From Physcia stellaris (Eukaryota; Ascomycota; Lecanoromycetes; Caliciales; Physciaceae), in the NCBI GenBank assembly GCA_018902385.1, contig JABSSW010000002.1, positions 1,364,001 through 1,428,000 on the forward strand: a stretch of 64,000 nucleotides of DNA, read 5' to 3'. Both the position numbers and the translations under genes were made by a program. The notes beneath the pieces are model-generated. The model ran no database searches, was not told where the DNA came from, and was given only the letters and a program-made list of their open reading frames with translations. Positions 1-64,000 of this stretch are shown one piece after another. Within the stretch, counting starts at the first letter, position 1, and every line of letters begins with the position of its first letter.

Positions 1-633
1 ATAGAAAGGGCTGATCTCACAAATGCGCATACGCTACGACAGGATCTAAGTCATTGAGACGTGATCCATCCAATAGAGTAATCAACATTTCAAGTTTCTT
101 TATTCTACAGTCCATCTCTATGTACATAGCATAACCCCCAGCCTGACACCGCTAGTGTGCTGAATATCCCCTACATCCATTTCCAAAGAGAGACTGCCGT
201 GACAGATGCTGAACAGCTAAGTAGACCATCCACATTCATCCTCAAGCCAATTCAGGTGATCACCGCCCACCTAATCTGAGAGATAGCGCATGAATAAGGG
301 AATTGCGAGGGGTTCCTGCTGCCGGACTAGAGTTCAGGACTGGGAACATCACAACATCGTTACCGGAGTCGATGATGGTGGCGACTGGTGATGGGGTTTG
401 AGGAAAAGATATCGAATGCACGGCAAGGGGAGATAAATCGGCTGGTGTAGTGTGATGAATCGTCGATGTTCTGGGAAGGAAAGGGTGAGTGTGTATGAAA
501 TGAAGGGGCATCAAAGAAGGGTTTTCCAGGAAGCAATCACGCCAATTGCTTTTGACTGCCCATGATGCGCTAACTCCAACTGAAATCGTGGCAGCACAAA
601 AGAAAGACATGGAGAGTATTGAGCGCAAGAGAT
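1..633. other. Mostly non-coding left edge
   Basis: I see no recognisable gene here. The only open frame of note is the weak minus-strand ORF listed separately at 260-610. Composition is ordinary (about half GC) with no long repeat. Confidence 0.5.
260..610 (-). CDS. Weak candidate small secreted protein
   Basis: An uninterrupted 116-codon frame starting at an ATG (608-610). The first ~18 residues (MSFFCAATISVGVSASWA) are hydrophobic with small residues at the end and could be a signal peptide; the rest is Ser/Thr/Pro-rich with few cysteines. No family is recognised. The frame stays open upstream of this ATG, and the 105-bp tandem repeat begins just beyond its start, so it could also be part of a longer or spliced gene, or simply chance. 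Confidence 0.2.
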   Translation of the reverse strand: MSFFCAATISVGVSASWAVKSNWRDCFLENPSLMPLHFIHTHPFLPRTSTIHHTTPADLSPLAVHSISFPQTPSPVATIIDSGNDVVMFPVLNSSPAAGTPRNSLIHALSLRLGGR

Positions 634-930
634 AAATACTCACCACTCACCTATGCCCGCCCACCCTGCCAGCTCTCGAGCTGTCAAATCTACGACTACG
701 GCTTCGATATCTCACGCCCAATAACTCCACGAACAAAAAAATACTCACCACTCACCTATACCCGCCCACCCTGCCAGCCCTCGAGCTGTCAAATCTACGA
801 CTACGGCTTCGATATCTCACACCCAATAACTCCACAAACAAGAAAAATACCCACCACTCACTTATGCCCGCCCACCCTGCCAGCCCTCGAGCTGTCAAAT
901 TTTACGACTACGAATCAAACAAATAAATAT
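634..930. repeat. 105-bp tandem repeat, about 2.8 copies
   Basis: Three head-to-tail units begin at 634, 739 and 845 (periods 105 and 106). Each starts AAATAC-CACCACTCAC, continues through CCCACCCTGCCAG and TCGAGCTGTCAAAT and ends in an A-rich run. Units 1 and 2 differ at only a few positions; unit 3 diverges after about 60 bp. The high similarity implies recent amplification. No coding role is apparent. Confidence 0.85.
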
Positions 931-1458
931 TCTCCAACAAACCTTATCCCACCCGCCCACAGACCTACGAAGATTAGGAGAGTGAGAAAGGATACATACC
1001 ACAAACCTTTGTCCACTGTCCAACCGCATGCTCGATGGCTGTGCTCAAGAGTATCCGAGAAGGTGAAGAGGAGTGATGTGTGTGGAAGGTCTGATGTATG
1101 GATGGTCGATGATGAGGCGTGTGATGGTGATGATGAAGAGCGGAAAGAAGACGATGGGACCTGGTGGTCAAATAACGAGAAGAGGGGGTGCAATGATGGA
1201 AAATGTGGCTTGGTACGATAGTCGGCATGGTTTGGTATGATGGTCAGTAAAATTAAGAAGGATGCGAGGACTGGCGTGGTCAAGAGTAGGAAGATCTGTT
1301 ATGAGATGCAAGGCGCTAATCGAAGCGATGAAGCAGGGTAAGTGCAATGATGCGCTGAAGAGCTTTAAAAATGTGGGAAGAAAAGGGGTGGAGCAGATGT
1401 GGGAAGGAAGGGGTGAAGCTGCTGCAAAATGATGAGCCTAATTGACCGCCGTGTTAGC
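931..1458. other. No gene seen
   Basis: Purine-rich on the + strand (many GATGATG and GAAGA runs). Open frames exist on both strands but are low-complexity and overlap each other, which is what skewed composition produces. Nothing here can be supported as a gene. Confidence 0.5.
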
Positions 1459-2440
1459 TAGTTTAACGTCATTGCGGACGCGTCGAAAGTGCTGAGGTCT
1501 CGACGATAAGTGCCAGAAGATGATCTTGAAAAGGGGCGCTGGTAGGGAGTCTGAACAACATGCCAAGACGGCGAAAGAGGACATTCGAGTAAAGATCAAT
1601 AACGATAAAGACGGAGTGCTTGGAGGGTGATGCTGAATCTAATGAGCTGAGTCTCACGAGTGTTGAAGGCCAAAGTCCGGGCGGTCTAGTTTAACGTCTT
1701 CGCGAACTGAAGAGCGGGCCAGGTATTGGATATTTAAATTATAGTCTGGTAAAGGTAGAAAGCGGATAGCACTGGAAGATGGTAATATGTGTGATCTAGG
1801 ATATAACAGAAGGAATAGAGTATGAAGGTGCGAGGGTTGATGAAAAGGCAGAGAAGTAAAGAACATAAGATCGAGGCAAGTGGCTGGGGTAGTTTTACGT
1901 CTTTGCGGACGAGGGATAGAGAGAAAAGGTGTAACATGTTAGCAGTGAAGGTAAAGAGCTTATCTGGGGATCTTACCAATGGAACAGAGCCGAAGAATGG
2001 TGCAAGCTAGTAGATAGAGGGAAGTTAGCAAAGGCTCGGAAAGAGGATTCAAGGAAGAACTTACAGGGGCAGACTAGGCCATAGCTATGTCGAGTGAATC
2101 GCATAGGCAAAGTTAGCTGTGAAGCCTAAGGGGAAAAGACAACGTACAGAAAGCCCGAAGGCAAGAATACGGGAGTGTGGGCGGCGGTGGAGGGGGAGAG
2201 CGAGGAAGTCCGAAGTGTCGGTGAATGGATGAGAAGACGAGTGGCGATGCGGGCGTCGAGGGATAGTTTAGTGCCATTTCGGACGGGAAGAGTGGTGCAT
2301 CTCTGTTGAGGAAGGTTAGTGGAAGGAAGGAGAAGGCTCACCTTGAATCACTAGTTTATACTCGTTGCGGAGTTCACTAGTTTATACTCGTCGCGGAGTT
2401 ATCGAGCACCAACTTGAGGCGTCCCCCAAGTGTGACCGCG

Positions 2441-2749
2441 TAGATTAAGGTCGCTTTGCGGACCCAGAAGTTTGGTCTCATTTCGGAGAGGTAGATTATA
2501 GTCACTTTCCGGACTTGGTAGATTATAGTCATTCCGGACTGGGGGGAGGGGTGGGAGGAGACGGCGGCGGTGGGAGGAGGCGGCGGCGGCGGGAGAGGAG
2601 GGCGGCGGAGGGAGGAGAGGGAGGAGGAGGGGCGTGGAGGTTCGTAGATTAAGGTCACTTTGCGGACCCAGAAGTTTGGTCTCATTTCGGAGAGGTAGAT
2701 TATAGTCACTTTCCGGACTTGGTAGATTATAGTCATTCCGGACTGGGGG
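2441..2749 (+). repeat. Direct duplication of a ~105-bp motif cluster
   Basis: 2441-2545 and 2645-2749 are almost identical, 204 bp apart. Each carries three 21-23-bp motif copies plus one looser copy. The spacer is GGA/GGC-rich. Within this array, it looks like a local segmental duplication. Confidence 0.85.
2541..2640 (+). repeat. G-rich low-complexity tract (GGC/GGA)n
   Basis: About 100 bp of almost unbroken G runs (GGGAGG, GGCGGC) on the + strand, between the two halves of the duplication. By composition it could form G-quadruplexes; that is inference from the runs only. Confidence 0.7.
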
Positions 2750-2879
2750 AGGGGGTGGATGGAGTAGGGCGACGCGGCGGTGAATGGAGAGGGTGAGGGA
2801 GGAGGCGCGTGGAGGTGGGTTTGGGAAGGGCGAAAAGTACGAGGCGAGGAAGGGTAGTTTATAGTCTTTTCGGACTAAA

Positions 2880-3384
2880 GAGTAGGCAACGGGTAGAAGG
2901 GTAGAAGAGTGGAGTAGGCAGGCAGAGTAAATCGATGGTCTGAGTAGGTAGAGCAAATAGATAGAGTAGCCAAGTACAATAGATGAAAGTAGAAGATTGA
3001 AGGTAGAAGTAGGTGACATAGCTAGGCAGAGGAGGCAGGTATTAGAGATAAAGTATAGGAAGTGGATAAAATAGATCGACGATGTAGGTAGGTAGAGTGG
3101 ATACATAGAGTAGGTAAAGAGAACGGATTGAAGTAGAAAACATAAGGTGTTGTAAGTAGGTGACATAGCTAGGTAAAGGAGGTAACGTAAAGGAAGTAAT
3201 TAGAGGAGGTAAAGTAGAGGAGGTAGGTAGAGGAGGTAGGTAAAGGAAGTAGGTAAAGGAGATAGATGGAGTAGATAGAAGGCGAAGATAGGAATCCTAG
3301 GTGCGAGGCATAGGTGAGAGATAGAGGTGAAAGGCAGTAGGAGGATTGGTAGGTAGAGCAATAAGGAGGATGGGTAAGTAAAGG
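2880..3384 (+). repeat. Degenerate GTAGG/GTAGAG purine-rich microsatellite
   Basis: Long stretch built from variants of AGGTAGAG and AGGTAGGTA, densest at about 3170-3270. The long open frames on the opposite strand are Leu/Ser/Tyr-rich products of this simple sequence, not a gene. Confidence 0.6.
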
Positions 3385-3405
3385 TAGTTTAAGGTCATTG
3401 CGGAC

Positions 3406-4202
3406 CCAGGCGATCAAGGGAGTAGAATAATAGTGTAGCTGAGAAGTGAGGAAGATGACTCCAGATGATGGGAGGGGAGAGCGTATATGTACAAACGCCA
3501 AGACAGTTCAACCTCAGAGGAAAGTCATCGTGAGTCATGTTTGAAAGTGTAAATATCTGTGCAAGGACCGGTCGGTGGATTTCGATTCAGATTAGGCAAG
3601 CTTCGGACAATTACAACGGCGATGGATACTTTGCATCATTTCTTAATGTAGCTTAACAGAATCTGCTGCCTGGTCTTATAGATTTGGGTGGCTGCTGTAA
3701 GAGAAAAAGCCACTAAATGTCAGTGTAGAGAGAGTTTATGTTCCACAAGCCGCCGACAGGCCAATTGGGGATTACTGTCGCGTGTGCCTCCGAATCCGCG
3801 TCATGGGGAAAAATCAACAAACAAAAACAAAGTTCACGGCAGCACGCGGATAGAATATCCACTTTCTACCCGGTAACATGGCTTGCCGACAAAAATAAAT
3901 CCAACCATGGGTGCTGGTGTGAGGCATAACTTGACTAGTTACATGTTCAGGCTGCATATCTGGCCTTCGGCTATAAGGTACATGTAGATATAATCCATCA
4001 GAGTTTACACTTGGTATGTTAGTCAGGGTCCAACCTGGATTCTTTTGGTTGGCAGTTAGACTTCTCATCGAATGCGGTCTTACGTCTTCACTAACGGTTT
4101 TCTGGTCAGACCGCAAACTCACACCTACCTCACACTATTGTCCGCCGCCAGACCGTTTACCCACATCAAAAGCTACAACCTTTCTTACTAGCAAAAATCA
4201 CG
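3406..4202. other. No gene; upstream region of the kinase-like gene
   Basis: Ordinary composition with only short overlapping frames. The last few hundred bases should contain the promoter of the gene at 4203. No TATA box stands out. Confidence 0.5.
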
Positions 4203-5582
4203 ATGGCGAAGTCTCGCGTAGATTGCGATAGCCGAAATCTGTTTCCAGACACGGAGGAGATCTGGACACACATAAAAGTCGTTCTCAATCGACTTTCTTT
4301 TCAGGGGCAGTATTTGCCGGAGCCGACATGTGTTTCCCGACTTGGCAAGGGAAGCTTCAATACTGTATTCAAGATTGAATTTGCGGAAGAATCGTGGTTG
4401 ATCGCCGGGAACAGGGAAGTCGCTTTGCGAATCAACCATGCATGTGACGAGTATCTTGATCTTGAAGACGAGGAAGATATGATGATTGTCATGACAAATT
4501 GTCGGGAATATCTTGCCGAAATAGCGATGCAGTTGGCCTTGAGTTCTACAGATCTCGCCCCCAAGCTCTACTACTGGGATGCAACGAGCAGCAACGAATT
4601 TGGACGCCCTTTCGTCATCATGGAATTACTGTTCGGTCGAAACGCCGCTCAAGCCTTGCCGTTAATGAACGATGTAGAACAGCGAATGGTTATTGATGAT
4701 TTGGTTGAGTCCTTCGAACGTCCATTATCTGCTATCTCGTTCTCTACCGTAGGCAGGATTAAGGCCAGCCCTCAAATGCCGGCTGTTGGCTGGGCGGAAG
4801 AACTAGGCACTGACGATGTCTGGGCTTTGTGCGAATTTGTCTCTTTCGGTGCTGACGATTCAGATGCACATGTCTCTTCCAAATCCCTATCCTCCCAAAC
4901 GCAAAAGCTGCTCTCCGATGTGACGGACGTTCTCATTAGTAATAAGCTTACAGGTCTTTATTCCTATCTCGATGCATTGAGGAATGTGCAAGCAGACTTG
5001 ATCGAGGTTGAGACGCTAGCACAGGATGGCAACGATTCATCAGAATGCAGATTGCGTCACGGTGATTTGGCACCCAGAAATATCATGGTGGAGCAATCGG
5101 ACGGTGTTTGCCATGTGAAAGTACTGGATTGGGGAACCTCCGCAAGAATACTTCCGACATGGTGTGCTTTTCAGAATCCGGTAGAATACTGCATCTCCAC
5201 ATCTGTCAGTACGGGCGATGCTACTTCAGCGAGTACGAACAGGAGCCCCTCATGCTGCTCGGAATCCATGAATCCATTCAAGCAACGTTATGAAATGTGC
5301 ATGCAAACGCTTCCAAGTCACGAGCGGCAGACGAATGCAGCCACATCTCAAGCACATAGCCTTTGGCAATACGGCTTCCAGTCTCTTCAAAGGCTCTATC
5401 CTAGAGTTAAAAAGGAGGATCTACTCCGAACTCAGCTGATCATGGACTTTCTGGATGTCCTGGAAAACGGGCTAATGGATTGGGAAGTTCAAGGTCGCTG
5501 CAGGGATTTCTGTGCGGCTTGGAAGGAATACCTGACTTTTGCGAAGCAAGGTCTTCGGACGAAGCTCGAGGTCGGACACTAG
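4203..5582 (+). CDS. Aminoglycoside phosphotransferase (APH)-like kinase family protein
   Basis: A single-exon 459-residue protein with the layout of the fungal APH / protein-kinase-like phosphotransferase group. Visible are a Gly-rich loop (LGKGSFNTVFKI, about residues 47-58), a beta strand where the usual lysine seems to be replaced (EVALRI, about 72-77), a hinge-like VIMELLFG (about 138-145), the catalytic-loop motif HGDLAPRN (286-293) with Asp288 and Asn293, and the metal-binding segment VLDWG (307-311), the DWG variant of DFG. Family members phosphorylate small molecules or are of unknown substrate, so no substrate is proposed. The ATG at 4203 is the first in frame and gives a full-length fold. 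No intron is needed. The residues for catalysis are present, so it is probably active. Confidence 0.8.
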   Translation: MAKSRVDCDSRNLFPDTEEIWTHIKVVLNRLSFQGQYLPEPTCVSRLGKGSFNTVFKIEFAEESWLIAGNREVALRINHACDEYLDLEDEEDMMIVMTNCREYLAEIAMQLALSSTDLAPKLYYWDATSSNEFGRPFVIMELLFGRNAAQALPLMNDVEQRMVIDDLVESFERPLSAISFSTVGRIKASPQMPAVGWAEELGTDDVWALCEFVSFGADDSDAHVSSKSLSSQTQKLLSDVTDVLISNKLTGLYSYLDALRNVQADLIEVETLAQDGNDSSECRLRHGDLAPRNIMVEQSDGVCHVKVLDWGTSARILPTWCAFQNPVEYCISTSVSTGDATSASTNRSPSCCSESMNPFKQRYEMCMQTLPSHERQTNAATSQAHSLWQYGFQSLQRLYPRVKKEDLLRTQLIMDFLDVLENGLMDWEVQGRCRDFCAAWKEYLTFAKQGLRTKLEVGH

Positions 5583-6763
5583 GGGAAAGGGATCTTGCGG
5601 CATTAGAGACACCCCGGGCTAGAAGATTATAATGCATTTTACTATTACAATCCTTCTCACTTCCACAAAACCTAGGCGCTCAACGACTCTATCACTCGAC
5701 CTTCATTTCGGCTTCCTATGGCCTCAAAGTGACTATAATTTCGCGCTACATGTTGGTGCAGATCATGGCGTTATGCCGTCAACAATCCTTCAGGGTGTGT
5801 CCACTCAAGCTCAGTAGAAAATGGGTTGAACGGAACGAACTTAAAGCGTTTTGAACTCGCTGTACCTGAGGTATCTGTTGAGCGAGCTGTTGGGGATATC
5901 GTACGTCACAAACCTAATCGTACCTGGAACATGCACTTAAAGGTCTCTCGTGGCGTTCTTGCATGAGCCACGACTCAACATTTCTATTCCCTTCTAGCGA
6001 CACCGGATCTCTTCGGAACACTTCGTCAACCGCTCTCTTACTGTATCATCCACGAAGACGGGTTGGGCAGGAGATGCACTGAGCAGTATGCCTTCTTCTC
6101 GAAGCTGCACACTAAAGTGAGATGAGTCTATGATGATCAGTTGAGAATGTCGAGACATCAAAAACGAAACCATTGTGATTTCAGAATATCTCAACAAAAA
6201 AAGACATCTAAAATTTATTCAAACTGATGTAGACTTGCGCAAATGTGACGATTTGACAGCTATTTTCCATTATAATTTCTTGAGAAAGATGCGAATCTGA
6301 CAACAACAGGATTCAATAACTTTGACTGTGATTTGATCGGGATAGTCGATCACTCACAAACCTCTTTTTCATTTTAATGTATGATGAATTGTTGATAACG
6401 TTTGATCTGCCGTGACAATTGAGATTTAAATTTTCGTACATATGATAAGATTATTCGACCGCCAAATACCCAGTCTTTTGAAACAACCCGATATCAACGA
6501 ACATCTGAAAAGAATCAAGCACGTGCGTAAACTTTCAGGAGAACATGTGGTTTGTGATAGACAAGACCCAACGTGTTGTGGGCCGGTACAATGTGCCAAC
6601 TCCTGGAATAAAGAGATTTAACTCGACAAAAATGCATAGGTTGGCTTCGAATGCACAAAGCCAATCATCCACCGCTTCAAACGTGTCTGCCAGGGCATTA
6701 TCCTTGCTTGATCTTGTCGTAGAAACTTTATGGATGGTACCTGGCAGTTTTTGCGGAGTCCTC
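5583..6763. other. Intergenic; one reverse-strand copy of the dispersed motif
   Basis: No supported gene. 5720-5742, read on the minus strand, is AAATTATAGTCACTTTGAGG, close to the 23-bp form of the motif in the 1.4-3.4 kb array. A minus-strand frame at 6535-6891 has reasonable amino-acid composition, but it overlaps the end of the next gene in another frame and I could not connect it by a plausible intron. Confidence 0.4.
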
Positions 6764-7790
6764 CTAGCCACTACCTGGCTGCCGAGCTTCGTTTGCCGAA
6801 AGGTCTCGAGGTCCGAGGCCACGATGTGGATGAGGATGTCCACGGTGCCCTCTAGCGGGCGATTCATTCTTAGCAGGTTGTAAATTCGCAATTATAAATC
6901 GTGAGTCGGGGTCAAAAGTGCAATTCTTGAAGGCCGGGTCTAGATCGCGTAAAAATTTCCCATCAGAGATTTCTGGAATGTGAGGTCTGAGTGCGGCTTG
7001 TACCTGTGAAAGTGGGCAAGTGATATCCTCATTGTTGAACCGTGGACCGTTATCGTCCGAACGAATGATGGACAACGCACTGAGCGCAGCCAGGGCTGTG
7101 ACATCAGTGATAGTATTGCCTACTTGACTACATGCGTTGGCGGCACCGAAGGATGCTACTACAAGGTAGATGCTGGTTGACTGGCTATATCTTGATCAGC
7201 AATCGAGCCAGGCGTAGAGACTTGAAGGGCCGTTCTCTTACACACTGGACACTTTCGACGTAATAGATGTAGCTGGTGATTCTTCCAGTAGACGGCGAGC
7301 GTTTGTATGATTCTGGCGCTGACAGTGCACATCTATGTTCTGTAGCCCTTCCGGTCAGTCTTTCTTTACGAACTAGCGGTTAACATACTTGATAGAAGAA
7401 AATGCAGGTTCCACAGTCAGTCGAACCTGAGCGTGACGAAGAGGGGATAGTTGTGGGCACAGCAGGAAGGAGGTTCAGAAAGATATCTGGGTCGGCTATC
7501 GTAGGCGCTGCGATCGCTGCTTTCCCGGAAACCTGCTTCTCGGCCACTAGAGTCTCTTTTTCCTTCCTGCCTCCCTCTTGCGATGCTTGAGGGTAAGAAG
7601 TAGACACAGCCTGCGTGAAACTAAGGGTCTCCTGAGGTCCACTAAGCGTGAAAGCTCCAAGCTCGGGTTGCAACGTCCGACTCCTAGTAATCGGGGATGG
7701 CCTTTTCTGGAGCGTCTTCCCCAAGACTAAGTTAGCTAGTAGGGAGAAAGTGACGATGACAAAACGGAACAGAAGTGTCCCGTTAGACAT
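6764..7790 (-). CDS. Hypothetical secreted protein, three exons
   Basis: Model: exons 7389-7790, 7242-7339 and 6764-7184 (306 residues). The first ~24 residues form a classical signal peptide: short polar start, hydrophobic core (LLFRFVIVTFSLLANLVLG), then a polar stretch. Intron 1 (7340-7388) has a GTATGT donor, ACTGAC branch point and TACAG acceptor; intron 2 (7185-7241) has GTAAGA, GCTGAT and ATAG. Both keep frame and phase. Exon 3 starts with a hydrophobic Ala-rich stretch (YLVVASFGAANACSQVG) followed by an ordinary soluble-looking region (TDVTALAALSALSIIR, NCTFDPDSRF). The last ~40 residues are His/Pro/Arg-rich and less convincing, so the true C-terminus may differ. No family is recognised. 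Confidence 0.5.
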
Positions 7791-9215
7791 GACTGAGAAT
7801 TTTGCAAGGGTTTTAATTGACTTGTAGAACGTATAAAGGCGGATTATTACGATATGTTTTCTGATATCGAAGAAACCTTATGGCTTCTTGGAAATGTATT
7901 AGAGAAAGCCCTTGAATATGTACAAACCCATATTAGCAGGGCTGTAGCAGGAACACTGCCCTGTACTTCGAGCACACATAGTGGCAAAAGACCCGAACGA
8001 CTGCAGGATTCTTGGGTTATAAACCATACTATATTGAGTAGGAGAAGTCCGAAATTTGTGCGAGCTGATTGCGGTAAACGTTCATGCAGTGGCCACCTGA
8101 AGAGCATCATTGACACTGATAAGTTGAGTCTCATGGTGCGCACAGAAAAGCAGTTGCCTTGAAATCGTGATGCATAATGAGGATAAAATCGATCCTTGGA
8201 TCTTCTGCGATAAGGGAGGGTCGCTTTTGCCGAAGTGAGTTGTGACGGAGCCGTGACTCACTTTGGCAACATCGATCAGAGTAGCAAAGCCTCCGATGGT
8301 ATTCGACGTATCTAGTACTATGACCGACAAAAGATAATTAAGGGTGAAAAAACAACGCACCAGATTCCGGTGGTACTGGATGCCGATCTGTGCTGGCTAT
8401 TAGGAGGCCAGGAGCCCTGCATATAATTCAGCAATGTGTGACAGTCGGACGCGTTATGGCACCCGCAGAAATGCGAAACAAGGCAACTCCTGAGTTACAT
8501 TACCTTATTTCGTGCCACTGTTTGCGCAGCAAGCACAATACTGCGGCGGAAGAAAAGCAGCCTACTCAATGACCAGTGCAATCTCCCTCAAGGTGGCATT
8601 GGCCCCAACGGTCACAGCAGCCTTCTGCTTTCACCGAAGCTGTTGTATGTATGCTTGCTCACAATTTTGGACAGATTCACGAAGGAGGCAGGTGCCAGAT
8701 GGCCTGCGCTGTTAGTGCAGACATTAGATTCCTTAATTACACCGTGAACATCTTTTCATTCTTTACAATCAGCAGTAGAATCAAGCAAAGGCCATCAATC
8801 TGTCATTTGGCCCCCAGCTTTGCGCTAGCGACGGGTTTGCCACTCCCAATCCAAAAAGGTCAAACACACAGGTAGCACTGGCCTTATGAGCCTTGTTAAA
8901 CAACTGAAGGGATCCGTAAATGCAGCGAGCATAAGATTTGTGGCATCGCGGGTGTAAGTGTGTGGAGAGGATCTGGATGGTGGTTTAGCGTGTTGCACGG
9001 AGCCTTCGCCACCCCCCGTAGCGGACACAATACTGGTATAAGTATTCAGTCCCGGTCAGAAGAGAACAGAGATCAAAGAGGTAAGTAGGTACGAAGTCGT
9101 TGATACTAAATTCCTGTCGCTTTCGACTGAGGCTCGTGCTTGCCAATTGCCTTGTGAACCTGCCAAGATAATCTCGGAGAATTTTATCGGGGCGCTTAAA
9201 AGGCAGCTCGGGCCG
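7791..9215. other. No supported gene
   Basis: Several medium frames (7847-8143 and 8082-8360 on minus; 7854-8162 and 8576-8875 on plus) overlap one another with no conserved motif. Hydrophobic segments on the minus strand could be a decayed membrane-protein gene, but no consistent splice model was found. The end of the interval is the upstream region of the gene at 9216. Confidence 0.4.
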
Positions 9216-11367
9216 ATGACCGCTATCTCTTGGCCCCCATCTCAGTGGTGGTACGTGTACTCCTACACCCGGACATTGGAATTATGCTATTGACATGATT
9301 GTGGGTCAGGGATGGCGATGATGGGGCGTGGTCATCGTTCGCCCTCCGCATTGGCAGCCTCGAGCAGATCGTTCGCGTCTTGCCATCCACAGCCGGCCAG
9401 CAGACATGGGTCGTCAGTTCCCATGGATGTCCCAATGGAACTTCCCCGTCGTGCAGTCAAGCACGAGGCGGCCTCTTCGACCCAGCACGGTCGAGCACTT
9501 GGCGCCCCTTTGGTAACTACTCCCTAGATCTGGAAGCCAATCTTGGATACCAGGACAGCGCACCATATGGCTTCGAAACTGTGTCCTTGGGCTTCAGCGA
9601 CTCCCTTGGGGGAGCTAGTGCCGAGTCGCAAGTTGTGTCTGCCTTTGCAACGGATGACTACTACTTAGGTGTCTTTGGCTTGGGACACCAAGGGACTAAT
9701 ATTAGCAACTTCGCCGACCCACAACCCACATTCTTGACGGCTATGAAGAATAAGAGCCTCATTCCTAGCTTGTCGTGGGCTTATACTGCAGGCGCTCCCT
9801 ATCGTAAGTGATTGTTTCTTGTAACCTACTGTATGAAGCATGGAAAAAAATACTCTCTACCACTGTGTATCCTAGAATCTCGGGGCTTAGACACATCTTT
9901 TCAACGCCCTAGAAGGTCAACTCCGAATATTGGGATCGCCAGCTAGGCATGCTTGAAGAGATACAGTGCTATACAGAACAGGTTACTTACTGCTTTTAGG
10001 TTTGAAAGGAGTATTCGGAAGCTTGACGTTTGGAGGTTATGACCGTTCCCGATTCACTCCCAACAACGTATCTTTATCTTTAGCCTCTGATGTCTCTCGC
10101 GATCTTGTTGTCGGTCTTCATGCAGTCACTTCAATGAGCTCAAATGAATCCTTTACTCAACAGACTTCACTACTACCCACGCCAATACTGGCGTTCATAG
10201 ACTCGACTTTGCCCTACATCTATCTTCCCACCGAAGCATGTCAGAAGTTCGAAACCGCGCTCGGGCTATCTTGGAGCGAAGCGGATGCAATGTATTGGGT
10301 TAATGATACGCTTCACGAAAGTCTGGTAGCGTCAAATATCACATTTACCTTCACAATAGGTGATAGCACTGTAGGAGGTCCGACTGTGCAAATCGTGTTG
10401 CCATACGCGAGCTTCGATCTGGAAGTTACCAGTCCATTTGAACCAAGCACTATGCGGTATTTTCCTCTACAAAAAGCTTATAATGCATCTCAGTATACTT
10501 TGGGGCGAGCCTTTCTACAAGAAGCGTAGGTGCCGAAGCGATAACTATTAGAAGTGTTTTGCTAACACGGATCTCATCAGCTATATCATAACTGACCACG
10601 AGCGTTCCAATTTCTCTGTGTCACAGGCTCGTTTTGAGACGAATTCTCCTGTCGACCTGGTTTCCATCCAGTCCGTAGACAAGAGTGACGAAGCCGTACC
10701 TGGTGCATCCGCAAGCCCATCAGCCAATCCGGAGCATGATCATCGGCATCGTGTCATCGTCATAGGAGCGAGCATTGGCGCAGCCATAGCCCTGTTGCTT
10801 GTCATTGTTGCTACTATTATTGCAATCCGCTTCAGACGGCGTCAGATAAACGGCCGTGGAGGATCTCAAACTCAGCGTGTACGTGAAGAGTGTCTGGATT
10901 CGCCGGCCTTCCCCGAAATGTCTACCCAAGAAATAGGAAATAACAGTATGATATGGCCATTCCGGGAGGTACCCGACAACAGCGTGGTAGAATTACCTGA
11001 TGGAGATTCATCCTCCGAAGAATACAGTCGGTCATCAAGGGCCTCACGTATACCTCAACCTGATGCAAATACGCTGCAGAGCCGCCGAGGCGCTCAACGA
11101 AACACTCCATCTGTCTTGAGGGACTTCAGGCGAAGCCGTCTCTCAACAGCGATCTCAAGAGGTAGCGGAGCTAACAAAGCACCATCCACTGACACCTCAC
11201 GGATCCCCACGGTCATATTTGCTTCGCCTAGGTCAGAAGACTTTGATCCAGAGGTAGCCTCCATTGCAACTTCGAACACGAAGACAGCTATATTTTCATC
11301 TTATCTGCGAAAATCACTCGATTTAAATCGATCTTTGCCACCCACTCCAACATCAGAGAGCCTTTAA
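9216..11367 (+). CDS. Membrane-anchored aspartic-protease-like (peptidase A1 fold) protein
   Basis: Model: exons 9216-9250, 9310-9803, 10000-10525 and 10581-11367 (613 residues). Introns of 59, 196 and 55 bp have GTACGT, GTAAGT and GTAGGT donors, and all phases match. The N-lobe runs from DGAWSSFALRIGS through RVLPSTAGQQTWVV; the C-lobe has LTFGGYDRSRF and the second active-site region AFIDSTLPYIYLP. A transmembrane helix (about 23 residues around VIVIGASIGAAIALLLVIVA, encoded near 10756-10825) is followed by RFRRR and a ~200-residue Ser-rich cytoplasmic tail. The first catalytic motif, normally DTGS, reads PSTA, so one active-site Asp is missing; the second retains Asp (DST). The lineage is known to include fungal non-peptidase or surface-receptor-like members. 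A signal peptide is not visible at the modelled start, so an extra 5' exon is possible. Confidence 0.75.
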
Positions 11368-12245
11368 TGGTCATCTGCTGTAGAAAAGTATAAGCGAGGA
11401 TCCTCCTTCCCAGAACTTCCGCTGGGTATTTCCAACAACCCGCATGCGATAGTTTCTGCGTTCACGTCTCCAAGATATCCAATTTCCTCCTTTTTCCCAC
11501 ACGGACGTCTCCCTGGGGGCCTTCCGCTGGACAATGCTAATTTTAAAGATTGTGTCTTAACACGAAACTCTGCACTATCTGAACCTCCCACCAAGTCACG
11601 GGAAGGATGGGAATAAAGTCATCTTTGATGTGGGTTCCTCGATGTAATGTTGCTTACGAGCAACAGGTACCTATATACTCGATTCTCTGCCTTGGGGGAC
11701 TCGGCACTGGTGCCCAAACAGGCTAGTTTGAAGCAAGCCTTTTCTCTTGTGGTCGACGCCAAGCGTTCCTCACACGCTACTATCAAAGCGCGGTTTTGGG
11801 TAGTCACCAGAAAGGTTTGGGTTGCCCATGTAGATAGCTTGAGCTCTTCATAGATATTAGCCTTGAAGTTTTTGGCGACGCAGACACTTCAACAGCAATT
11901 CTCAGCACGTCGACACCGAGTGTGACTCACATTCGGCACGAAGCTTCTGCCTGAAGACGAGAGCAGTCTATGTAGATTGCCTAGACATATTGTGAAAGAC
12001 GTCGAATGTTTAATAAGATCAAGACGAAACCTATTGTACTTTGTGAAAAGTAGAAGCAGAGTGTCATGGCAGACATCGATGTGAACAGGACGGAGCTGAC
12101 TGGAAGAGACCTCACGACTCATGTCATCACGCTCTATTCAACTAGAGCGCATATAGTTTGATCTAAGCGTGACCTGAAAATAAAAATAAGTTGCGATTTT
12201 AATCACAATATTTTCCAGTCACTAATTTAACATAGTCTGAATAGA
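11368..12245. other. No gene; ends at the edge of the mutated block
   Basis: Short overlapping frames on both strands, none with recognisable content. Composition is ordinary to about 12,170 and becomes strongly AT-rich by about 12,245. Confidence 0.5.
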
Positions 12246-12569
12246 ATGAAATCACGATCAATGATATCACACGACAAAAATTCAATCAAATTCAAAGAAA
12301 TCGAAACGACGATAATTATTGACATGACTATTGATTTTGAAAAAAATTCTGAACATTTCGACGATACGTATTTTTCTGAAATCGAAAAATTGAATTCATT
12401 CGAAAATGCGAATTCGTTCGAATTCGATGAAAAAACAAAAATTGTCAAAATTTTGATTTTTTAATTTCGAAAAATAAATGCAATTATCAGAAAAATTACA
12501 GAAAAACGCAATTTAATTCAAAATCGTTTGAATATGTCGAACAACGACGCACGAAATCTGATCATCAAT
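12246..12569 (+). pseudogene. Left part of a locus split by the DIRS-like insertion
   Basis: AT-rich flank lying outside the retroelement but carrying the same loss of CpT and ApG. A frame rich in Glu/Asp/Ser/Asn opens at 12246, and one at 12535 (MSNNDARNLIIN) ends exactly at the element edge. On the far side of the element (32980) the sequence goes on in the same frame as RSKDFVICVDAYQDQRAKV. The flanks therefore look like two pieces of one host locus interrupted between codons. No family is recognised. The left piece has been mutated; the right piece has not. Confidence 0.45.
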
Positions 12570-12690
12570 TCGTTCAAACTAAACGTCAATGTTAATGCAA
12601 AAATGACGAAATAAAAAAAATTTGAAAAAATTGATTTTTTAATTAAATAGAAAATCAATGTTTCATTTTTTTCATTTTTCAATTTTTTTT
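12570..12690 (+). repeat. A1 terminal repeat of the DIRS-like element
   Basis: About 120 bp, matching 32635-32757 closely in the same orientation; both contain the long T-rich run with TTTCATTTTTTTCATTTTTC. It begins right after the triplet AAT. Confidence 0.75.
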
Positions 12691-14581
12691 TTTTGCAAAT
12701 ATTTGCAAAAGTCAATTGTAAAAATTTTTATATCAATTTTTGATATTGCATATTTCAATTTTTCGATTTTCGCATATTTTTTGTTGTAATATTTCGTTCG
12801 ATTTAATTAAAATTCGATTTCGTTAATTTTTTCGTCGTCGCAATAATGTTTGTCGATATCAAATTCATTTTCATTTCAAACAAAAACAATATTATCGTTG
12901 TCAAAAAAAACAATGACAACAATGTATTCAAATTCAAATTCAACAAATTTGCAATTTTCAAACGAATCATTTTCGACGTAAAAAATCGTAATCGAATTGA
13001 AAAATTTGTTTCACGTTTTCGTTTCATTTCAACGCGTTCATTTAAAAATATTTTTCGTTTCGTTCGTTTTCGAATTTTTTTTTTCGTTTGATTATTTCGA
13101 AAATCAAATCGAAAACGTAAACGAAAACGATTTTAACGTTATAAATTTTAATTTTATCGATTTCGACAACGACGACGACAACGCATTTAACGACGACGAA
13201 TTTCAAATTCGACGATCACGCGCACGCGAAAAATTTTCAAATAACGAAAATTTCGTTCAAAAAGAAAAAAATTTTCGTCGTAAAATATTTTTTCAAAAAA
13301 AAATAAAAACGTATCAAAAAAAATTGAATGAATTCATTTTCATTCAACGTACGTTGTTTTCGTTGTTTTTTTTTTTTTCACATTTTTCAAATTCGTATTT
13401 CGTTGTCGCGTTTATTGTTCAAACGATCGAAATTCGTACGAATTTTTTACACATAATTCATGATTCGAAATATTTCAAAATAAAACGAACATTTGTCAAC
13501 ATGTCGTTTCGATTTTTGCAAAACGTTTATCACGATCGTTTAAATGTCAGAAATTTTTTCAAATTCATTTTTTTGAGTTGTATTAGAAATCGTTGTCGAT
13601 ACGTGTTCAAAATTTTTCAAAAATATTTTTTTTGTTGATGACGATGAAAATGTATTGCAACGTTGTTTTCGAATTCATTCATTCGAATATTCAATACAAA
13701 TTGAATTTCGTCATAAATACGTATCGTATTCGTATCATAAAAACGTATTTTTACAAAACGTGAACGTCGATCGTGACGTGACACGAAAAAATTTGATTCG
13801 AATCATTCGCACAAATCAAAACGATTCGATCAATTGATTAATCAAAATCGATTTCATCGAATAAAAATTGAAAAATATCGTCGTCGTCGAATCAAACAAA
13901 AAAACGATTGAATATTAATTTTTCGTTTTACGCGAATTCAAAAATAAACGTATTACAATTCGCAATAATGTTTGTGTTGCGTTCAACAACAATATTCGTT
14001 GTAACGAAAATTGCAAATACAAACATATTTATACAAAATGTCAACAAAAAAATCACGACAAATTCGAATGTATCAACAAAATCATCAAATGATTAATCGT
14101 TTTTTTTTTCGTTCAATTTTTTTTTTTTTTTCTTTCGAATTATTCATTTCGTATAATCATGTCGATTTCGATTGAATAATCGTCAAAAAAATTTCTGTAT
14201 AATGTCGTTTTCGAAAATACATTTGATTTCGAAATCAAAATGTCATTGAAAACGACAAAATGAATTTTTTCTTAAAAATCATTTTGATCGAAATTTCGTT
14301 AACAAATTGTTTAACATTATTAAACGAAACGCGAACATCGAATATATCGATGATAAAAAATATCGTATTTTCAACAATCACAATTCGATCAACGAAATTT
14401 TCGATTTATTTATTGTTGATTTCGTCAAACAAATAAAAATTCATCGATTGATTAAATTACGCGATATTTTTTCTTTTTATTACGTATGTTTTTCGTTAAA
14501 TCTGATTTCAAAACACGACGACGATTGAAAACGTATTCATGATTTATCATTTTTCAAAAAGAATTCGATCAATAAAAATCT

Positions 14582-14774
14582 TGAACGAATGTGAATGATT
14601 GTCATTGCATTGCATGCAATATTATCGAAATTACGTACAAAATTAAATACAATTTGATTGCGCAAATATTTTTAATAATAATCGATTTTAACACGTTTCG
14701 TTTAATCGATCAATCAGAAATTTTGATTTTATTCGTATTCATATTTCAGTTTTTTGTCATCGTATTTTTCAATA
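14582..14774 (-). repeat. Copia 3' LTR
   Basis: 193 bp, very similar to 30033-30225 in the same orientation. On the minus strand the pair runs from T(G/A)TTGAAAAATACGATGAC to CATTCGTTCA, close to the usual TG...CA limits. Confidence 0.75.
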
Positions 14775-15437
14775 TTTTCATTCGATAACAATCATGTTCA
14801 TTGCATTCGTGAATGCGATTTTTATTAAATTTCAATTTTTGCATTGATTGTGATTTTCATTGAATATTAATTCGTGCAACGACGTAATTTTCATTGAATT
14901 TCAATTTTTACGTTCATTGATGAAAAAAACATTGAATTTTTCTGATCAAAAAATTAATTTCGAAAAAAATCGTTTTGAATTATTATGCAATTCGAATCTG
15001 AACACGATCAACGAATTTTTGTTTTTAATTATAATTTGTCAAATTCGTACAATCGAATTATCATCGTTTCAAAATGAAAAAAAATGACGTAATTTTCATT
15101 AAATTCGAATTTTTTTAATATTGACGAAAAAAATATTGATTTTTCTTGATTAAAAAATTAAATTCGAACGATTTCAAAAAAAATCATTTTGAATTATTAT
15201 GCAATTCAAATTCGAACACGATCAACGAATTTTTGTTTTCGATTATAATTCGTCAAATATGTACGATTGAATCATCAACACGTTAACATGAAAAAAACAA
15301 TTTTGATTATTGAAAAAAATTTAATTGATTTTCGATTTTTTCAGTTTTAATTGTTTTACGAATTTCTTGAATTTATTTTTTGACAATGATTTAATCAAAT
15401 TATCGATTATCATGTTTGCATTTGAAACGTAATTCAA

Positions 15438-15755
15438 TTAAATCAAATTTTTCTGATGCAAATTTTTGATGTTGTGATAAATCACATCAATATATTTTGA
15501 TCGTTCGTGAATATATGCGTTTTTGATCAACAAATTAACGATTTGATTATTTTTCAAAAATTGTATTGATAAACAAATTTCATGTTTATCGTTTTGAATA
15601 ATTGTTATTTGATTCAATTCGATTTCAAAATATTTGATAAAATTCAAATCACGAAAAAATTGTGTTATTCGTAATTTTTTTTTAACGCACGTCGATAAAA
15701 TTATATATTCGATTTCAATGATTGAAATAGCGATCGATTTTTGTTTACAATTCAT
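15438..15755 (-). pseudogene. Copia RNase H remnant
   Basis: The frame retains the order and spacing of Copia RNase H landmarks (an EIEYI segment near the start and a KYIDVIYH segment near the end). It is a fossil fragment of the Copia element. Confidence 0.75.
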
Positions 15756-16457
15756 TCACGATATTGATTTTTCAACGAACATGTAAACGTATTCGAAAAT
15801 CGATTTTTTGTTTAATTTATCGACTGCGTAATCAAAATTCGAATAAATTTTGATTTTGAAATTTTCATTGTTGTTCAATTTCAAATCGTATACAAAATTT
15901 AAATTGATGATCAATCGAATATAACGAAACAAAATTTTTATTGTTTTATCGTGATGTTTCGCAAAATCATTAAAATATTAATTTGATTGTTTTAATGCGA
16001 AAACGATATTTGAACGAATGTGTATAACAACATACATAAACTTTTCAATTTTGTGTTGATAATTTTTTGAATCAATTCGTTTATCGTTCGATTTAATTCA
16101 TTTGAATAAATCGTAATCGTTCATGAATAATTTCGTACGTTCGTGTTTATCGATATTCATATGCAATTCATTCAATATTTCGTTCAAATAATGAATTTGA
16201 TTCAATCGAATAATTCGTCTTTTACGATCGCGAATGATTTTAATGTCAAAATTTTTTTTTTTCAATTTTTTGATTTTGAATATTTTTTTAAATTCATTTT
16301 TGAATCAATTGATTTGTTCGTTGAATTTGACGACAACAAAAATGTCGTTCACGTAAAAAAACAATATGATTTTTCGTTTTTTATAACGAAACATGCAAAA
16401 ATCAATCGAAATTTGTTCGAAATTTAATTTATGCAACTTTTTCACGCAATGTTCGTG

Positions 16458-16769
16458 TCAATTTTTAATTGTTTGTTTCAATTCATAAAAATTTCGACGA
16501 ATCAAAAATGTTTGTTCAAAAAATAAATTCACGTCGAATGACGATTTTATGTAAATTATTTTTTTTAAAAATGATTTCGTGAAAACATTGTTGACGTTCA
16601 TTTGATAACATTCGAAATTTTTCAACGTAACGATAACAAGAAACAAACGAAAAATATCGAATTTGACAATTGAAACAAAAATATTTGTATAATCGATTTC
16701 ATACATTTGCGAAAAATTTCTTGCAACGAATTTGATTTTTACTTTGTTCAATGTATCATTCACATGCAT
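16458..16769 (-). pseudogene. Copia reverse transcriptase remnant
   Basis: The frame matches the Copia RT N-terminal part (VARNFSQ, DYTNIF, RLFLVI and the NVNNVF segments). A mutated fossil fragment. Confidence 0.8.
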
Positions 16770-17273
16770 TTTGATTTTGAATATTCATTTATTGATGACA
16801 ATATTGACGTTTTTCGATAAAATGATTACGTTTCAAATTTCATTGATTATTAACGTCGTCAATTCGATTTGAATGATTTTAAATCAAAATTTGTTTCAAA
16901 TAAAATCATTGACGACTTTCTGATAATTTTCGAATACAAATATGATTAATTTTTCAACGAATTGTTGATTTGTTTTTCTTGTTGTTACAGACAAAATTCA
17001 TTCATTATATTTGCACGTATCGAAATTTTCGATCAAAAAAATCATTATAACGCGTGCAATTTTGTTACGATTTTCATTTCGTTTTTTTTCATTCGTGATA
17101 TTTCGTTTGCGTTTGAAAATTGTCACATGAAAAAATTGTTGTATCATGCGTGAAAATTTAATAAGAAATGTTAATTTAACGCGCGTTTAAATTGTCGATT
17201 TTGTCGTAAATTCGTTGATTTCATTTTTTTCATTCGATGTATCGATAAATTCATCATCGTTTTTCTTTGTGTG

Positions 17274-17278
17274 CATTG
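17274..17278 (+). repeat. Target site duplication CATTG (left)
   Basis: A 5-bp duplication, CATTG, at 17274-17278 and again at 20447-20451, exactly at the two ends of the small LTR element. Confidence 0.85.
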
Positions 17279-17474
17279 TATTGAAAGAATCATGGGTGAC
17301 TATCATTCATTGCTCTGAAATCTCGTTATTCTTGTAACATACATGGAGTGGAAGCACAGGAAGGGTGCGGGTGCCAAGGCACTAGTCCCAACAAGGACGC
17401 ACTAGTCCTCCTTTCGTCAGGTTATACCAACTGGACCCTTGGTTACCTTCCTGCGGAGGCTGTACTTCTCAACA
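17279..17474 (-). repeat. 3' LTR of the small LTR element
   Basis: 196 bp; on the minus strand runs from TGTTGAGAAGTACAGCC to TTTCAATA. About 98% identical to 20251-20446. Confidence 0.9.
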
Positions 17475-17539
17475 CTCCCCCACAGCATCCGCCTGTGCCT
17501 CCTGCCCAGTATCCTGACGAGCTCAGCCAGCCTGGAGCT

Positions 17540-18740
17540 TCCGTGCAAGCTCCTCCAGCGATGTAGCTCCCCCAGCGATGTGACTCCCCCAGCGATGTGT
17601 TGCCTGGAGCTTCCGAGCAAGCTCCCCCAATGACGTAGATCCTGTAGGGCTAGGCCATGCACCGATGCGAAGGCTGCAGAAACGAACGAATCGAGGTCCG
17701 ATGACCTATTGGCTTCAGATATGACGTAAGGCCGAATTGTAAGGCGTGCGACCGAGCATCTGAAGGATTGCGACCGTGTTCTGGATCTCCATGAGGTGAA
17801 GCATCGATGTGGGATCTGGTACCTAGGATTGGCTAGAAGATACACCATTAAGCAAGTACCCTATGCCTGAGTTCTGCGATGGCGAACGAGAATGCGGGTC
17901 ACACCATGTAGCATCATTGTGGATCTCAGGGTTCTCAGGTACTTCTTGCGACATCAATGGACCGATACCTATGCAATTTGGCTGTAGGAATTCCATAAGG
18001 TATGCCAGTGACGTAGGGCAAACAGGAGATGGTCGAGAAATCGATAAGGAAGGTAATGCATCGAATGCGCGGCATGGATTGCGGGCATACACCGATGCGA
18101 AGAGTGCAGAATCGAGCTATTCTGACCTGACTAAGACCTGCCAGAGAACCAGGTCGATTAGTATGCGAAAAGGTCAGATATCTCCAACACTATTTGTCCT
18201 TCTTGATCGAGTTCTTGCTCTGCAAGGCCGAGTATGTAATGGCTGCATAGTACGCTCCCCCGAAGCTGTACTATCCGAACGTGTTGGCCAGTACACTCCC
18301 CCGAAGTTGTACTGTCTAGTCGGCTGTTCTCCTCTTCTAACAACTGTTCGTACTGTACGTCAGTACGCTCCTCCGAGACTGCACTGACAGACTGTACTCT
18401 CACTCTCTCCCCCTCGTATTTATCGGGCGAATGACGAAGCCGCAGGGTGTAGGGAGTAGGTGAGTTTTCGTGTTAGATCAAGACGAAGCCACAACAGAGG
18501 TAAGTCCCTACTCATTAGTGAAACAATAAAACAAAGCATACAACAACTTTTAAAGCTCCCCCAGGCCACAGGGCGGGAGGGGCGGGACATCGAATCCATT
18601 TAAACAACAACAACAACTTTTAGCTCCCCCCAGGCCGATCAACGGATAATAGGGAGGGCGGGCGGGCAAAACAACAAACAAACAACATGCTAACTCCCCC
18701 AAAGTAATGACCCCGAGGAGGTCAATACTCCCCCAAAGTA
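17540..18740 (-). repeat. Scattered GGGGGAG (polypurine-like) short repeats inside the small LTR element
   Basis: On the minus strand GGGGGAG (or a one-base variant) recurs roughly a dozen times: in CATCGCTGGGGGAG-type units at about 17.56-17.63 kb, in AGTACAGCTTCGGGGGAGCG-type units at about 18.25, 18.29 and 18.37 kb, and in short GGGGGAG units at about 18.55, 18.62, 18.69 and 18.73 kb. They resemble the element's own polypurine tract. Confidence 0.65.
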
Positions 18741-20083
18741 GGGTGCAGAGGAGCGAAACGCCAATAGCGCATCCCCATGGGTATCTCATTGCTCCCAACT
18801 CTGGAGGCATTTGGCATGGCCCAACCGGTAGGCCGATAGGTGGCAGAACGCCCTTGGCAATGCCTGCAAACAGGAGGTGGGGGCGAGAATGCCGAGAAAG
18901 AGGGGCGCACCGAAGCAAATCGAGAAGGAAAAGAGGTAGGTGAGGCCGAAGGCCACCGCGAGACCGAAAATTGGCGCGGAACGCTTCCGCGGGCATGTGT
19001 TGGCCCAAATGCTTCGGATTTGGCCGATTTGGAAGCAGGTGTGGTCGCCGCATGGAAGTATGACGTAATGCGGCTTTGTATGGGGCCACATTTGCTTGCG
19101 GGACTGCATTTGCCAGGGCCGCGCGGAGACAACGGCTTCTTCTGGCCAGGCTGCAGGCCAAACGGCTTCGGCTTCCCAGCGAACATGCGGAACAGGTCGT
19201 CCACGGTGAGATAGGGCCTCGATGGTGTAAGCGTTCGAGGCGGAGTAGGCGGGCAAGCAATGCTTGCATTCTCCAACGGTTTGCACACCGATTTGGGTGT
19301 CGCAATCGGGAGACGAGAGGGTTTCGGTGCAACGACTGGCCGTGAGGCGATTTCTGCCCAGGATATCGGCTTTCTTGGTGTTGCAGCCGACGAGGTAGGT
19401 GATATACTCTCTGAACGCTCGCGTACAATTTCTGGTGCGGGCATCGAGAGAGGTATGAGTTTCGGTGACGTGGGAGGTGACGAGGTTACCGATTCAGGTG
19501 ACGAAGCAGGAGGAGTAGGAGGTTTCGATTCGGAAGCAGGTGAAACAACAGACTGCTGAGCAGGCTTCGATTTCGGCTTCTTGGCATGACGAGTACGGAT
19601 ATGCTCATGAAGCTTGGTGTTGCTGTCGAATTTGCTCTTGCAACGCCTGCACGTATATCCTTCAGCCCGTTTCGCTGCTATGCGGGCCTCCTCTTTCTGC
19701 TTTGCCAACTCCTTTGCTTCCTGCTTGAGTTTGCTCTTGACTTCCAACTCATGCTTTCGTAGATGATAGGTTTCTTGTGCCCTCTTCGCCTGAGTGAACC
19801 AACTGCATCTCGAAACACTAGTAAGGCTTGAGTTCGTGTGCTCGTGATACAGCGATCGAGGGTCTTGCGTTCTCGGATCATTCGCGTCGAGGCAGGTGCA
19901 AAGAAGAGGTGACCAGGGGAGTATAGCGGGTGCGGAGGTGATCGCAGAAGTAGGAGTAGTCATTCTGCTGACTGCGCTAAAGTGTAGGATTCGCGTGAGG
20001 GTTCGATATCGTAAGGTAACTAGGTAGGTCGAAAGCTGACTGTTCTGATTTGTACCAAGGTACTGAATATTGCTCGATTGCAA
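18722..20083 (-). CDS. C2H2 zinc-finger ORF of the small LTR element
   Basis: One open frame of 453 codons; a shorter start at 19963 (MTTPTSAITS) is also plausible. It has a Lys/Glu-rich coiled-coil-like segment (KSKLKQEAKELAKQKEEARI) directly before a single C2H2 finger (C-x2-C-x12-H-x4-H, within YTCRRCKSKFDSNTKLHEH), then a Pro/Ser-rich region and a short conserved-looking block (YLTVDDLFRMFAG). Small fungal LTR elements with a nucleic-acid-binding, gag-like ORF of this layout are common; a gag-like role is inferred. It belongs to the mobile element, not the host. Confidence 0.7.
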   Translation of the reverse strand: MQSSNIQYLGTNQNSQLSTYLVTLRYRTLTRILHFSAVSRMTTPTSAITSAPAILPWSPLLCTCLDANDPRTQDPRSLYHEHTNSSLTSVSRCSWFTQAKRAQETYHLRKHELEVKSKLKQEAKELAKQKEEARIAAKRAEGYTCRRCKSKFDSNTKLHEHIRTRHAKKPKSKPAQQSVVSPASESKPPTPPASSPESVTSSPPTSPKLIPLSMPAPEIVRERSESISPTSSAATPRKPISWAEIASRPVVAPKPSRLPIATPKSVCKPLENASIACPPTPPRTLTPSRPYLTVDDLFRMFAGKPKPFGLQPGQKKPLSPRGPGKCSPASKCGPIQSRITSYFHAATTPASKSAKSEAFGPTHARGSVPRQFSVSRWPSASPTSFPSRFASVRPSFSAFSPPPPVCRHCQGRSATYRPTGWAMPNASRVGSNEIPMGMRYWRFAPLHPTLGEY

Positions 20084-20250
20084 TTGGGCCGTTCTGGTCT
20101 GGCCTGACTGGATACTCCCAATGGAGTTGGATACTGCTGGAGTACTGCAAACCGATTGCTGTACTGCCCGACGGCTAGGTACTACGTGCTCATGACGTGC
20201 TGTAGCTGGTACTAGATGTAGCGAAAGCTGCTAACCCGGTTCTCATAACC

Positions 20251-20446
20251 TATTGAAAGAATCATGGGTGACTACCATTCTATTGCTCTGAATCTCGTTA
20301 TTCTTGTAACATACATGGAGTGGAAGCACAGGAAGGGTGCGGGTGCCAAGGCACTAGTCCCAACAAGGACGCACTAGTCCTCCTTTCGTCAGGTTATACC
20401 AACTGGACCCTTGGTTACCTTCCTGCGAAGGCTGTACTTCTCAACA
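20251..20446 (-). repeat. 5' LTR of the small LTR element
   Basis: 196 bp, partner of 17279-17474, followed by the right target duplication CATTG at 20447-20451. Confidence 0.9.
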
Positions 20447-21184
20447 CATTGATTGAATTTTTTTTTTGTTTTTCGAAATCATGAACGCAACAAAAATCGA
20501 AATTTTCGCAAAAATTAATGCGACAAAAATTTGTGCAAATGCAATAATTATTTTGCGTGATTTTTCGACAAATCGTTATTCAAATAATTCGTTCATCGTA
20601 ATCGTGAACAAATTTAACGATTCATTTTTTCATTTTTCACGTTCAAAAAATATCATTTTGTGATGTTTGATGACATTACGACGATCGAAAATTCATATTT
20701 TGTATTGAATCGTGATGTTTTCGTCATAATTCATGAACACGTTTCATTTATTTGTATTGACGAATTTGTTTTTTTTATTTTTTTTAAACAATAACTTGAT
20801 ATTAACGAACGAATAACATTTGTATTTTCAAATTCGTATGTGATTTATTGACGATTTAATATTTGTTCAAATTTCAATAAAATTTGTTAAATTGTCGTCG
20901 ATTATTGATTTCGTATTTATACGATTGCGAACGTATGTATTTGTTTTTTCTGTTTCAAATCAAAATTTTATAAACAATTTTGCATTTTGAATCATTGTTC
21001 GAATTTAATTTTCAGTCGTTTTTATGACACGTTTTATTACATCGTTCTGAATGAAATTATACGAAACGATGTATTGTGAAACAATGTCGATTAATTCACA
21101 TCAAAAATCGAATATAAATTTCAATTTTTTGACGTTGTCACAACGTATTGTTTGTAATTTTCGTTGAGTTTCTAATTTCATTTT

Positions 21185-21421
21185 TATCATGAATCGTGCT
21201 TGAATAAACGTATTATTGATTAATTAAACGAAAACAATAAATTTGCAAAAACAAATAAATACAAAATGATGAAATTGTAAACAATGTGCAAACGTCAAAT
21301 TTCAATTCACGTTAATTTCGTCAAAAAATTAAAACATAATTCGATTTAAACATATCTGTTCGATCATTTATTATATCAATTATCTATTTGTCAAATTTAT
21401 TTGTTAAACATGTTCGTAACA
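21185..21421 (-). repeat. Gypsy 3' LTR
   Basis: About 237 bp, closely matching 27598-27833. On the minus strand it starts TGTTACGAACATGTTT and ends CATGATA. Confidence 0.85.
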
Positions 21422-22142
21422 TTATTTTCTTTTTTTCGCGAATCTCGTTTCGACGATTCGTTGTTGTTTCGAAATTTGAAAATCTTGTTGAAAATTTTGT
21501 TAATCAAATTGTATGATCGCAAAATTCAAAAATTTTACGATCATCATTTTTTATTTTTTAATATTTTATTGTCATTTCAAAATTCGATAAAATTTGACAA
21601 CAATTTTTGAAAATGTTTTTGACACGATTCAATTTTTTATGCAATGTAAATTCTGACTGTAAATAACATCGAAATAACAATAAAAATTGAATTGTTGAAT
21701 GAAAATCGTGATGTCAAAAACAAATGAATGAAAATCGAATTCGTAACGTCAAATGTTAATCGAAAATAGTTTCGATTAATGTCAACATGACGATTTTTTT
21801 TCGAAAACGACGACGATTCGTTGAAAAATCTGATTCGTTAACGACGATTTGAAATATTGAAATCAACATTTTGAACGATTTTGAATTTGTTGTCGTGAAA
21901 TGATTACGATGAAAATCGTTCATCACATCGCGAACATTATCGAATTTTTCGTTGTCGACATAATATTACGTTCAATCATGACATCAATTTGATCAATTGA
22001 CACGATATTGAAAACGATTTTAATAATATCGAAATTTCAAAATATCGTTCATTTTTCATTCGAAATTCTCGTTAATTATGACAAAATCGAAAAATTCATT
22101 AATTTGATTTTCGAAAAAATTTCGAAAATTTTTGCGAAAAAA

Positions 22143-22583
22143 TCAACAATGAAACACATCGTAAATTCGCATAATTTTTGACAATTCGAATCGATAAAAA
22201 TTGTTTTTACGTTTTAATATTTTGTACGAATTTAATTTTTTGTCATCAAGTTTGTCAAATGATTTGATCGTTTTGATGTTTCGTCGATTCAAAAAAACGA
22301 AATTTTTTTCGACGTATTTCACGATTTTTCGATGTTTGTTGATTTGAATTATTATACGTTTTTGAATCATTTTTGCATGATTTCGTACGTAATTGAAAAT
22401 ATTTTGCATGATGTCGATAATATTTTTTGTTTTGACGATCAAAAATCGCTTTTTCGTTGTAACATACGAAATAAAATTTGATGAAAAATTCATACGAAAA
22501 TGAAAATTTTTATTGATGAAAAATGATGATAATTTTGTTGTTGCAAATATCGCGTTGTTGTTTGCAAATTCGATTATAAACAA
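22143..22583 (-). pseudogene. Gypsy integrase C-terminal remnant
   Basis: Frame with the landmarks of the region after the integrase core: an EFANNNA segment, then KLDDKKLNSYKI and a final MRIYDVFHC segment, as in fungal Gypsy polyproteins. A fossil. Confidence 0.75.
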
Positions 22584-23663
22584 TCAAACGTTTCAATCGT
22601 TTTGCATGTAATTGCAATATTGTCGCAATTGTTTCTCGATATTTTGATTGATTTTTTCGATTTGTTCATCGATTTCTGAATGAAAAACGATGAAAAATTT
22701 ACATTTGATGTCGAGAATTTTGCAAAAAACTTGTCAAACGAATAATATGAATTGAAATTTTCGATTTGACGTTATAGAAAAAAATAATTCATGCGTACGA
22801 AACACGTAATTGATAAATATTTTGATCGTGATTTTCGTATTTGTATTTTCATCGTCGACGATGCAAAACACGTAATGACGTTTTTTATTAAATGTGTCGA
22901 TTATCGTACAAATAACGTTGTGATCGTGAACGTCGAACAATTCAATGATAAAATTCATGAATATGTCGATTTAACGTTGCAAAAAAATGATCAAAAAAAT
23001 GAATAAATCATTTTTTGAATTTCGAAAAATTTTCGTACGTTGACATTTATAACAATTGCGTACGTATCGACGAACGAATTCGCGCATGTTGAATCAATAA
23101 TAATCGCAACGTATAAAATTTTTCATACGATTAAAAATTGAATGTTTCGAAATCGAAAATTCATGAATTTTTTTGAAAAAATCAACGAGTAAAAAAACGT
23201 CGACAAACATTCATAATCGATCATTTCGATATAAAATATCGTTTTTTTCATTGCAATTTCGTAAATCGATTTCGTTCATTGATGTGAAATTTTGTTCGAT
23301 AATTTCACGATATGTCGTGCAATCATCGTCAATTTTATTGACAATCAAAATTCGTTCATAAATAAATTCGTCAAATTTTATCGCGTGAATTTCGAATCGT
23401 TTTGAAATGAACAATATTTGTTTTCGATATTGATGTCGTTTATCAATTTCGTTTTTGAATCGAAAATCAAACATACGAATCAAAATATTTGTTTTAACGT
23501 TTTAAGTTTCGAATTGAAACTGAATGACAATGTTGAATTTCGAGAAATTTTTTGTTCAACGAATTTGACGAAAAGTAAATTTTTTTGACGTCATGAAAAT
23601 TTTCAATTTTTTGTGATCGATGAAAATTTTGATCGATTTTTCGATATTTTCGAATTCAAAACG

Positions 23664-24638
23664 TCAATGTTCTAAACAACGAATAATGATTAGTAATTTT
23701 TTGTCATAAATTTCGTAATTGCATTCGATTGAAATCATGTTACGATTGTAAAAAACAACGAAATGCAACATTTTTTCGTCGTTATATTGAAATAATATTT
23801 TTGCATTGACGTAATCAAAAAAATCGATTTTCAAAATGATTTGTTTTGTTCGATCGTAATGTCGTAATATAAAAATTTTCGTCATTGTTTTTTTGAGAAA
23901 ATTGAAAATCTTTTCGATTTTTTCGATTCATTCGAAATTCACAAATTTCTTGATCATTCGAATGAAAACTCGAAATTTTTTCGAGAAATCACGAATGAAT
24001 CGTCTGTAAAAATTGACGAAATTCACGAAAATTTGTATTTTTTTCAGATTCGTAAAACGTTTTCAATTGACAATGATTTTTATTTTTTTCGAATTCATGC
24101 AAAAGTTATTTATCGATAATATGACGTTCAAAAATGTTATTTCTTTCTTGAAAAATTCGCATTTTTCAATATTCATTTGTAATTCGACTTTTTTGAATTT
24201 TTTCAGTATTTTACGAACGTGAACGATGTGTTTTTTTTTGAATTTGTTGTAAATGAAAATATCATTTAAATAAATTTGACAAAAATCGTTCAGAAAATTG
24301 AATAACAAATCATTTATGTAATGTTATCAATTCGCAAATTCGTTGATCAATTCGAAAAATAACATTCGATATTTTTATGATTTCATAAAAATAACGAACG
24401 TGATAAATTTTTCATTTTTTTTATTCATTCGAAATTTGTTGAAAGTCGATATAATATTTAATTTGATTAAATATTTGCAATTTTGCATTTTGATTAAAAT
24501 TTTTTCGATCAAGAAAATAAAATATCGATTGCGTTTTGTGATGTGATTAAATCGTCGATAATTCACACACAAACGTAATTGATCGTTCGATATGATTGCA
24601 AATAAAACGAACGAAACGTATGCAATTTGATTGAACAC
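23664..24638 (-). pseudogene. Gypsy reverse transcriptase and RNase H remnants
   Basis: Separate fragments retain RT (24375-24638 and 24063-24308) and RNase H (23664-23885) landmarks in the order expected of Gypsy. A fossil, broken many times. Confidence 0.8.
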
Positions 24639-25565
24639 GATAAAATTTTTCTGAAAATTATTTTTCAGATATTTTTTGAATTTCTGAAGTTTGAATTAGA
24701 ACAGAAAATATATTTTGTTTCGAAACAATGAATTGTTATCGCTTAAAAATTCGATTTTGTGATCGTAAAATCGATGCAATGACAATTCAATTGTTTTTTG
24801 AAAATCGAATATTTTTGAGAAATGTTTGAAATATTTGAATATTTTTTTCATTATGCGTTCAAGAATCGATTTGATTTGTTCGTGTTTCAGAATTTTTTTG
24901 ATTATGACAACAATTTTCAACGATTCAAAATTTGTTCGCAATGTTTTGAACGCGAAATCGATTTGATTGATCGTAATGAAAAAACATTACATTTTTTGTT
25001 TTTTGTTTTTGAAATCGACGAATAAACAGAAAAAAATTGTATCAATTATCGCGATATTCATTGAATCGTCTGAATTCAATCTCGATGATGAAAAAATTTC
25101 GAATTGTTGTTTCTTGATTTTTCAACGTTTGTTACGTTGTTTTTTCAAGTTTTTTTTGATGAATATCGTTTTCGTAATTGTTGTGATATCAATTTTTGAA
25201 TTATTTGATTCGATAATTGACGACTCGTCATCGTCGTCGACGTTCGAATGAATTGAACATTCGAAACATTTCGAATCGAATACATTTGATTCATTTTCAA
25301 CTGTAAAAAGCAAAAATTTGATTTTGAAACGAAACAAAATGATATATCGAAATTTTATCATCGTTATATGTTTCGAGTCGTTTTTTTGCGATAATAAAAT
25401 ATCACGACGTCAATTAAATACATTTCATCGACGATTTGACTTGAGAATTTCCAAACGTCGAATTTGAACAATTTGATTAAATATGATGTCATGATGATTA
25501 CATTTAAACGATTTGAAAATCGATTTATCGTAAATCATATTCAATATGATTTCATGTTTGTTTAT

Positions 25566-25898
25566 TCACGATTTTTCTAAAATTATCGAATGATTATTCA
25601 AATCGATGATTAACAAAAAAACGATCAATTCGAAATGCAATTTTATCGTTATTTTAAAATATATAATATGAATTATTGATGAAACTTGACGATTGTCGAA
25701 TTCAATCAATGATTTCGATTTCAATAAAAATACGAATTTCATGTTCAACATGTTGCATACAAATTGCGCGATGTTTTTATCAATGAATGCATAATCAATT
25801 GCATCAATGTTTATTAAAATTTTTAATTTATGTTTATTATCGTTGAATGATAACGTACAATTGATAATTAAAAATCGTTTGATGAAAAAATCAAACAA
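25566..25898 (-). pseudogene. Gypsy protease remnant
   Basis: Frame matching the retropepsin region of fungal Gypsy elements (CTLSFNDNKHK, an ID-A-YAFID segment, and IILEKS at the end). A fossil. Confidence 0.65.
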
Positions 25899-27597
25899 AT
25901 CATCATTGTGAATAAAGAAAATTTTTAAACATTCATCAATCGCGTTTTTGATGTGAATTGTTAATTTTTCGAATCGAAATTATTCGATTCGACGATTAAA
26001 TTCATGTACGATATTTGCATTTTGTGTCAATGACGTTTTTGATGTTTGTGAACGTTCGAACATTTTTTTCAAACGTGATTCAATTCATCACATGTGAAAC
26101 ATTTGTTCGTGACGATCAATTTGTCAATCATCGAATCACGAAATTTGATTTTCACATTGAAATGAAAATGAATCGTTGATTTCACAAAAAAAACGAATGT
26201 AACAAATTTCGTAAACGATATCGAAATCGAAACGACAAAAATGAATTTGAATTGAAATAATTCAAAACGTTGTTGACGTGTTGTCGTTTTTTTTTTTTAA
26301 AATTCGTTTGTCGATTGTAAATTTGTTAAAAAGTGATTTTGATTTCGTCAAAAATGATAAATTCACGAAAATACACGCTCATAATTTTTTTCAAATTTCA
26401 AAAAAAATTTTTCATTAATTTTTCAATTTTAGTAGTCTCGTTATAGTCTGTTGAATTACTGAAACGAAAAAAAATGAAATAAAACGATTGAAAATTTTGA
26501 ATGTTCATGATCAATGTTCGAAATTGATTACGCATGTTGCGTTTGAAATCAAAATTATCGTAAATGTTTGACAGAAATTTCAACATCATAAATCAGTTTT
26601 TGAAATGATTGAAATCGATGTCACGTATCGATTGAATGTGATCGTTAATTTCGTCGACAATTCAATCAATAACGAAAATAACGACAAACAATTTCGTATT
26701 GTAATGATCGTTGTTGATCGTCATTTTATTATACATTTTCGTTTTTCATATACGTCAAATGAAATTCATTTCATCGATAAACGTGAATAAATCAAAATGT
26801 TTGACAAAACGACATTTTTTTGAAACGTTGAAAACAAACGCATTGTCGTCATCGTTGTTTTCACGTTTTTTTTCGTTGATCGATAAAATTTAATATTTTA
26901 ATTTCAACGCGTCGTATTTGTTTTGAAAAATGTTATAAATTGTATCGTTTTGAATTTTCAATGAACGTTTTTTCGTTAATTCGAAATTAATTTTTGCGAA
27001 TTGATTGATGTTGTTTTGAAATTCATTCGCAAAATTCTGATATTGATTAAAAATTTTCAAATAAATGTTTCGATTCGAACGCAAAACATCGAATTTTTGC
27101 AAAAAATTGACGATATGATTTTCGATTCATCATTTTAATTGATTGACGTTGATAACGTTCAAAAAATAAATAATATCGTCATTTTTTATCGATACATTTA
27201 TATGCGAAAAAACGAATTTGCGACGTTTGAATTGAATTACGATTTTTTTTTCATTGATGTTGTCGATTATTTGTTTCAAATGACGATCGATTTCGACACG
27301 AAAAATTTCAAATGACGAAATTTCAAATGAAAAAAAATTATGATAATTTCGAATTATAACGAAAAATAAAAAAATTGACGATTGTAAAAAAAAAAAAGTA
27401 AATTTGTTTGTTGTTTTTTTATCGTTTTTTATCGTCGAAAATTTCGTCGTTATTTCGTCAAAAAAAATTTCAAGTCGTTTGTTTGATTAGCAGAATTTTT
27501 CGTCGTTTGTTTCGTCAAAAAAACTTGATCGATTTGAAATTTTATTTTTGAACGTTCGCGTATTTCGACGAACGATAAAAATGAAAATTTATTGTAA

Positions 27598-27833
27598 TAT
27601 CATAAATCGTGTTTGAATAAACGTATTATTGATTAATCAAACGAAAACAATAAATTTGCAAAAACAAATAAATACAAATGATGAAATTGTAAACAATGTG
27701 CGAACGTCAAATTTCAATTCACGTTAATTTCGTCAAAAAATTAAAACATAATTCGATTTAAATATATTTGTTCGATCATTTATCATATCAATTATTTATT
27801 TGTCAAATTTATTTGTCAAACATGTTCGTAACA
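27598..27833 (-). repeat. Gypsy 5' LTR
   Basis: About 236 bp, partner of 21185-21421. Confidence 0.85.
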
Positions 27834-27895
27834 ATTTTCAATTTTCATTTGTTGAAAATTTTTGATGCATCGATTCGTTTGCGAAGAAATAAAAT

Positions 27896-28575
27896 TCACG
27901 TTCGTCGAAAATGATTATTTACGATTTTTAAAAAATATTCGTAATCGAATTTTGAAACAAATAAAAATTCACAAATATCGATAAATATCAATTTCAATAT
28001 ATGAATTTTGCGTTCGATTAAACGACGATTATATGCATTAATTATTTTCGTAATCGTATATATTTTGCATGAATCGTTGCGATTTTCAACAATGAACATT
28101 GATTTGCGTAAAATTGTAATTTTGTGCAAATTTCGAATTTTTGCAAATTTCATATGATTAAAACGTCGATGTCATAATTCGTATAAATCACGTTTTTTTG
28201 ATTAACATTTGAATCGATATTTGAATCAACATTCGATAATTGAAAATCGATTTCGATATTATTTCGAAAATCAATATTTGCATCGAACAAAATTTCGTTC
28301 GAATTTACGATTGTTGATATTGCAAATAAAATAAACAAAATTTTAAAAAATTCAATTGCAAACATCGTGTTGTTCGTTAACAATGCGTATTTTTTAAATT
28401 TTGATATAATTTTATTTATTATGTAAACATTTTTTTGAACGAATATTCGAAATATTTCAACGTTTTGTTTATTACGCATGAACAAATTATCGTTATTGAA
28501 ATTTTTTATCAAATTTTTTTTGATAAAATGTTTGTCGAATAAAAAATTGACGTCGAAATCAAATACATAAAACAT
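27896..28575 (-). pseudogene. Copia pre-integrase / integrase N-terminal remnant
   Basis: Two fragments (28150-28575 and 27896-28153) keep Copia landmarks: a SKFKKYALL segment, NLHKITILRK, and a zinc-binding-like H...C pattern leading to IDICEFL. The Gypsy insertion starts just downstream in the element's direction. A fossil. Confidence 0.7.
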
Positions 28576-29070
28576 TTTCGTTAACGTGTTTTTATCATTT
28601 TTGACGCGTATCGTTATTGAATCACATTAATTTGAATACAATTTTTTTTTCGATTTCGATCGTGCATTTTTTAATCGATTTGAAAAATTTATTAAAAAAT
28701 CGAAAAACGTTAATCATGTGTGACGAAACGTCGATATTTGCAATTTATACGAATTTGAAAAATTTATTAATCAATTTTTTTGACAAAACAACGATTTTTT
28801 TATATTATTTTCATTGTTTGAATCGATGTCGATGTCGAAATTGAAATTGTTATTAAACGAAAAAAAATTTGCGACGTTGTACGTTTTATGTTTTTTATTT
28901 TTTTTTTATTTTTGATTGTGAACAATTTTTTGATTTGTTGTTTTTTTGTTTATTTTTTTAATGTTTTCAAAAAATTGTATTCGACGATTCTGTGTGAATC
29001 GTTACAAAAAAAACAATTTTTAATTTTTTTCGTCATGATTTTGAAACGACGACGAAAATTTTCATCAAAA

Positions 29071-29412
29071 TTAAAAAATCGTCGTTAAAATATGCGATAC
29101 GATTGACGACGATTGTTTTTGATCATTAACGTCGATTCGACGATTTTGTTCGCAATGAATTGTGTTTTTTTTTTGCAATTTTTGAATAAATTTATCGACA
29201 TCGAAATTGTTTTGTGCGACGATTGTATTACGAATGACATCGTATTCGACAAACAAAAATTGTAAAAATGTTTGAAAACGACGTTTTAATTTGAACAAAT
29301 TCGTCATATTTGATTGCAAATTTGCGATTTTGCGATTTTTTTTGATAATATTAATGTAAACGATTTCGATAATCATATTTGAAAATTTTTTATAATTCAT
29401 GAATTTTTGCAA
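29071..29412 (-). pseudogene. Copia gag remnant
   Basis: Frame with the fungal Copia gag-like segments EYDVIRNTIVAQ and KLQKKNTIHCEQ. It lies upstream of integrase and downstream of the 5' LTR, as expected. A fossil. Confidence 0.65.
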
Positions 29413-30032
29413 ATATTGTCGTTCAATTGTAACAAATTTTTGTTTGTATTTGTTGACAAAAACTTTTCAAATTTTTTTGACGATTTTCAATTTCGTTATC
29501 AATTTTTGATTATCGTCATCGATACATTCGATAAATTAATATTGTGTTTTTGCGTCGAATTTTTTTTCAATATTTTTATTATCAAAATTTAAATCGACAT
29601 TTCATTTTAATTTTCGAAAATTATTCGATAACAATTTCGACACATAATTTAAATCGACGATTATTCAAATTTTTTCGTCGATAAATTATTGTTTCATTAA
29701 TTTGAATCATTTTTCGCAATTTTGACGAATAAAAATATCGCAAATTCGACGCGCATTGAATTTGTTAAATTCGAAATCGTTCATGATACGTGATATGATA
29801 TGTAAATATGTAAATTTTTTTTATTTGTTGTATTTCGTGAAACATTTTCACAATCGTTCGTTTATTCGTTGAATTGATAATCGAATTCGAATATGTAAAA
29901 CATTTTTACAATTTTGACGCGATCGAATCGATAAAACATTTTCATTGTTGTTTGATTTTCGTGATTTCGTAATCGAACGATTGACGTTAACAATCACAAA
30001 AAATTTATGATAATTCGAATTTCATAATTTTT

Positions 30033-30225
30033 TGAACGAATGTGAATGATTGTCATTGCATTGCATGCAATATTATCGAAATTACGTACAAAAATAAATA
30101 CAATTTGATTGCGCAAATGTTTTTAATAATAATCGATTTTGACACGTTTCGTTTAATCGATCAATCAGAAATTCTGATTTTATTCGTGTTCATATTTCAA
30201 TTTTTTGTCATCGTATTTTTCAACA
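30033..30225 (-). repeat. Copia 5' LTR
   Basis: 193 bp, partner of 14582-14774; on the minus strand starts TGTTGAAAAATACGATGAC. Confidence 0.75.
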
Positions 30226-30558
30226 AAAAACATTATATTCGACGTCAAAATTTTAAAATACGTTACGTTCGATGAAATTATTGCAATATTCATAATATCA
30301 AGAACGAAATATTGTAATGTTCAAAGAAAATTTCGCAAACGCGTTCAAACACATTTTTGTGATCGTATAAAATCGTTGATTATTCGATTTTTGTTAAAAC
30401 GACGAATTTTACATGAAATTATTTTTATTTTTCGATTTTCGAATCGTTTTTTTTTTTGATTTATTTGCTAAAACGTTGCATTAAATTCTCGTTAAAATAA
30501 ATCATTTTCGCATCGTTTTTCATTATTTAAACGATTTTTTTTTTTTTCATCATGAAAT

Positions 30559-32361
30559 TTGACATCGATTTTGAATTATACAAAATTATTTGACAAAATA
30601 TTTGCAATAAATTCGATTTCGAAACAAACGCGAAAAAAAAAATCTGACACAAAATTCGAATTTCTGAACATCGAATTCGATAACGAAATTATAAAAATTC
30701 GATTTTTTTCAATTAAATTGACGAGAACAATAAAATCGATCAACGTGATTTTTATTCAAAATGTTTTCACATTTTGTCAAATCGATTTTTTCGTGAATTT
30801 TCTATTTTTTTGTACAAGAGTCGTGATTTTTGAACGATTTTTTTTTCATTTTTTTGTATCGAATTCGCGATCACATTCGAAACGTCAATAAATTATACAA
30901 ATTTAACGAAATCATGCGAACAAATTTACGTTAATAACAAATGTTTTTTTCACGATAAAACGATATCAGAATTTTGCGAAAAATATTTTTACGATCGTCA
31001 AATCATATTTGAACAAACGTTTCGAATAATTGAAACATAAACGATTTTTGATTTCGTGTTCTTGACGACGAATTATTCGAAAATTTCAATTGACGTTATT
31101 CAACGCGTTTTCGCAATCGACAATTGAATATTCAAATCAAAAAAATGCAAACGATGTTACACGTTTTGCGTCAATGATTGTTTTATTTCGAAAACAACAA
31201 AATCGTTATTCATTGCGACAATCAAATCGTTTGTGTCGAATTCGATAAAAATACGATGCGTAATTCAACAATGACATTTTTTCGAAACGTAATCATGTTG
31301 TTCGTTTTTTACGATATTTTGATTGAAATAATGTAATTAAATTCGAAATTCAATCATTTCGTTAATTTATTCTCACGTGATGAACACGATAAAATCGTTA
31401 ACGAATATTCGCAATTGCAAATTCATTATAATCAATTTTAAATTTCGATTTTTCGTTTATCGTTGACGCATCGAAATATTGATATGTTCAAATGTCATTA
31501 AATAAAACGATTGTTCGATTTTTGTAATAAAATTTGATTTTAAATACGCGAAAAATTCACGATTCGATCGTCAATTTATACGTGAAATTTTGCGTTTTTG
31601 ATAAGTTTCAAACGTTTTCGTTCACGTGATTTTGCATTGTCGAATGAATAAATTCGTTGAAATTTCGAAAATTCAAATCGAAAACGATCAAAATATATAT
31701 TATTGATTTACGTTTCGTTTGCGTCGATCGAAAATATTTTGATTTCATCGTTTTCAATGAGTTTTTGTTGCAACGCGAAATCAACGACATCAAACGTATG
31801 TATAACGAAAACGAAACACGTGAACGCAAAACGATTATTCGTAATATTTTATTAAAAATTTTGCAATTTTTCGATATTCGTATCAAAAAAAATGTTACAT
31901 TGCACGTCGCATTTTGTTTGATTTTTGCAAATTTTTTGCGTATCCATAAATTTACATGATTTGATGTTGATCGCACGTTCAATTTCGACAATTGATTTGT
32001 TATTCGTTTTTCGATGATTTTTTTTGACGATTATTTCGTTTTAACGTTTTTTGTTTCGAAAATCGATTCATTTCGCAAAAAAATTTCGATATTCATTGCA
32101 ATCACGAATGATGTTGTTTGTGCGATAATTTCATTACGTCATTTGTTTTTGCATTTTTCGATTTCGAAATACGTTTTTTTGTTTCAAATCGAAAAATCAA
32201 GAATTTTTAATGTTCAATTCGTCATCAAAATATTACGCAAAACGATCGAAAATTTGAAACACGATAACAATTATTCGAAACATTTTTTTCGACGTAATGC
32301 GACAATCGAAATTCGCAATGCAAATGTTTCGAACGATTTGATTCAATTTTTAAAAAAATAA
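30559..32361 (+). pseudogene. DIRS-like RT / RNase H / tyrosine recombinase remnants
   Basis: Right-hand coding part of the outer element. 30559-30891 keeps a DIRS-type RT C-terminal landmark (FLNIEFDNEI... with the DFFVNFLFFCTRVV segment). About 31.19-31.3 kb reads as an RNase H segment around IHCDNQ. 31657-32361 has the tyrosine-recombinase fold landmarks (RNILLKILQFFD, LHVAFCLIFANFLRI, then the segment before HFFRRNATIEIRNANVS that holds the recombinase HxxR region). RT followed by a tyrosine recombinase is diagnostic of DIRS-like elements. A fossil. Confidence 0.7.
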
Positions 32362-32506
32362 AAATCGAAAACGTTTTTGTTGTATATCAAAATTAACAAA
32401 AATTACGTTTTTCGAACATCGCGTTATCATCAAAACGATTGAATTGTTTTCGTTTTTCGTTTTGTTTAAACGACGACGTCGTTTTTCGACGTGTTTTGAA
32501 ATTGTG

Positions 32507-32634
32507 AAAAATAATCAAATTTTGAAAATTGTTTTGTTGAATTGTTTTCGTTTATGCAAAAAATTTACAAATCGATCAAATTCAAAACATCAAAATTTTT
32601 GTACATAACAATGAAAAAAATACGAAACATTAAT
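32507..32634 (+). repeat. B1 internal repeat of the DIRS-like element
   Basis: About 128 bp, a mutated copy of 32851-32979 (B2). It runs directly into A2 at the junction ...CATTAAT|TCGTTC. Confidence 0.85.
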
Positions 32635-32757
32635 TCGTTCAAATTAAACGTGAATGTTAATGCAAAAATGACGAAATGAAAAAAATTTGAAAAAATTGAT
32701 TTTTTAATTAAATAAAAAATCAATGTTTCATTTTTTTCATTTTTCATTTTTTTTTTT
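32635..32757 (+). repeat. A2 internal repeat of the DIRS-like element
   Basis: Matches A1 (12570-12690). Its start abuts the end of B1. The B1|A2 junction equals what joining the right end (B2) to the left end (A1) would give, which is the signature of split direct repeats. Confidence 0.8.
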
Positions 32758-32850
32758 CGTTCATTCATTTTTTGATTTTTTTCGACGTTTTTATTTTTTT
32801 ATGAAATTTTGTTTTCTTTTTTTCGTTTCAAAATTCAATCGCAAAAACAA

Positions 32851-32979
32851 AAAAAGTAATCAAATTCTGAAAGTTGTTTTGTTGAGTTGTTTTCGTTCAT
32901 GCAAAAGATTTACAGATCGATCAGACTCAAAACATCAAGATTTTTGTACATAGCAATGAAGAAAGTACGAAACATTAAT
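32851..32979 (+). repeat. B2 terminal repeat of the DIRS-like element, not mutated
   Basis: Same 128-bp sequence as B1 but with normal CpT/ApG content. It ends ...GAAACATTAAT at the element boundary. Confidence 0.85.
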
Positions 32980-33319
32980 CGCTCTAAAGATTTCGTGATT
33001 TGTGTAGACGCATATCAAGATCAGCGTGCGAAAGTTTTCGAAAGTCATAATCACGATGCATGTAAGCTTGAAGAACATGAAAAGCAAATGAAAAAATTCA
33101 AGAATAAGACAAAAAAGTTCATGTAACGTATAGCCTTCCAGACTTTATGACTTGTCACTAAAAGATTTGACGACAATGTTCATCTTACACGATTTTCCCG
33201 ACATTCATGGTTCAACTTCGAGAGAGGATGCCTGGATATCTGTATGGAACAACATGCAAGCAGACTACTATCGACTCTGTATCGAGCAAGCAAAAGATAA
33301 GCCCACCGTCTTAAACTGA
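32980..33319 (+). pseudogene. Right part of the locus split by the DIRS-like insertion
   Basis: From 32980 the frame RSKDFVICVDAYQDQRAKV continues to a stop after a Lys-rich stretch (33126), in the same frame as the left flank's LIIN. A further open segment (about 33176-33319, DAWISVWNNMQADYYRLCIE) may be a last exon after a short intron (possible GTAACG donor at 33123). Normal composition. No family is recognised. Confidence 0.4.
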
Positions 33320-33353
33320 TGAACTCCTCACACTATCCTCGACGTTCCGTCGG

Positions 33354-33490
33354 CGCACGAGGACCTGGCCTACTCACACCTCCCCAACTAGCCACCTCCG
33401 CACGTGTCTCCGGTCTACTCATGCCTCCCCAACTAGCCACCTCCGCACGAGTCCCCGGTCTACTCACGCCGCCCCAACTAGCCACCTCCG
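33354..33490 (-). repeat. 45-bp tandem repeat, three copies
   Basis: Three 45-bp units. On the minus strand each encodes 15 residues of the type AEVASWGGVSRPGTR. The SWGGVSRP core also occurs in the protein at 45902-46606, which ties this stretch to the same family. Confidence 0.8.
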
Positions 33491-34011
33491 CCCCCTCCCC
33501 ACCCACAGCACGACCACCTCGCCCATCGCCCGCCCGCCCCCTTCTGCCCTCCCCCGACCACCGCGCCCAGCACGCCCCGCCCTCCTTCCACCCTCCTTCC
33601 ACTCTCCCTCCCTAACCCCCCCGGTCCTCTCAGCGCGCCAAAATGCACCAAAAGCCCTCTCCAAACGCCAATCTCCTCCAAACTGTGCTTGCACCAGTCA
33701 GCGCCCGGATCCGGGCCTCGAGTGCGGCTGTATATATACTCGAGTTCTTCGGGGCCTTCGACGCCGCGGCGCTCTAGACTGTGGAGCATGGCGCGGTAGT
33801 TGCGGGCGTGGTCTGGGCATTCGGAGCGGGGGAGGTTGCAGGGTTGGGGGTTGCGGGGCCAGGGGGTTACCCTGGTGGGGCGGGAGGAGGTGGGGTTTTG
33901 GTGTGGTGGTTGTTGATGGTGGGGAGACATTGTTTGCTTTGTTGGTTGATGTTGATAATGTTTGTAAGGGAGTATGGATGCTGGGAGAGGAGTGGGAGTT
34001 CTGGAGTTCAT
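33478..34011 (-). CDS. Small Cys/His-motif Gly-rich family protein, member 1
   Basis: Start ATG at 34009-34011 (MNSRTPTPLP); the frame is also open a little further up. A Pro/Gln/His-rich N-terminus precedes a core with C-x6-C-x2-H (from QPCNLPRSECPDHARNY), AMLHSLERRGVEGPEELEY and a VHFGAL end, matching the other family members. The C-terminus in this frame is a Gly/Arg run ending at 33478; another frame there encodes SWGGVSRP repeats like those of member 5. The real C-terminus may thus lie in the other frame, through a frame slip in G-rich sequence or an unseen intron. Function unknown. Confidence 0.55.
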   Translation of the reverse strand: MNSRTPTPLPASILPYKHYQHQPTKQTMSPHHQQPPHQNPTSSRPTRVTPWPRNPQPCNLPRSECPDHARNYRAMLHSLERRGVEGPEELEYIYSRTRGPDPGADWCKHSLEEIGVWRGLLVHFGALRGPGGLGRESGRRVEGGRGVLGAVVGGGQKGAGGRWARWSCCGWGGGGGG

Positions 34012-35528
34012 AATAAATATACTCACCTTCAAAGTCATGATGAGTCAATGATCTCATATGACTCCGTGCACTCTGCGTCAAACAGTATTTGACAACATCG
34101 TTGCTCTTAAATATCTACTCATTACCTGTTTGAAACTTGTCGAGACTTCAAAACTTGCTCCTTCTCTCTGATTACAATACGTATCTGTATCATAACATTA
34201 ATGATTGTGATTAAAACCCTCTTGATCTAGAGATGGAGACTAAGCATAGAATAACGTCTGTTATTGTAGCCTAGACTGACTCCCACGTAAGAATCTTAGT
34301 CAGATGAATGAGCGAGACGAGTCTCACTCTACTGCGATCAGCAGTATCGCCATTGATTGCATGAAACTGTACTGAAAAGAAGTAGAGTAGAGAAAAGTAG
34401 ATTTTTGGCAAAGAGAAAGAGAAAGCACAGAGCACATTATTGACTTGCAACTGTTTCATCACTCGCGATCCGATGATTCACGCAAGAGTCATAAAAGCAA
34501 TCACAAAATTTCAATTAGAGAAAGCGCAGAAACAACTGCAAAGATTACACGGATGAAGTCGATGACCTTTCAATGCATCGTCAATAGGTAGCATCCTACC
34601 TTGCCAATCACAATTCTAGGGTCTAGAGACTATCCATTTGACGAAGTTTTTGTGCTGCTATAGTTTTCTTCAATTTCGAACGATTGGACGCAGAGGATGC
34701 GAGGACTGCTTCAGGTCGAGAAAGCGACGCGACGATTTATCGCTTGAAGATTTCGACGTTCATATTTCTCGTTTGCTGTGTAACGATGAGGTTTGCCTTT
34801 CGAGAACCGTCGAAGCAAACATAGGTTGAGCACAAATAGACGCGATTGTCCCAGCGGGAGAATAATATCTGACCTCTTGATTATATGTCACAAACCTTTA
34901 ATCATCTCCCGGAAGTATATTCGTTTGACCATCCTTATTCGGATTTGGGTTTTCGTTACTATGACTCCGATGTTCTGACAAAGATGTTGAGCGTGAAGTG
35001 TTGAGTACGTGCTTCCTGTTTCGGAGTGATTTGCTATGGCTGATCTCGCGTAGTACTTCGTCATCACTTGAGCCTCGATCTTGTGTTACCCTGTGTTACT
35101 CTGAGAACCTTTCCCTCGAGCAGTATCTCACCTATCTCACATCAGCAACCTCCATCTTTCTCTGATCAATACCGGAACTTTTAAAGTCTGACAAGTCCAA
35201 ACCTATCAAACTCCACGCTCTCTGTTCATCAACCTTCAACTTCTACAAGAGCCAAGCCCAGCTGCCAAAACGGCTTCCCATCAGGACATGGTGGAAAACT
35301 TCAAAGATCTATCCCCACAGCTAAGCGCAGAGTCAGCGCTCCCATCTCCAATCTCATTACTCTTCAAACCAAGGAGATTGAACACCCAGCTAACACTAGT
35401 TCAGTACCGCCGCTCTGCCAAACCGCCTTCTCCTCGATCCACTCCAGGACACGAACCATCCCCTTCCAGCCCGCATCCATCCCCCTCCCATCTACTACAA
35501 CTCCAACATCGAGTTCAAGCCAGACAAG
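34012..35528. other. No gene seen; TGAGTCA site upstream of family member 1
   Basis: Ordinary composition. TGAGTCA at 34041-34047, 30 bp upstream of the start of member 1, matches the Gcn4/AP-1 type bZIP site; a role is inference. An open frame at 35288-35689 overlaps the more convincing gene at 35529 in another frame. Confidence 0.45.
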
Positions 35529-35941
35529 ATGTCAGCGCGCCTAGCATTCGTCGAGACCCGCGACCGCCTTGCGAAAGCGCAAGCAGCTCGCTCTCCAGCA
35601 AGCGCGAAAAAGAACAAGAAGCACTCCAACTTCCTCGCGGTTCTCGGGATCATGGCGCGCAAAGCGTCCCACTCCACACATCGTCATAATCTCAAGGGGT
35701 CCTTGGAACACCAGCCAGGGCGCTCAACCCCAGATGCAGGCGCCATGAGGGAGTATTCTATGCGGCTAGACAGTGGCCGCGAACCTCGAACCTATGAACG
35801 AGAGCAGTGGATCGATGCGTGGATCGCGGATGTTTATGGGCAGGTTTTGCCAGTGCATGAAGAAAGCCCACCGCCATGTAAGCTATCCTCTTCAGTCTGA
35901 TCGGGAAAGATTAGTGGCTAATGGATATAGACTCACCTTGA
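35529..35941 (+). CDS. Hypothetical small basic protein, two exons
   Basis: Model: 35529-35877 and 35931-35941 (119 residues). The 53-bp intron has a GTAAGC donor, GCTAATG branch-like site and ATAG acceptor, and leaves a short second exon (YSP-stop). The N-terminal half is Ala/Lys/Arg-rich (KAQAARSPASAKKNKKHSN); the C-terminal half looks folded (EREQWIDAWIADVYGQVLP). No family is recognised. The alternative is read-through of the intron, ending at 35900. Confidence 0.45.
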
Positions 35942-36195
35942 ATCCATGGTCGTAAACGCCGGAGATTGAAAGAGGATCGCGGAAGGGGATCTTGTTATCG
36001 AGACTGGGCGGATTTGAAAGGTGTCTGTGAAGTAAGCTTCTCATGCGAGACTTACGACTTAGATAGCCTGCATAATAATGAATCGCATGCGTGTAACTTG
36101 ATCATTCATGGTCTCTCATGCCACTCGTGATATCTCTTTTTCCACATATCTCTCTCGCCACAAGTCATGACACTAGCATATTCTCCATCTTCAAC

Positions 36196-38399
36196 TCATT
36201 CCTTACCGCTATTAAACAATACCAGAGCCTTGAGTGGCCCTGCAAGTCGTGTTTCTTCTACCTTTATTGGCGGCTTCACAATCTTAGAGAAGCCTGCTGT
36301 CTTATCCTCCGCACGTTTCATGATCTCCCTCACTCCAGCCAACTTGACGGTCACTTCTTCTGTACCATCGCTTCCGCGATCAACCTTGACATCATACTGA
36401 CCCAGCGCTCCGGCATTGGAATCGTTGACGATCCTTGGCTCCTGACGCAAGAATACATCGCCCAATTTGTCCGTGATCTCGCGGTCGACAGCATCCTCCA
36501 ACGATCTTGCACCCAACTCTGGAATGTAGCCTTCATTTGCGATATGCTTCGCCAGTTGCCCATCGTCAATGAAGTTAATGTGATTGTGACCCGCAAAGTC
36601 CTTGGTATCAACGTTGATATCAACTCGCACCTTTCCCCGGATTTCGCGCATAAATTTGTAAGTCGCAACAGCTTGCTCCAGCTCGTCGAATGGCAAGTAG
36701 GGAACAACCTCTCGTAAACGGCCTGTCAGAGGTGCACCAAAGGACTCGATTGCGCGAGCTCTCAGGAGCTTCTGCAAACTGCCAAGTGGCGCTCTCTCTT
36801 GCTCAGGAATGCTCTTTTTTTTCAAGTAGTCGTTCCAGAACTTCCAGATATGATCCACGCCAAGGTTGGCGGCTAGGAGCCATATATGTTTCGTGCAGTC
36901 CAACTTCTTGCCGTTACGACGGTCATGGTAGAATCCGGATTCGAAGGGTAGCAGCATAGCTTGATGGACGTCCCGTGTAGTTTTGTCAAACTCGTCCATG
37001 AAAATTACCGTCTTCTGCCCATCATGCTCCGCAAGATGATTATTGAGTGGGGACCCCTTTTTGTGGCCCTGGTATGGAGGCTTTGGACCTAGGATGTCGG
37101 TTTCGAATCTCATTTCTGTGCAGTCCACTTGGTGGATTTTGAGAGACAACAGATCGCCCATGCGCTTCGCTAGTTCCGTCTTGCCATGACCACTTGGTCC
37201 AGTCAAAAGCAGAACCAATGGCTTTTTGTCGTTGAACAGGTAATGATTCAAGACCTTGCGAAGGATGTGCTGAGTGGCAAATTTTTGCCCTGTGAAGGTC
37301 AGACTATCAGCAAGTTTCTGATTCACTGTACAACCTACTGAAACTTACCAATCAAATGGAATGGAGTCTCCAGAAGCGGCAGAAGATCGTGCGCTTCGGC
37401 AATCTGTAGCATGCGAGGTGTAGGTTTTTCGATAGCCGATGCTTTCCAGAGCGCATATCTCTGCATAAGGTTCAGATTCCTAGCCAATGCCTCTCGAACT
37501 TCAGATGGACACCAAAGGAAAAGCGTCCGACTGTCTGCTACATCAGGTTGTCAGCGATGATACTGCAGCATCAAGCTTTCAAGGAGTTTGATATGAGCAA
37601 CACATACCTTGATATGGTGGAGTCTGTTTCACAGGTGACTTCAAAGGGGTTTGCCACATGTCTTCGGGCACATCCCTGGGATTAGCACCTATTGTGAGAA
37701 GCGTGATGAGTACATCAGTCGTATCGACCGAAGTATATTCGGCACAAATTACAGCGTAGGCAAGTGCAGACAAGCCTAACGGAAAGGACCTTGAACCCAC
37801 ATGCGCACCCGCTTGATGGAGTATCCTCACGAGCTCTGGAGAATTCTGCTCAATAGCGTAGAACAGGATCGGGCAGCAGGGCAACCCCAAGCCTACGTGT
37901 ACACTGGAAGTGATCGGCGATGCAACGAAGGTGCGATCGAAATTTTTGATGTAGCGTTCAATACACTTCGGGCTGAGATTGTTTTGTATGGCCCATGCGA
38001 CCTTGTTCAAGGAGAAGGGATGATAGTCTTTTGCGTGGTCGAGTGTTGTGTCCTCTGCAGCGGCATTGCAACAGCCTTCAACAGCGCCGAGCTCGATCTT
38101 TGGCGGGAAGAATGGAAGCGCTTTGCTATGGTGCAGATCAGTAAGAGCTGTTTCAATCTACGAGAGTGGGCTCAATCGGTGAAGTCTCGACATTACCTCT
38201 GAGTCATGATGAGAGTGCTGCCCGGCTCTGCGCTTTCTGAGGATTTCACGTTATCTTTAACGATGAATGTTCTCTTCCTTGGGCTTTGCCGAGAGCTACT
38301 CAATCCGAGAGTGTTAATACCAGAAAACCCAGGAAATGTGACAGTGCTGTTTTCAGGAAATGTAAAAGGATAAGTACTGTTGGCAGACTCCACCATCAT
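36196..38399 (-). CDS. Ankyrin-repeat ClpB/Hsp104-type AAA+ ATPase
   Basis: Model: exons 38197-38399, 37608-38125, 37349-37534 and 36196-37289 (666 residues). Introns of 71, 73 and 59 bp have GTAATG, GTATGT and GTAAGT donors and consistent phases. After a polar N-terminus comes an ankyrin region (ILFYAIEQNSPELVRILHQAGAH, then DTTDVLITLLTIGANP), then one AAA+ module: Walker A GPSGHGKTE (about 333-341), a pore-loop-like PPYQGHKKG (about 373-381), Walker B VIFMDEFDK (about 397-405), an arginine-finger region (APLTGRLREVV), and a C-terminal small domain with GYIPELGARSLEDAVDREI. Ankyrin plus a single D2-like AAA+ is the layout of animal CLPB (Skd3), a mitochondrial disaggregase; here localisation is not clear and no presequence is evident. 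The role is inferred to be unfolding or disaggregation. Confidence 0.85.
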
Positions 38400-39673
38400 T
38401 CCATCATACCGACAAAATGCGTAGGTAGTTTGGGAGCAATTGAAAAGTATGACAAAATTGGCGGAACGAAGTTGCGCTAAGTCTCGGAGAATGACCTTGC
38501 ATTACTAGCGGACCTTAGGCAACACTTTCTTGACGGGCAGTGTTATTTGTGTTGACATGAAATATCGTTATCGATATTGGCCATTGTTCTATTGGATCGT
38601 GATAGGACAGTCTTGAACATCACAGTAAGTGATAAGGACATCTGTGCCCCCTCAAAGCAGGCGGGGGTATCTTTCATTTGCGACGAGCGCCTCATTGTTG
38701 AAGCAAGCTTGGCTGGCTGTTCTCTGTCTAGACTCGCCCAGAGGACACCTCATTTGGTGATCAGACAACGAGGACAGTGCATCGAAAAAAAATTGGTAGT
38801 GTCAGCTGCCATTGCTCCACTATCAAAATCCCGGAGTAGGATCTACGGCTGGCGTCGACGATGCCTGAGTCTCCATCTTCAAATAACTTTTAGATATCTG
38901 GAATGTTGCGGTAGAGGAAAGGACCTTTTCAATGTCACAAGATGAGAGTAGTAATGCAAGCATCATGGCAAAAGACTTACAAGCAATTGAAAGATTAAGA
39001 ACATCAACGCGATCATCTTCAGGGTGTGATTCTCGCGGCTGTTGCGCTACGTACAAACGCGGGAAATTCTTGGCGCATATTAGCTCCTTGGCATTCAATA
39101 ACCGAGAATGTGGGGAAAGGAGTCGCTGCTTTTCTACCTGGGTCACCTCCTATAGTTGCGAGGTCATATCAACCTCGCGCAATGGATTCCTCGATCATCA
39201 AGATGAGTATCTGAATGATAGAATTCTTCTCGTGTATCCTGTTCCCAAGCGTTTCTCTTGCAATCTGTACATTGTTCACGCTTATGTCATGGTGAAAATA
39301 GGTTCATTGTCCGTCAATGTTTCCCCCCCCCCCGACGACTGCATTTGGTACCGTAGTGTTTCAAACTCATGGTCGGATCTCTAACAGTGTGATACTCAGC
39401 TGTGAAGTAGCTAGACTCGATACATATTGTTTCGTGACGTAGTATCTGTGATGTTGGCAGCGCCTACATTAACAAAGGATCCTGACGTTGGCTGCAACAA
39501 AGAGTACCTAGACTCGCCATCCGATTTTCAATTTCTCGATCCTCCACCTTATTACAAGCCGGGTTACACGAACTGCATACCAAACTTCCATTTGCTTGAT
39601 AACCCCAGTTCACGCCAGTAGGTGCGCACAGAGATACCAGCCACAGATTTGTACGAATAAGACGCCGTCTACG
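38400..39673. other. No supported gene
   Basis: Frames at 38577-38945 (+), 38932-39384 (+) and 38823-39146 (-) overlap and lack recognisable domains. A poly-C run sits near 39327. A short frame at 39427-39621 could be an upstream exon of the next gene (possible donor GTAGGT at its end), but no acceptor in phase was found. Confidence 0.4.
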
Positions 39674-40147
39674 ATGCCTAGAGACGCGAGGCGTAGGCAG
39701 CCTGATACAGATGGTCTACCCGAAACCAACGATCTCTCAAAGAATCCCGAAGACAAATTCGGGCAATACGCGAATCGTTGCCCCGATAAACCTGGACGAC
39801 CTTGCAGTAAAGGGGATCATAAACTCCAGTACCAAGAATTTCTCAGTCTGTTGGCACGCCATGATATCCCAGTTCCTTCACGACTGCAAGCTGTCCTTGC
39901 TGGGAAAATGGCGTATGACAGAGCGGTGAGGGATAAGCTGAACTCCACATCTGGACTCCTCGACAAATCACGACATTTTGGATTCCTTGGGCCTTCTACA
40001 GCTACCAAGCAAAGTGACAATGGATCGGGTTCGTTTACGAGTGGTAAGTCGAAGTACAGAGATACGCCAGATGTGGATGCTAGAGAAATGTCCAGGATAA
40101 GGAAACAGAGGGCAGAAAGAAGAAGCCGTAATGAAGTAACCGCATAG
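39674..40147 (+). CDS. Hypothetical small basic protein
   Basis: ATG at 39674 (MPRDARRRQPDTDG) gives 157 residues. The middle (KLQYQEFLSLLARHDIPVPS RL, then AVLAGKMAYDRAVRDKL) looks helical; the tail is rich in Arg/Lys/Glu (REMSRIRKQRAERRSR). No known family. The frame extends upstream without an ATG, so a 5' exon is possible. Confidence 0.4.
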   Translation: MPRDARRRQPDTDGLPETNDLSKNPEDKFGQYANRCPDKPGRPCSKGDHKLQYQEFLSLLARHDIPVPSRLQAVLAGKMAYDRAVRDKLNSTSGLLDKSRHFGFLGPSTATKQSDNGSGSFTSGKSKYRDTPDVDAREMSRIRKQRAERRSRNEVTA

Positions 40148-41218
40148 GTTATGAGGTTTACAGTCCTGCTGCTTTCTCTAACGACCAATGGCTTCAATAG
40201 CAACAAAGCAAGTTCAAAATCCTGGCAACTGCAATCATTCCAACGATCGGAAAGAACAGGGCATCTGCTCGACATGCATAGTCAAAGGGGGACAAGATGG
40301 CGTCGGCTTTTGGACTTTTGTGGAATATGATTATTACTTAGTGGAGATGTCTAAAACAGCAAGTATCCTTTGTCGTTCGCCTTCCCATTGGCCATACGCT
40401 CATACCTGATCAGGTTTCCTGTTACCATCCACTCGTAAACCGAGCATGATCGTGAACGTAAACCGTGTGAAGCTAAATGTATCAAATAATTACTACTGTG
40501 GATTAATCAGATCACTATGGATCTAATTGCCCACATCATATTTCGCTGTGTGCTGACGGCGGTGTCACAAGTCCGGTCGTCTGCATTGATTGCGTTGACA
40601 CAATAGCTTGATCCAGCAGTTTTATAAGTCTTTATAACTCTCACTGACGTCTATAACTCTGGACAGACAGAGATATGTGAAGCAGTTCGCTCGATATGAG
40701 CCCCTGGATGCATGCGACCGTACTCAAATCTTGCACGACGCGATTTCCCAATTTTCCTCTAAGATTATTTTCCTAAGAAGTCAGTAGTGGGCAGGTCGCT
40801 CTCTCTGTGTCATTGAGGTCTGCCCGTGAAAATTAATTTCAGCGAAAATGGATATTTTAGCACAAGACTGAACCTTGTCTTTTACGGCTTTCTGAGACAA
40901 TGCAGCAATAGAGAAAGGAGTCATTTACACCGAGGTGAGCAAATAAAGAATGAGTCAACACGAAAGACTCACGATTCTGACGTGAGGCTATAGTCATATT
41001 CCTTGGATCTTTTGGTATTGACTGATTGATACATAGTATTTATAGCCTCGTCCCCCGCCCTCCTCAGACATGCCAGTCCCTCATCACAACATTCTACATC
41101 ATCCGCATCCATAGAACCTTCCTCTCAGATCACGAACAACATCGACAAGTAATCGAATAACTTACGATGAGCCATTAACCGACATTCCTCCAGCACACAA
41201 ATCAAGATCTAGAACAGC
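40148..41218. other. Intergenic; promoter of family member 2
   Basis: No gene. TGAGTCA at 40951-40957 and a TATA-like TATTTATAG at 41037-41045, about 170-180 bp upstream of the start codon at 41219, are the visible regulatory candidates. Confidence 0.5.
41037..41045 (+). promoter_or_regulatory. TATA-like box of family member 2
   Basis: TATTTATAG followed by a pyrimidine-rich leader into the start at 41219. Confidence 0.45.
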
Positions 41219-41995
41219 ATGATCCTAACAACCCCTTTCGCTTTCCGAGCTCCCCCTTGCGAAGATCCAAGCTACTGTGGCGGGCCTCGACGACATGAAG
41301 CCGCTTATCACTCCTACATGAACATCATGCGCCAGGCTCGCATCACAGGTCCCGAAGAGTTGCAAGCCATCATCATGGGCGCTACACGCAGAGATGCACA
41401 GCTCCAGAGACAGTTAGCTATGGATACCAATATCTTTATCCATTTGGGGATGATGCCCAGCGATCCTTTCATCATCCATGGAGGCTCAGCTGGTGGAGAA
41501 GCTCATCATGGACCAATGGGTGGAGCCGGTCTACATGCACAAATGGGTGGAGCCGGTCTACAAGCACAAATGGGTGCTAGCGGTCCCCATGCACTAATCG
41601 GTGGGAGACCTGGCCCTAGCATGATGGGTGGAGGCTTCCATGACTCCTCTCATCCTCAAGATGTAGGGCACCACTTTGGTGTACAAGGTGGTGGCTTTCA
41701 TGGCGATCCACGCTTGAGAGGTCATGCTCCCTTTAGCTTTCCTCATCCTCAAGCTTTAGGGCACAATATAGCTGGGCACGGGGTACCTATGCCACAGCAT
41801 GAAGATCCACGCTTGAGAGGTCATGCTCCCTTCAGCTTTCCTCATCCTCAAGCTTTAGGGTACAGCTTAGCTGGGCACGGTGGTACGTTGCATCAGCATG
41901 AAGATCCACGCTTGAGTGGTCATGCCCGCCCTGGGCAGACCCAACACGGATCTTTTGTTCCTCCGCCTGTAGGGCAGAATGGATATCATTATTGA
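41219..41995 (+). CDS. Small Cys/His-motif Gly/His-rich family protein, member 2
   Basis: A 258-residue single-exon protein. The N-terminal core (PPCEDPSYCGGPRRHEAAYH, then a SYMNIMRQARITGPEELQAI segment, ending near IFIHLGMMP) matches the other members: two Cys, a His, an aromatic residue, then [IV]-x-GP-x-[EQ]-L and a terminal hydrophobic-Gly. The rest is Gly/His/Met-rich low complexity with three 99-bp (33-residue) repeats starting at about 41705, 41804 and 41903, built on DPRLRGHAPFSFPHPQALG. Such tails are often disordered. No signal peptide. Function unknown. Confidence 0.7.
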   Translation: MILTTPFAFRAPPCEDPSYCGGPRRHEAAYHSYMNIMRQARITGPEELQAIIMGATRRDAQLQRQLAMDTNIFIHLGMMPSDPFIIHGGSAGGEAHHGPMGGAGLHAQMGGAGLQAQMGASGPHALIGGRPGPSMMGGGFHDSSHPQDVGHHFGVQGGGFHGDPRLRGHAPFSFPHPQALGHNIAGHGVPMPQHEDPRLRGHAPFSFPHPQALGYSLAGHGGTLHQHEDPRLSGHARPGQTQHGSFVPPPVGQNGYHY

Positions 41996-42593
41996 GCTGT
42001 TAGAGAAAACAAGGATAGACTTGGATTGAAGGAGTGGCTGAAATGATTGGAAAGTGTAGCTTCACTTGCCGCAAGCTGGGGCAAAGTCTGCAATATAAGT
42101 CACTTTATTTTATAGACGTGCAATGTTAGATAGAAGATAGTAGCATGTTATTCTTGAGATCGAGATTCTAGGCCCTCTTACTCTCTGAGAGAGCGCAATT
42201 GAGTTTCTCATTGAAAACAATTACTTATTATTTACATTGGGATGATGCTCCAGCATTGAATTGATCTCTTGTATAACTGTAGATATTTGTAACACCACAT
42301 TGTAGCAATCTATGGCGTCACACTGAGACTTTCCTGAATGCCTATATCTAGCATTTCGGAGTCTCTCTTCTTTGATAAGCAACTGTAGGAACTACCAACT
42401 ATTCGCGACAGAGTGTGACATTACACTTTGACATATCACGAAACACACGTCATAGGTCGTCTAGTCGTATAGAAGATTCTTGAACGTTGCATTGGCACGG
42501 TCTTATTATTGGAGACAATCGAAAGATTCCCCGTCATAGTCAGAGGTGTCATGGAAAAAATGTCAAGAGGTCACGATATCATATATATCCAGG
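41996..42593. other. No gene seen
   Basis: AT-leaning 3' flank and intergenic sequence; only short frames. Confidence 0.5.
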
Positions 42594-42638
42594 GTCATCA
42601 CTCGTGACATTCTGTAAATCGTCATCACTCGTGACATT
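42594..42638 (+). promoter_or_regulatory. 18-bp direct repeat GTCATCACTCGTGACATT upstream of family member 3
   Basis: Perfect copies at 42594-42611 and 42621-42638 (27-bp period), about 100 bp upstream of the TATA box. Each contains GTCA and its reverse complement TGAC around CTCG, so it is partly palindromic, as a transcription-factor site would be. A regulatory role is inferred. Confidence 0.55.
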
Positions 42639-42730
42639 ATACACACAAGGGGTCACCAATCTGCGTCACAGAAGTGATCATGATTGTTCTGTGCTTCGAA
42701 GGCGATGACCGATTCAGGATTTCCAAGGCC

Positions 42731-42738
42731 TATATAAA
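42731..42738 (+). promoter_or_regulatory. TATA box of family member 3
   Basis: TATATAAA, 141 bp upstream of the start at 42872. Confidence 0.55.
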
Positions 42739-42871
42739 CCACTGCCGCAACCAATCTCACCCCCAAACCAAATTCCCTCCATCTTTCTCAGACTACCTTT
42801 CCCAACAACATCAGAAAAGCAACAAGCGAACACTTTTCAAAGTCGGTTACCATCAGAAAGAACCACCCACG

Positions 42872-43678
42872 ATGCAACGAAACCCTTTTCACGGCGGGAG
42901 AGGCCCTGCTCCTCGACAAGGGCAACAGGGAGGCCAGTCTCGCCACCATGGCGAAGAAGGGCCAATAGACTTTGAGGCTGTGCGTCAAATGTGTCAAGGA
43001 GTTCTAAGCGGCAACACAAGAGTAATACCACGAGGTCAACACGACGACCGTGGACGGGGCCCAAGTGGAGCACATGGCAGAGGCGGCCACCCTGGTGATA
43101 ATGGTGGGCATTATCCCCCTGGACCTGGGTATGGACGGCCTCCTGGAGGCCGTCCAGGTGGTGGTGGATTCGCTCAGCCTCCATTTGGCCATGGAGGGCC
43201 TCCAGGAGGACGACAAGGCGGTGGTGGGCATCATCAACCCGGACATAGCTTCACGGGGCCGCAAGGAGGTCGACAAGGTGGTGGTGGATTACCTCAGCCT
43301 CGATTTGGCCATGGAGGGCCTCCAGGAGCACGACCAGGTGGTGGTATGCCTCCTCACCGTGGAGATTGCCCAAATGGCGGGCAGGCATGGCCACAAGCAG
43401 CTGGTGGTCGATTTGCTCCTTCTCCGTTTAGTCATGGAGGACCGCGAGGTGGACATCGCCCAAGCTATGGCGACTCTGAATTCGACTACGGCTCGAGCGA
43501 TGAAGAAGAGTGGGAAGAAGATTCCGAATTCGACGACGAGAGCTTCTACGAGCCCTCTGACTATGGCGGACGTGGCGGACATGGCGGACATGGGTACCCA
43601 GGACCGCATGGACGAGATCCTCGAGGACCCTACGATCCTCATGGGGGTTTTGGTTACGAGTCTGATGATTCCTGGTAG
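42872..43678 (+). CDS. Gly-rich protein with acidic tail, probable family member 3
   Basis: 268 residues from the ATG at 42872. It begins MQRNP, as member 4 begins MQRDP. A short possible core (GPIDFEAVRQMCQGVLSGN) is followed by Gly/Pro/Arg/His-rich repeats of the type GHGGPPGGRQGGGG, an acidic Ser-rich block (SDEEEWEEDSEFDDESF), and a Gly/His tail. Low complexity dominates, so disorder is likely. Membership rests on position, promoter style and the shared start, since the Cys/His core is not clearly present. Confidence 0.6.
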   Translation: MQRNPFHGGRGPAPRQGQQGGQSRHHGEEGPIDFEAVRQMCQGVLSGNTRVIPRGQHDDRGRGPSGAHGRGGHPGDNGGHYPPGPGYGRPPGGRPGGGGFAQPPFGHGGPPGGRQGGGGHHQPGHSFTGPQGGRQGGGGLPQPRFGHGGPPGARPGGGMPPHRGDCPNGGQAWPQAAGGRFAPSPFSHGGPRGGHRPSYGDSEFDYGSSDEEEWEEDSEFDDESFYEPSDYGGRGGHGGHGYPGPHGRDPRGPYDPHGGFGYESDDSW

Positions 43679-44393
43679 TGGATCCATCAATTGAAACACA
43701 CTGACGGAAGGTGGGAAGACTGAAAGATCTGATTAGACATTCGGAAGATCGAAAGCTTGAGCTTGCACATGATTGCTTGCGATTGGACTTTGTATGCATT
43801 TCCTAAGCCAGATTGTTTGCACATGATCGATCAAGATCACACTTTGTATGCATGTTTCTTAGACAAAATCTGATTAGTTAGTATGCTTTGATCAAATCTT
43901 TCTACTTTGCTATTTCATGCCTAGTGACGTATCATCGAGCAGGTATTTTAGAGAATCAGTAACCTTTAATATAGCAAGATGAACCGACCATAAACGTAAC
44001 TGAAATCCAGCTTTTCTCAGCAGAAATTTGATATGTTAGTTTCGTGTTCATACCCTCCAGAGGCTCCTATTCATTTGTTTCATATTTTCATTTTTTTGAC
44101 CCAACACCTTTCGTAATCACGAGTCATCTACCTGACAGAACATAGGAATCTGTGTCCCTGTCAGATCCAAATCAGACTCAATTCTCAAACTTACTCACCC
44201 AAGATGACTATGCCAGGACTCCCCTTGAATATATATACCTATCTTCCGAAAATCTAATCCACACCATCAAATCGTCCAGCTTACCTCCATCGTCGATGTG
44301 ATACCATACACTCATACTAGCATCCTGCTCAAAACAAACCGCTAACAGACACCCTAACGAGTACCCACTACATCAAACACCTCCAAATCGAAA
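43679..44393. other. Intergenic; promoter of family member 4
   Basis: No gene. ATATATATA near 44229-44237 is a TATA candidate about 160 bp upstream of the start at 44394. Confidence 0.5.
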
Positions 44394-45025
44394 ATGCAAC
44401 GCGACCCCCAACAAAGCCATGAAGGCAGCCATCCCCAGCCCTCAAACCTTGGACCCGGCGAAGCATCCAGCACAAACCGCCCTCACCAACTCCAAAGCGG
44501 AGGCGACCGCGACCCAGAACTATACGGCAGCGGAAGCCATTCCCAAGGCTTAGACCACCCCCAATCATCAGCCACAGCCGCCGCACCAGCAGAGACCGCT
44601 TCCCCCACACCCACCCCCTGCGACGACCCCTACTACTGCGACTCCGACCACCAGAACCTCTACCACGACATGCTAACCGACCACCAACGCAACGGCATCC
44701 GGGGCCCCGCGCAACTCCGCGCTCTCTTCCGGCGCGAAGTGGAGAGTGGAGGCGACGAAGAATTGAGGAAGACGCTGCTTGACAATGGGCCTCTTATGTG
44801 CCACTATGGGTGGATCACGGAGGCGTTTTTGGGGGAGATGGGGGGGAGCATGTTGAGTGGTGATGAGGAGGAGGAGGAGGAAGATGGGGGAGTGGGAGTG
44901 ATTATAGTGATTCGGCGTATACGGCTTCGAGTGGGTTTTATGGGCGAAGGGAGAGGGTGAGGGGGGGTCAGGGGCTGGGGTATGGGGAGAGGGAGTTTGG
45001 GGAGGTGCATGGTTCTGGGGGTTGA
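44394..45025 (+). CDS. Small Cys/His-motif family protein, member 4, with a probable frame slip
   Basis: The first frame (44394-44960) gives a Pro/Ser/Gln-rich N-terminus (MQRDPQQSHEG) and a clear family core (TPCDDPYYCDSDHQNLYHDM, then NGIRGPAQLRALFRRE, ending HYGWI). After an acidic run coded by GAG repeats (about 44867-44885) this frame turns into an unlikely hydrophobic/basic tail. The neighbouring frame continues as SGSDYSDSAYTASSGFYG to a stop at 45023-45025, resembling the acidic/Gly tail of member 3. A one-base change in the GA/G-rich tract (sequencing or real) is the simplest explanation. Confidence 0.6.
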
Positions 45026-45901
45026 GGTTGGGGGGTTTCTTTGGTAGATTGGTATTTGTATTTGAGAGATTGACGAGGGTGAGACTATTGATGGTCAGCA
45101 TAGTCGGAGATCAGCATGTTATCTCTTTAGTGAGAAACCATATATCTGGCTTGCTTTGAATATAGAAATGTTTTCGAGACGTTCTGGAGCTACGAATTCC
45201 CTTCCAAGACTGTTGCCATCGAAGGTGACATTTCGTCATTGATCTTTCGTGAGTTTGTTCAATGATCAGTCCACGTTATCTAACTACTCTTAAAAACTTC
45301 CCACACACTTCTTGATTACTTCAAAGCGTGTGTTGAGATTGAACAGGAGGATATGAAGACGTGCTTTTTGACTAGGTTGTTCTCACCACTTGACCTTTCA
45401 ATACTCTCATGCTCATCTACGATTGTATAGCTATCAGAACGTTGGCTCTGGTGGGGGAAAATAGTCCTGCTCAGGGCTCGATAGAGTGACAGAAAAAGTT
45501 GGAGGTGTTCTAGATGAAGCATCTGGATGGAAATGATTCCAGAGCGTCAAAGGAGGAGTAATTGCGGAGAGACCACCTTTTAGAAGCTCAGAACCGATCA
45601 GAAGGCACGTAGACATTCAGTCCTGAGATATTACATTAAGAAGATGATGAGTAGCAAAAGCACAGTGAACATCACCAATGAACGAGAAAAATACTGACGT
45701 TGCGAGAAGGATGAGAAAATGGTACTGAATTGCATACACGCTTCTCACAGTCTTCTCTAGAGAACACTGGAGCCTGAAACATACACTATCAATAGCATGC
45801 AACCGCAAAATGAGCTACGATTCGCCCTTGCACGCATCCACAATCAAGCATCTCCTCCTAATGCCTTAGCAGCACTCGATATCCTCGTATGCCCATCATA
45901 A
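45026..45901. other. No gene seen
   Basis: The convergent 3' flanks of members 4 and 5. Only short frames. Confidence 0.5.
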
Positions 45902-46606
45902 TCAGTCACCATTAGCACGATCAGCCATGTCTTCTGCATCCCCATACCTCTTAGTCGGAGCCGCGGCCGGCAAAGTTGCACGCCGAGCAGGTCGAGATCC
46001 TCCAGCCGGCGGTGGAGATCTTTCAGTCGCAGGTCGAGACACACCACCCCAACTTGGGGCACCTCTGCCACCACGTCTTCCTGCATTGTGTCCGCCCCTG
46101 CCTCTACCTCCGCCTCCGCCAACCGCTCCACCAGGATGTCTTCCAGTAGGGGGTATTGTACCGGGAACTCTACCGTGACTAGGCACACCCAGACTCCCTC
46201 TGCGAGGGCCTGCTAGGCCTCGTGGGTCGCCATGTCTAACACCACCGCTCGTATTACGTCTTATGGGTAGTGATGGTAAGAGACCATGATGTCTCAGCAC
46301 CTCCTCATTTTGTCTAACGTTTAGCACGTCTCTACGAGATCCATATCTCCCCTCGAGCATCGCCTGGAGATCTGACTTGCCTCGCACTTCGACACTTAGA
46401 TCATTTCCAATCATTGCCAGAGTGTAGAACCAGTCATTATCGTGTTCATGTTGGCTGCGGCAAACTGTTCCGCCGGCGAATATTCCGTTACATCTGTTGG
46501 GATGGTTGCCGAACCCGGAAACCTGGTGGGTGACGTGGCCAAAAAATTGATTCCTTTGGCGTGGGTTCATGAACTGAGGATCCATGTGAACAAATGGGTT
46601 GTACAT
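45902..46606 (-). CDS. Small Cys/His-motif Gly-rich family protein, member 5
   Basis: 234 residues, ATG at 46604-46606. The N-terminus (MYNPFVHMDPQFMNPRQRN) is followed by the core: RCNGIFAGGTVCRSQHEHDN, then DWFYTLAMIGNDLSVEVRGK and SDLQAMLEGRYGSR, ending RHHGLLP. The [GP/K]-x-DLQAML segment corresponds to GPEELQAI of member 2. The tail is Gly/Arg-rich and contains APSWGGVSRPATE, shared with the 45-bp repeat region near member 1, and an Ala/Pro/Arg end. Function unknown. Confidence 0.65.
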   Translation of the reverse strand: MYNPFVHMDPQFMNPRQRNQFFGHVTHQVSGFGNHPNRCNGIFAGGTVCRSQHEHDNDWFYTLAMIGNDLSVEVRGKSDLQAMLEGRYGSRRDVLNVRQNEEVLRHHGLLPSLPIRRNTSGGVRHGDPRGLAGPRRGSLGVPSHGRVPGTIPPTGRHPGGAVGGGGGRGRGGHNAGRRGGRGAPSWGGVSRPATERSPPPAGGSRPARRATLPAAAPTKRYGDAEDMADRANGD

Positions 46607-46832
46607 CTTGCGAGGATGAGCTAGGTACGTAAAGTAAAGTAGCGTTAAATATCGTGAGGACGCAATTCCACAACTGTCTTCAGCGTCCGAGAGGGTGCCA
46701 ATGAAGATGCGGCCAAGGTTCGATTGTCGTTGATATGTAAACTCTGAGTTGGAGCAAGGGAACCAAGATATGAGAATATTTGATAAAACTGAGACTCGTA
46801 GCAGAAGAAGTTCGGGAAGAGGGTTTTAGATC

Positions 46833-46841
46833 CCTTTTATA
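46833..46841 (-). promoter_or_regulatory. TATA box of family member 5
   Basis: TATAAAAGG on the minus strand, about 230 bp upstream of the start at 46606. Confidence 0.5.
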
Positions 46842-48206
46842 GACGACCATGACTGCAGAGGGTACCATGAATCTTGGAATGACTTGTAGAGTCTGAGTCG
46901 AAGATCGGTAGAACTTGCAATTCGTCATGACTGAAGACGCAAGTGCTGAATTGATGATTATCGTCATAAGGTGTACGAGGAACCCTCTGATGACAACACG
47001 ATGCAATTTTGATGCATGTGATTCGAGACCTTGCGGCTTTCGCAGCTCTTCAGACGTTATCAATGATGATCTTGTCAATGACACAGCTTGATGCCAAGTA
47101 TTTTACCCGATTGGAAGTGGAGAAGGTCCAAACCGTATTTTTCACATGCACTGTCCTTCCTCGTCATTCGAAGGTACCCCAAGATCTAACCTTGAAGCCA
47201 ATGACGTCTTTCAATTTGATAGGGCAACTCTGGCGACCCGCAATCCAGTTCCTATTAGGTAAGATTATCATTATTGACCTCCTCCAGAGTCCTTTCGAGG
47301 ATAGAGTCCCAACCGTATTCGCTCCAACGCCCAACATATCGTGCTGCACATCCCTTTTCACAGATTGGCCTTACGCTCTAAATTTTCTTGTGCCGCAACT
47401 GACCCTTGCCAAAGCTATCGTATAGCAGCTAAGTCTACACAAGCCTGTCAATCGCGCGCCACAAGCACTCACACGGCCTCTCTTTGAGCTCGTCTCAAGG
47501 CTCTCCGTTTCAAACTGGCTTAAGAAAATAAGCATGAGAATAATTTCCCAGTAAGCTGAATGGTGACGCCGTGTTCTCGAAGTTAATGCATAGTCTGTCA
47601 AAATATGGCGGATGAGGTGATTTGGTCGGTTTTCATGACGCAGCGGCTGTGAACTTTGGTCCATAATGAAGAAACGGAGAAGCATCTATTAGGTACTGAG
47701 CAAGGACGCCAGCTTCTTCTGCAGGCTTATTTTCCCACTGGTACGTATTTATGGTGAGTGAACTTGAGAGCGCCAAGCCGGTCCACGATCGAAAAAGTAG
47801 ACTACAAGAGAGGATCTTTAATTGGGTTCGGGCTTTAGTCGTTTGAATACTATGTCTAAAAGACTTAACCTAATCTTGAGATTCTGGACCGTTTGAGTCT
47901 TATTTTCAATCCATTAACTATTTTCGTTGATGCGTTCTGATTCTTCAAACCCATGCGAATCCTGCGATATTCATCTCAGCGATCATTTATCTGACCGTAT
48001 CTATGTTCCCACAAATTTCCATGAGTGCAATGGCTTTCGAAAGAGCTTACTGCCACGCTTGCCATGATCCGTAACAACCTGATCGATGCGAAGGTCGCTA
48101 CGCATCATTGAACCATCTACTAACAGCTGTCATATCGCACACATGTAAGCAGTGTAATCTTTAGCGCTCCGTGGGTCTCAAGAGTATGACGTACTTTCGA
48201 GAAACT
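46842..48206. other. No supported gene
   Basis: Overlapping frames at 46680-47084 (-), 47009-47425 (+) and 47371-47685 (-) have no recognisable domain and no consistent splice signals. Confidence 0.45.
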
Positions 48207-48974
48207 CTATTCCCTTTTAGGGTCTTCAAGGAGCTGCCATGTTGTCACAAAATGGTCGTATCGCAATACGATCTGATCAGTCATGCTAATATATGAGTTT
48301 GCTCGAATATCATGATCAATCATATTGCACAAATTGTTGTTGAAAACCTCCTTGTAATCTTCGAGGAAATCCACAGTGCATCCCTGAAGCCATGGATAAT
48401 CGTGCTCTTTCAGTTTTGATTTGTCGTGCATAAATGTGACGTTTAAGAAGAGTTTTCCAAGATGTAGAGGATAGCATGACGTTGTATCCCGTGATCGACG
48501 GCTACCGAAGATGTGTTCTTTGCCGAAGACTTGCAGAAAAAGTCCTAGTATGGTGAAAAATCCGGTTTCGAGTGCATGATGAATGCAAGTTTGCGACTCC
48601 CAATCAGTGTTGATGGCAATGCGCGAGGTGATTATCATTTGCCTAATGTACTTCATAGGCGCAGGAACCAAGAGCCAGGTCACCTGTGACTCGGGTGACT
48701 CGGTTCCCCAAGTGATAGTATCCATCTTAATTTGAAGTTCTGAACCAATATTGACGTACGAGATGGTTTCGATCACTTCTTGTCGTAGCTGCTGATTGCA
48801 GGCCAAGAGCCCCCCTACGTTGGATTGAGGAAGTCGAGGAAGAGGTCCGCATCGATTCCGGTCACCAGGAGACTCAGGCGCCTTGTTTTCGGAAAGAAGT
48901 ACCATCTTGTAGATACAGTTGCGGATCTCACGGGGGATTCCGAATAGGTGGTTGGTGTTCAAAGCAGAAGCCAT
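48207..48974 (-). CDS. F-box-like / 2EXR-type fungal protein
   Basis: 255 residues from the ATG at 48972-48974. The N-terminal LFGIPREIRNCIYKMVL is the short helical motif of fungal F-box-like (2EXR-type) proteins of lineage-specific, expanded families; it is followed by PQSNVGGLLACNQQLRQEV, the LL..C.Q...E continuation typical of the group. The rest is an ordinary folded domain without catalytic motifs. The frame is open 27 codons further up (ATG at 49055), but the start chosen places the motif at the N-terminus as usual. The likely role, adaptor in protein interactions, is inferred. Confidence 0.7.
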   Translation of the reverse strand: MASALNTNHLFGIPREIRNCIYKMVLLSENKAPESPGDRNRCGPLPRLPQSNVGGLLACNQQLRQEVIETISYVNIGSELQIKMDTITWGTESPESQVTWLLVPAPMKYIRQMIITSRIAINTDWESQTCIHHALETGFFTILGLFLQVFGKEHIFGSRRSRDTTSCYPLHLGKLFLNVTFMHDKSKLKEHDYPWLQGCTVDFLEDYKEVFNNNLCNMIDHDIRANSYISMTDQIVLRYDHFVTTWQLLEDPKRE

Positions 48975-49647
48975 CTTGTGGGTCGATACAAGGCACTGAG
49001 CCGAAGTCAAAGGAATCTGGAAGTCTGTTTGAATAATCAGTGACCGATTCAACATAGTACATGTCTAATGTGGTTATCTAGGCTTTGTAGTTACTTACCG
49101 TTCTATCCAGTTTCTCGACTCCGAGCTTCCCCGACGGACTTTGAGGCTAGGTTCTGCTGGGCTAAGATCTTCGCAAACGCGAGTATGGGTCTGATAGAGC
49201 GATTCGAACGAGGAGAAATAGATAAAGCTGAACTGACCCGCGGCGAGGGGTTTGCTTTCGATACTCATACGATGATCGGAGCCCGGGATTGTGACCGAAA
49301 AGAGCATAGACAGATAAATCGAGTAAAGTTGTGACACACGGCAAATGCCGTGTTAACGCCATCTCCTGATTGGATTAGCGTGATGAGTCATACGAGAACT
49401 ACAGAAAGAATCAAGAGACCACCGTTCCAACATCGCATTAGACAACCCTTCTCCGTCACGAGCTCTTCACCAACAAATGGTAGCTGATTCACCTTGACAA
49501 CCAACCTTGTACAAACAGCCCAATGGAAGTAAAGCATTCAGATTGCCCAAATACATATCTACCATGATTCTACCATCTGGTCTCATAGCATGCAGTCATC
49601 TTCTCGCGTATTCAATCCCAGATCCCATCACCAAACCTTATCAACCT
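48975..49647. other. No gene seen
   Basis: Short mutually overlapping frames (for example 49068-49334 and 49095-49337). The minus-strand 3' end of the permease lies to the right. Confidence 0.5.
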
Positions 49648-51664
49648 TTAGAAAATTGCTCGCAAGATCTTCTTCCCCAATGGCAGCTGCTCCTTCTCCG
49701 CCAACGGATCAAGATGCAAACTCCTCAAACCAGTCGTAAGATCCATATCCGCCGCCCTGACGAACAAGCCTCCATGGCCCTTGCTCCAGACCTTCCAGAA
49801 CAGATACAATGCAACGATGATCAGCGCAGCGAGGTAGTTCTGGAAGAAAGTCTCCGCGTTGGGTTTGTCCCCGATGGGCCACACACTCGTGTAGAAGGCC
49901 GCGATGATGGCCAAAGTGCTGAGAATGAAACCTACCCACGAGCCAATGACGCCGAATTGGGACCGATAGGGGATTTCGTCGAGGCTGTGGCCTTGGACTT
50001 GCCAGCCGCGGCGGAAGCGGATGTGTGCGAGGCAGATGCTGTTCCACACGAAGAAGTACGACAGCCCCGATAACGACAGCAACCAGGTGAAGATGGTTTT
50101 GCTGGAGCTAGCCTCGGATATATACGCTAACAAGCCAAAGGCGAGTTGGATAACGATGCACCAGACGGGACGACCTTGCTTGTCGACGTAGGCAAGCAAT
50201 TTGGGACCCATTCCTGTGGCACCCATGGCTTGCATCGTTCGGGTGGAAGCGAAGGTACAGGAATTCGCGACCGAGATGACGGAGATGGTGATTACGGCGT
50301 TGAAGACCGAGGGGAGTCCTTTGACGCCTGCGAGACGAATGGCGAGGACAAAGGGCGAGGCTTTGGTGTTATCGCTAGATGCGCCGAGGAGTTCCTCTGA
50401 GTCGGAGGGAACGATTAGACCGACAATGAAGAGGGAAAGGACATAGAAAGTTGCGATACGCCAAAACACTATGGAAGTAAGTTAGTGATGACTTCAAAAG
50501 GTAATAATGCCGGATGAACTAGCGGGGTAATCAAGAAGTATCTCCAACTTTGCGAAATAGGGGGATGGGCTATAGGGGACTGACCTTGCTTGGTAGCTTT
50601 GGGAAGAGACTTTCTTGGATCCTCGGCCTCAGCAGCAGCAAGACCGACAAGCTCAGTACCAGCATAGGCGAAGGCGGCATTCACGAAGACGGAGCAGAAA
50701 CCCTTGAAGCCATTTTTGAAAGCTCCAGGTTCGTGCCAGTAGTGAGCACCGATGTAGCCTCGAGTGTCTGTTGGAACACCACCACAGTCGACCACGACAC
50801 CGAAAATAATGAAGCCGATGATTGCGACGATCTTGATCACGCCGAGGATGAACTCAACTATTGAAGATGTTAGTAGAAGTTGGTTCGACAAGGATGTTCC
50901 CACACGTACCCTCTCCATACCCTCGGACACCGAAGAATTGGATTGCGATCAGGAGGACAAGGAAGACGGTGACCCAAACTCCGGGGTGGATGTCATCACG
51001 CCAGAATTGGATGGTGAGACCAGCAGTGACGAGTTCGAATGGGAGGACAGTAAGCCAGGAGATGGCATAATCCCAGCCAATAGCGAAGCCCCTTTTGACG
51101 ATTAGCCACTGATTATCACCGCCGCATATTGAATCTATTTACCATGAAGGGTCGAGGAAGCGGACGAAGTAGGTATAAAAGGCCCCATTGACTGGGTAGA
51201 GGACGGCCAATTCTCCGAGCGCTTGCATGGTCATGAGCAACATGACCCCCGTTATCAGAAACCCGATTAGCTAGGCCACATATCAGCATCTTCGATATGA
51301 TCTTTCTCTGTATTGCGGAGCTAATCGGTTGAGACAAGCTTTGCGACCGTTGGACAAGATGTCATGCCCGAACTTACCACACTGCCGGGACCGCCGCTGA
51401 CGAAGGTCGGACCTGAGCCGACGAAGAGACCTGCGCCAATCGAACCCCCTGTGCAGCACGCGACAAGATTAGACTCCGGCCTACGGGCAGCACAAACGCA
51501 GGCGCAGAGTACATACCGATAGCAATCATCTGCATATGACGTCCTTGCAGCTTGCGCGCCAGAGGTGCCTGCGTTGGCGCACCAAAGGCCTCGACATCAC
51601 CCGAGTCACTGGAAGAGCCAGGTCCATAGGCGGTACTGATGCCCTTCTCCTTGGATGCATCCAT
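49648..51664 (-). CDS. Amino acid permease (fungal YAT / GAP1-like, APC superfamily)
   Basis: Six exons: 51517-51664, 51378-51448, 51143-51270, 50910-51091, 50585-50857 and 49648-50468 (540 residues). Introns of 68, 107, 51, 52 and 116 bp keep phase; donors include GTATGT, GTAAGT and GTCAGT. The hallmark first helix reads IAIGGSIGAGLFVGSG, followed by GELAVLYPVNGAFYTY and FAIGWDYAISWL. AAFAYAGTELVGLAAAEAED and PRKSLPKATKQVFWRI are the conserved middle of the YAT family. About 12 transmembrane helices are expected. It should import amino acids with protons at the plasma membrane; the exact substrate cannot be read from the sequence. A start 17 codons upstream (51715) is possible. Confidence 0.9.
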
Positions 51665-52325
51665 GCTGGACAGGACTAGTGCGGAGCGGTTATGCGAGAT
51701 AGAGACTTGCAGCAAGAGGCTGGGTCATGCAAACTGGAAGGAGAAGCAGCGGGAAAGATGAGTACATATATGAGGTCGGCGGATACGAGAGCTGAGTGAG
51801 GGTGAGAGGGGGCAGAGGGCGAGAGCTCGGGGTTGACTCGGACAGCGGGATGAAGAACCGATAAGGACCTGCCCTAACCAGACTACCGCTATCAGCAGAC
51901 CCGGCAATCTTTCCATAGAGGGACAAGCGTTGACACATCCCAAGCCCTTTAACGCCATTGGCGGCCTGGGCAAATTGTGGAGGGAATTTGTCGCGAGATT
52001 TGAGCCGGCGTGGAGGGAGAGCAGTAGTGAAGATGAAGTTGAAGTTGAGCAATTTGAGGATGCATCGCATAAATCTCCGCATAACCTCGTGTGCATTGCA
52101 TGGGGGTCTTGGCGTCCAAGGGGCGTGGGGATTTCGTGAGATGATGATGTCATCCATCTCGACATTTCCATTGCAATTTGCGGTTGATTTTCTATCTTAA
52201 TTCCCACTTTCCCATACCCTTTCTTCTGCTTAACAGTTAATTACTCGGGTCGCTCCTTCCACGTTGAATTGGACATCCCTTTATCGCTCTTTTGGATAGT
52301 ATACATCTCTTGTCCGTCGTTCACC
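51665..52325. other. Divergent promoter region, permease and SMP gene
   Basis: No gene. The divergent starts at 51664 (-) and 52326 (+) share this 660 bp. Open frames here are GC-skew shadows. Confidence 0.5.
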
Positions 52326-53264
52326 ATGTCTTTCCTCTTCAGATTCCAACCACTTCGGCAAATCACATCTTCAGCCATTCGATCAACCACCTCAAGCACT
52401 TTACGAACGATACCACCAAGTACGTTATTCACCTCCTTCTCTCCAGCTCCACTTCAGCTGCTAGCTGTATAGTGAGCCACAACAAGACCTCGGTAGCCTA
52501 CAGAGCTAACCACCAAGAGCACCTCTCCTCTACCAAACCCTGCATCGAAGCACTCATATTGACCACTTCCTCTCCTTCCAGCTCGATCTCCATTCTCCGC
52601 CATGTCTGCTCTCAGAGACGCCACTAAGCCTGCCGGCGAAGTCATCTCTGAAACCATGAAAGCGGAAGGTGGTCCTGCCAAAGGTTCTGCCGCCGCCCAA
52701 ATGCAATCCGAAGTCGCCAAATCCCAGCAGAACAACACCTCCAACACCACCAAATCCCCCGAAGCCCAAACCATCTCCGAGGTCGCCAAAGCAGAAGGTG
52801 GAACCACCAAGGGCTCTCAGTCTGCTCAGATGCAGTCCGAGCTCACCAAGCAGCGCAATGCCGAGCAGGGTGTATACGATAATGATACCAGTGCTGGGAC
52901 GAGCAACAAGTCGGCTGCTGGTCAGAAGATCTCGGAGGTTGCAAAGGCTGAAGGCGGGACCACCAAGGGCAGCGCTTCAGCCAAGATGCAGTCCGAGTTG
53001 ACCAAGGCTCAAAACAACAACCAGACTCCGAATCTTGGGGCCGACGTTGCTACTCGGTCTCACCTGGATAAGGGAGCCAATTTAGCCGAGGCCAAGGATA
53101 AGGTGATGCCCAAGATCCAGGCAGACCCTGAGCACGTTACCAAGGAGGAGGCCAACCTCCTCCGATCTCGCGAGCAGCGTGCTCATGGTGTTACTGAGAA
53201 AGGTGGTGTCGCTGCCACTGCTCAACACCTAGCTGCTGAAAACGAAAAGAAGGGGACTATCTGA
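52326..53264 (+). CDS. Seed-maturation-protein (SMP / LEA)-domain protein with mitochondrial-type presequence
   Basis: Two exons, 52326-52419 and 52582-53264 (258 residues). The 162-bp intron has GTACGT, an ATTGAC branch site and CCAG. Exon 1 encodes MSFLFRFQPLRQITSSAIRS and further Ser/Thr/Arg with no acidic residue, typical of a mitochondrial targeting presequence. Splicing joins it in frame to MSALRDATKPAGEVISETMK. Three SMP-type repeats follow (each I-S-E-[VT]-x-KAEGG-[TP]-x-KGSxxAxMQSE[LV]xK, at about residues 50-80, 92-122 and 140-170), then a C-terminal SREQRAHGVTEKGGVAATAQ block. SMP/LEA proteins are hydrophilic and stress-related (desiccation, heat). The second ATG at 52602 could yield a non-targeted form. 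Confidence 0.8.
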
Positions 53265-55067
53265 GGGATAAAAAATGGCTACTCTGGATCATCGAGGATC
53301 TTGGCGATCGATTGCTCCCACAGATAGCATGGCTTGTACAACAGGTAGCTCCGTCAAAACGTCTTACAAGCTCCATCCTGACAATCCGCAGATTTTCATA
53401 TTTAGCGAGCATCATCATGGCATAGTCGGCATTTACATGGCTAGCGACTTGAAATAATTCTAGTACACTAGATAAAAATATACTATCCTCCTCTCTGCTT
53501 ACTTCCATCATTAGACTCATGAGCGCCTTATCAAAGTATCCAGAGTCTGTTTCAGTGGACAGGTCTCCAGAACCTCCTTCTTCAGTGCGCCAACTTACTC
53601 CAATCTATGAGTCAATGAGGCTCCCAGATCCTTGCACAAGCAGCACATATCATACACAAATTTCGGTTCTGCAGTCACATTACACTGCCCGCTAGCACCC
53701 ACCCCATCTCCTACTAGCGCAACACTCTCGGAGATTTCCAAGGCGCGTGGAACGCTGGAAGCGACCCACAAGGCGTCCGTACGGTAATCTTGCCGCCTCG
53801 CTTGCCGTCCCGCTCACTCCCTCAAAAGCACCCATTTATCAGTAAGCGCCCCAATATCTTATTCTCTCCACTTCCTCGCGTCGGAAATCGGTGGGGGTGA
53901 CTCACTGCATCTAATTTCCGTTTGCGAGATAACGTAGGTAGATAGGTAGATAAGATTCTACGATGGAGTAAGCACCGGGGACATGTGATTAGATTTGATA
54001 TTAGCGCTTATCTTACCCATCGATCGTTGATATTGGGTGATGGGATCATGTGAGGAGTTGTGGAGCCGAGAAGGATGAGGCTAGTGCTTATGGTTGAGAG
54101 GAATGCGGTGAGGTGTCTCGGGTGTTTATCTGGTCGCGTGGTTGTTGGGGTTTGTGCGTAGGTTAGATGGTGGATGGATTGGATGGGTTTGTGGATTGGG
54201 ATACCGTCCTTCGAGAGCCAGTGGGTGGGATGTACTTTGGTGATCATCACCGTGTAAGCGTTATCTGTGGTAGTCGGGAGAAGCCTTTGCTGTTGTGTGA
54301 AAGGGGATAAGGAAGGGTTGAGATGGTGATTCGGCTTATCTTTTCCTCAAGAAGAGCAGAGAAGAGACAATTAACCATATCCAGGTGAGAAGCGGAATTT
54401 CTTGAAGAATTGTTGTTGGATGGTGATCATCTTTGTCGAGATTCGATCCCAGGATCGTGGAGGGTTGAGTTTCTTGTGCTTTGCTGTCATGAGTCTCCTC
54501 TTCGGGGAGGAGAACGAGAATTAGCTTTGGCTTTACATTCGTTCTTGATGTTGGATCTGGGATCTCTTGTACGTGAGATAAATGTTGAGACTCTGATGCT
54601 TTACTTGAAGAGACAAAATCTCAAAGTCTGCAACCTCACCCACCTTTGTAAAGGGGATAAGAAAACAAGAAAACAAGAAGAAAAGAGAAGAGACGAAGCA
54701 AAATGGGAAGAGCGTAGAATTCGGGAAGGAGACTCAAGCTCTTCGAAGATGGCGAACATATTCAGTATTGAATGGAAACGAAGATCGCAGTCAGGATGAA
54801 ACTAGAGAATACCGTTTGGGCTAGAAATCTTTTTGGATGTGATAGATGGATCTTGAGACTTCAGGGAATATTCTGTTCTTGACTACAGCAAATATATTGC
54901 ATTCCCTCCCGAAATGAAAAAGTCATCAAGGCAGTCTCTAGCAACGAAATCCCTGAATAGTCACAAGATATAGGATAGCCTCAACATGTAATCCTAACGG
55001 AATTCCTACTTCGTGGACAAACGATACTACACCGGCACAAATAAATGAAGATGGAAAAATCTTGGAC
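53265..55067. other. Mostly non-coding
   Basis: A GATA/GTAG-rich patch near 53.93-53.96 kb and a GA-rich patch near 54.66-54.7 kb. The only candidate is the weak ORF at 54008-54250. A frame at 54410-54799 (+) is low-complexity toward its end and unsupported. Confidence 0.45.
54008..54250 (-). CDS. Weak candidate small membrane protein (possible first exon)
   Basis: 80 codons from ATG at 54250: a basic, His/Pro/Thr-rich N-terminus, then one hydrophobic helix (LTAFLSTISTSLILLG). A GTAAGA donor near its end (after NDRW) suggests it continues in another exon downstream on the minus strand (an in-phase acceptor TCGTAG lies near 53.96 kb). No family is recognised. Confidence 0.25.
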   Translation of the reverse strand: MMITKVHPTHWLSKDGIPIHKPIQSIHHLTYAQTPTTTRPDKHPRHLTAFLSTISTSLILLGSTTPHMIPSPNINDRWVR

Positions 55068-55309
55068 GACTGCATGCAGCGGACAAGACAATCTAGGGTT
55101 GGCCTGGTGATTTGACGCCCTAACCCTATGAAGACCCTGTGATTACTGGGTGTGTGCGGTTACCCGGTGGATACTTCTGGACTGCACTGCATGCAGTGAA
55201 CTGCATGCAATGGACTGCATGGACTACATGCAACGAATTTCATAATTTTTTTGAGTAACACAGACATATGGAAACATTTTAGTCTAACGATTATAGACTG
55301 CATGCAACA
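55068..55309. repeat. Cluster of GACTGCATGCA palindromic motifs
   Basis: TGCATGCA/G occurs in 55068-55079, twice more in full in 55181-55235 (with two shorter GCATG/ACATGCA variants there) and again in 55297-55309. The core GCATGC is a perfect palindrome. Adjacent sequence is AT-leaning and non-coding. Could be a protein-binding cluster or the debris of a small repeat. Confidence 0.6.
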
Positions 55310-55855
55310 CAACTCTCGTCTTCTCAATGATATTTCGGATTGCTTGATCTGTGTAGATACGGGATATAACCCGCTTGTCGCACTTTGCTACTGGACTCTC
55401 TGAAAGTACTTACCTTATTTGCATAAGATTCACGCGTTTGAAAACAGACTTGAGAAAATCTAGATGTATCAGGAAGCTGAGAAGGAACAAGTATGAAATA
55501 AGAGTAACCGGATTTTGGGACAATGGGAGAATAGACCCTCCAGTAGAGCTGGCACAGTGAGCCACAATCTTATCTCGCCGCCTCTCTAAGCGATTGGGCT
55601 CTGGTCATGAGACCCACTGTAAATGATCGTGTGCCCTACTACAATCCTAGATGGCTGTATCATACATGGTTGAAGATCCGCTCGCATCTCCTTGCCAAGA
55701 ATTGCGTGTTTCGGAACCAACGAAGAGGAAAGCCTCCTAAAGTCAGATAGCCACCAGTGGTATTCCCTTGACAAATCCAGTCGCATAACACCAGCCTATG
55801 CGCCACGTGGAAGATGACTCCTGCCCACGCGACTGAGTGAAGAAACTCGGTGTTA
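55310..55855. other. No gene seen
   Basis: Short frames only; 3' flank of the BIR gene at the right. Confidence 0.5.
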
Positions 55856-56704
55856 CTACCAGGAACCGTCTGGCTTGGGGTCATCCTCGATCTTGATATA
55901 TTCCGGGGCCCTTGTAATCCGACTGGCCAGATCCGGTGCCTTTGTTATCCGACTCGCTAGATCCGGTACCCTCCTCCTGTTTATAACCTTCCTCTTTCCA
56001 GGCAATGTCGCCCGTCTCGGGGCCGCTGCCCTGCTGCCAATAACCTTTCTAGATCTTGCCTTAATCTTCCTCGCTCCGGGGAGACGGCGGCGATCATGTG
56101 CCTGTCCTGGATGCGCCAGATGCAGCCTTAATCCACCCTTTGACTGGAACCGGTTGTGACAAACAGCGCACTGGTGCTTTAGTAATGGAGGAGCTGGTCG
56201 AGGGGGTAAAGGCAGCGCGCGTTCAGCGGGAGTGGTGGTTCTAGTAAGGTAAGCACAGGGAGAGATGGAATTACTGAATCGGATATGTGCACGGAGAGGA
56301 TCGGTGCCAAGCTGTTGAGGTCCGAGAGTGAGTTGGCAGGCGTAGCAGGTGACGGTATGGGTGTCCGTGTCGGATTGAAAGAAGCCTGCTGCCGCGACCA
56401 TCATGTAGGACGCCTGGTCCTCGAAAGGCCAGTTGTCGAAAGTTTCCTCGCGCTTTTCTTGAGTGTTCATCATCTTCCCTGTGATCCAGCTGCAGTGGGA
56501 ATTGCGTTTCAAGTGCTCTCGCACGGGATCAGCGGTCTCCCATCTAACCAAGGTAAGGTCGCAATTGAAGCAGCGTGCGGCATCAGTGTGGCCATAGATT
56601 TGGCGATCGTGAAGCCAGCCTGCTGCAGCCATGTATTCCGGTGCATGTTGGCCACGGTGAGGCCAGTTGACGAAGGTGCTGAGTCTCTGCTCGAAGGTTG
56701 CCAT
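55856..56704 (-). CDS. Two-BIR-domain protein with C2H2 zinc finger
   Basis: 282 residues, single exon. BIR1 (about 5-75): RLSTFVNWP start, AAAGW, zinc ligands Cys45, Cys48, His64 and Cys71. BIR2 (about 85-152): TFDNWPFEDQ start, AAAGFF, ligands Cys120, Cys123, His140 and Cys150 (one longer H-C spacing). A C2H2 finger follows (Cys179, Cys182, His195, His203; HQCAVCHNRFQSKGGLRLHL), then a basic tail with an 11-residue repeat (PDLASRITKA / PDLASRITRA) and an acidic end. Fungal Bir1 (survivin-like, chromosomal passenger complex) also carries two BIRs but is usually much longer with a distinctive C-terminus; a third zinc finger is not usual. DNA or chromatin contact is inferred from the finger and basic tail. 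Confidence 0.8.
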   Translation of the reverse strand: MATFEQRLSTFVNWPHRGQHAPEYMAAAGWLHDRQIYGHTDAARCFNCDLTLVRWETADPVREHLKRNSHCSWITGKMMNTQEKREETFDNWPFEDQASYMMVAAAGFFQSDTDTHTVTCYACQLTLGPQQLGTDPLRAHIRFSNSISPCAYLTRTTTPAERALPLPPRPAPPLLKHQCAVCHNRFQSKGGLRLHLAHPGQAHDRRRLPGARKIKARSRKVIGSRAAAPRRATLPGKRKVINRRRVPDLASRITKAPDLASRITRAPEYIKIEDDPKPDGSW

Positions 56705-57089
56705 ATCTGGAGACTGTGAGAGGGTTGAGTAGAAGAAGAGTAGAGACCATTGAATGATTCAAAGACTGTGCTGCATCATGAGTGAGCTATCTTCAAGAGA
56801 CGTGAGCGTGGTATGAGATTGTTGAGGGGAGTTGTTGAGGAAAGTCTGAGACTTCAGTTGAGAGACGCGTTTGGCCTAGCCTAAATGGAACCTTCCGCGA
56901 CCTCTCCCGCTTCCGGATAAGCCCTAACCCCAGACCAGCCGATAATCGAAGATTGACTTTAATGTTTCAATTAAACACGTGCAACGCAAATATGCTCTGA
57001 TTGAAAAAAGAAAATTTCTAATCAATATGAAAAAAAGTTAAATATGATTGTGAATTATAAAAATAACTTTTTTCTTCAAAAGAGAATTT

Positions 57090-57285
57090 AAAATCGTGAT
57101 TTTTTGTAAAAACGTAAAAAATAAATAAAAAAAATAAACATATTATCACGCGATAAATTTGTTATCACGCGACGATTTGAATATAAATTGCATTAAAAAT
57201 TGATTTTTGTTATTTAAATTTAATTATTTCAAATTCATTTTAATTCAAATTTTAATTGAAATCGTTGTGAAAAATCGATTTATTG
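57090..57285. repeat. AT-rich pocket with the same CpT/CpC loss as the retroelement block
   Basis: About 195 bp, over 75% AT. All of roughly 16 + strand cytosines are in CpA or CpG, none in CpT or CpC. It looks like a remnant of a mutated repeat. No coding remnant is recognised. Confidence 0.55.
57142..57172 (+). promoter_or_regulatory. Direct repeat TTATCACGCGA, MCB-like core
   Basis: Two copies of TTATCACGCGA about 19 bp apart, roughly 190-210 bp upstream of the AT-hook gene start. ACGCG is the core bound by MBF-type cell-cycle factors in fungi; function here is inference. Confidence 0.35.
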
Positions 57286-57355
57286 TTTGCTGTTTCTTTT
57301 CAAAACAATTTACTTATTTCTTTTCACGATTGCACGGTTCTGTTTATCTTCTCCA

Positions 57356-60042
57356 ATGTCGTCCTCTGGCAGATCACAGAGTCTCTTGTCCTCTTCATCT
57401 TCAGGTCTCGACTATCATTTTCCAGTAATTGACCACAAGAAGCCTGTAGTTGGGTTTCTGTCACGGGTACGCTTGACATCGCGTCCGTGAATGTGCTGGC
57501 GCGCTGACTCATGATAGGTGGAGGTTCCCGCAGTCACCAGATACATTGGCGGCACCAAACCTGCGCCTGTGACCATTGGGTCGAGCATCCATCAACTCAT
57601 CACAACCACGGCGCTTTCACCTCGAAGACGTCTTGACAATGAGACGGCGAAAATTCTCGGCCGTGTTGGTATCGAAAGACTGGGTCGTTTCCAGATTGGC
57701 GAGATAGTGTATCAACTTGAGCTCACCAATGAGCACCATGAATCAAGAATAGAGGAAGTCGACTACGACAGTGTCCTGAACTACGTATCACTACCAGAGT
57801 TGGAGAGGTTCGAGAATCAGCAATTTGAGCAAGAGCTTGTATATGAAGACCCATTACCTGTCCACGTAAAGAGAAGAGGAAGACCGACAAAAGTAGCTCT
57901 ACAAGTAGTTGGTCTGAGTTCAGAGGAAGAGCCCGAGCCGTCTAGCATTCCGAACGATGGTATCGCCATTTCGGTTCCTGAATCTGAGTCTCTTAAGAGA
58001 CGAGGGAGCAGCTCGCCGATTCGCGGCCGTGGGAGGGCCAAGAGATGTAAAACAGAGCATGTTCACTCACGCCTCTCTTCTAGGGATTCGAGTCAATTGG
58101 TTGCAGCAGGCCGACCTATTGAAGACAAGGACCTGGGAGAATTACAGCAGAAGCTGCCCACACAAAAGCGAGGTCCCGGCCGACCTAGGAAGCATACTTT
58201 CCCTGTACAATCCTCGGAGAATGACGAGCTTTCGATGCTTCAGGCGCAATTCGAGGTCCGAAAGCTTGACAAGCCTAAACAGTGGGCCCTCCCTACTTCA
58301 AAGACTGCGTCACAGGAATCTTCTGCCAGCGAAGATGAGCTAGGCAGTCTACATCAGAGGTTTGGCATAATCACCCGTAAAGTCAGCTCCTCTCTGGGTG
58401 ATCCAGACAGCCCTAGATCTAGCAAGGTCATCAAATCTCGTTCTCACTCAAACGCGAGTGCTAAGCCAAGCCCAAGAAATCGGCCAGGATACAACGCGCC
58501 AACTCAGAATCACCACTCGGCACAAGACCTCCGGCTCGACGCCTCTGCATTTTCCGAATCGTCAATCTCTTCGCCCGCTGACCCTGAACGCCGCTCGATC
58601 GAAATGCAAGCTAAGGCGCCAACTCAAGACCTTATCGAAATAAGTAGCGATGAGACGAATTCATCATCACAAGCTGCATCATCAACTCTCAGATCTCCAA
58701 TTAAGCCCAACGCATCTCTAACGTCTCGTTCCCGCGACCTCCCAAGCGCCGCGAATATCCATGATGACGTCGAATCTGTTGAACAGGCTAATGATCAAGA
58801 GGTGGAAAAGTCGAGCACGGAAAGCGACGTGGACGACGAAGATGACGAAGTCGCAGCCATAGCGGATTTGGAAATACCTGAGATCTCATCCTCGCAGTCC
58901 TTTAGAGTATCAGTATCTACTTCATCCTCGGGATCGGACTTCTCCGGAGAGCAGCGCATCCGAGCCAGAGAAGTCTCCAAAACAAAGCGACTCGCAGGCA
59001 ATATCACCGTGCCGCCTAGAAGAGGATCTATCTCAATGCAAAATGTCTCTCGCGAAGCAGCTAGACAGTCCAGAGTTGCAATAATAATGGAGGCTCGCAA
59101 GCAAAGAGATGGAGATAATAAAGGCATCCTACAGAAAACAACGGCACCTACGGGCCCAGAGCAACAGACAGTCCAAGCGGAATCCTCGAAAAAATACCGG
59201 TTTCCTGGCAACTCTACGGACGTCCCAAAAGCCCGAAAATTTCAATGCAAATCATCTCTCAGCAAGTCGCCGCGAAATCAAGGGCCGAAATGGAGGCACG
59301 CAAGCGAGAACAAGCGGCAAAAGCAACCTTGATCGAGTCCGGCGACTCTTCCTCTGATGGTTCTAATTCCGATTCTTCTTCCGGATCGCCCGATCCTCCT
59401 CCAGCGAGGAAAGCTGTTTCCTCAACGCATGCGGCCCGGACTCAGCAGCAAAAAGCGCCCATTGAAGTCAAGAAGCAGAATCAAGCAAACTCCTTCCCTC
59501 TCGCCTTCAAACAACTCGCAGCTGCCCACCAGCAGCAGCAGGAAAAGCAGCAGCAACCATCTCTTCCTGCACGAAAACCACCCGCAATAACTGGACCCTT
59601 CGCCCAATCCAACAGGAAATCACACAACGAGTCACAGTCCCGTCCTCAGGCAAAACATCGATCTCAGCCAACACCCTCTCGCAATCGATCCAAATCCCCC
59701 TTGATTCCAGCCCACCGCGAGTCCTCGATCTCGCTAGGGGAGACACCGCCGCACCGCTCCAGGATCGCCATAGCCACAAAAACTAGAGAACCCTCCATCG
59801 ATCTTGAAGAGCCCAGACCTCGTCCTACGACCATCAGTTTCAAGGCTGCACCCATCAAACCAATCGACCACAGCAATAAGCAAAGCAGACCGAGTGACGG
59901 CAGCGCAAAGGCTGACAAGAAGAAAAAGAAGAGTCATAGGGTAAGCATGACGCCGTTATTCCCCTCCGCAGCGTGGAAGGAAAGTCCCGTGAAAAAGGGA
60001 CGGGTGCCGTTCAGCACAAGGGAGTTCGAAGGGGAAGTATGA
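57356..60042 (+). CDS. AT-hook nuclear protein, with an apparent frame change
   Basis: Exon 1 57356-57466 (MSSSGRSQSLLSS), a 51-bp intron with GTACGC, GCTGACTC branch and ATAG, then exon 2 from 57518 (VEVPAVTRYIGG). Two AT-hooks are visible: KRRGRPTK at about residue 156 and KRGPGRPRKH at about 255, plus GRGRAKR between them. Long acidic/Ser-rich, probably disordered stretches follow. At about 59234 the good frame changes: the first runs on to a weak end at 59332, while the next frame carries ISMQIISQQVAAKSRAEMEA to a clean end at 60042 (MTPLFPSAAW, PVKKGRVPFST). The new frame echoes an earlier internal segment (ISMQNVSREAARQSRV...MEARKQRD), supporting one protein of about 840 residues with a one-base discrepancy in an A-run. 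DNA binding at AT-rich sites is inferred. Confidence 0.65.
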
Positions 60043-60744
60043 ATGAGCTGTTGAGTAAGAGATTCAGAGCGAGGATGGGTGAACGAGGACTGGAAGAAGA
60101 CATGAGATATCGCAAGGCGCTTATTTATTGTTGAAGGAGTTCAGATGGGTGCGCAATTTCTACAACACTATACTTATGACAGGACGACATCAAATACGAT
60201 TTATTTGAGCAATGGGCTGATTTGCGTTGATGCTAGCTGGAGTTGAAATATATGGTAATGGAGCTAGTCTATCTAAAGCGAACGAGGAACGATAAAAAAG
60301 AGTAGCATTGCTAGATATGCAGAGTTTCCCTTGCAGCTTTAAATCCTATTATCTCGTTACGTTCCAATCTGTAACGATGTGACTCTTTGATCCGTGAGGA
60401 GAACCCGTTTGCAACCGCCTTCCTGGAGTGGAGTGGAGAAGTCTTACTGTCTTAAAGGTAGATAGCCGATGGATACAGGACATGAGCTGGTTCTGTGCTC
60501 CTACAATTTAGTTGTAGATTGCATAGAGCTGTTGGCTATTGCTTGAAGGAGAAACTATGTATAGATATGCCGATACTCTTGGGCCTGTAAATGCCGTTAG
60601 TTTAGTGCCCCTTCGTCTCGACTCGGCAGAAGATAGATGTACCTTAATGCCATGCTGTGCTTGCGAAGTAAACGCGGCTTGAACCTAATAGTCAGCAGCA
60701 CGTGAGACCCTAGCGGTGGTGGCCTTGGTGAGGTCGAATGGTCG
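60043..60744. other. No gene seen; convergent 3' flanks
   Basis: Terminal regions of the AT-hook gene (+) and UBA4 (-). 60598-60622 has a loose copy of the dispersed motif (TAGTTTAGTGCC). Confidence 0.5.
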
Positions 60745-62495
60745 TTAGTATTCAGGGAAGGTTGGGTCGACTTTGGACCATGCTTGTAAACCGCCCTTGA
60801 CATCCCCAATATAAATATTGTGTGGAGGGAGTGGGAAAACCGTTTGGGCGTTGCCGTTGAGCAGTGGTTTATATCCTGGTTCGTCGTACTTGGTGAAGCT
60901 GAAACAGTCAAACTCCTTGTTCATGTTATTGACGAAATAGTCGACAGCCTTTTGGGAGTCGTTGCCGTAGCGGCACACGAAGAAACAACCAGTCCCCTTC
61001 AGTGAATTCATTTGCTTCTCGACTTGCCAGATACGGTTCGAAGCTCGATTCTCGTCACGCTCTTTTGCGAGCCAGCCCGGTTCCCGTATTGCTCGGTCAA
61101 TTATGGAGTAAGGCAGATTCAGGCTGCCTTCGATGTGACACATGTCGAAATCTTGTTTCTCTCGGACATCCACAATAATATAATATCTTCCACCGTGGGG
61201 AGATTAGGAGAGTTATCCCAACCTTTGCCCTCCTCGAGCAGGTACCATCCATCCCTCACCATTTCGTAAAAGGCTTCGGCCGAGTATCTACAGTGGTCAG
61301 GAAGAATCTTTACAGGTTCGGAAAGTCCACAGAAGACAGCATAATCCAGGGAACCAGAATTAAAAGACTCTCTCGTGATGGACGGGCATTCGGAGCAGGC
61401 CGGACAGTTCTTCCTCGGTTTCATTCTGAGGAAGCTCGTTCGAAATGGACTCTCATCATAGGCGGAATACAGTAAAAGAGTGGAAGATCCAGTTGGTGGC
61501 TTCCACGACAATCGTTGATTTTCCTGACATACTCCGACCTGTGTAAGCATCTTGATAACTTGGGAAGCCATGAGAACACCCATGACGCCCACGGCTGGAC
61601 CAAGTATTCCAGAGTCACTACAGCTTTGTACCGTTTCGGGTGAGGGAGGCTTGGGAAACACACATCGGTAGCATGGCTGTCCGTCCCACATATTACCAAA
61701 GGTCATGAGTTGGCCTTGGGTGATGGTAGCTGAGGCCGTGATAAGGAGCTTCTTCGAAAGTACCGCGGCATCGGATACCAAGTATCGAGATTGTGGCTGA
61801 TCTGTGCAATCAAGGATAATATCGTACTCGTCGAAGATCTCAAGAGCGTTGGCAGATGAAAGGTTGAGAGGGTACTGAATGTAGCGTGATTTGGGATTGA
61901 GCCTATCAGATTAGCGACAGTCTGGCAAGTGAAGGACGCATCAACTCACTGTCGCAGATACTCCACCGCGCTCTCAACTTTCGTTTGGCCTATCTTGTTG
62001 CTTGAGTGTATGATCTGACGATGCAGATTCGAGATCTCCACCGTATCCCCGTCAACTAGTCCAATCTTCCCTACCCCTGCACCAGCTAGATATGCTGCCG
62101 CCGGACATCCAAGACCTCCAACTCCAACGATCAGTACCCTTGCATTTCTGAGGAGAAGCTGACCTGTGGCTACAGGTGAGCTAAGGTATTGCAAGGGCGG
62201 CATGCCACAACGCGGCCTGACCTTGAAGGCCAAACCCTGGGATGATCATTTGTCGCCCATATCTCTTATATTCCTCGACAGTGAACTCCAGGCGCGGGTT
62301 CCAATGTCTGATTAATTGATTGGGTGCAAGCTTCCGATTCTTCTCTGGCCCCTCTGGCGAGTCCAGGTCTGTTGGGCGTAGCTCCTCGGACTCGAGGGCG
62401 GCAAGTTCTTCTCTGAGCTGATGTAGCTTTCCTTCGAGTGAGGCAATAGTTGACCTGAGGTCCTCAATAGAAGCAGCCACATGCCCTGGCATCAT
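60745..62495 (-). CDS. UBA4: UBA4 / MOCS3-type E1 adenylyltransferase-sulfurtransferase
   Basis: Exons 62222-62495 and 61950-62163, then from 61902 downward; introns of 58 and 47 bp are in phase. An N-terminal coiled coil ([20 protein letters not shown]) is followed by the E1-like domain: [11 protein letters not shown], nucleotide loop [43 protein letters not shown], zinc ligands CYRC and CPAC, and [16 protein letters not shown]. The C-terminal rhodanese domain has [13 protein letters not shown] and the active-site loop [11 protein letters not shown]4 activates Urm1 by adenylation and thiocarboxylation for tRNA thiolation and urmylation (established for the family); it also acts in molybdenum cofactor synthesis where that pathway exists. 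The E1 and rhodanese parts lie in different frames around 61.20 kb with no in-phase canonical intron. Likely a one-base discrepancy or atypical intron. Confidence 0.85.
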
Positions 62496-62858
62496 GCAAA
62501 TGAGGGGGAACGATGAAGAGGGTACGGCAGGGTGAGTCGTGCTCTAAGTATCTTAGCCACTTCGCGCCAATGCTTGCGCCATTCTTGACGTTGGAGCACG
62601 AGGACACAGACAGTGAGGAGTAAAAGGAAAAAAGGACTGCGATGTCGTATTACAAGAGGAAGAAGCCGATAATAGCTAATTGGCCGTCGCGGTCGCGGTC
62701 GCTCAGGCTGTTGGTGGCTCAAGGCTTAGGGTTAGACGGATTCAACCCTGGTGATAGTTTTCCCGACTCAGACACTGGCCGCTCCAAGACAATTGCAGGA
62801 CGGAGCGTACAAAGAAGCGTAGTAAGAAAACACAGTGATCCTCAGGTGATGCGACGAA
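62496..62858. other. Bidirectional promoter, UBA4 / SLX9
   Basis: The 360 bp between divergent starts. An open frame at 62642-62875 (MSYYKRKKPIIANWPSR) lies in the SLX9 leader, in a different frame from SLX9, and is probably an incidental upstream ORF. Confidence 0.5.
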
Positions 62859-63474
62859 ATGGTAAGGCAGCGTGATTCGATGTCCGTACTGTTGATTGAC
62901 TGACCCCAACAAGGCACCCATCAAACCCACAACGAGCAAGAAAGCCACCAGCCGTCGCAACTCCTCATCTAGCAAGACCCCTTTGGTTTCAACGAGGAGA
63001 GAAAGCGACAAAGGTCGAGGGCTACTGGGTATCACCTCCAAAAAGGACAAGAGAACTATCAAACACTCCGCACTCGTCTCGCGCATCGAGAAATCCAAGG
63101 CTACCCCCAAGAAGCGACGGCGTCCATCAAAGAAGCTCGTCACCAATCTCGAATCTCTCGCAGCTGCCTTGCCCGATGCACCGGGATCAAAGAGAGAAGG
63201 GACTGTCATTGGAGATGGGAAAATTAGGCAGAAAAGCTTGAAGAGCCGACCTGGCGCGATGAAGCGGAAGGAGAAGCTGGCGAGCTTGGAGAAGGATCGC
63301 TTCAACAAGAACATGGCACAGATGATGGCTCCAAGGAACATGAGCCAAGACGATCAGTTCGCCTCTGGTGGGGATGAAGCAAAGAGTGGGAGCCGCAACA
63401 AGTGGGCTGCGTTGCGAGGATTCATTCAGCAGACAATGGAACAACGACCCGAGACCGAAACTAGAAGAGACTAA
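62859..63474 (+). CDS. SLX9: Ribosome biogenesis protein SLX9
   Basis: Model: exon 1 is only the start codon, ATG at 62859-62861; a 52-bp intron follows (62862-62913; GTAAGG donor, TTGACTGACC branch site, CAACAAG acceptor); exon 2 62914-63474 begins APIKPTTSKKATSRR. 187 residues. The exon 2 frame has no ATG of its own upstream of the conserved part, which supports this start. Slx9 family landmarks: KKDKRTIKHSALVSRIE, KKRRRPSKKLVTNLESLAAA, KSRPGAMKRKEKL, KDRFNKNMAQM, and the C-terminal NKWAALRGFIQQTMEQR. Slx9 is a nucleolar factor in small-subunit pre-rRNA processing and export (known for the family). Highly basic, as expected. Confidence 0.85.
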
Positions 63475-64000
63475 TGACAACATTCATGACGATAAGCACA
63501 GCCGGGAAACACCATAGAGGGCTGTACAGGAGTCCGGTTCCGCTCTTCACCCTGACGATATGATGCCTGAGGCAGAAGCGTCTCTGCGACACCTTTTGAT
63601 TTTGGGTGAAATGGCCGAGAAGGTGTGCACCCTCTCAAAATATCGAATGACTTTTCAGAAGATACATGGCTTCTAGAAATATCGCAGCGAGTCACTGGTC
63701 TTTGTAGCAGGCACGGATGGTAGGGATCAGGGTATGTGATAGGCGCAGTACAGTCAAGACCCACTCGGCTTTGCCTCATTAATTGAACCGGAACCGAGCT
63801 CAACTAATTATTCGACAGCGAAACCTATTCAATGCAAATCAAAGGGCCTTCACGTACAGATGCGCGCTCTGGGTGGTAGGACAAGGCTGGAGCTGAACAA
63901 GCGGGCGGAGCAGTAGACTCATACATGGCTTTCCCCTTAAGGCTCCATCACCACCAACCATCAGCTGGAGTCTGACACTGCTTATATCTGTGCCGCATCC
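63475..64000. other. No gene seen to the window end
   Basis: 3' flank of SLX9. A minus-strand frame at 63471-63803 has no recognisable content. Confidence 0.5.

Follow-up and report, generated by a model that had tools for sequence, protein, structure and literature searches.

Repeats in this ascomycete, Physcia stellaris, have probably undergone a RIP-like hypermutation in which C is changed to T on both strands when a pyrimidine follows. The target specificity, CpC > CpT >> CpA ≥ CpG on both strands, was strongly supported. The direction of the change, the order of the contexts, the action on both strands and the scarcity of other base changes were observed directly, in gypsy- as well as copia-type elements; a homology trigger would be expected by analogy with RIP, which in a cross acts ahead of meiosis and depends on the RID gene.

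Dinucleotide content and organization of the depleted region

Within the window, that is, the whole 64-kb stretch of DNA analyzed, the block 12246-32850 was almost devoid of cytosines followed by a pyrimidine (CpY). Once the insert 17279-20446 was excluded, the remaining 17,437 bp contained 2 CC, 0 GG, 81 CT and 70 AG, with CA (971), TG (1086) and CG (1086) retained; dinucleotides in the remainder of the window were close to expectation. Shuffling the block 200 times with its composition preserved never gave fewer than 492 for CC + GG or 1536 for CT + AG. The sequence-only reading had described CpT and CpC (ApG and GpG) as nearly gone from the block, and the full count gave an even stronger depletion than first stated. 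Its hand count for 13681-13980 (47 plus-strand cytosines, 29 before G and 18 before A) agreed with our recount, in which CC, CT, AG and GG were each 0 and 28 CG and 18 CA were internal, the last C, at 13980, preceding a G and bringing CG to 29. The signature started at about 12.25-12.4 kb and ended at about 32.82 kb of the window, where a less mutated tandem copy adjoined the right end of the block.

The left part of the block (12246-17278), defined from dinucleotide counts and residual sites, contained a plus-strand open frame of 218 codons lying inside mutated DNA and without a Pfam match (12982-13638) and, on the minus strand, a remnant of a Ty1/copia reverse transcriptase (RVT_2; 16158-16844) with four in-frame TGA and no TAA or TAG. 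The insert of normal composition (17279-20447) was bounded by 197-bp terminal direct repeats (17279-17475 and 20251-20447). In the right part (20447-32850), likewise CpY-depleted by dinucleotide counts, a Ty3/gypsy-type element (21185-27833) displayed LTR-like direct repeats (21185-21421 and 27598-27833) that were about 96% identical. Its plus-strand stretch 22795-26058 had 69% DNA identity and 97.6-97.7% purine/pyrimidine identity with two unmutated relatives, L036 and L037, the latter with RVT_1, RNase H and integrase domains.

The mutated stretches 12400-14400 and 27885-29885 (plus strand; 43 genome matches including itself for the latter) both had many matches in the genome, and the flank 33100-35100, of normal composition, matched only itself; this comparison covers a minor share of the mutated DNA, with three random AT-rich stretches lying outside it. 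The insert family also had many copies, and the three that were read were at most lightly mutated, a scant mutation that fits an identity threshold but also a weak or extinct process.

Standard RIP indices (thresholds, in the accessible part of the source, of product >1.15, substrate ≤0.75 and composite >0) flagged 0 of the 31 block windows and 0 of the 405 windows of L005-L064. These indices rest on TpA and CpA, and the blocks therefore score as unmutated.

Comparison with unmutated relatives

Unmutated relatives found elsewhere in the 44-Mb genome, with 97.6-100% purine/pyrimidine identity, carried the missing CC, CT, AG and GG, which showed that the depletion of the block is a real C-to-T change. 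For polarised counts, columns were retained only where nine neighbouring bases agreed in purine/pyrimidine class, and the gypsy stretch was aligned with 300 bp extra per side. Here "unmutated" denotes normal CpY content, L035 itself being broken into several overlapping frames.

Ten mutated copies compared with L035 (the related L042 lying outside this set) had lost 3822/3895 CpC, 3574/4095 CpT, 237/3908 CpA and 114/3694 CpG sites. C:G to T:A transitions dominated, with few other changes, and occurred on both strands, as in RIP, whereas the CpA preference of RIP was absent. In L052, the losses with respect to L035 reached 425/427 for CpC, 437/448 for CpT, 25/434 for CpA and 0/408 for CpG; of the base changes counted in this copy across 3466 aligned bp, 887 were C to T and two were of other kinds, with gaps at 13 positions, a single transversion and reverse changes (T to C or A to G) at 1 of 1652 sites. 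The gypsy stretch of the window had lost 377/385 CpC, 314/347 CpT, 49/361 CpA and 33/369 CpG relative to L037, and L036 gave the same context order, the two unmutated relatives differing from each other by 3-5% in every context. Fractions lost on the two strands of this stretch were 0.53 and 0.53 against L037 and 0.52 and 0.51 against L036, and were slightly uneven in the L035 family (0.40-0.53 on one strand, 0.49-0.57 on the other). In the polarised pairs the base preceding the C mattered little for loss of CpC and CpT and the following base decided. The proposal that the C-to-T agent favours a following pyrimidine was therefore borne out when mutated copies were paired with unmutated ones.

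L049, taken as the source for L062, L046 and L057, gave the same order with a higher background, and is a poor reference (purine/pyrimidine identity of 91-94% to these three copies). L039, L050, L061 and L064, which form one family without an unmutated member among those read, lie outside the polarised counts, as do L040, L051, L054, L055, L058 and L060.

A ladder of mutation stages was provided by the family of 27885-29885, of which 30 of the 43 matches were read and 29 copies were compared with L034. CpC was wholly lost in 28 of the 29, with only 5-8 sites each, CpT loss ranged from 56 to 100% and CpA loss from 2 to 38%, with 130-223 transitions and 1-31 transversions per copy. The shorter L022 and L024 are absent from the 211 pooled pairs and present in the per-copy list. 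CpT also differed in the reverse direction (e.g., 52/95 for L033), which shows that L034 is itself mutated and no true source.

Loss of CpA and in-frame stop codons

The view that CpA and CpG are kept held for CpG and CpA as largely spared dinucleotides, but CpA eroded late, up to 80/211 sites in L017, which carried the heaviest mutation among the 29 copies. Loss of CpA depended on the second following base, with 92/625 CAC, 71/944 CAT, 42/1246 CAA and 23/888 CAG lost. In L045 and in the window copy it was accompanied by some CpG loss (28/367 and 33/369, respectively), so that a different process, or simply age, may lie behind the late phase. The sequence-only reading had offered a different enzyme preference or a second process. 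The former is the best reading, and the latter is unnecessary for CpC and CpT, although a second, late process could explain why the most heavily mutated copies lost CpA.

In-frame stops, from table columns transcribed by hand, amounted to 250 TGA, 33 TAA and 3 TAG among the 150 RVT_1 matches listed, 401 TGA, 101 TAA and 3 TAG among the 137 listed for RVT_2, and 44 TGA, 3 TAA and 0 TAG among the 10 listed for DDE_1, the evidence on DDE-type elements being limited to the kind of stop codon. TGG is the sole codon that CpY mutation turns directly into a stop. TAA made up one fifth of the RVT_2 stops, and mutation of CpC and CpT alone has no route to it.

DNA methyltransferases in the genome

As the sequence-only reading had suggested, methyltransferases were searched for, and two genes were found that each carry a short DNA_methylase domain. 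These are putatively RID-like, judging from their layout and from motifs assessed by eye; a third methyltransferase gene is presumably DIM-2-like, a name that likewise comes from layout. Queried against the PDB, a segment of one RID-like gene matched 43 sequences, of bacterial, DNMT1-type and DNMT2-type methyltransferases. The deaminase search, with APOBEC_N only, was empty, but its controls were silent too and it is uninformative. Judging from gene presence, the changed target choice is slightly more likely than otherwise to be carried by one of the two RID-like methyltransferases; the DIM-2-like enzyme, on the same ground, is the next candidate and an unlikely one.

Discussion

In the mechanism that we propose, CpC is mutated first, 1.4-2.3 times faster than CpT; CpT follows, heading to completion; CpA is hit 16-71 times more slowly than CpT, mainly when a pyrimidine follows the A; and CpG stays at or near background. 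Chances appear evenly balanced for the full form of this reading, i.e., a RIP pathway that reads the 3' pyrimidine (CpC > CpT >> CpApY > CpApR ≥ CpG) through the changed recognition of one of two diverged RID-like enzymes, disables elements mostly by missense and Trp-to-TGA changes, and is invisible to the indices of large surveys.

The CpC-first order is the reverse of reported RIP target orders. According to the accessible parts of the publications, RID-dependent RIP of Neurospora crassa resembles our case in that repeats carry C-to-T changes on both strands, each copy is mutated many times, the blocks are AT-rich and, putatively, RID-like and DIM-2-like genes are present, but its order is printed as CpA > CpT > CpG > CpC, so that CpC comes last there and first here; one study that aligned the Tad1 family obtained more change at CpT than at CpA. 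CpT is also a main target in Botrytis cinerea T4, Magnaporthe oryzae and some Colletotrichum truncatum families, with CpA there a second signature or exhausted, and "CpC" is absent from the main text of two papers on such CpT-signature RIP. In the same kind of excerpts, Stagonospora nodorum has CpC and GpG among its depleted dinucleotides and high CpT change in some classes, but CpA and CpG are depleted too, only TpA rises and CpA-to-TpA is dominant. Trichoderma reesei likewise has an order of its own, with CpA similar to CpG, then CpT, and CpC last, and the C-to-T mutation of transposons in Basidiomycota and Tuber targets CpG, a context spared here. A CpC-first order did not appear in the accessible portions of PMC2621366, PMC10998396, PMC7882544, PMC4522978, PMC5555474, PMC4014442, PMC4350166, PMC4133081, PMC6180176, PMC4352252, PMC12543289, PMC10298223, PMC6417074 or PMC5496416, and an earlier report is possible.

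Ordinary CpA-first RIP that has run out of CpA, as in the published CpT cases, could be argued from reports of CpT bias in several fungi, by alignment even as the main type. It is refuted by the normal CpA/TpG and the TpA/ApT of 0.43 in the block together with the polarised pairs, and its probability is negligible; in the available text, by contrast, TpA/ApT reaches 1.61-1.67 in the CpT families of C. truncatum, whose CpA substrate index is 0.08-0.12. An original composition of the elements, with no mutation at all, is just as negligible; nothing was found in its favour, and it is refuted by the close unmutated relatives that hold the missing dinucleotides.

APOBEC-type editing is marked by strand bias and by dependence on the base before the C. 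A deaminase of this kind acting on retroelement cDNA would account for C-to-T hypermutation of retroelements, but both marks were absent from the polarised counts, C loss being similar on the two strands and governed for CpC and CpT by the base after the C, and stops in DDE_1 matches were also mostly TGA (44/47); we regard it as highly improbable. A less remote but still doubtful alternative is that a DIM-2-like enzyme methylates CpC and CpT and that the methylated cytosines deaminate slowly while the fungus grows, with no premeiotic step involved. The gene is present, and Dim2 of another fungus has been linked to mutation in repeats in the accessible part of PMC8016269; against this, the near-exclusive C-to-T load of L052 speaks for rapid mutation and against a prolonged decay.

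A survey covering 1,239 genomes of fungi concludes, in its accessible part, that a CpA preference is common to RIP-like defences, and the genome studied here resembles a saturated counter-example. One survey, also seen in excerpt, proposed a RID motif for CpT, raising the matter of which enzyme part reads the base after the C; pyrimidine-directed mutation would offer a natural contrast for locating that part in RID-type enzymes. It also exposes a detection gap, as indices built on TpA and CpA call such blocks unmutated, and similar genomes may thus have been scored as lacking RIP.

Composition and make-up of the depleted block

Counted over 17,437 bp, without the insert at 17279-20446, the block at 12246-32850 contained 2 CC, 0 GG, 81 CT and 70 AG dinucleotides, together with 971 CA, 1086 TG and 1086 CG; the insert and the flanks displayed normal dinucleotide composition. 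The minimum in 200 composition shuffles of the block was 492 for CC+GG and 1536 for CT+AG. The sequence-only reading had proposed this depletion of CpT/ApG and CpC/GpG from a hand count of cytosine contexts in 13681-13980, which proved correct on recount, and the full count bore it out. CpA/TpG was not depleted: (CpA+TpG)/(ApC+GpT) was 1.33 in the block vs. 1.27 in the flanks and TpA/ApT was 0.43 vs. 0.69. The usual RIP product was thus scarcer in the block than in the flanks, and the usual substrate was not reduced.

Nested retroelements make up the block. On the minus strand, 16158-16844 holds the remnant of a copia-type reverse transcriptase with four TGA stops, and a gypsy-type element was located between LTR-like repeats at 21185-21421 and 27598-27833; the stretch 22795-26058 of the latter matched two unmutated relatives elsewhere in the genome, L036 and L037, and L037 carried reverse transcriptase, RNase H and integrase domains. 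Two further stretches were multi-copy (27885-29885, with 43 genome matches including itself, and 12400-14400, with 92, many of them short); a stretch of flank (33100-35100) matched only itself. A frame of 218 codons at 12982-13638 on the plus strand, with no Pfam match, had stayed uninterrupted within mutated DNA, which agrees with the expectation that mutation of CpY (CpC and CpT) makes few stops. In a tandem pair at 32506-32635 and 32851-32980 (88.5% identical), the first copy appeared by eye to be mutated throughout, and less mutation was seen in the second, which lies immediately beyond the edge of the block.

The unmutated insert (17279-20447) had 197-bp terminal direct repeats and many genome matches at 65-93% identity. 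Loss of sites (C to T, or G to A on the opposite strand) was at most light in the three copies of its family that were read (L065, L066, and L067), amounting in L065 to 45/276 for CpC, 30/254 for CpT, 10/279 for CpA and 7/233 for CpG. Divergence within this family may place the insert below an identity threshold.

Direction of change and target order

Near-normal CC, CT, AG and GG were retained in the genome relatives L035-L038, L049 and L063, some of which were paired with mutated copies in order to set the direction of change. Between L037 and the matching window stretch, DNA identity was 68.8% and purine/pyrimidine identity 97.6%; CpC was lost at 377/385 sites, CpT at 314/347, CpA at 49/361 and CpG at 33/369, with a loss of 0.53 on either strand. 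Ten relatives compared with L035 gave pooled losses of 3822/3895, 3574/4095, 237/3908, and 114/3694 for CpC, CpT, CpA and CpG, respectively; these totals include related copies and are not independent events. The cleanest copy, L052, had lost 425/427 CpC, 437/448 CpT, 25/434 CpA and 0/408 CpG relative to L035, with 1/1652 changes of the reverse type (T to C or A to G); beyond C to T and G to A, the pair differed at 13 gap positions and by two substitutions, of which one was a transversion. These gaps comprised eight of a single G and five inserted A or T, possibly homopolymer errors of assembly. Another copy, L040, was a mosaic, with CC/GG ranging from 0 to 114 per kb among its 300-bp parts.

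In a second family, the reference was L034, the least mutated among 30 copies read, in which only about eight CpC sites remain; CpC was entirely lost in 28 of 29 comparisons and at 6/7 sites in the remaining one. Loss ranged from 63/112 to 102/102 for CpT, from 4/253 to 80/211 for CpA and from 3/215 to 19/195 for CpG. The earlier claim that CpA is kept held for early and middle stages of mutation and only partly for the most mutated copies. In the reverse direction the CpG figure was of similar size to the forward one, and CpT was also sizeable in lightly mutated copies (52/95 in L033), because L034 is itself mutated.

With loss modelled as exponential and a half-site correction on two CpC values, the rate of loss for CpC was 1.4-2.3 times that for CpT, which in turn exceeded the CpA rate 16-71-fold, across eleven comparisons. 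The base preceding C had little effect on CpC and CpT loss. CpA loss in nine copies varied with the second following base (CAC 92/625, CAT 71/944, CAA 42/1246, and CAG 23/888), and the mutating agent thus appears to read downstream pyrimidines.

Spread, stop codons and standard indices

Among non-overlapping 300-bp windows of the loci read, 709/919 were CpY-depleted, by a cut-off set in this analysis (25 or fewer CC, GG, CT and AG per window); these loci were mostly picked by similarity search, and the proportion is not a genome share. None of the 919 was depleted of CpA with CpY kept, and none of the 709 fell within the classic RIP index limits. Published RIP thresholds were reached by 0/31 block windows, 0/405 windows of loci L005-L064, and 1/84 flank windows (1 kb). 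When 600-bp stretches were sampled at 20 preset positions, three (L076, L082, and L087) proved AT-rich and devoid of CC and GG; L082, which was also poor in CG and richer in TA, was less typical.

Most of the in-frame stops within matches to reverse transcriptases and transposases were TGA: 250 TGA, 33 TAA and 3 TAG for RVT_1 among the 150 matches listed, 401, 101, and 3 for RVT_2 (137 matches), and 44, 3, and 0 for DDE_1 (10 matches). Thirty RVT_1 loci read directly gave 49 TGA, 3 TAA and 1 TAG. CpY mutation yields a stop directly from TGG only, and none from CAA, CAG or CGA; explaining the TAA stops requires CpA loss at a late stage or some other change. TAA made up 101/505 stops in RVT_2 vs. 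33/286 in RVT_1 (among the matches listed). Copies of copia type may have a greater age or have progressed further in the phase of CpA loss.

Comparison with known RIP

The order reported is CpA>CpT>CpG>CpC in N. crassa, and CpA about equal to CpG, then CpT, with CpC last, in T. reesei; a survey of 1,239 genomes states a shared CpA preference. Signatures of CpA, CpT and CpG type are named in a survey of ten genomes whose text never uses the word CpC. Other reports lean the other way: alignment-based counts place CpT first in N. crassa Tad1 and, in another survey, in RIP-capable control fungi, and in S. nodorum repeats CpC and GpG are scarce together with CpA and CpG. The CpT families of C. truncatum have a TpA/ApT of 1.61-1.67 and a substrate index of 0.08-0.12, indicating that CpA is also exhausted there, unlike in the block. 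A limited search of the fungal RIP literature yielded no case in which CpC comes first and CpA is spared.

The C to T mutation almost certainly has a target specificity of its own, for CpC and CpT with CpA largely spared, and the process is probably RIP-like. CpA preference and the standard indices, two usual features of RIP, were both tested and found absent; we therefore consider it a variant of RIP with a new target choice, not classic RIP.

Candidate enzymes

The RID/DIM-2-like methyltransferases that the sequence-only reading had suggested looking for were found as two RID-like candidates and one DIM-2-like, a PF00145 profile search of the genome returning four matches in three genes. The RID-like genes (L001, 844-2505, plus strand; L003, 1010-3486, minus strand) have a short catalytic domain, with motifs recognized by eye, and were 43% identical over 297 aligned residues with a common intron place. 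The remaining gene carries DUF7893 before its methyltransferase domain and is classed as DIM-2-like. RID and DIM-2 are provisional names here, assigned from layout.

A survey ties CpT signatures to a RID motif in three species and reports that RID-like genes occur as one or two copies, which makes a RID-like gene a reasonable idea as the carrier; we lean slightly towards one of these genes carrying the new target preference.
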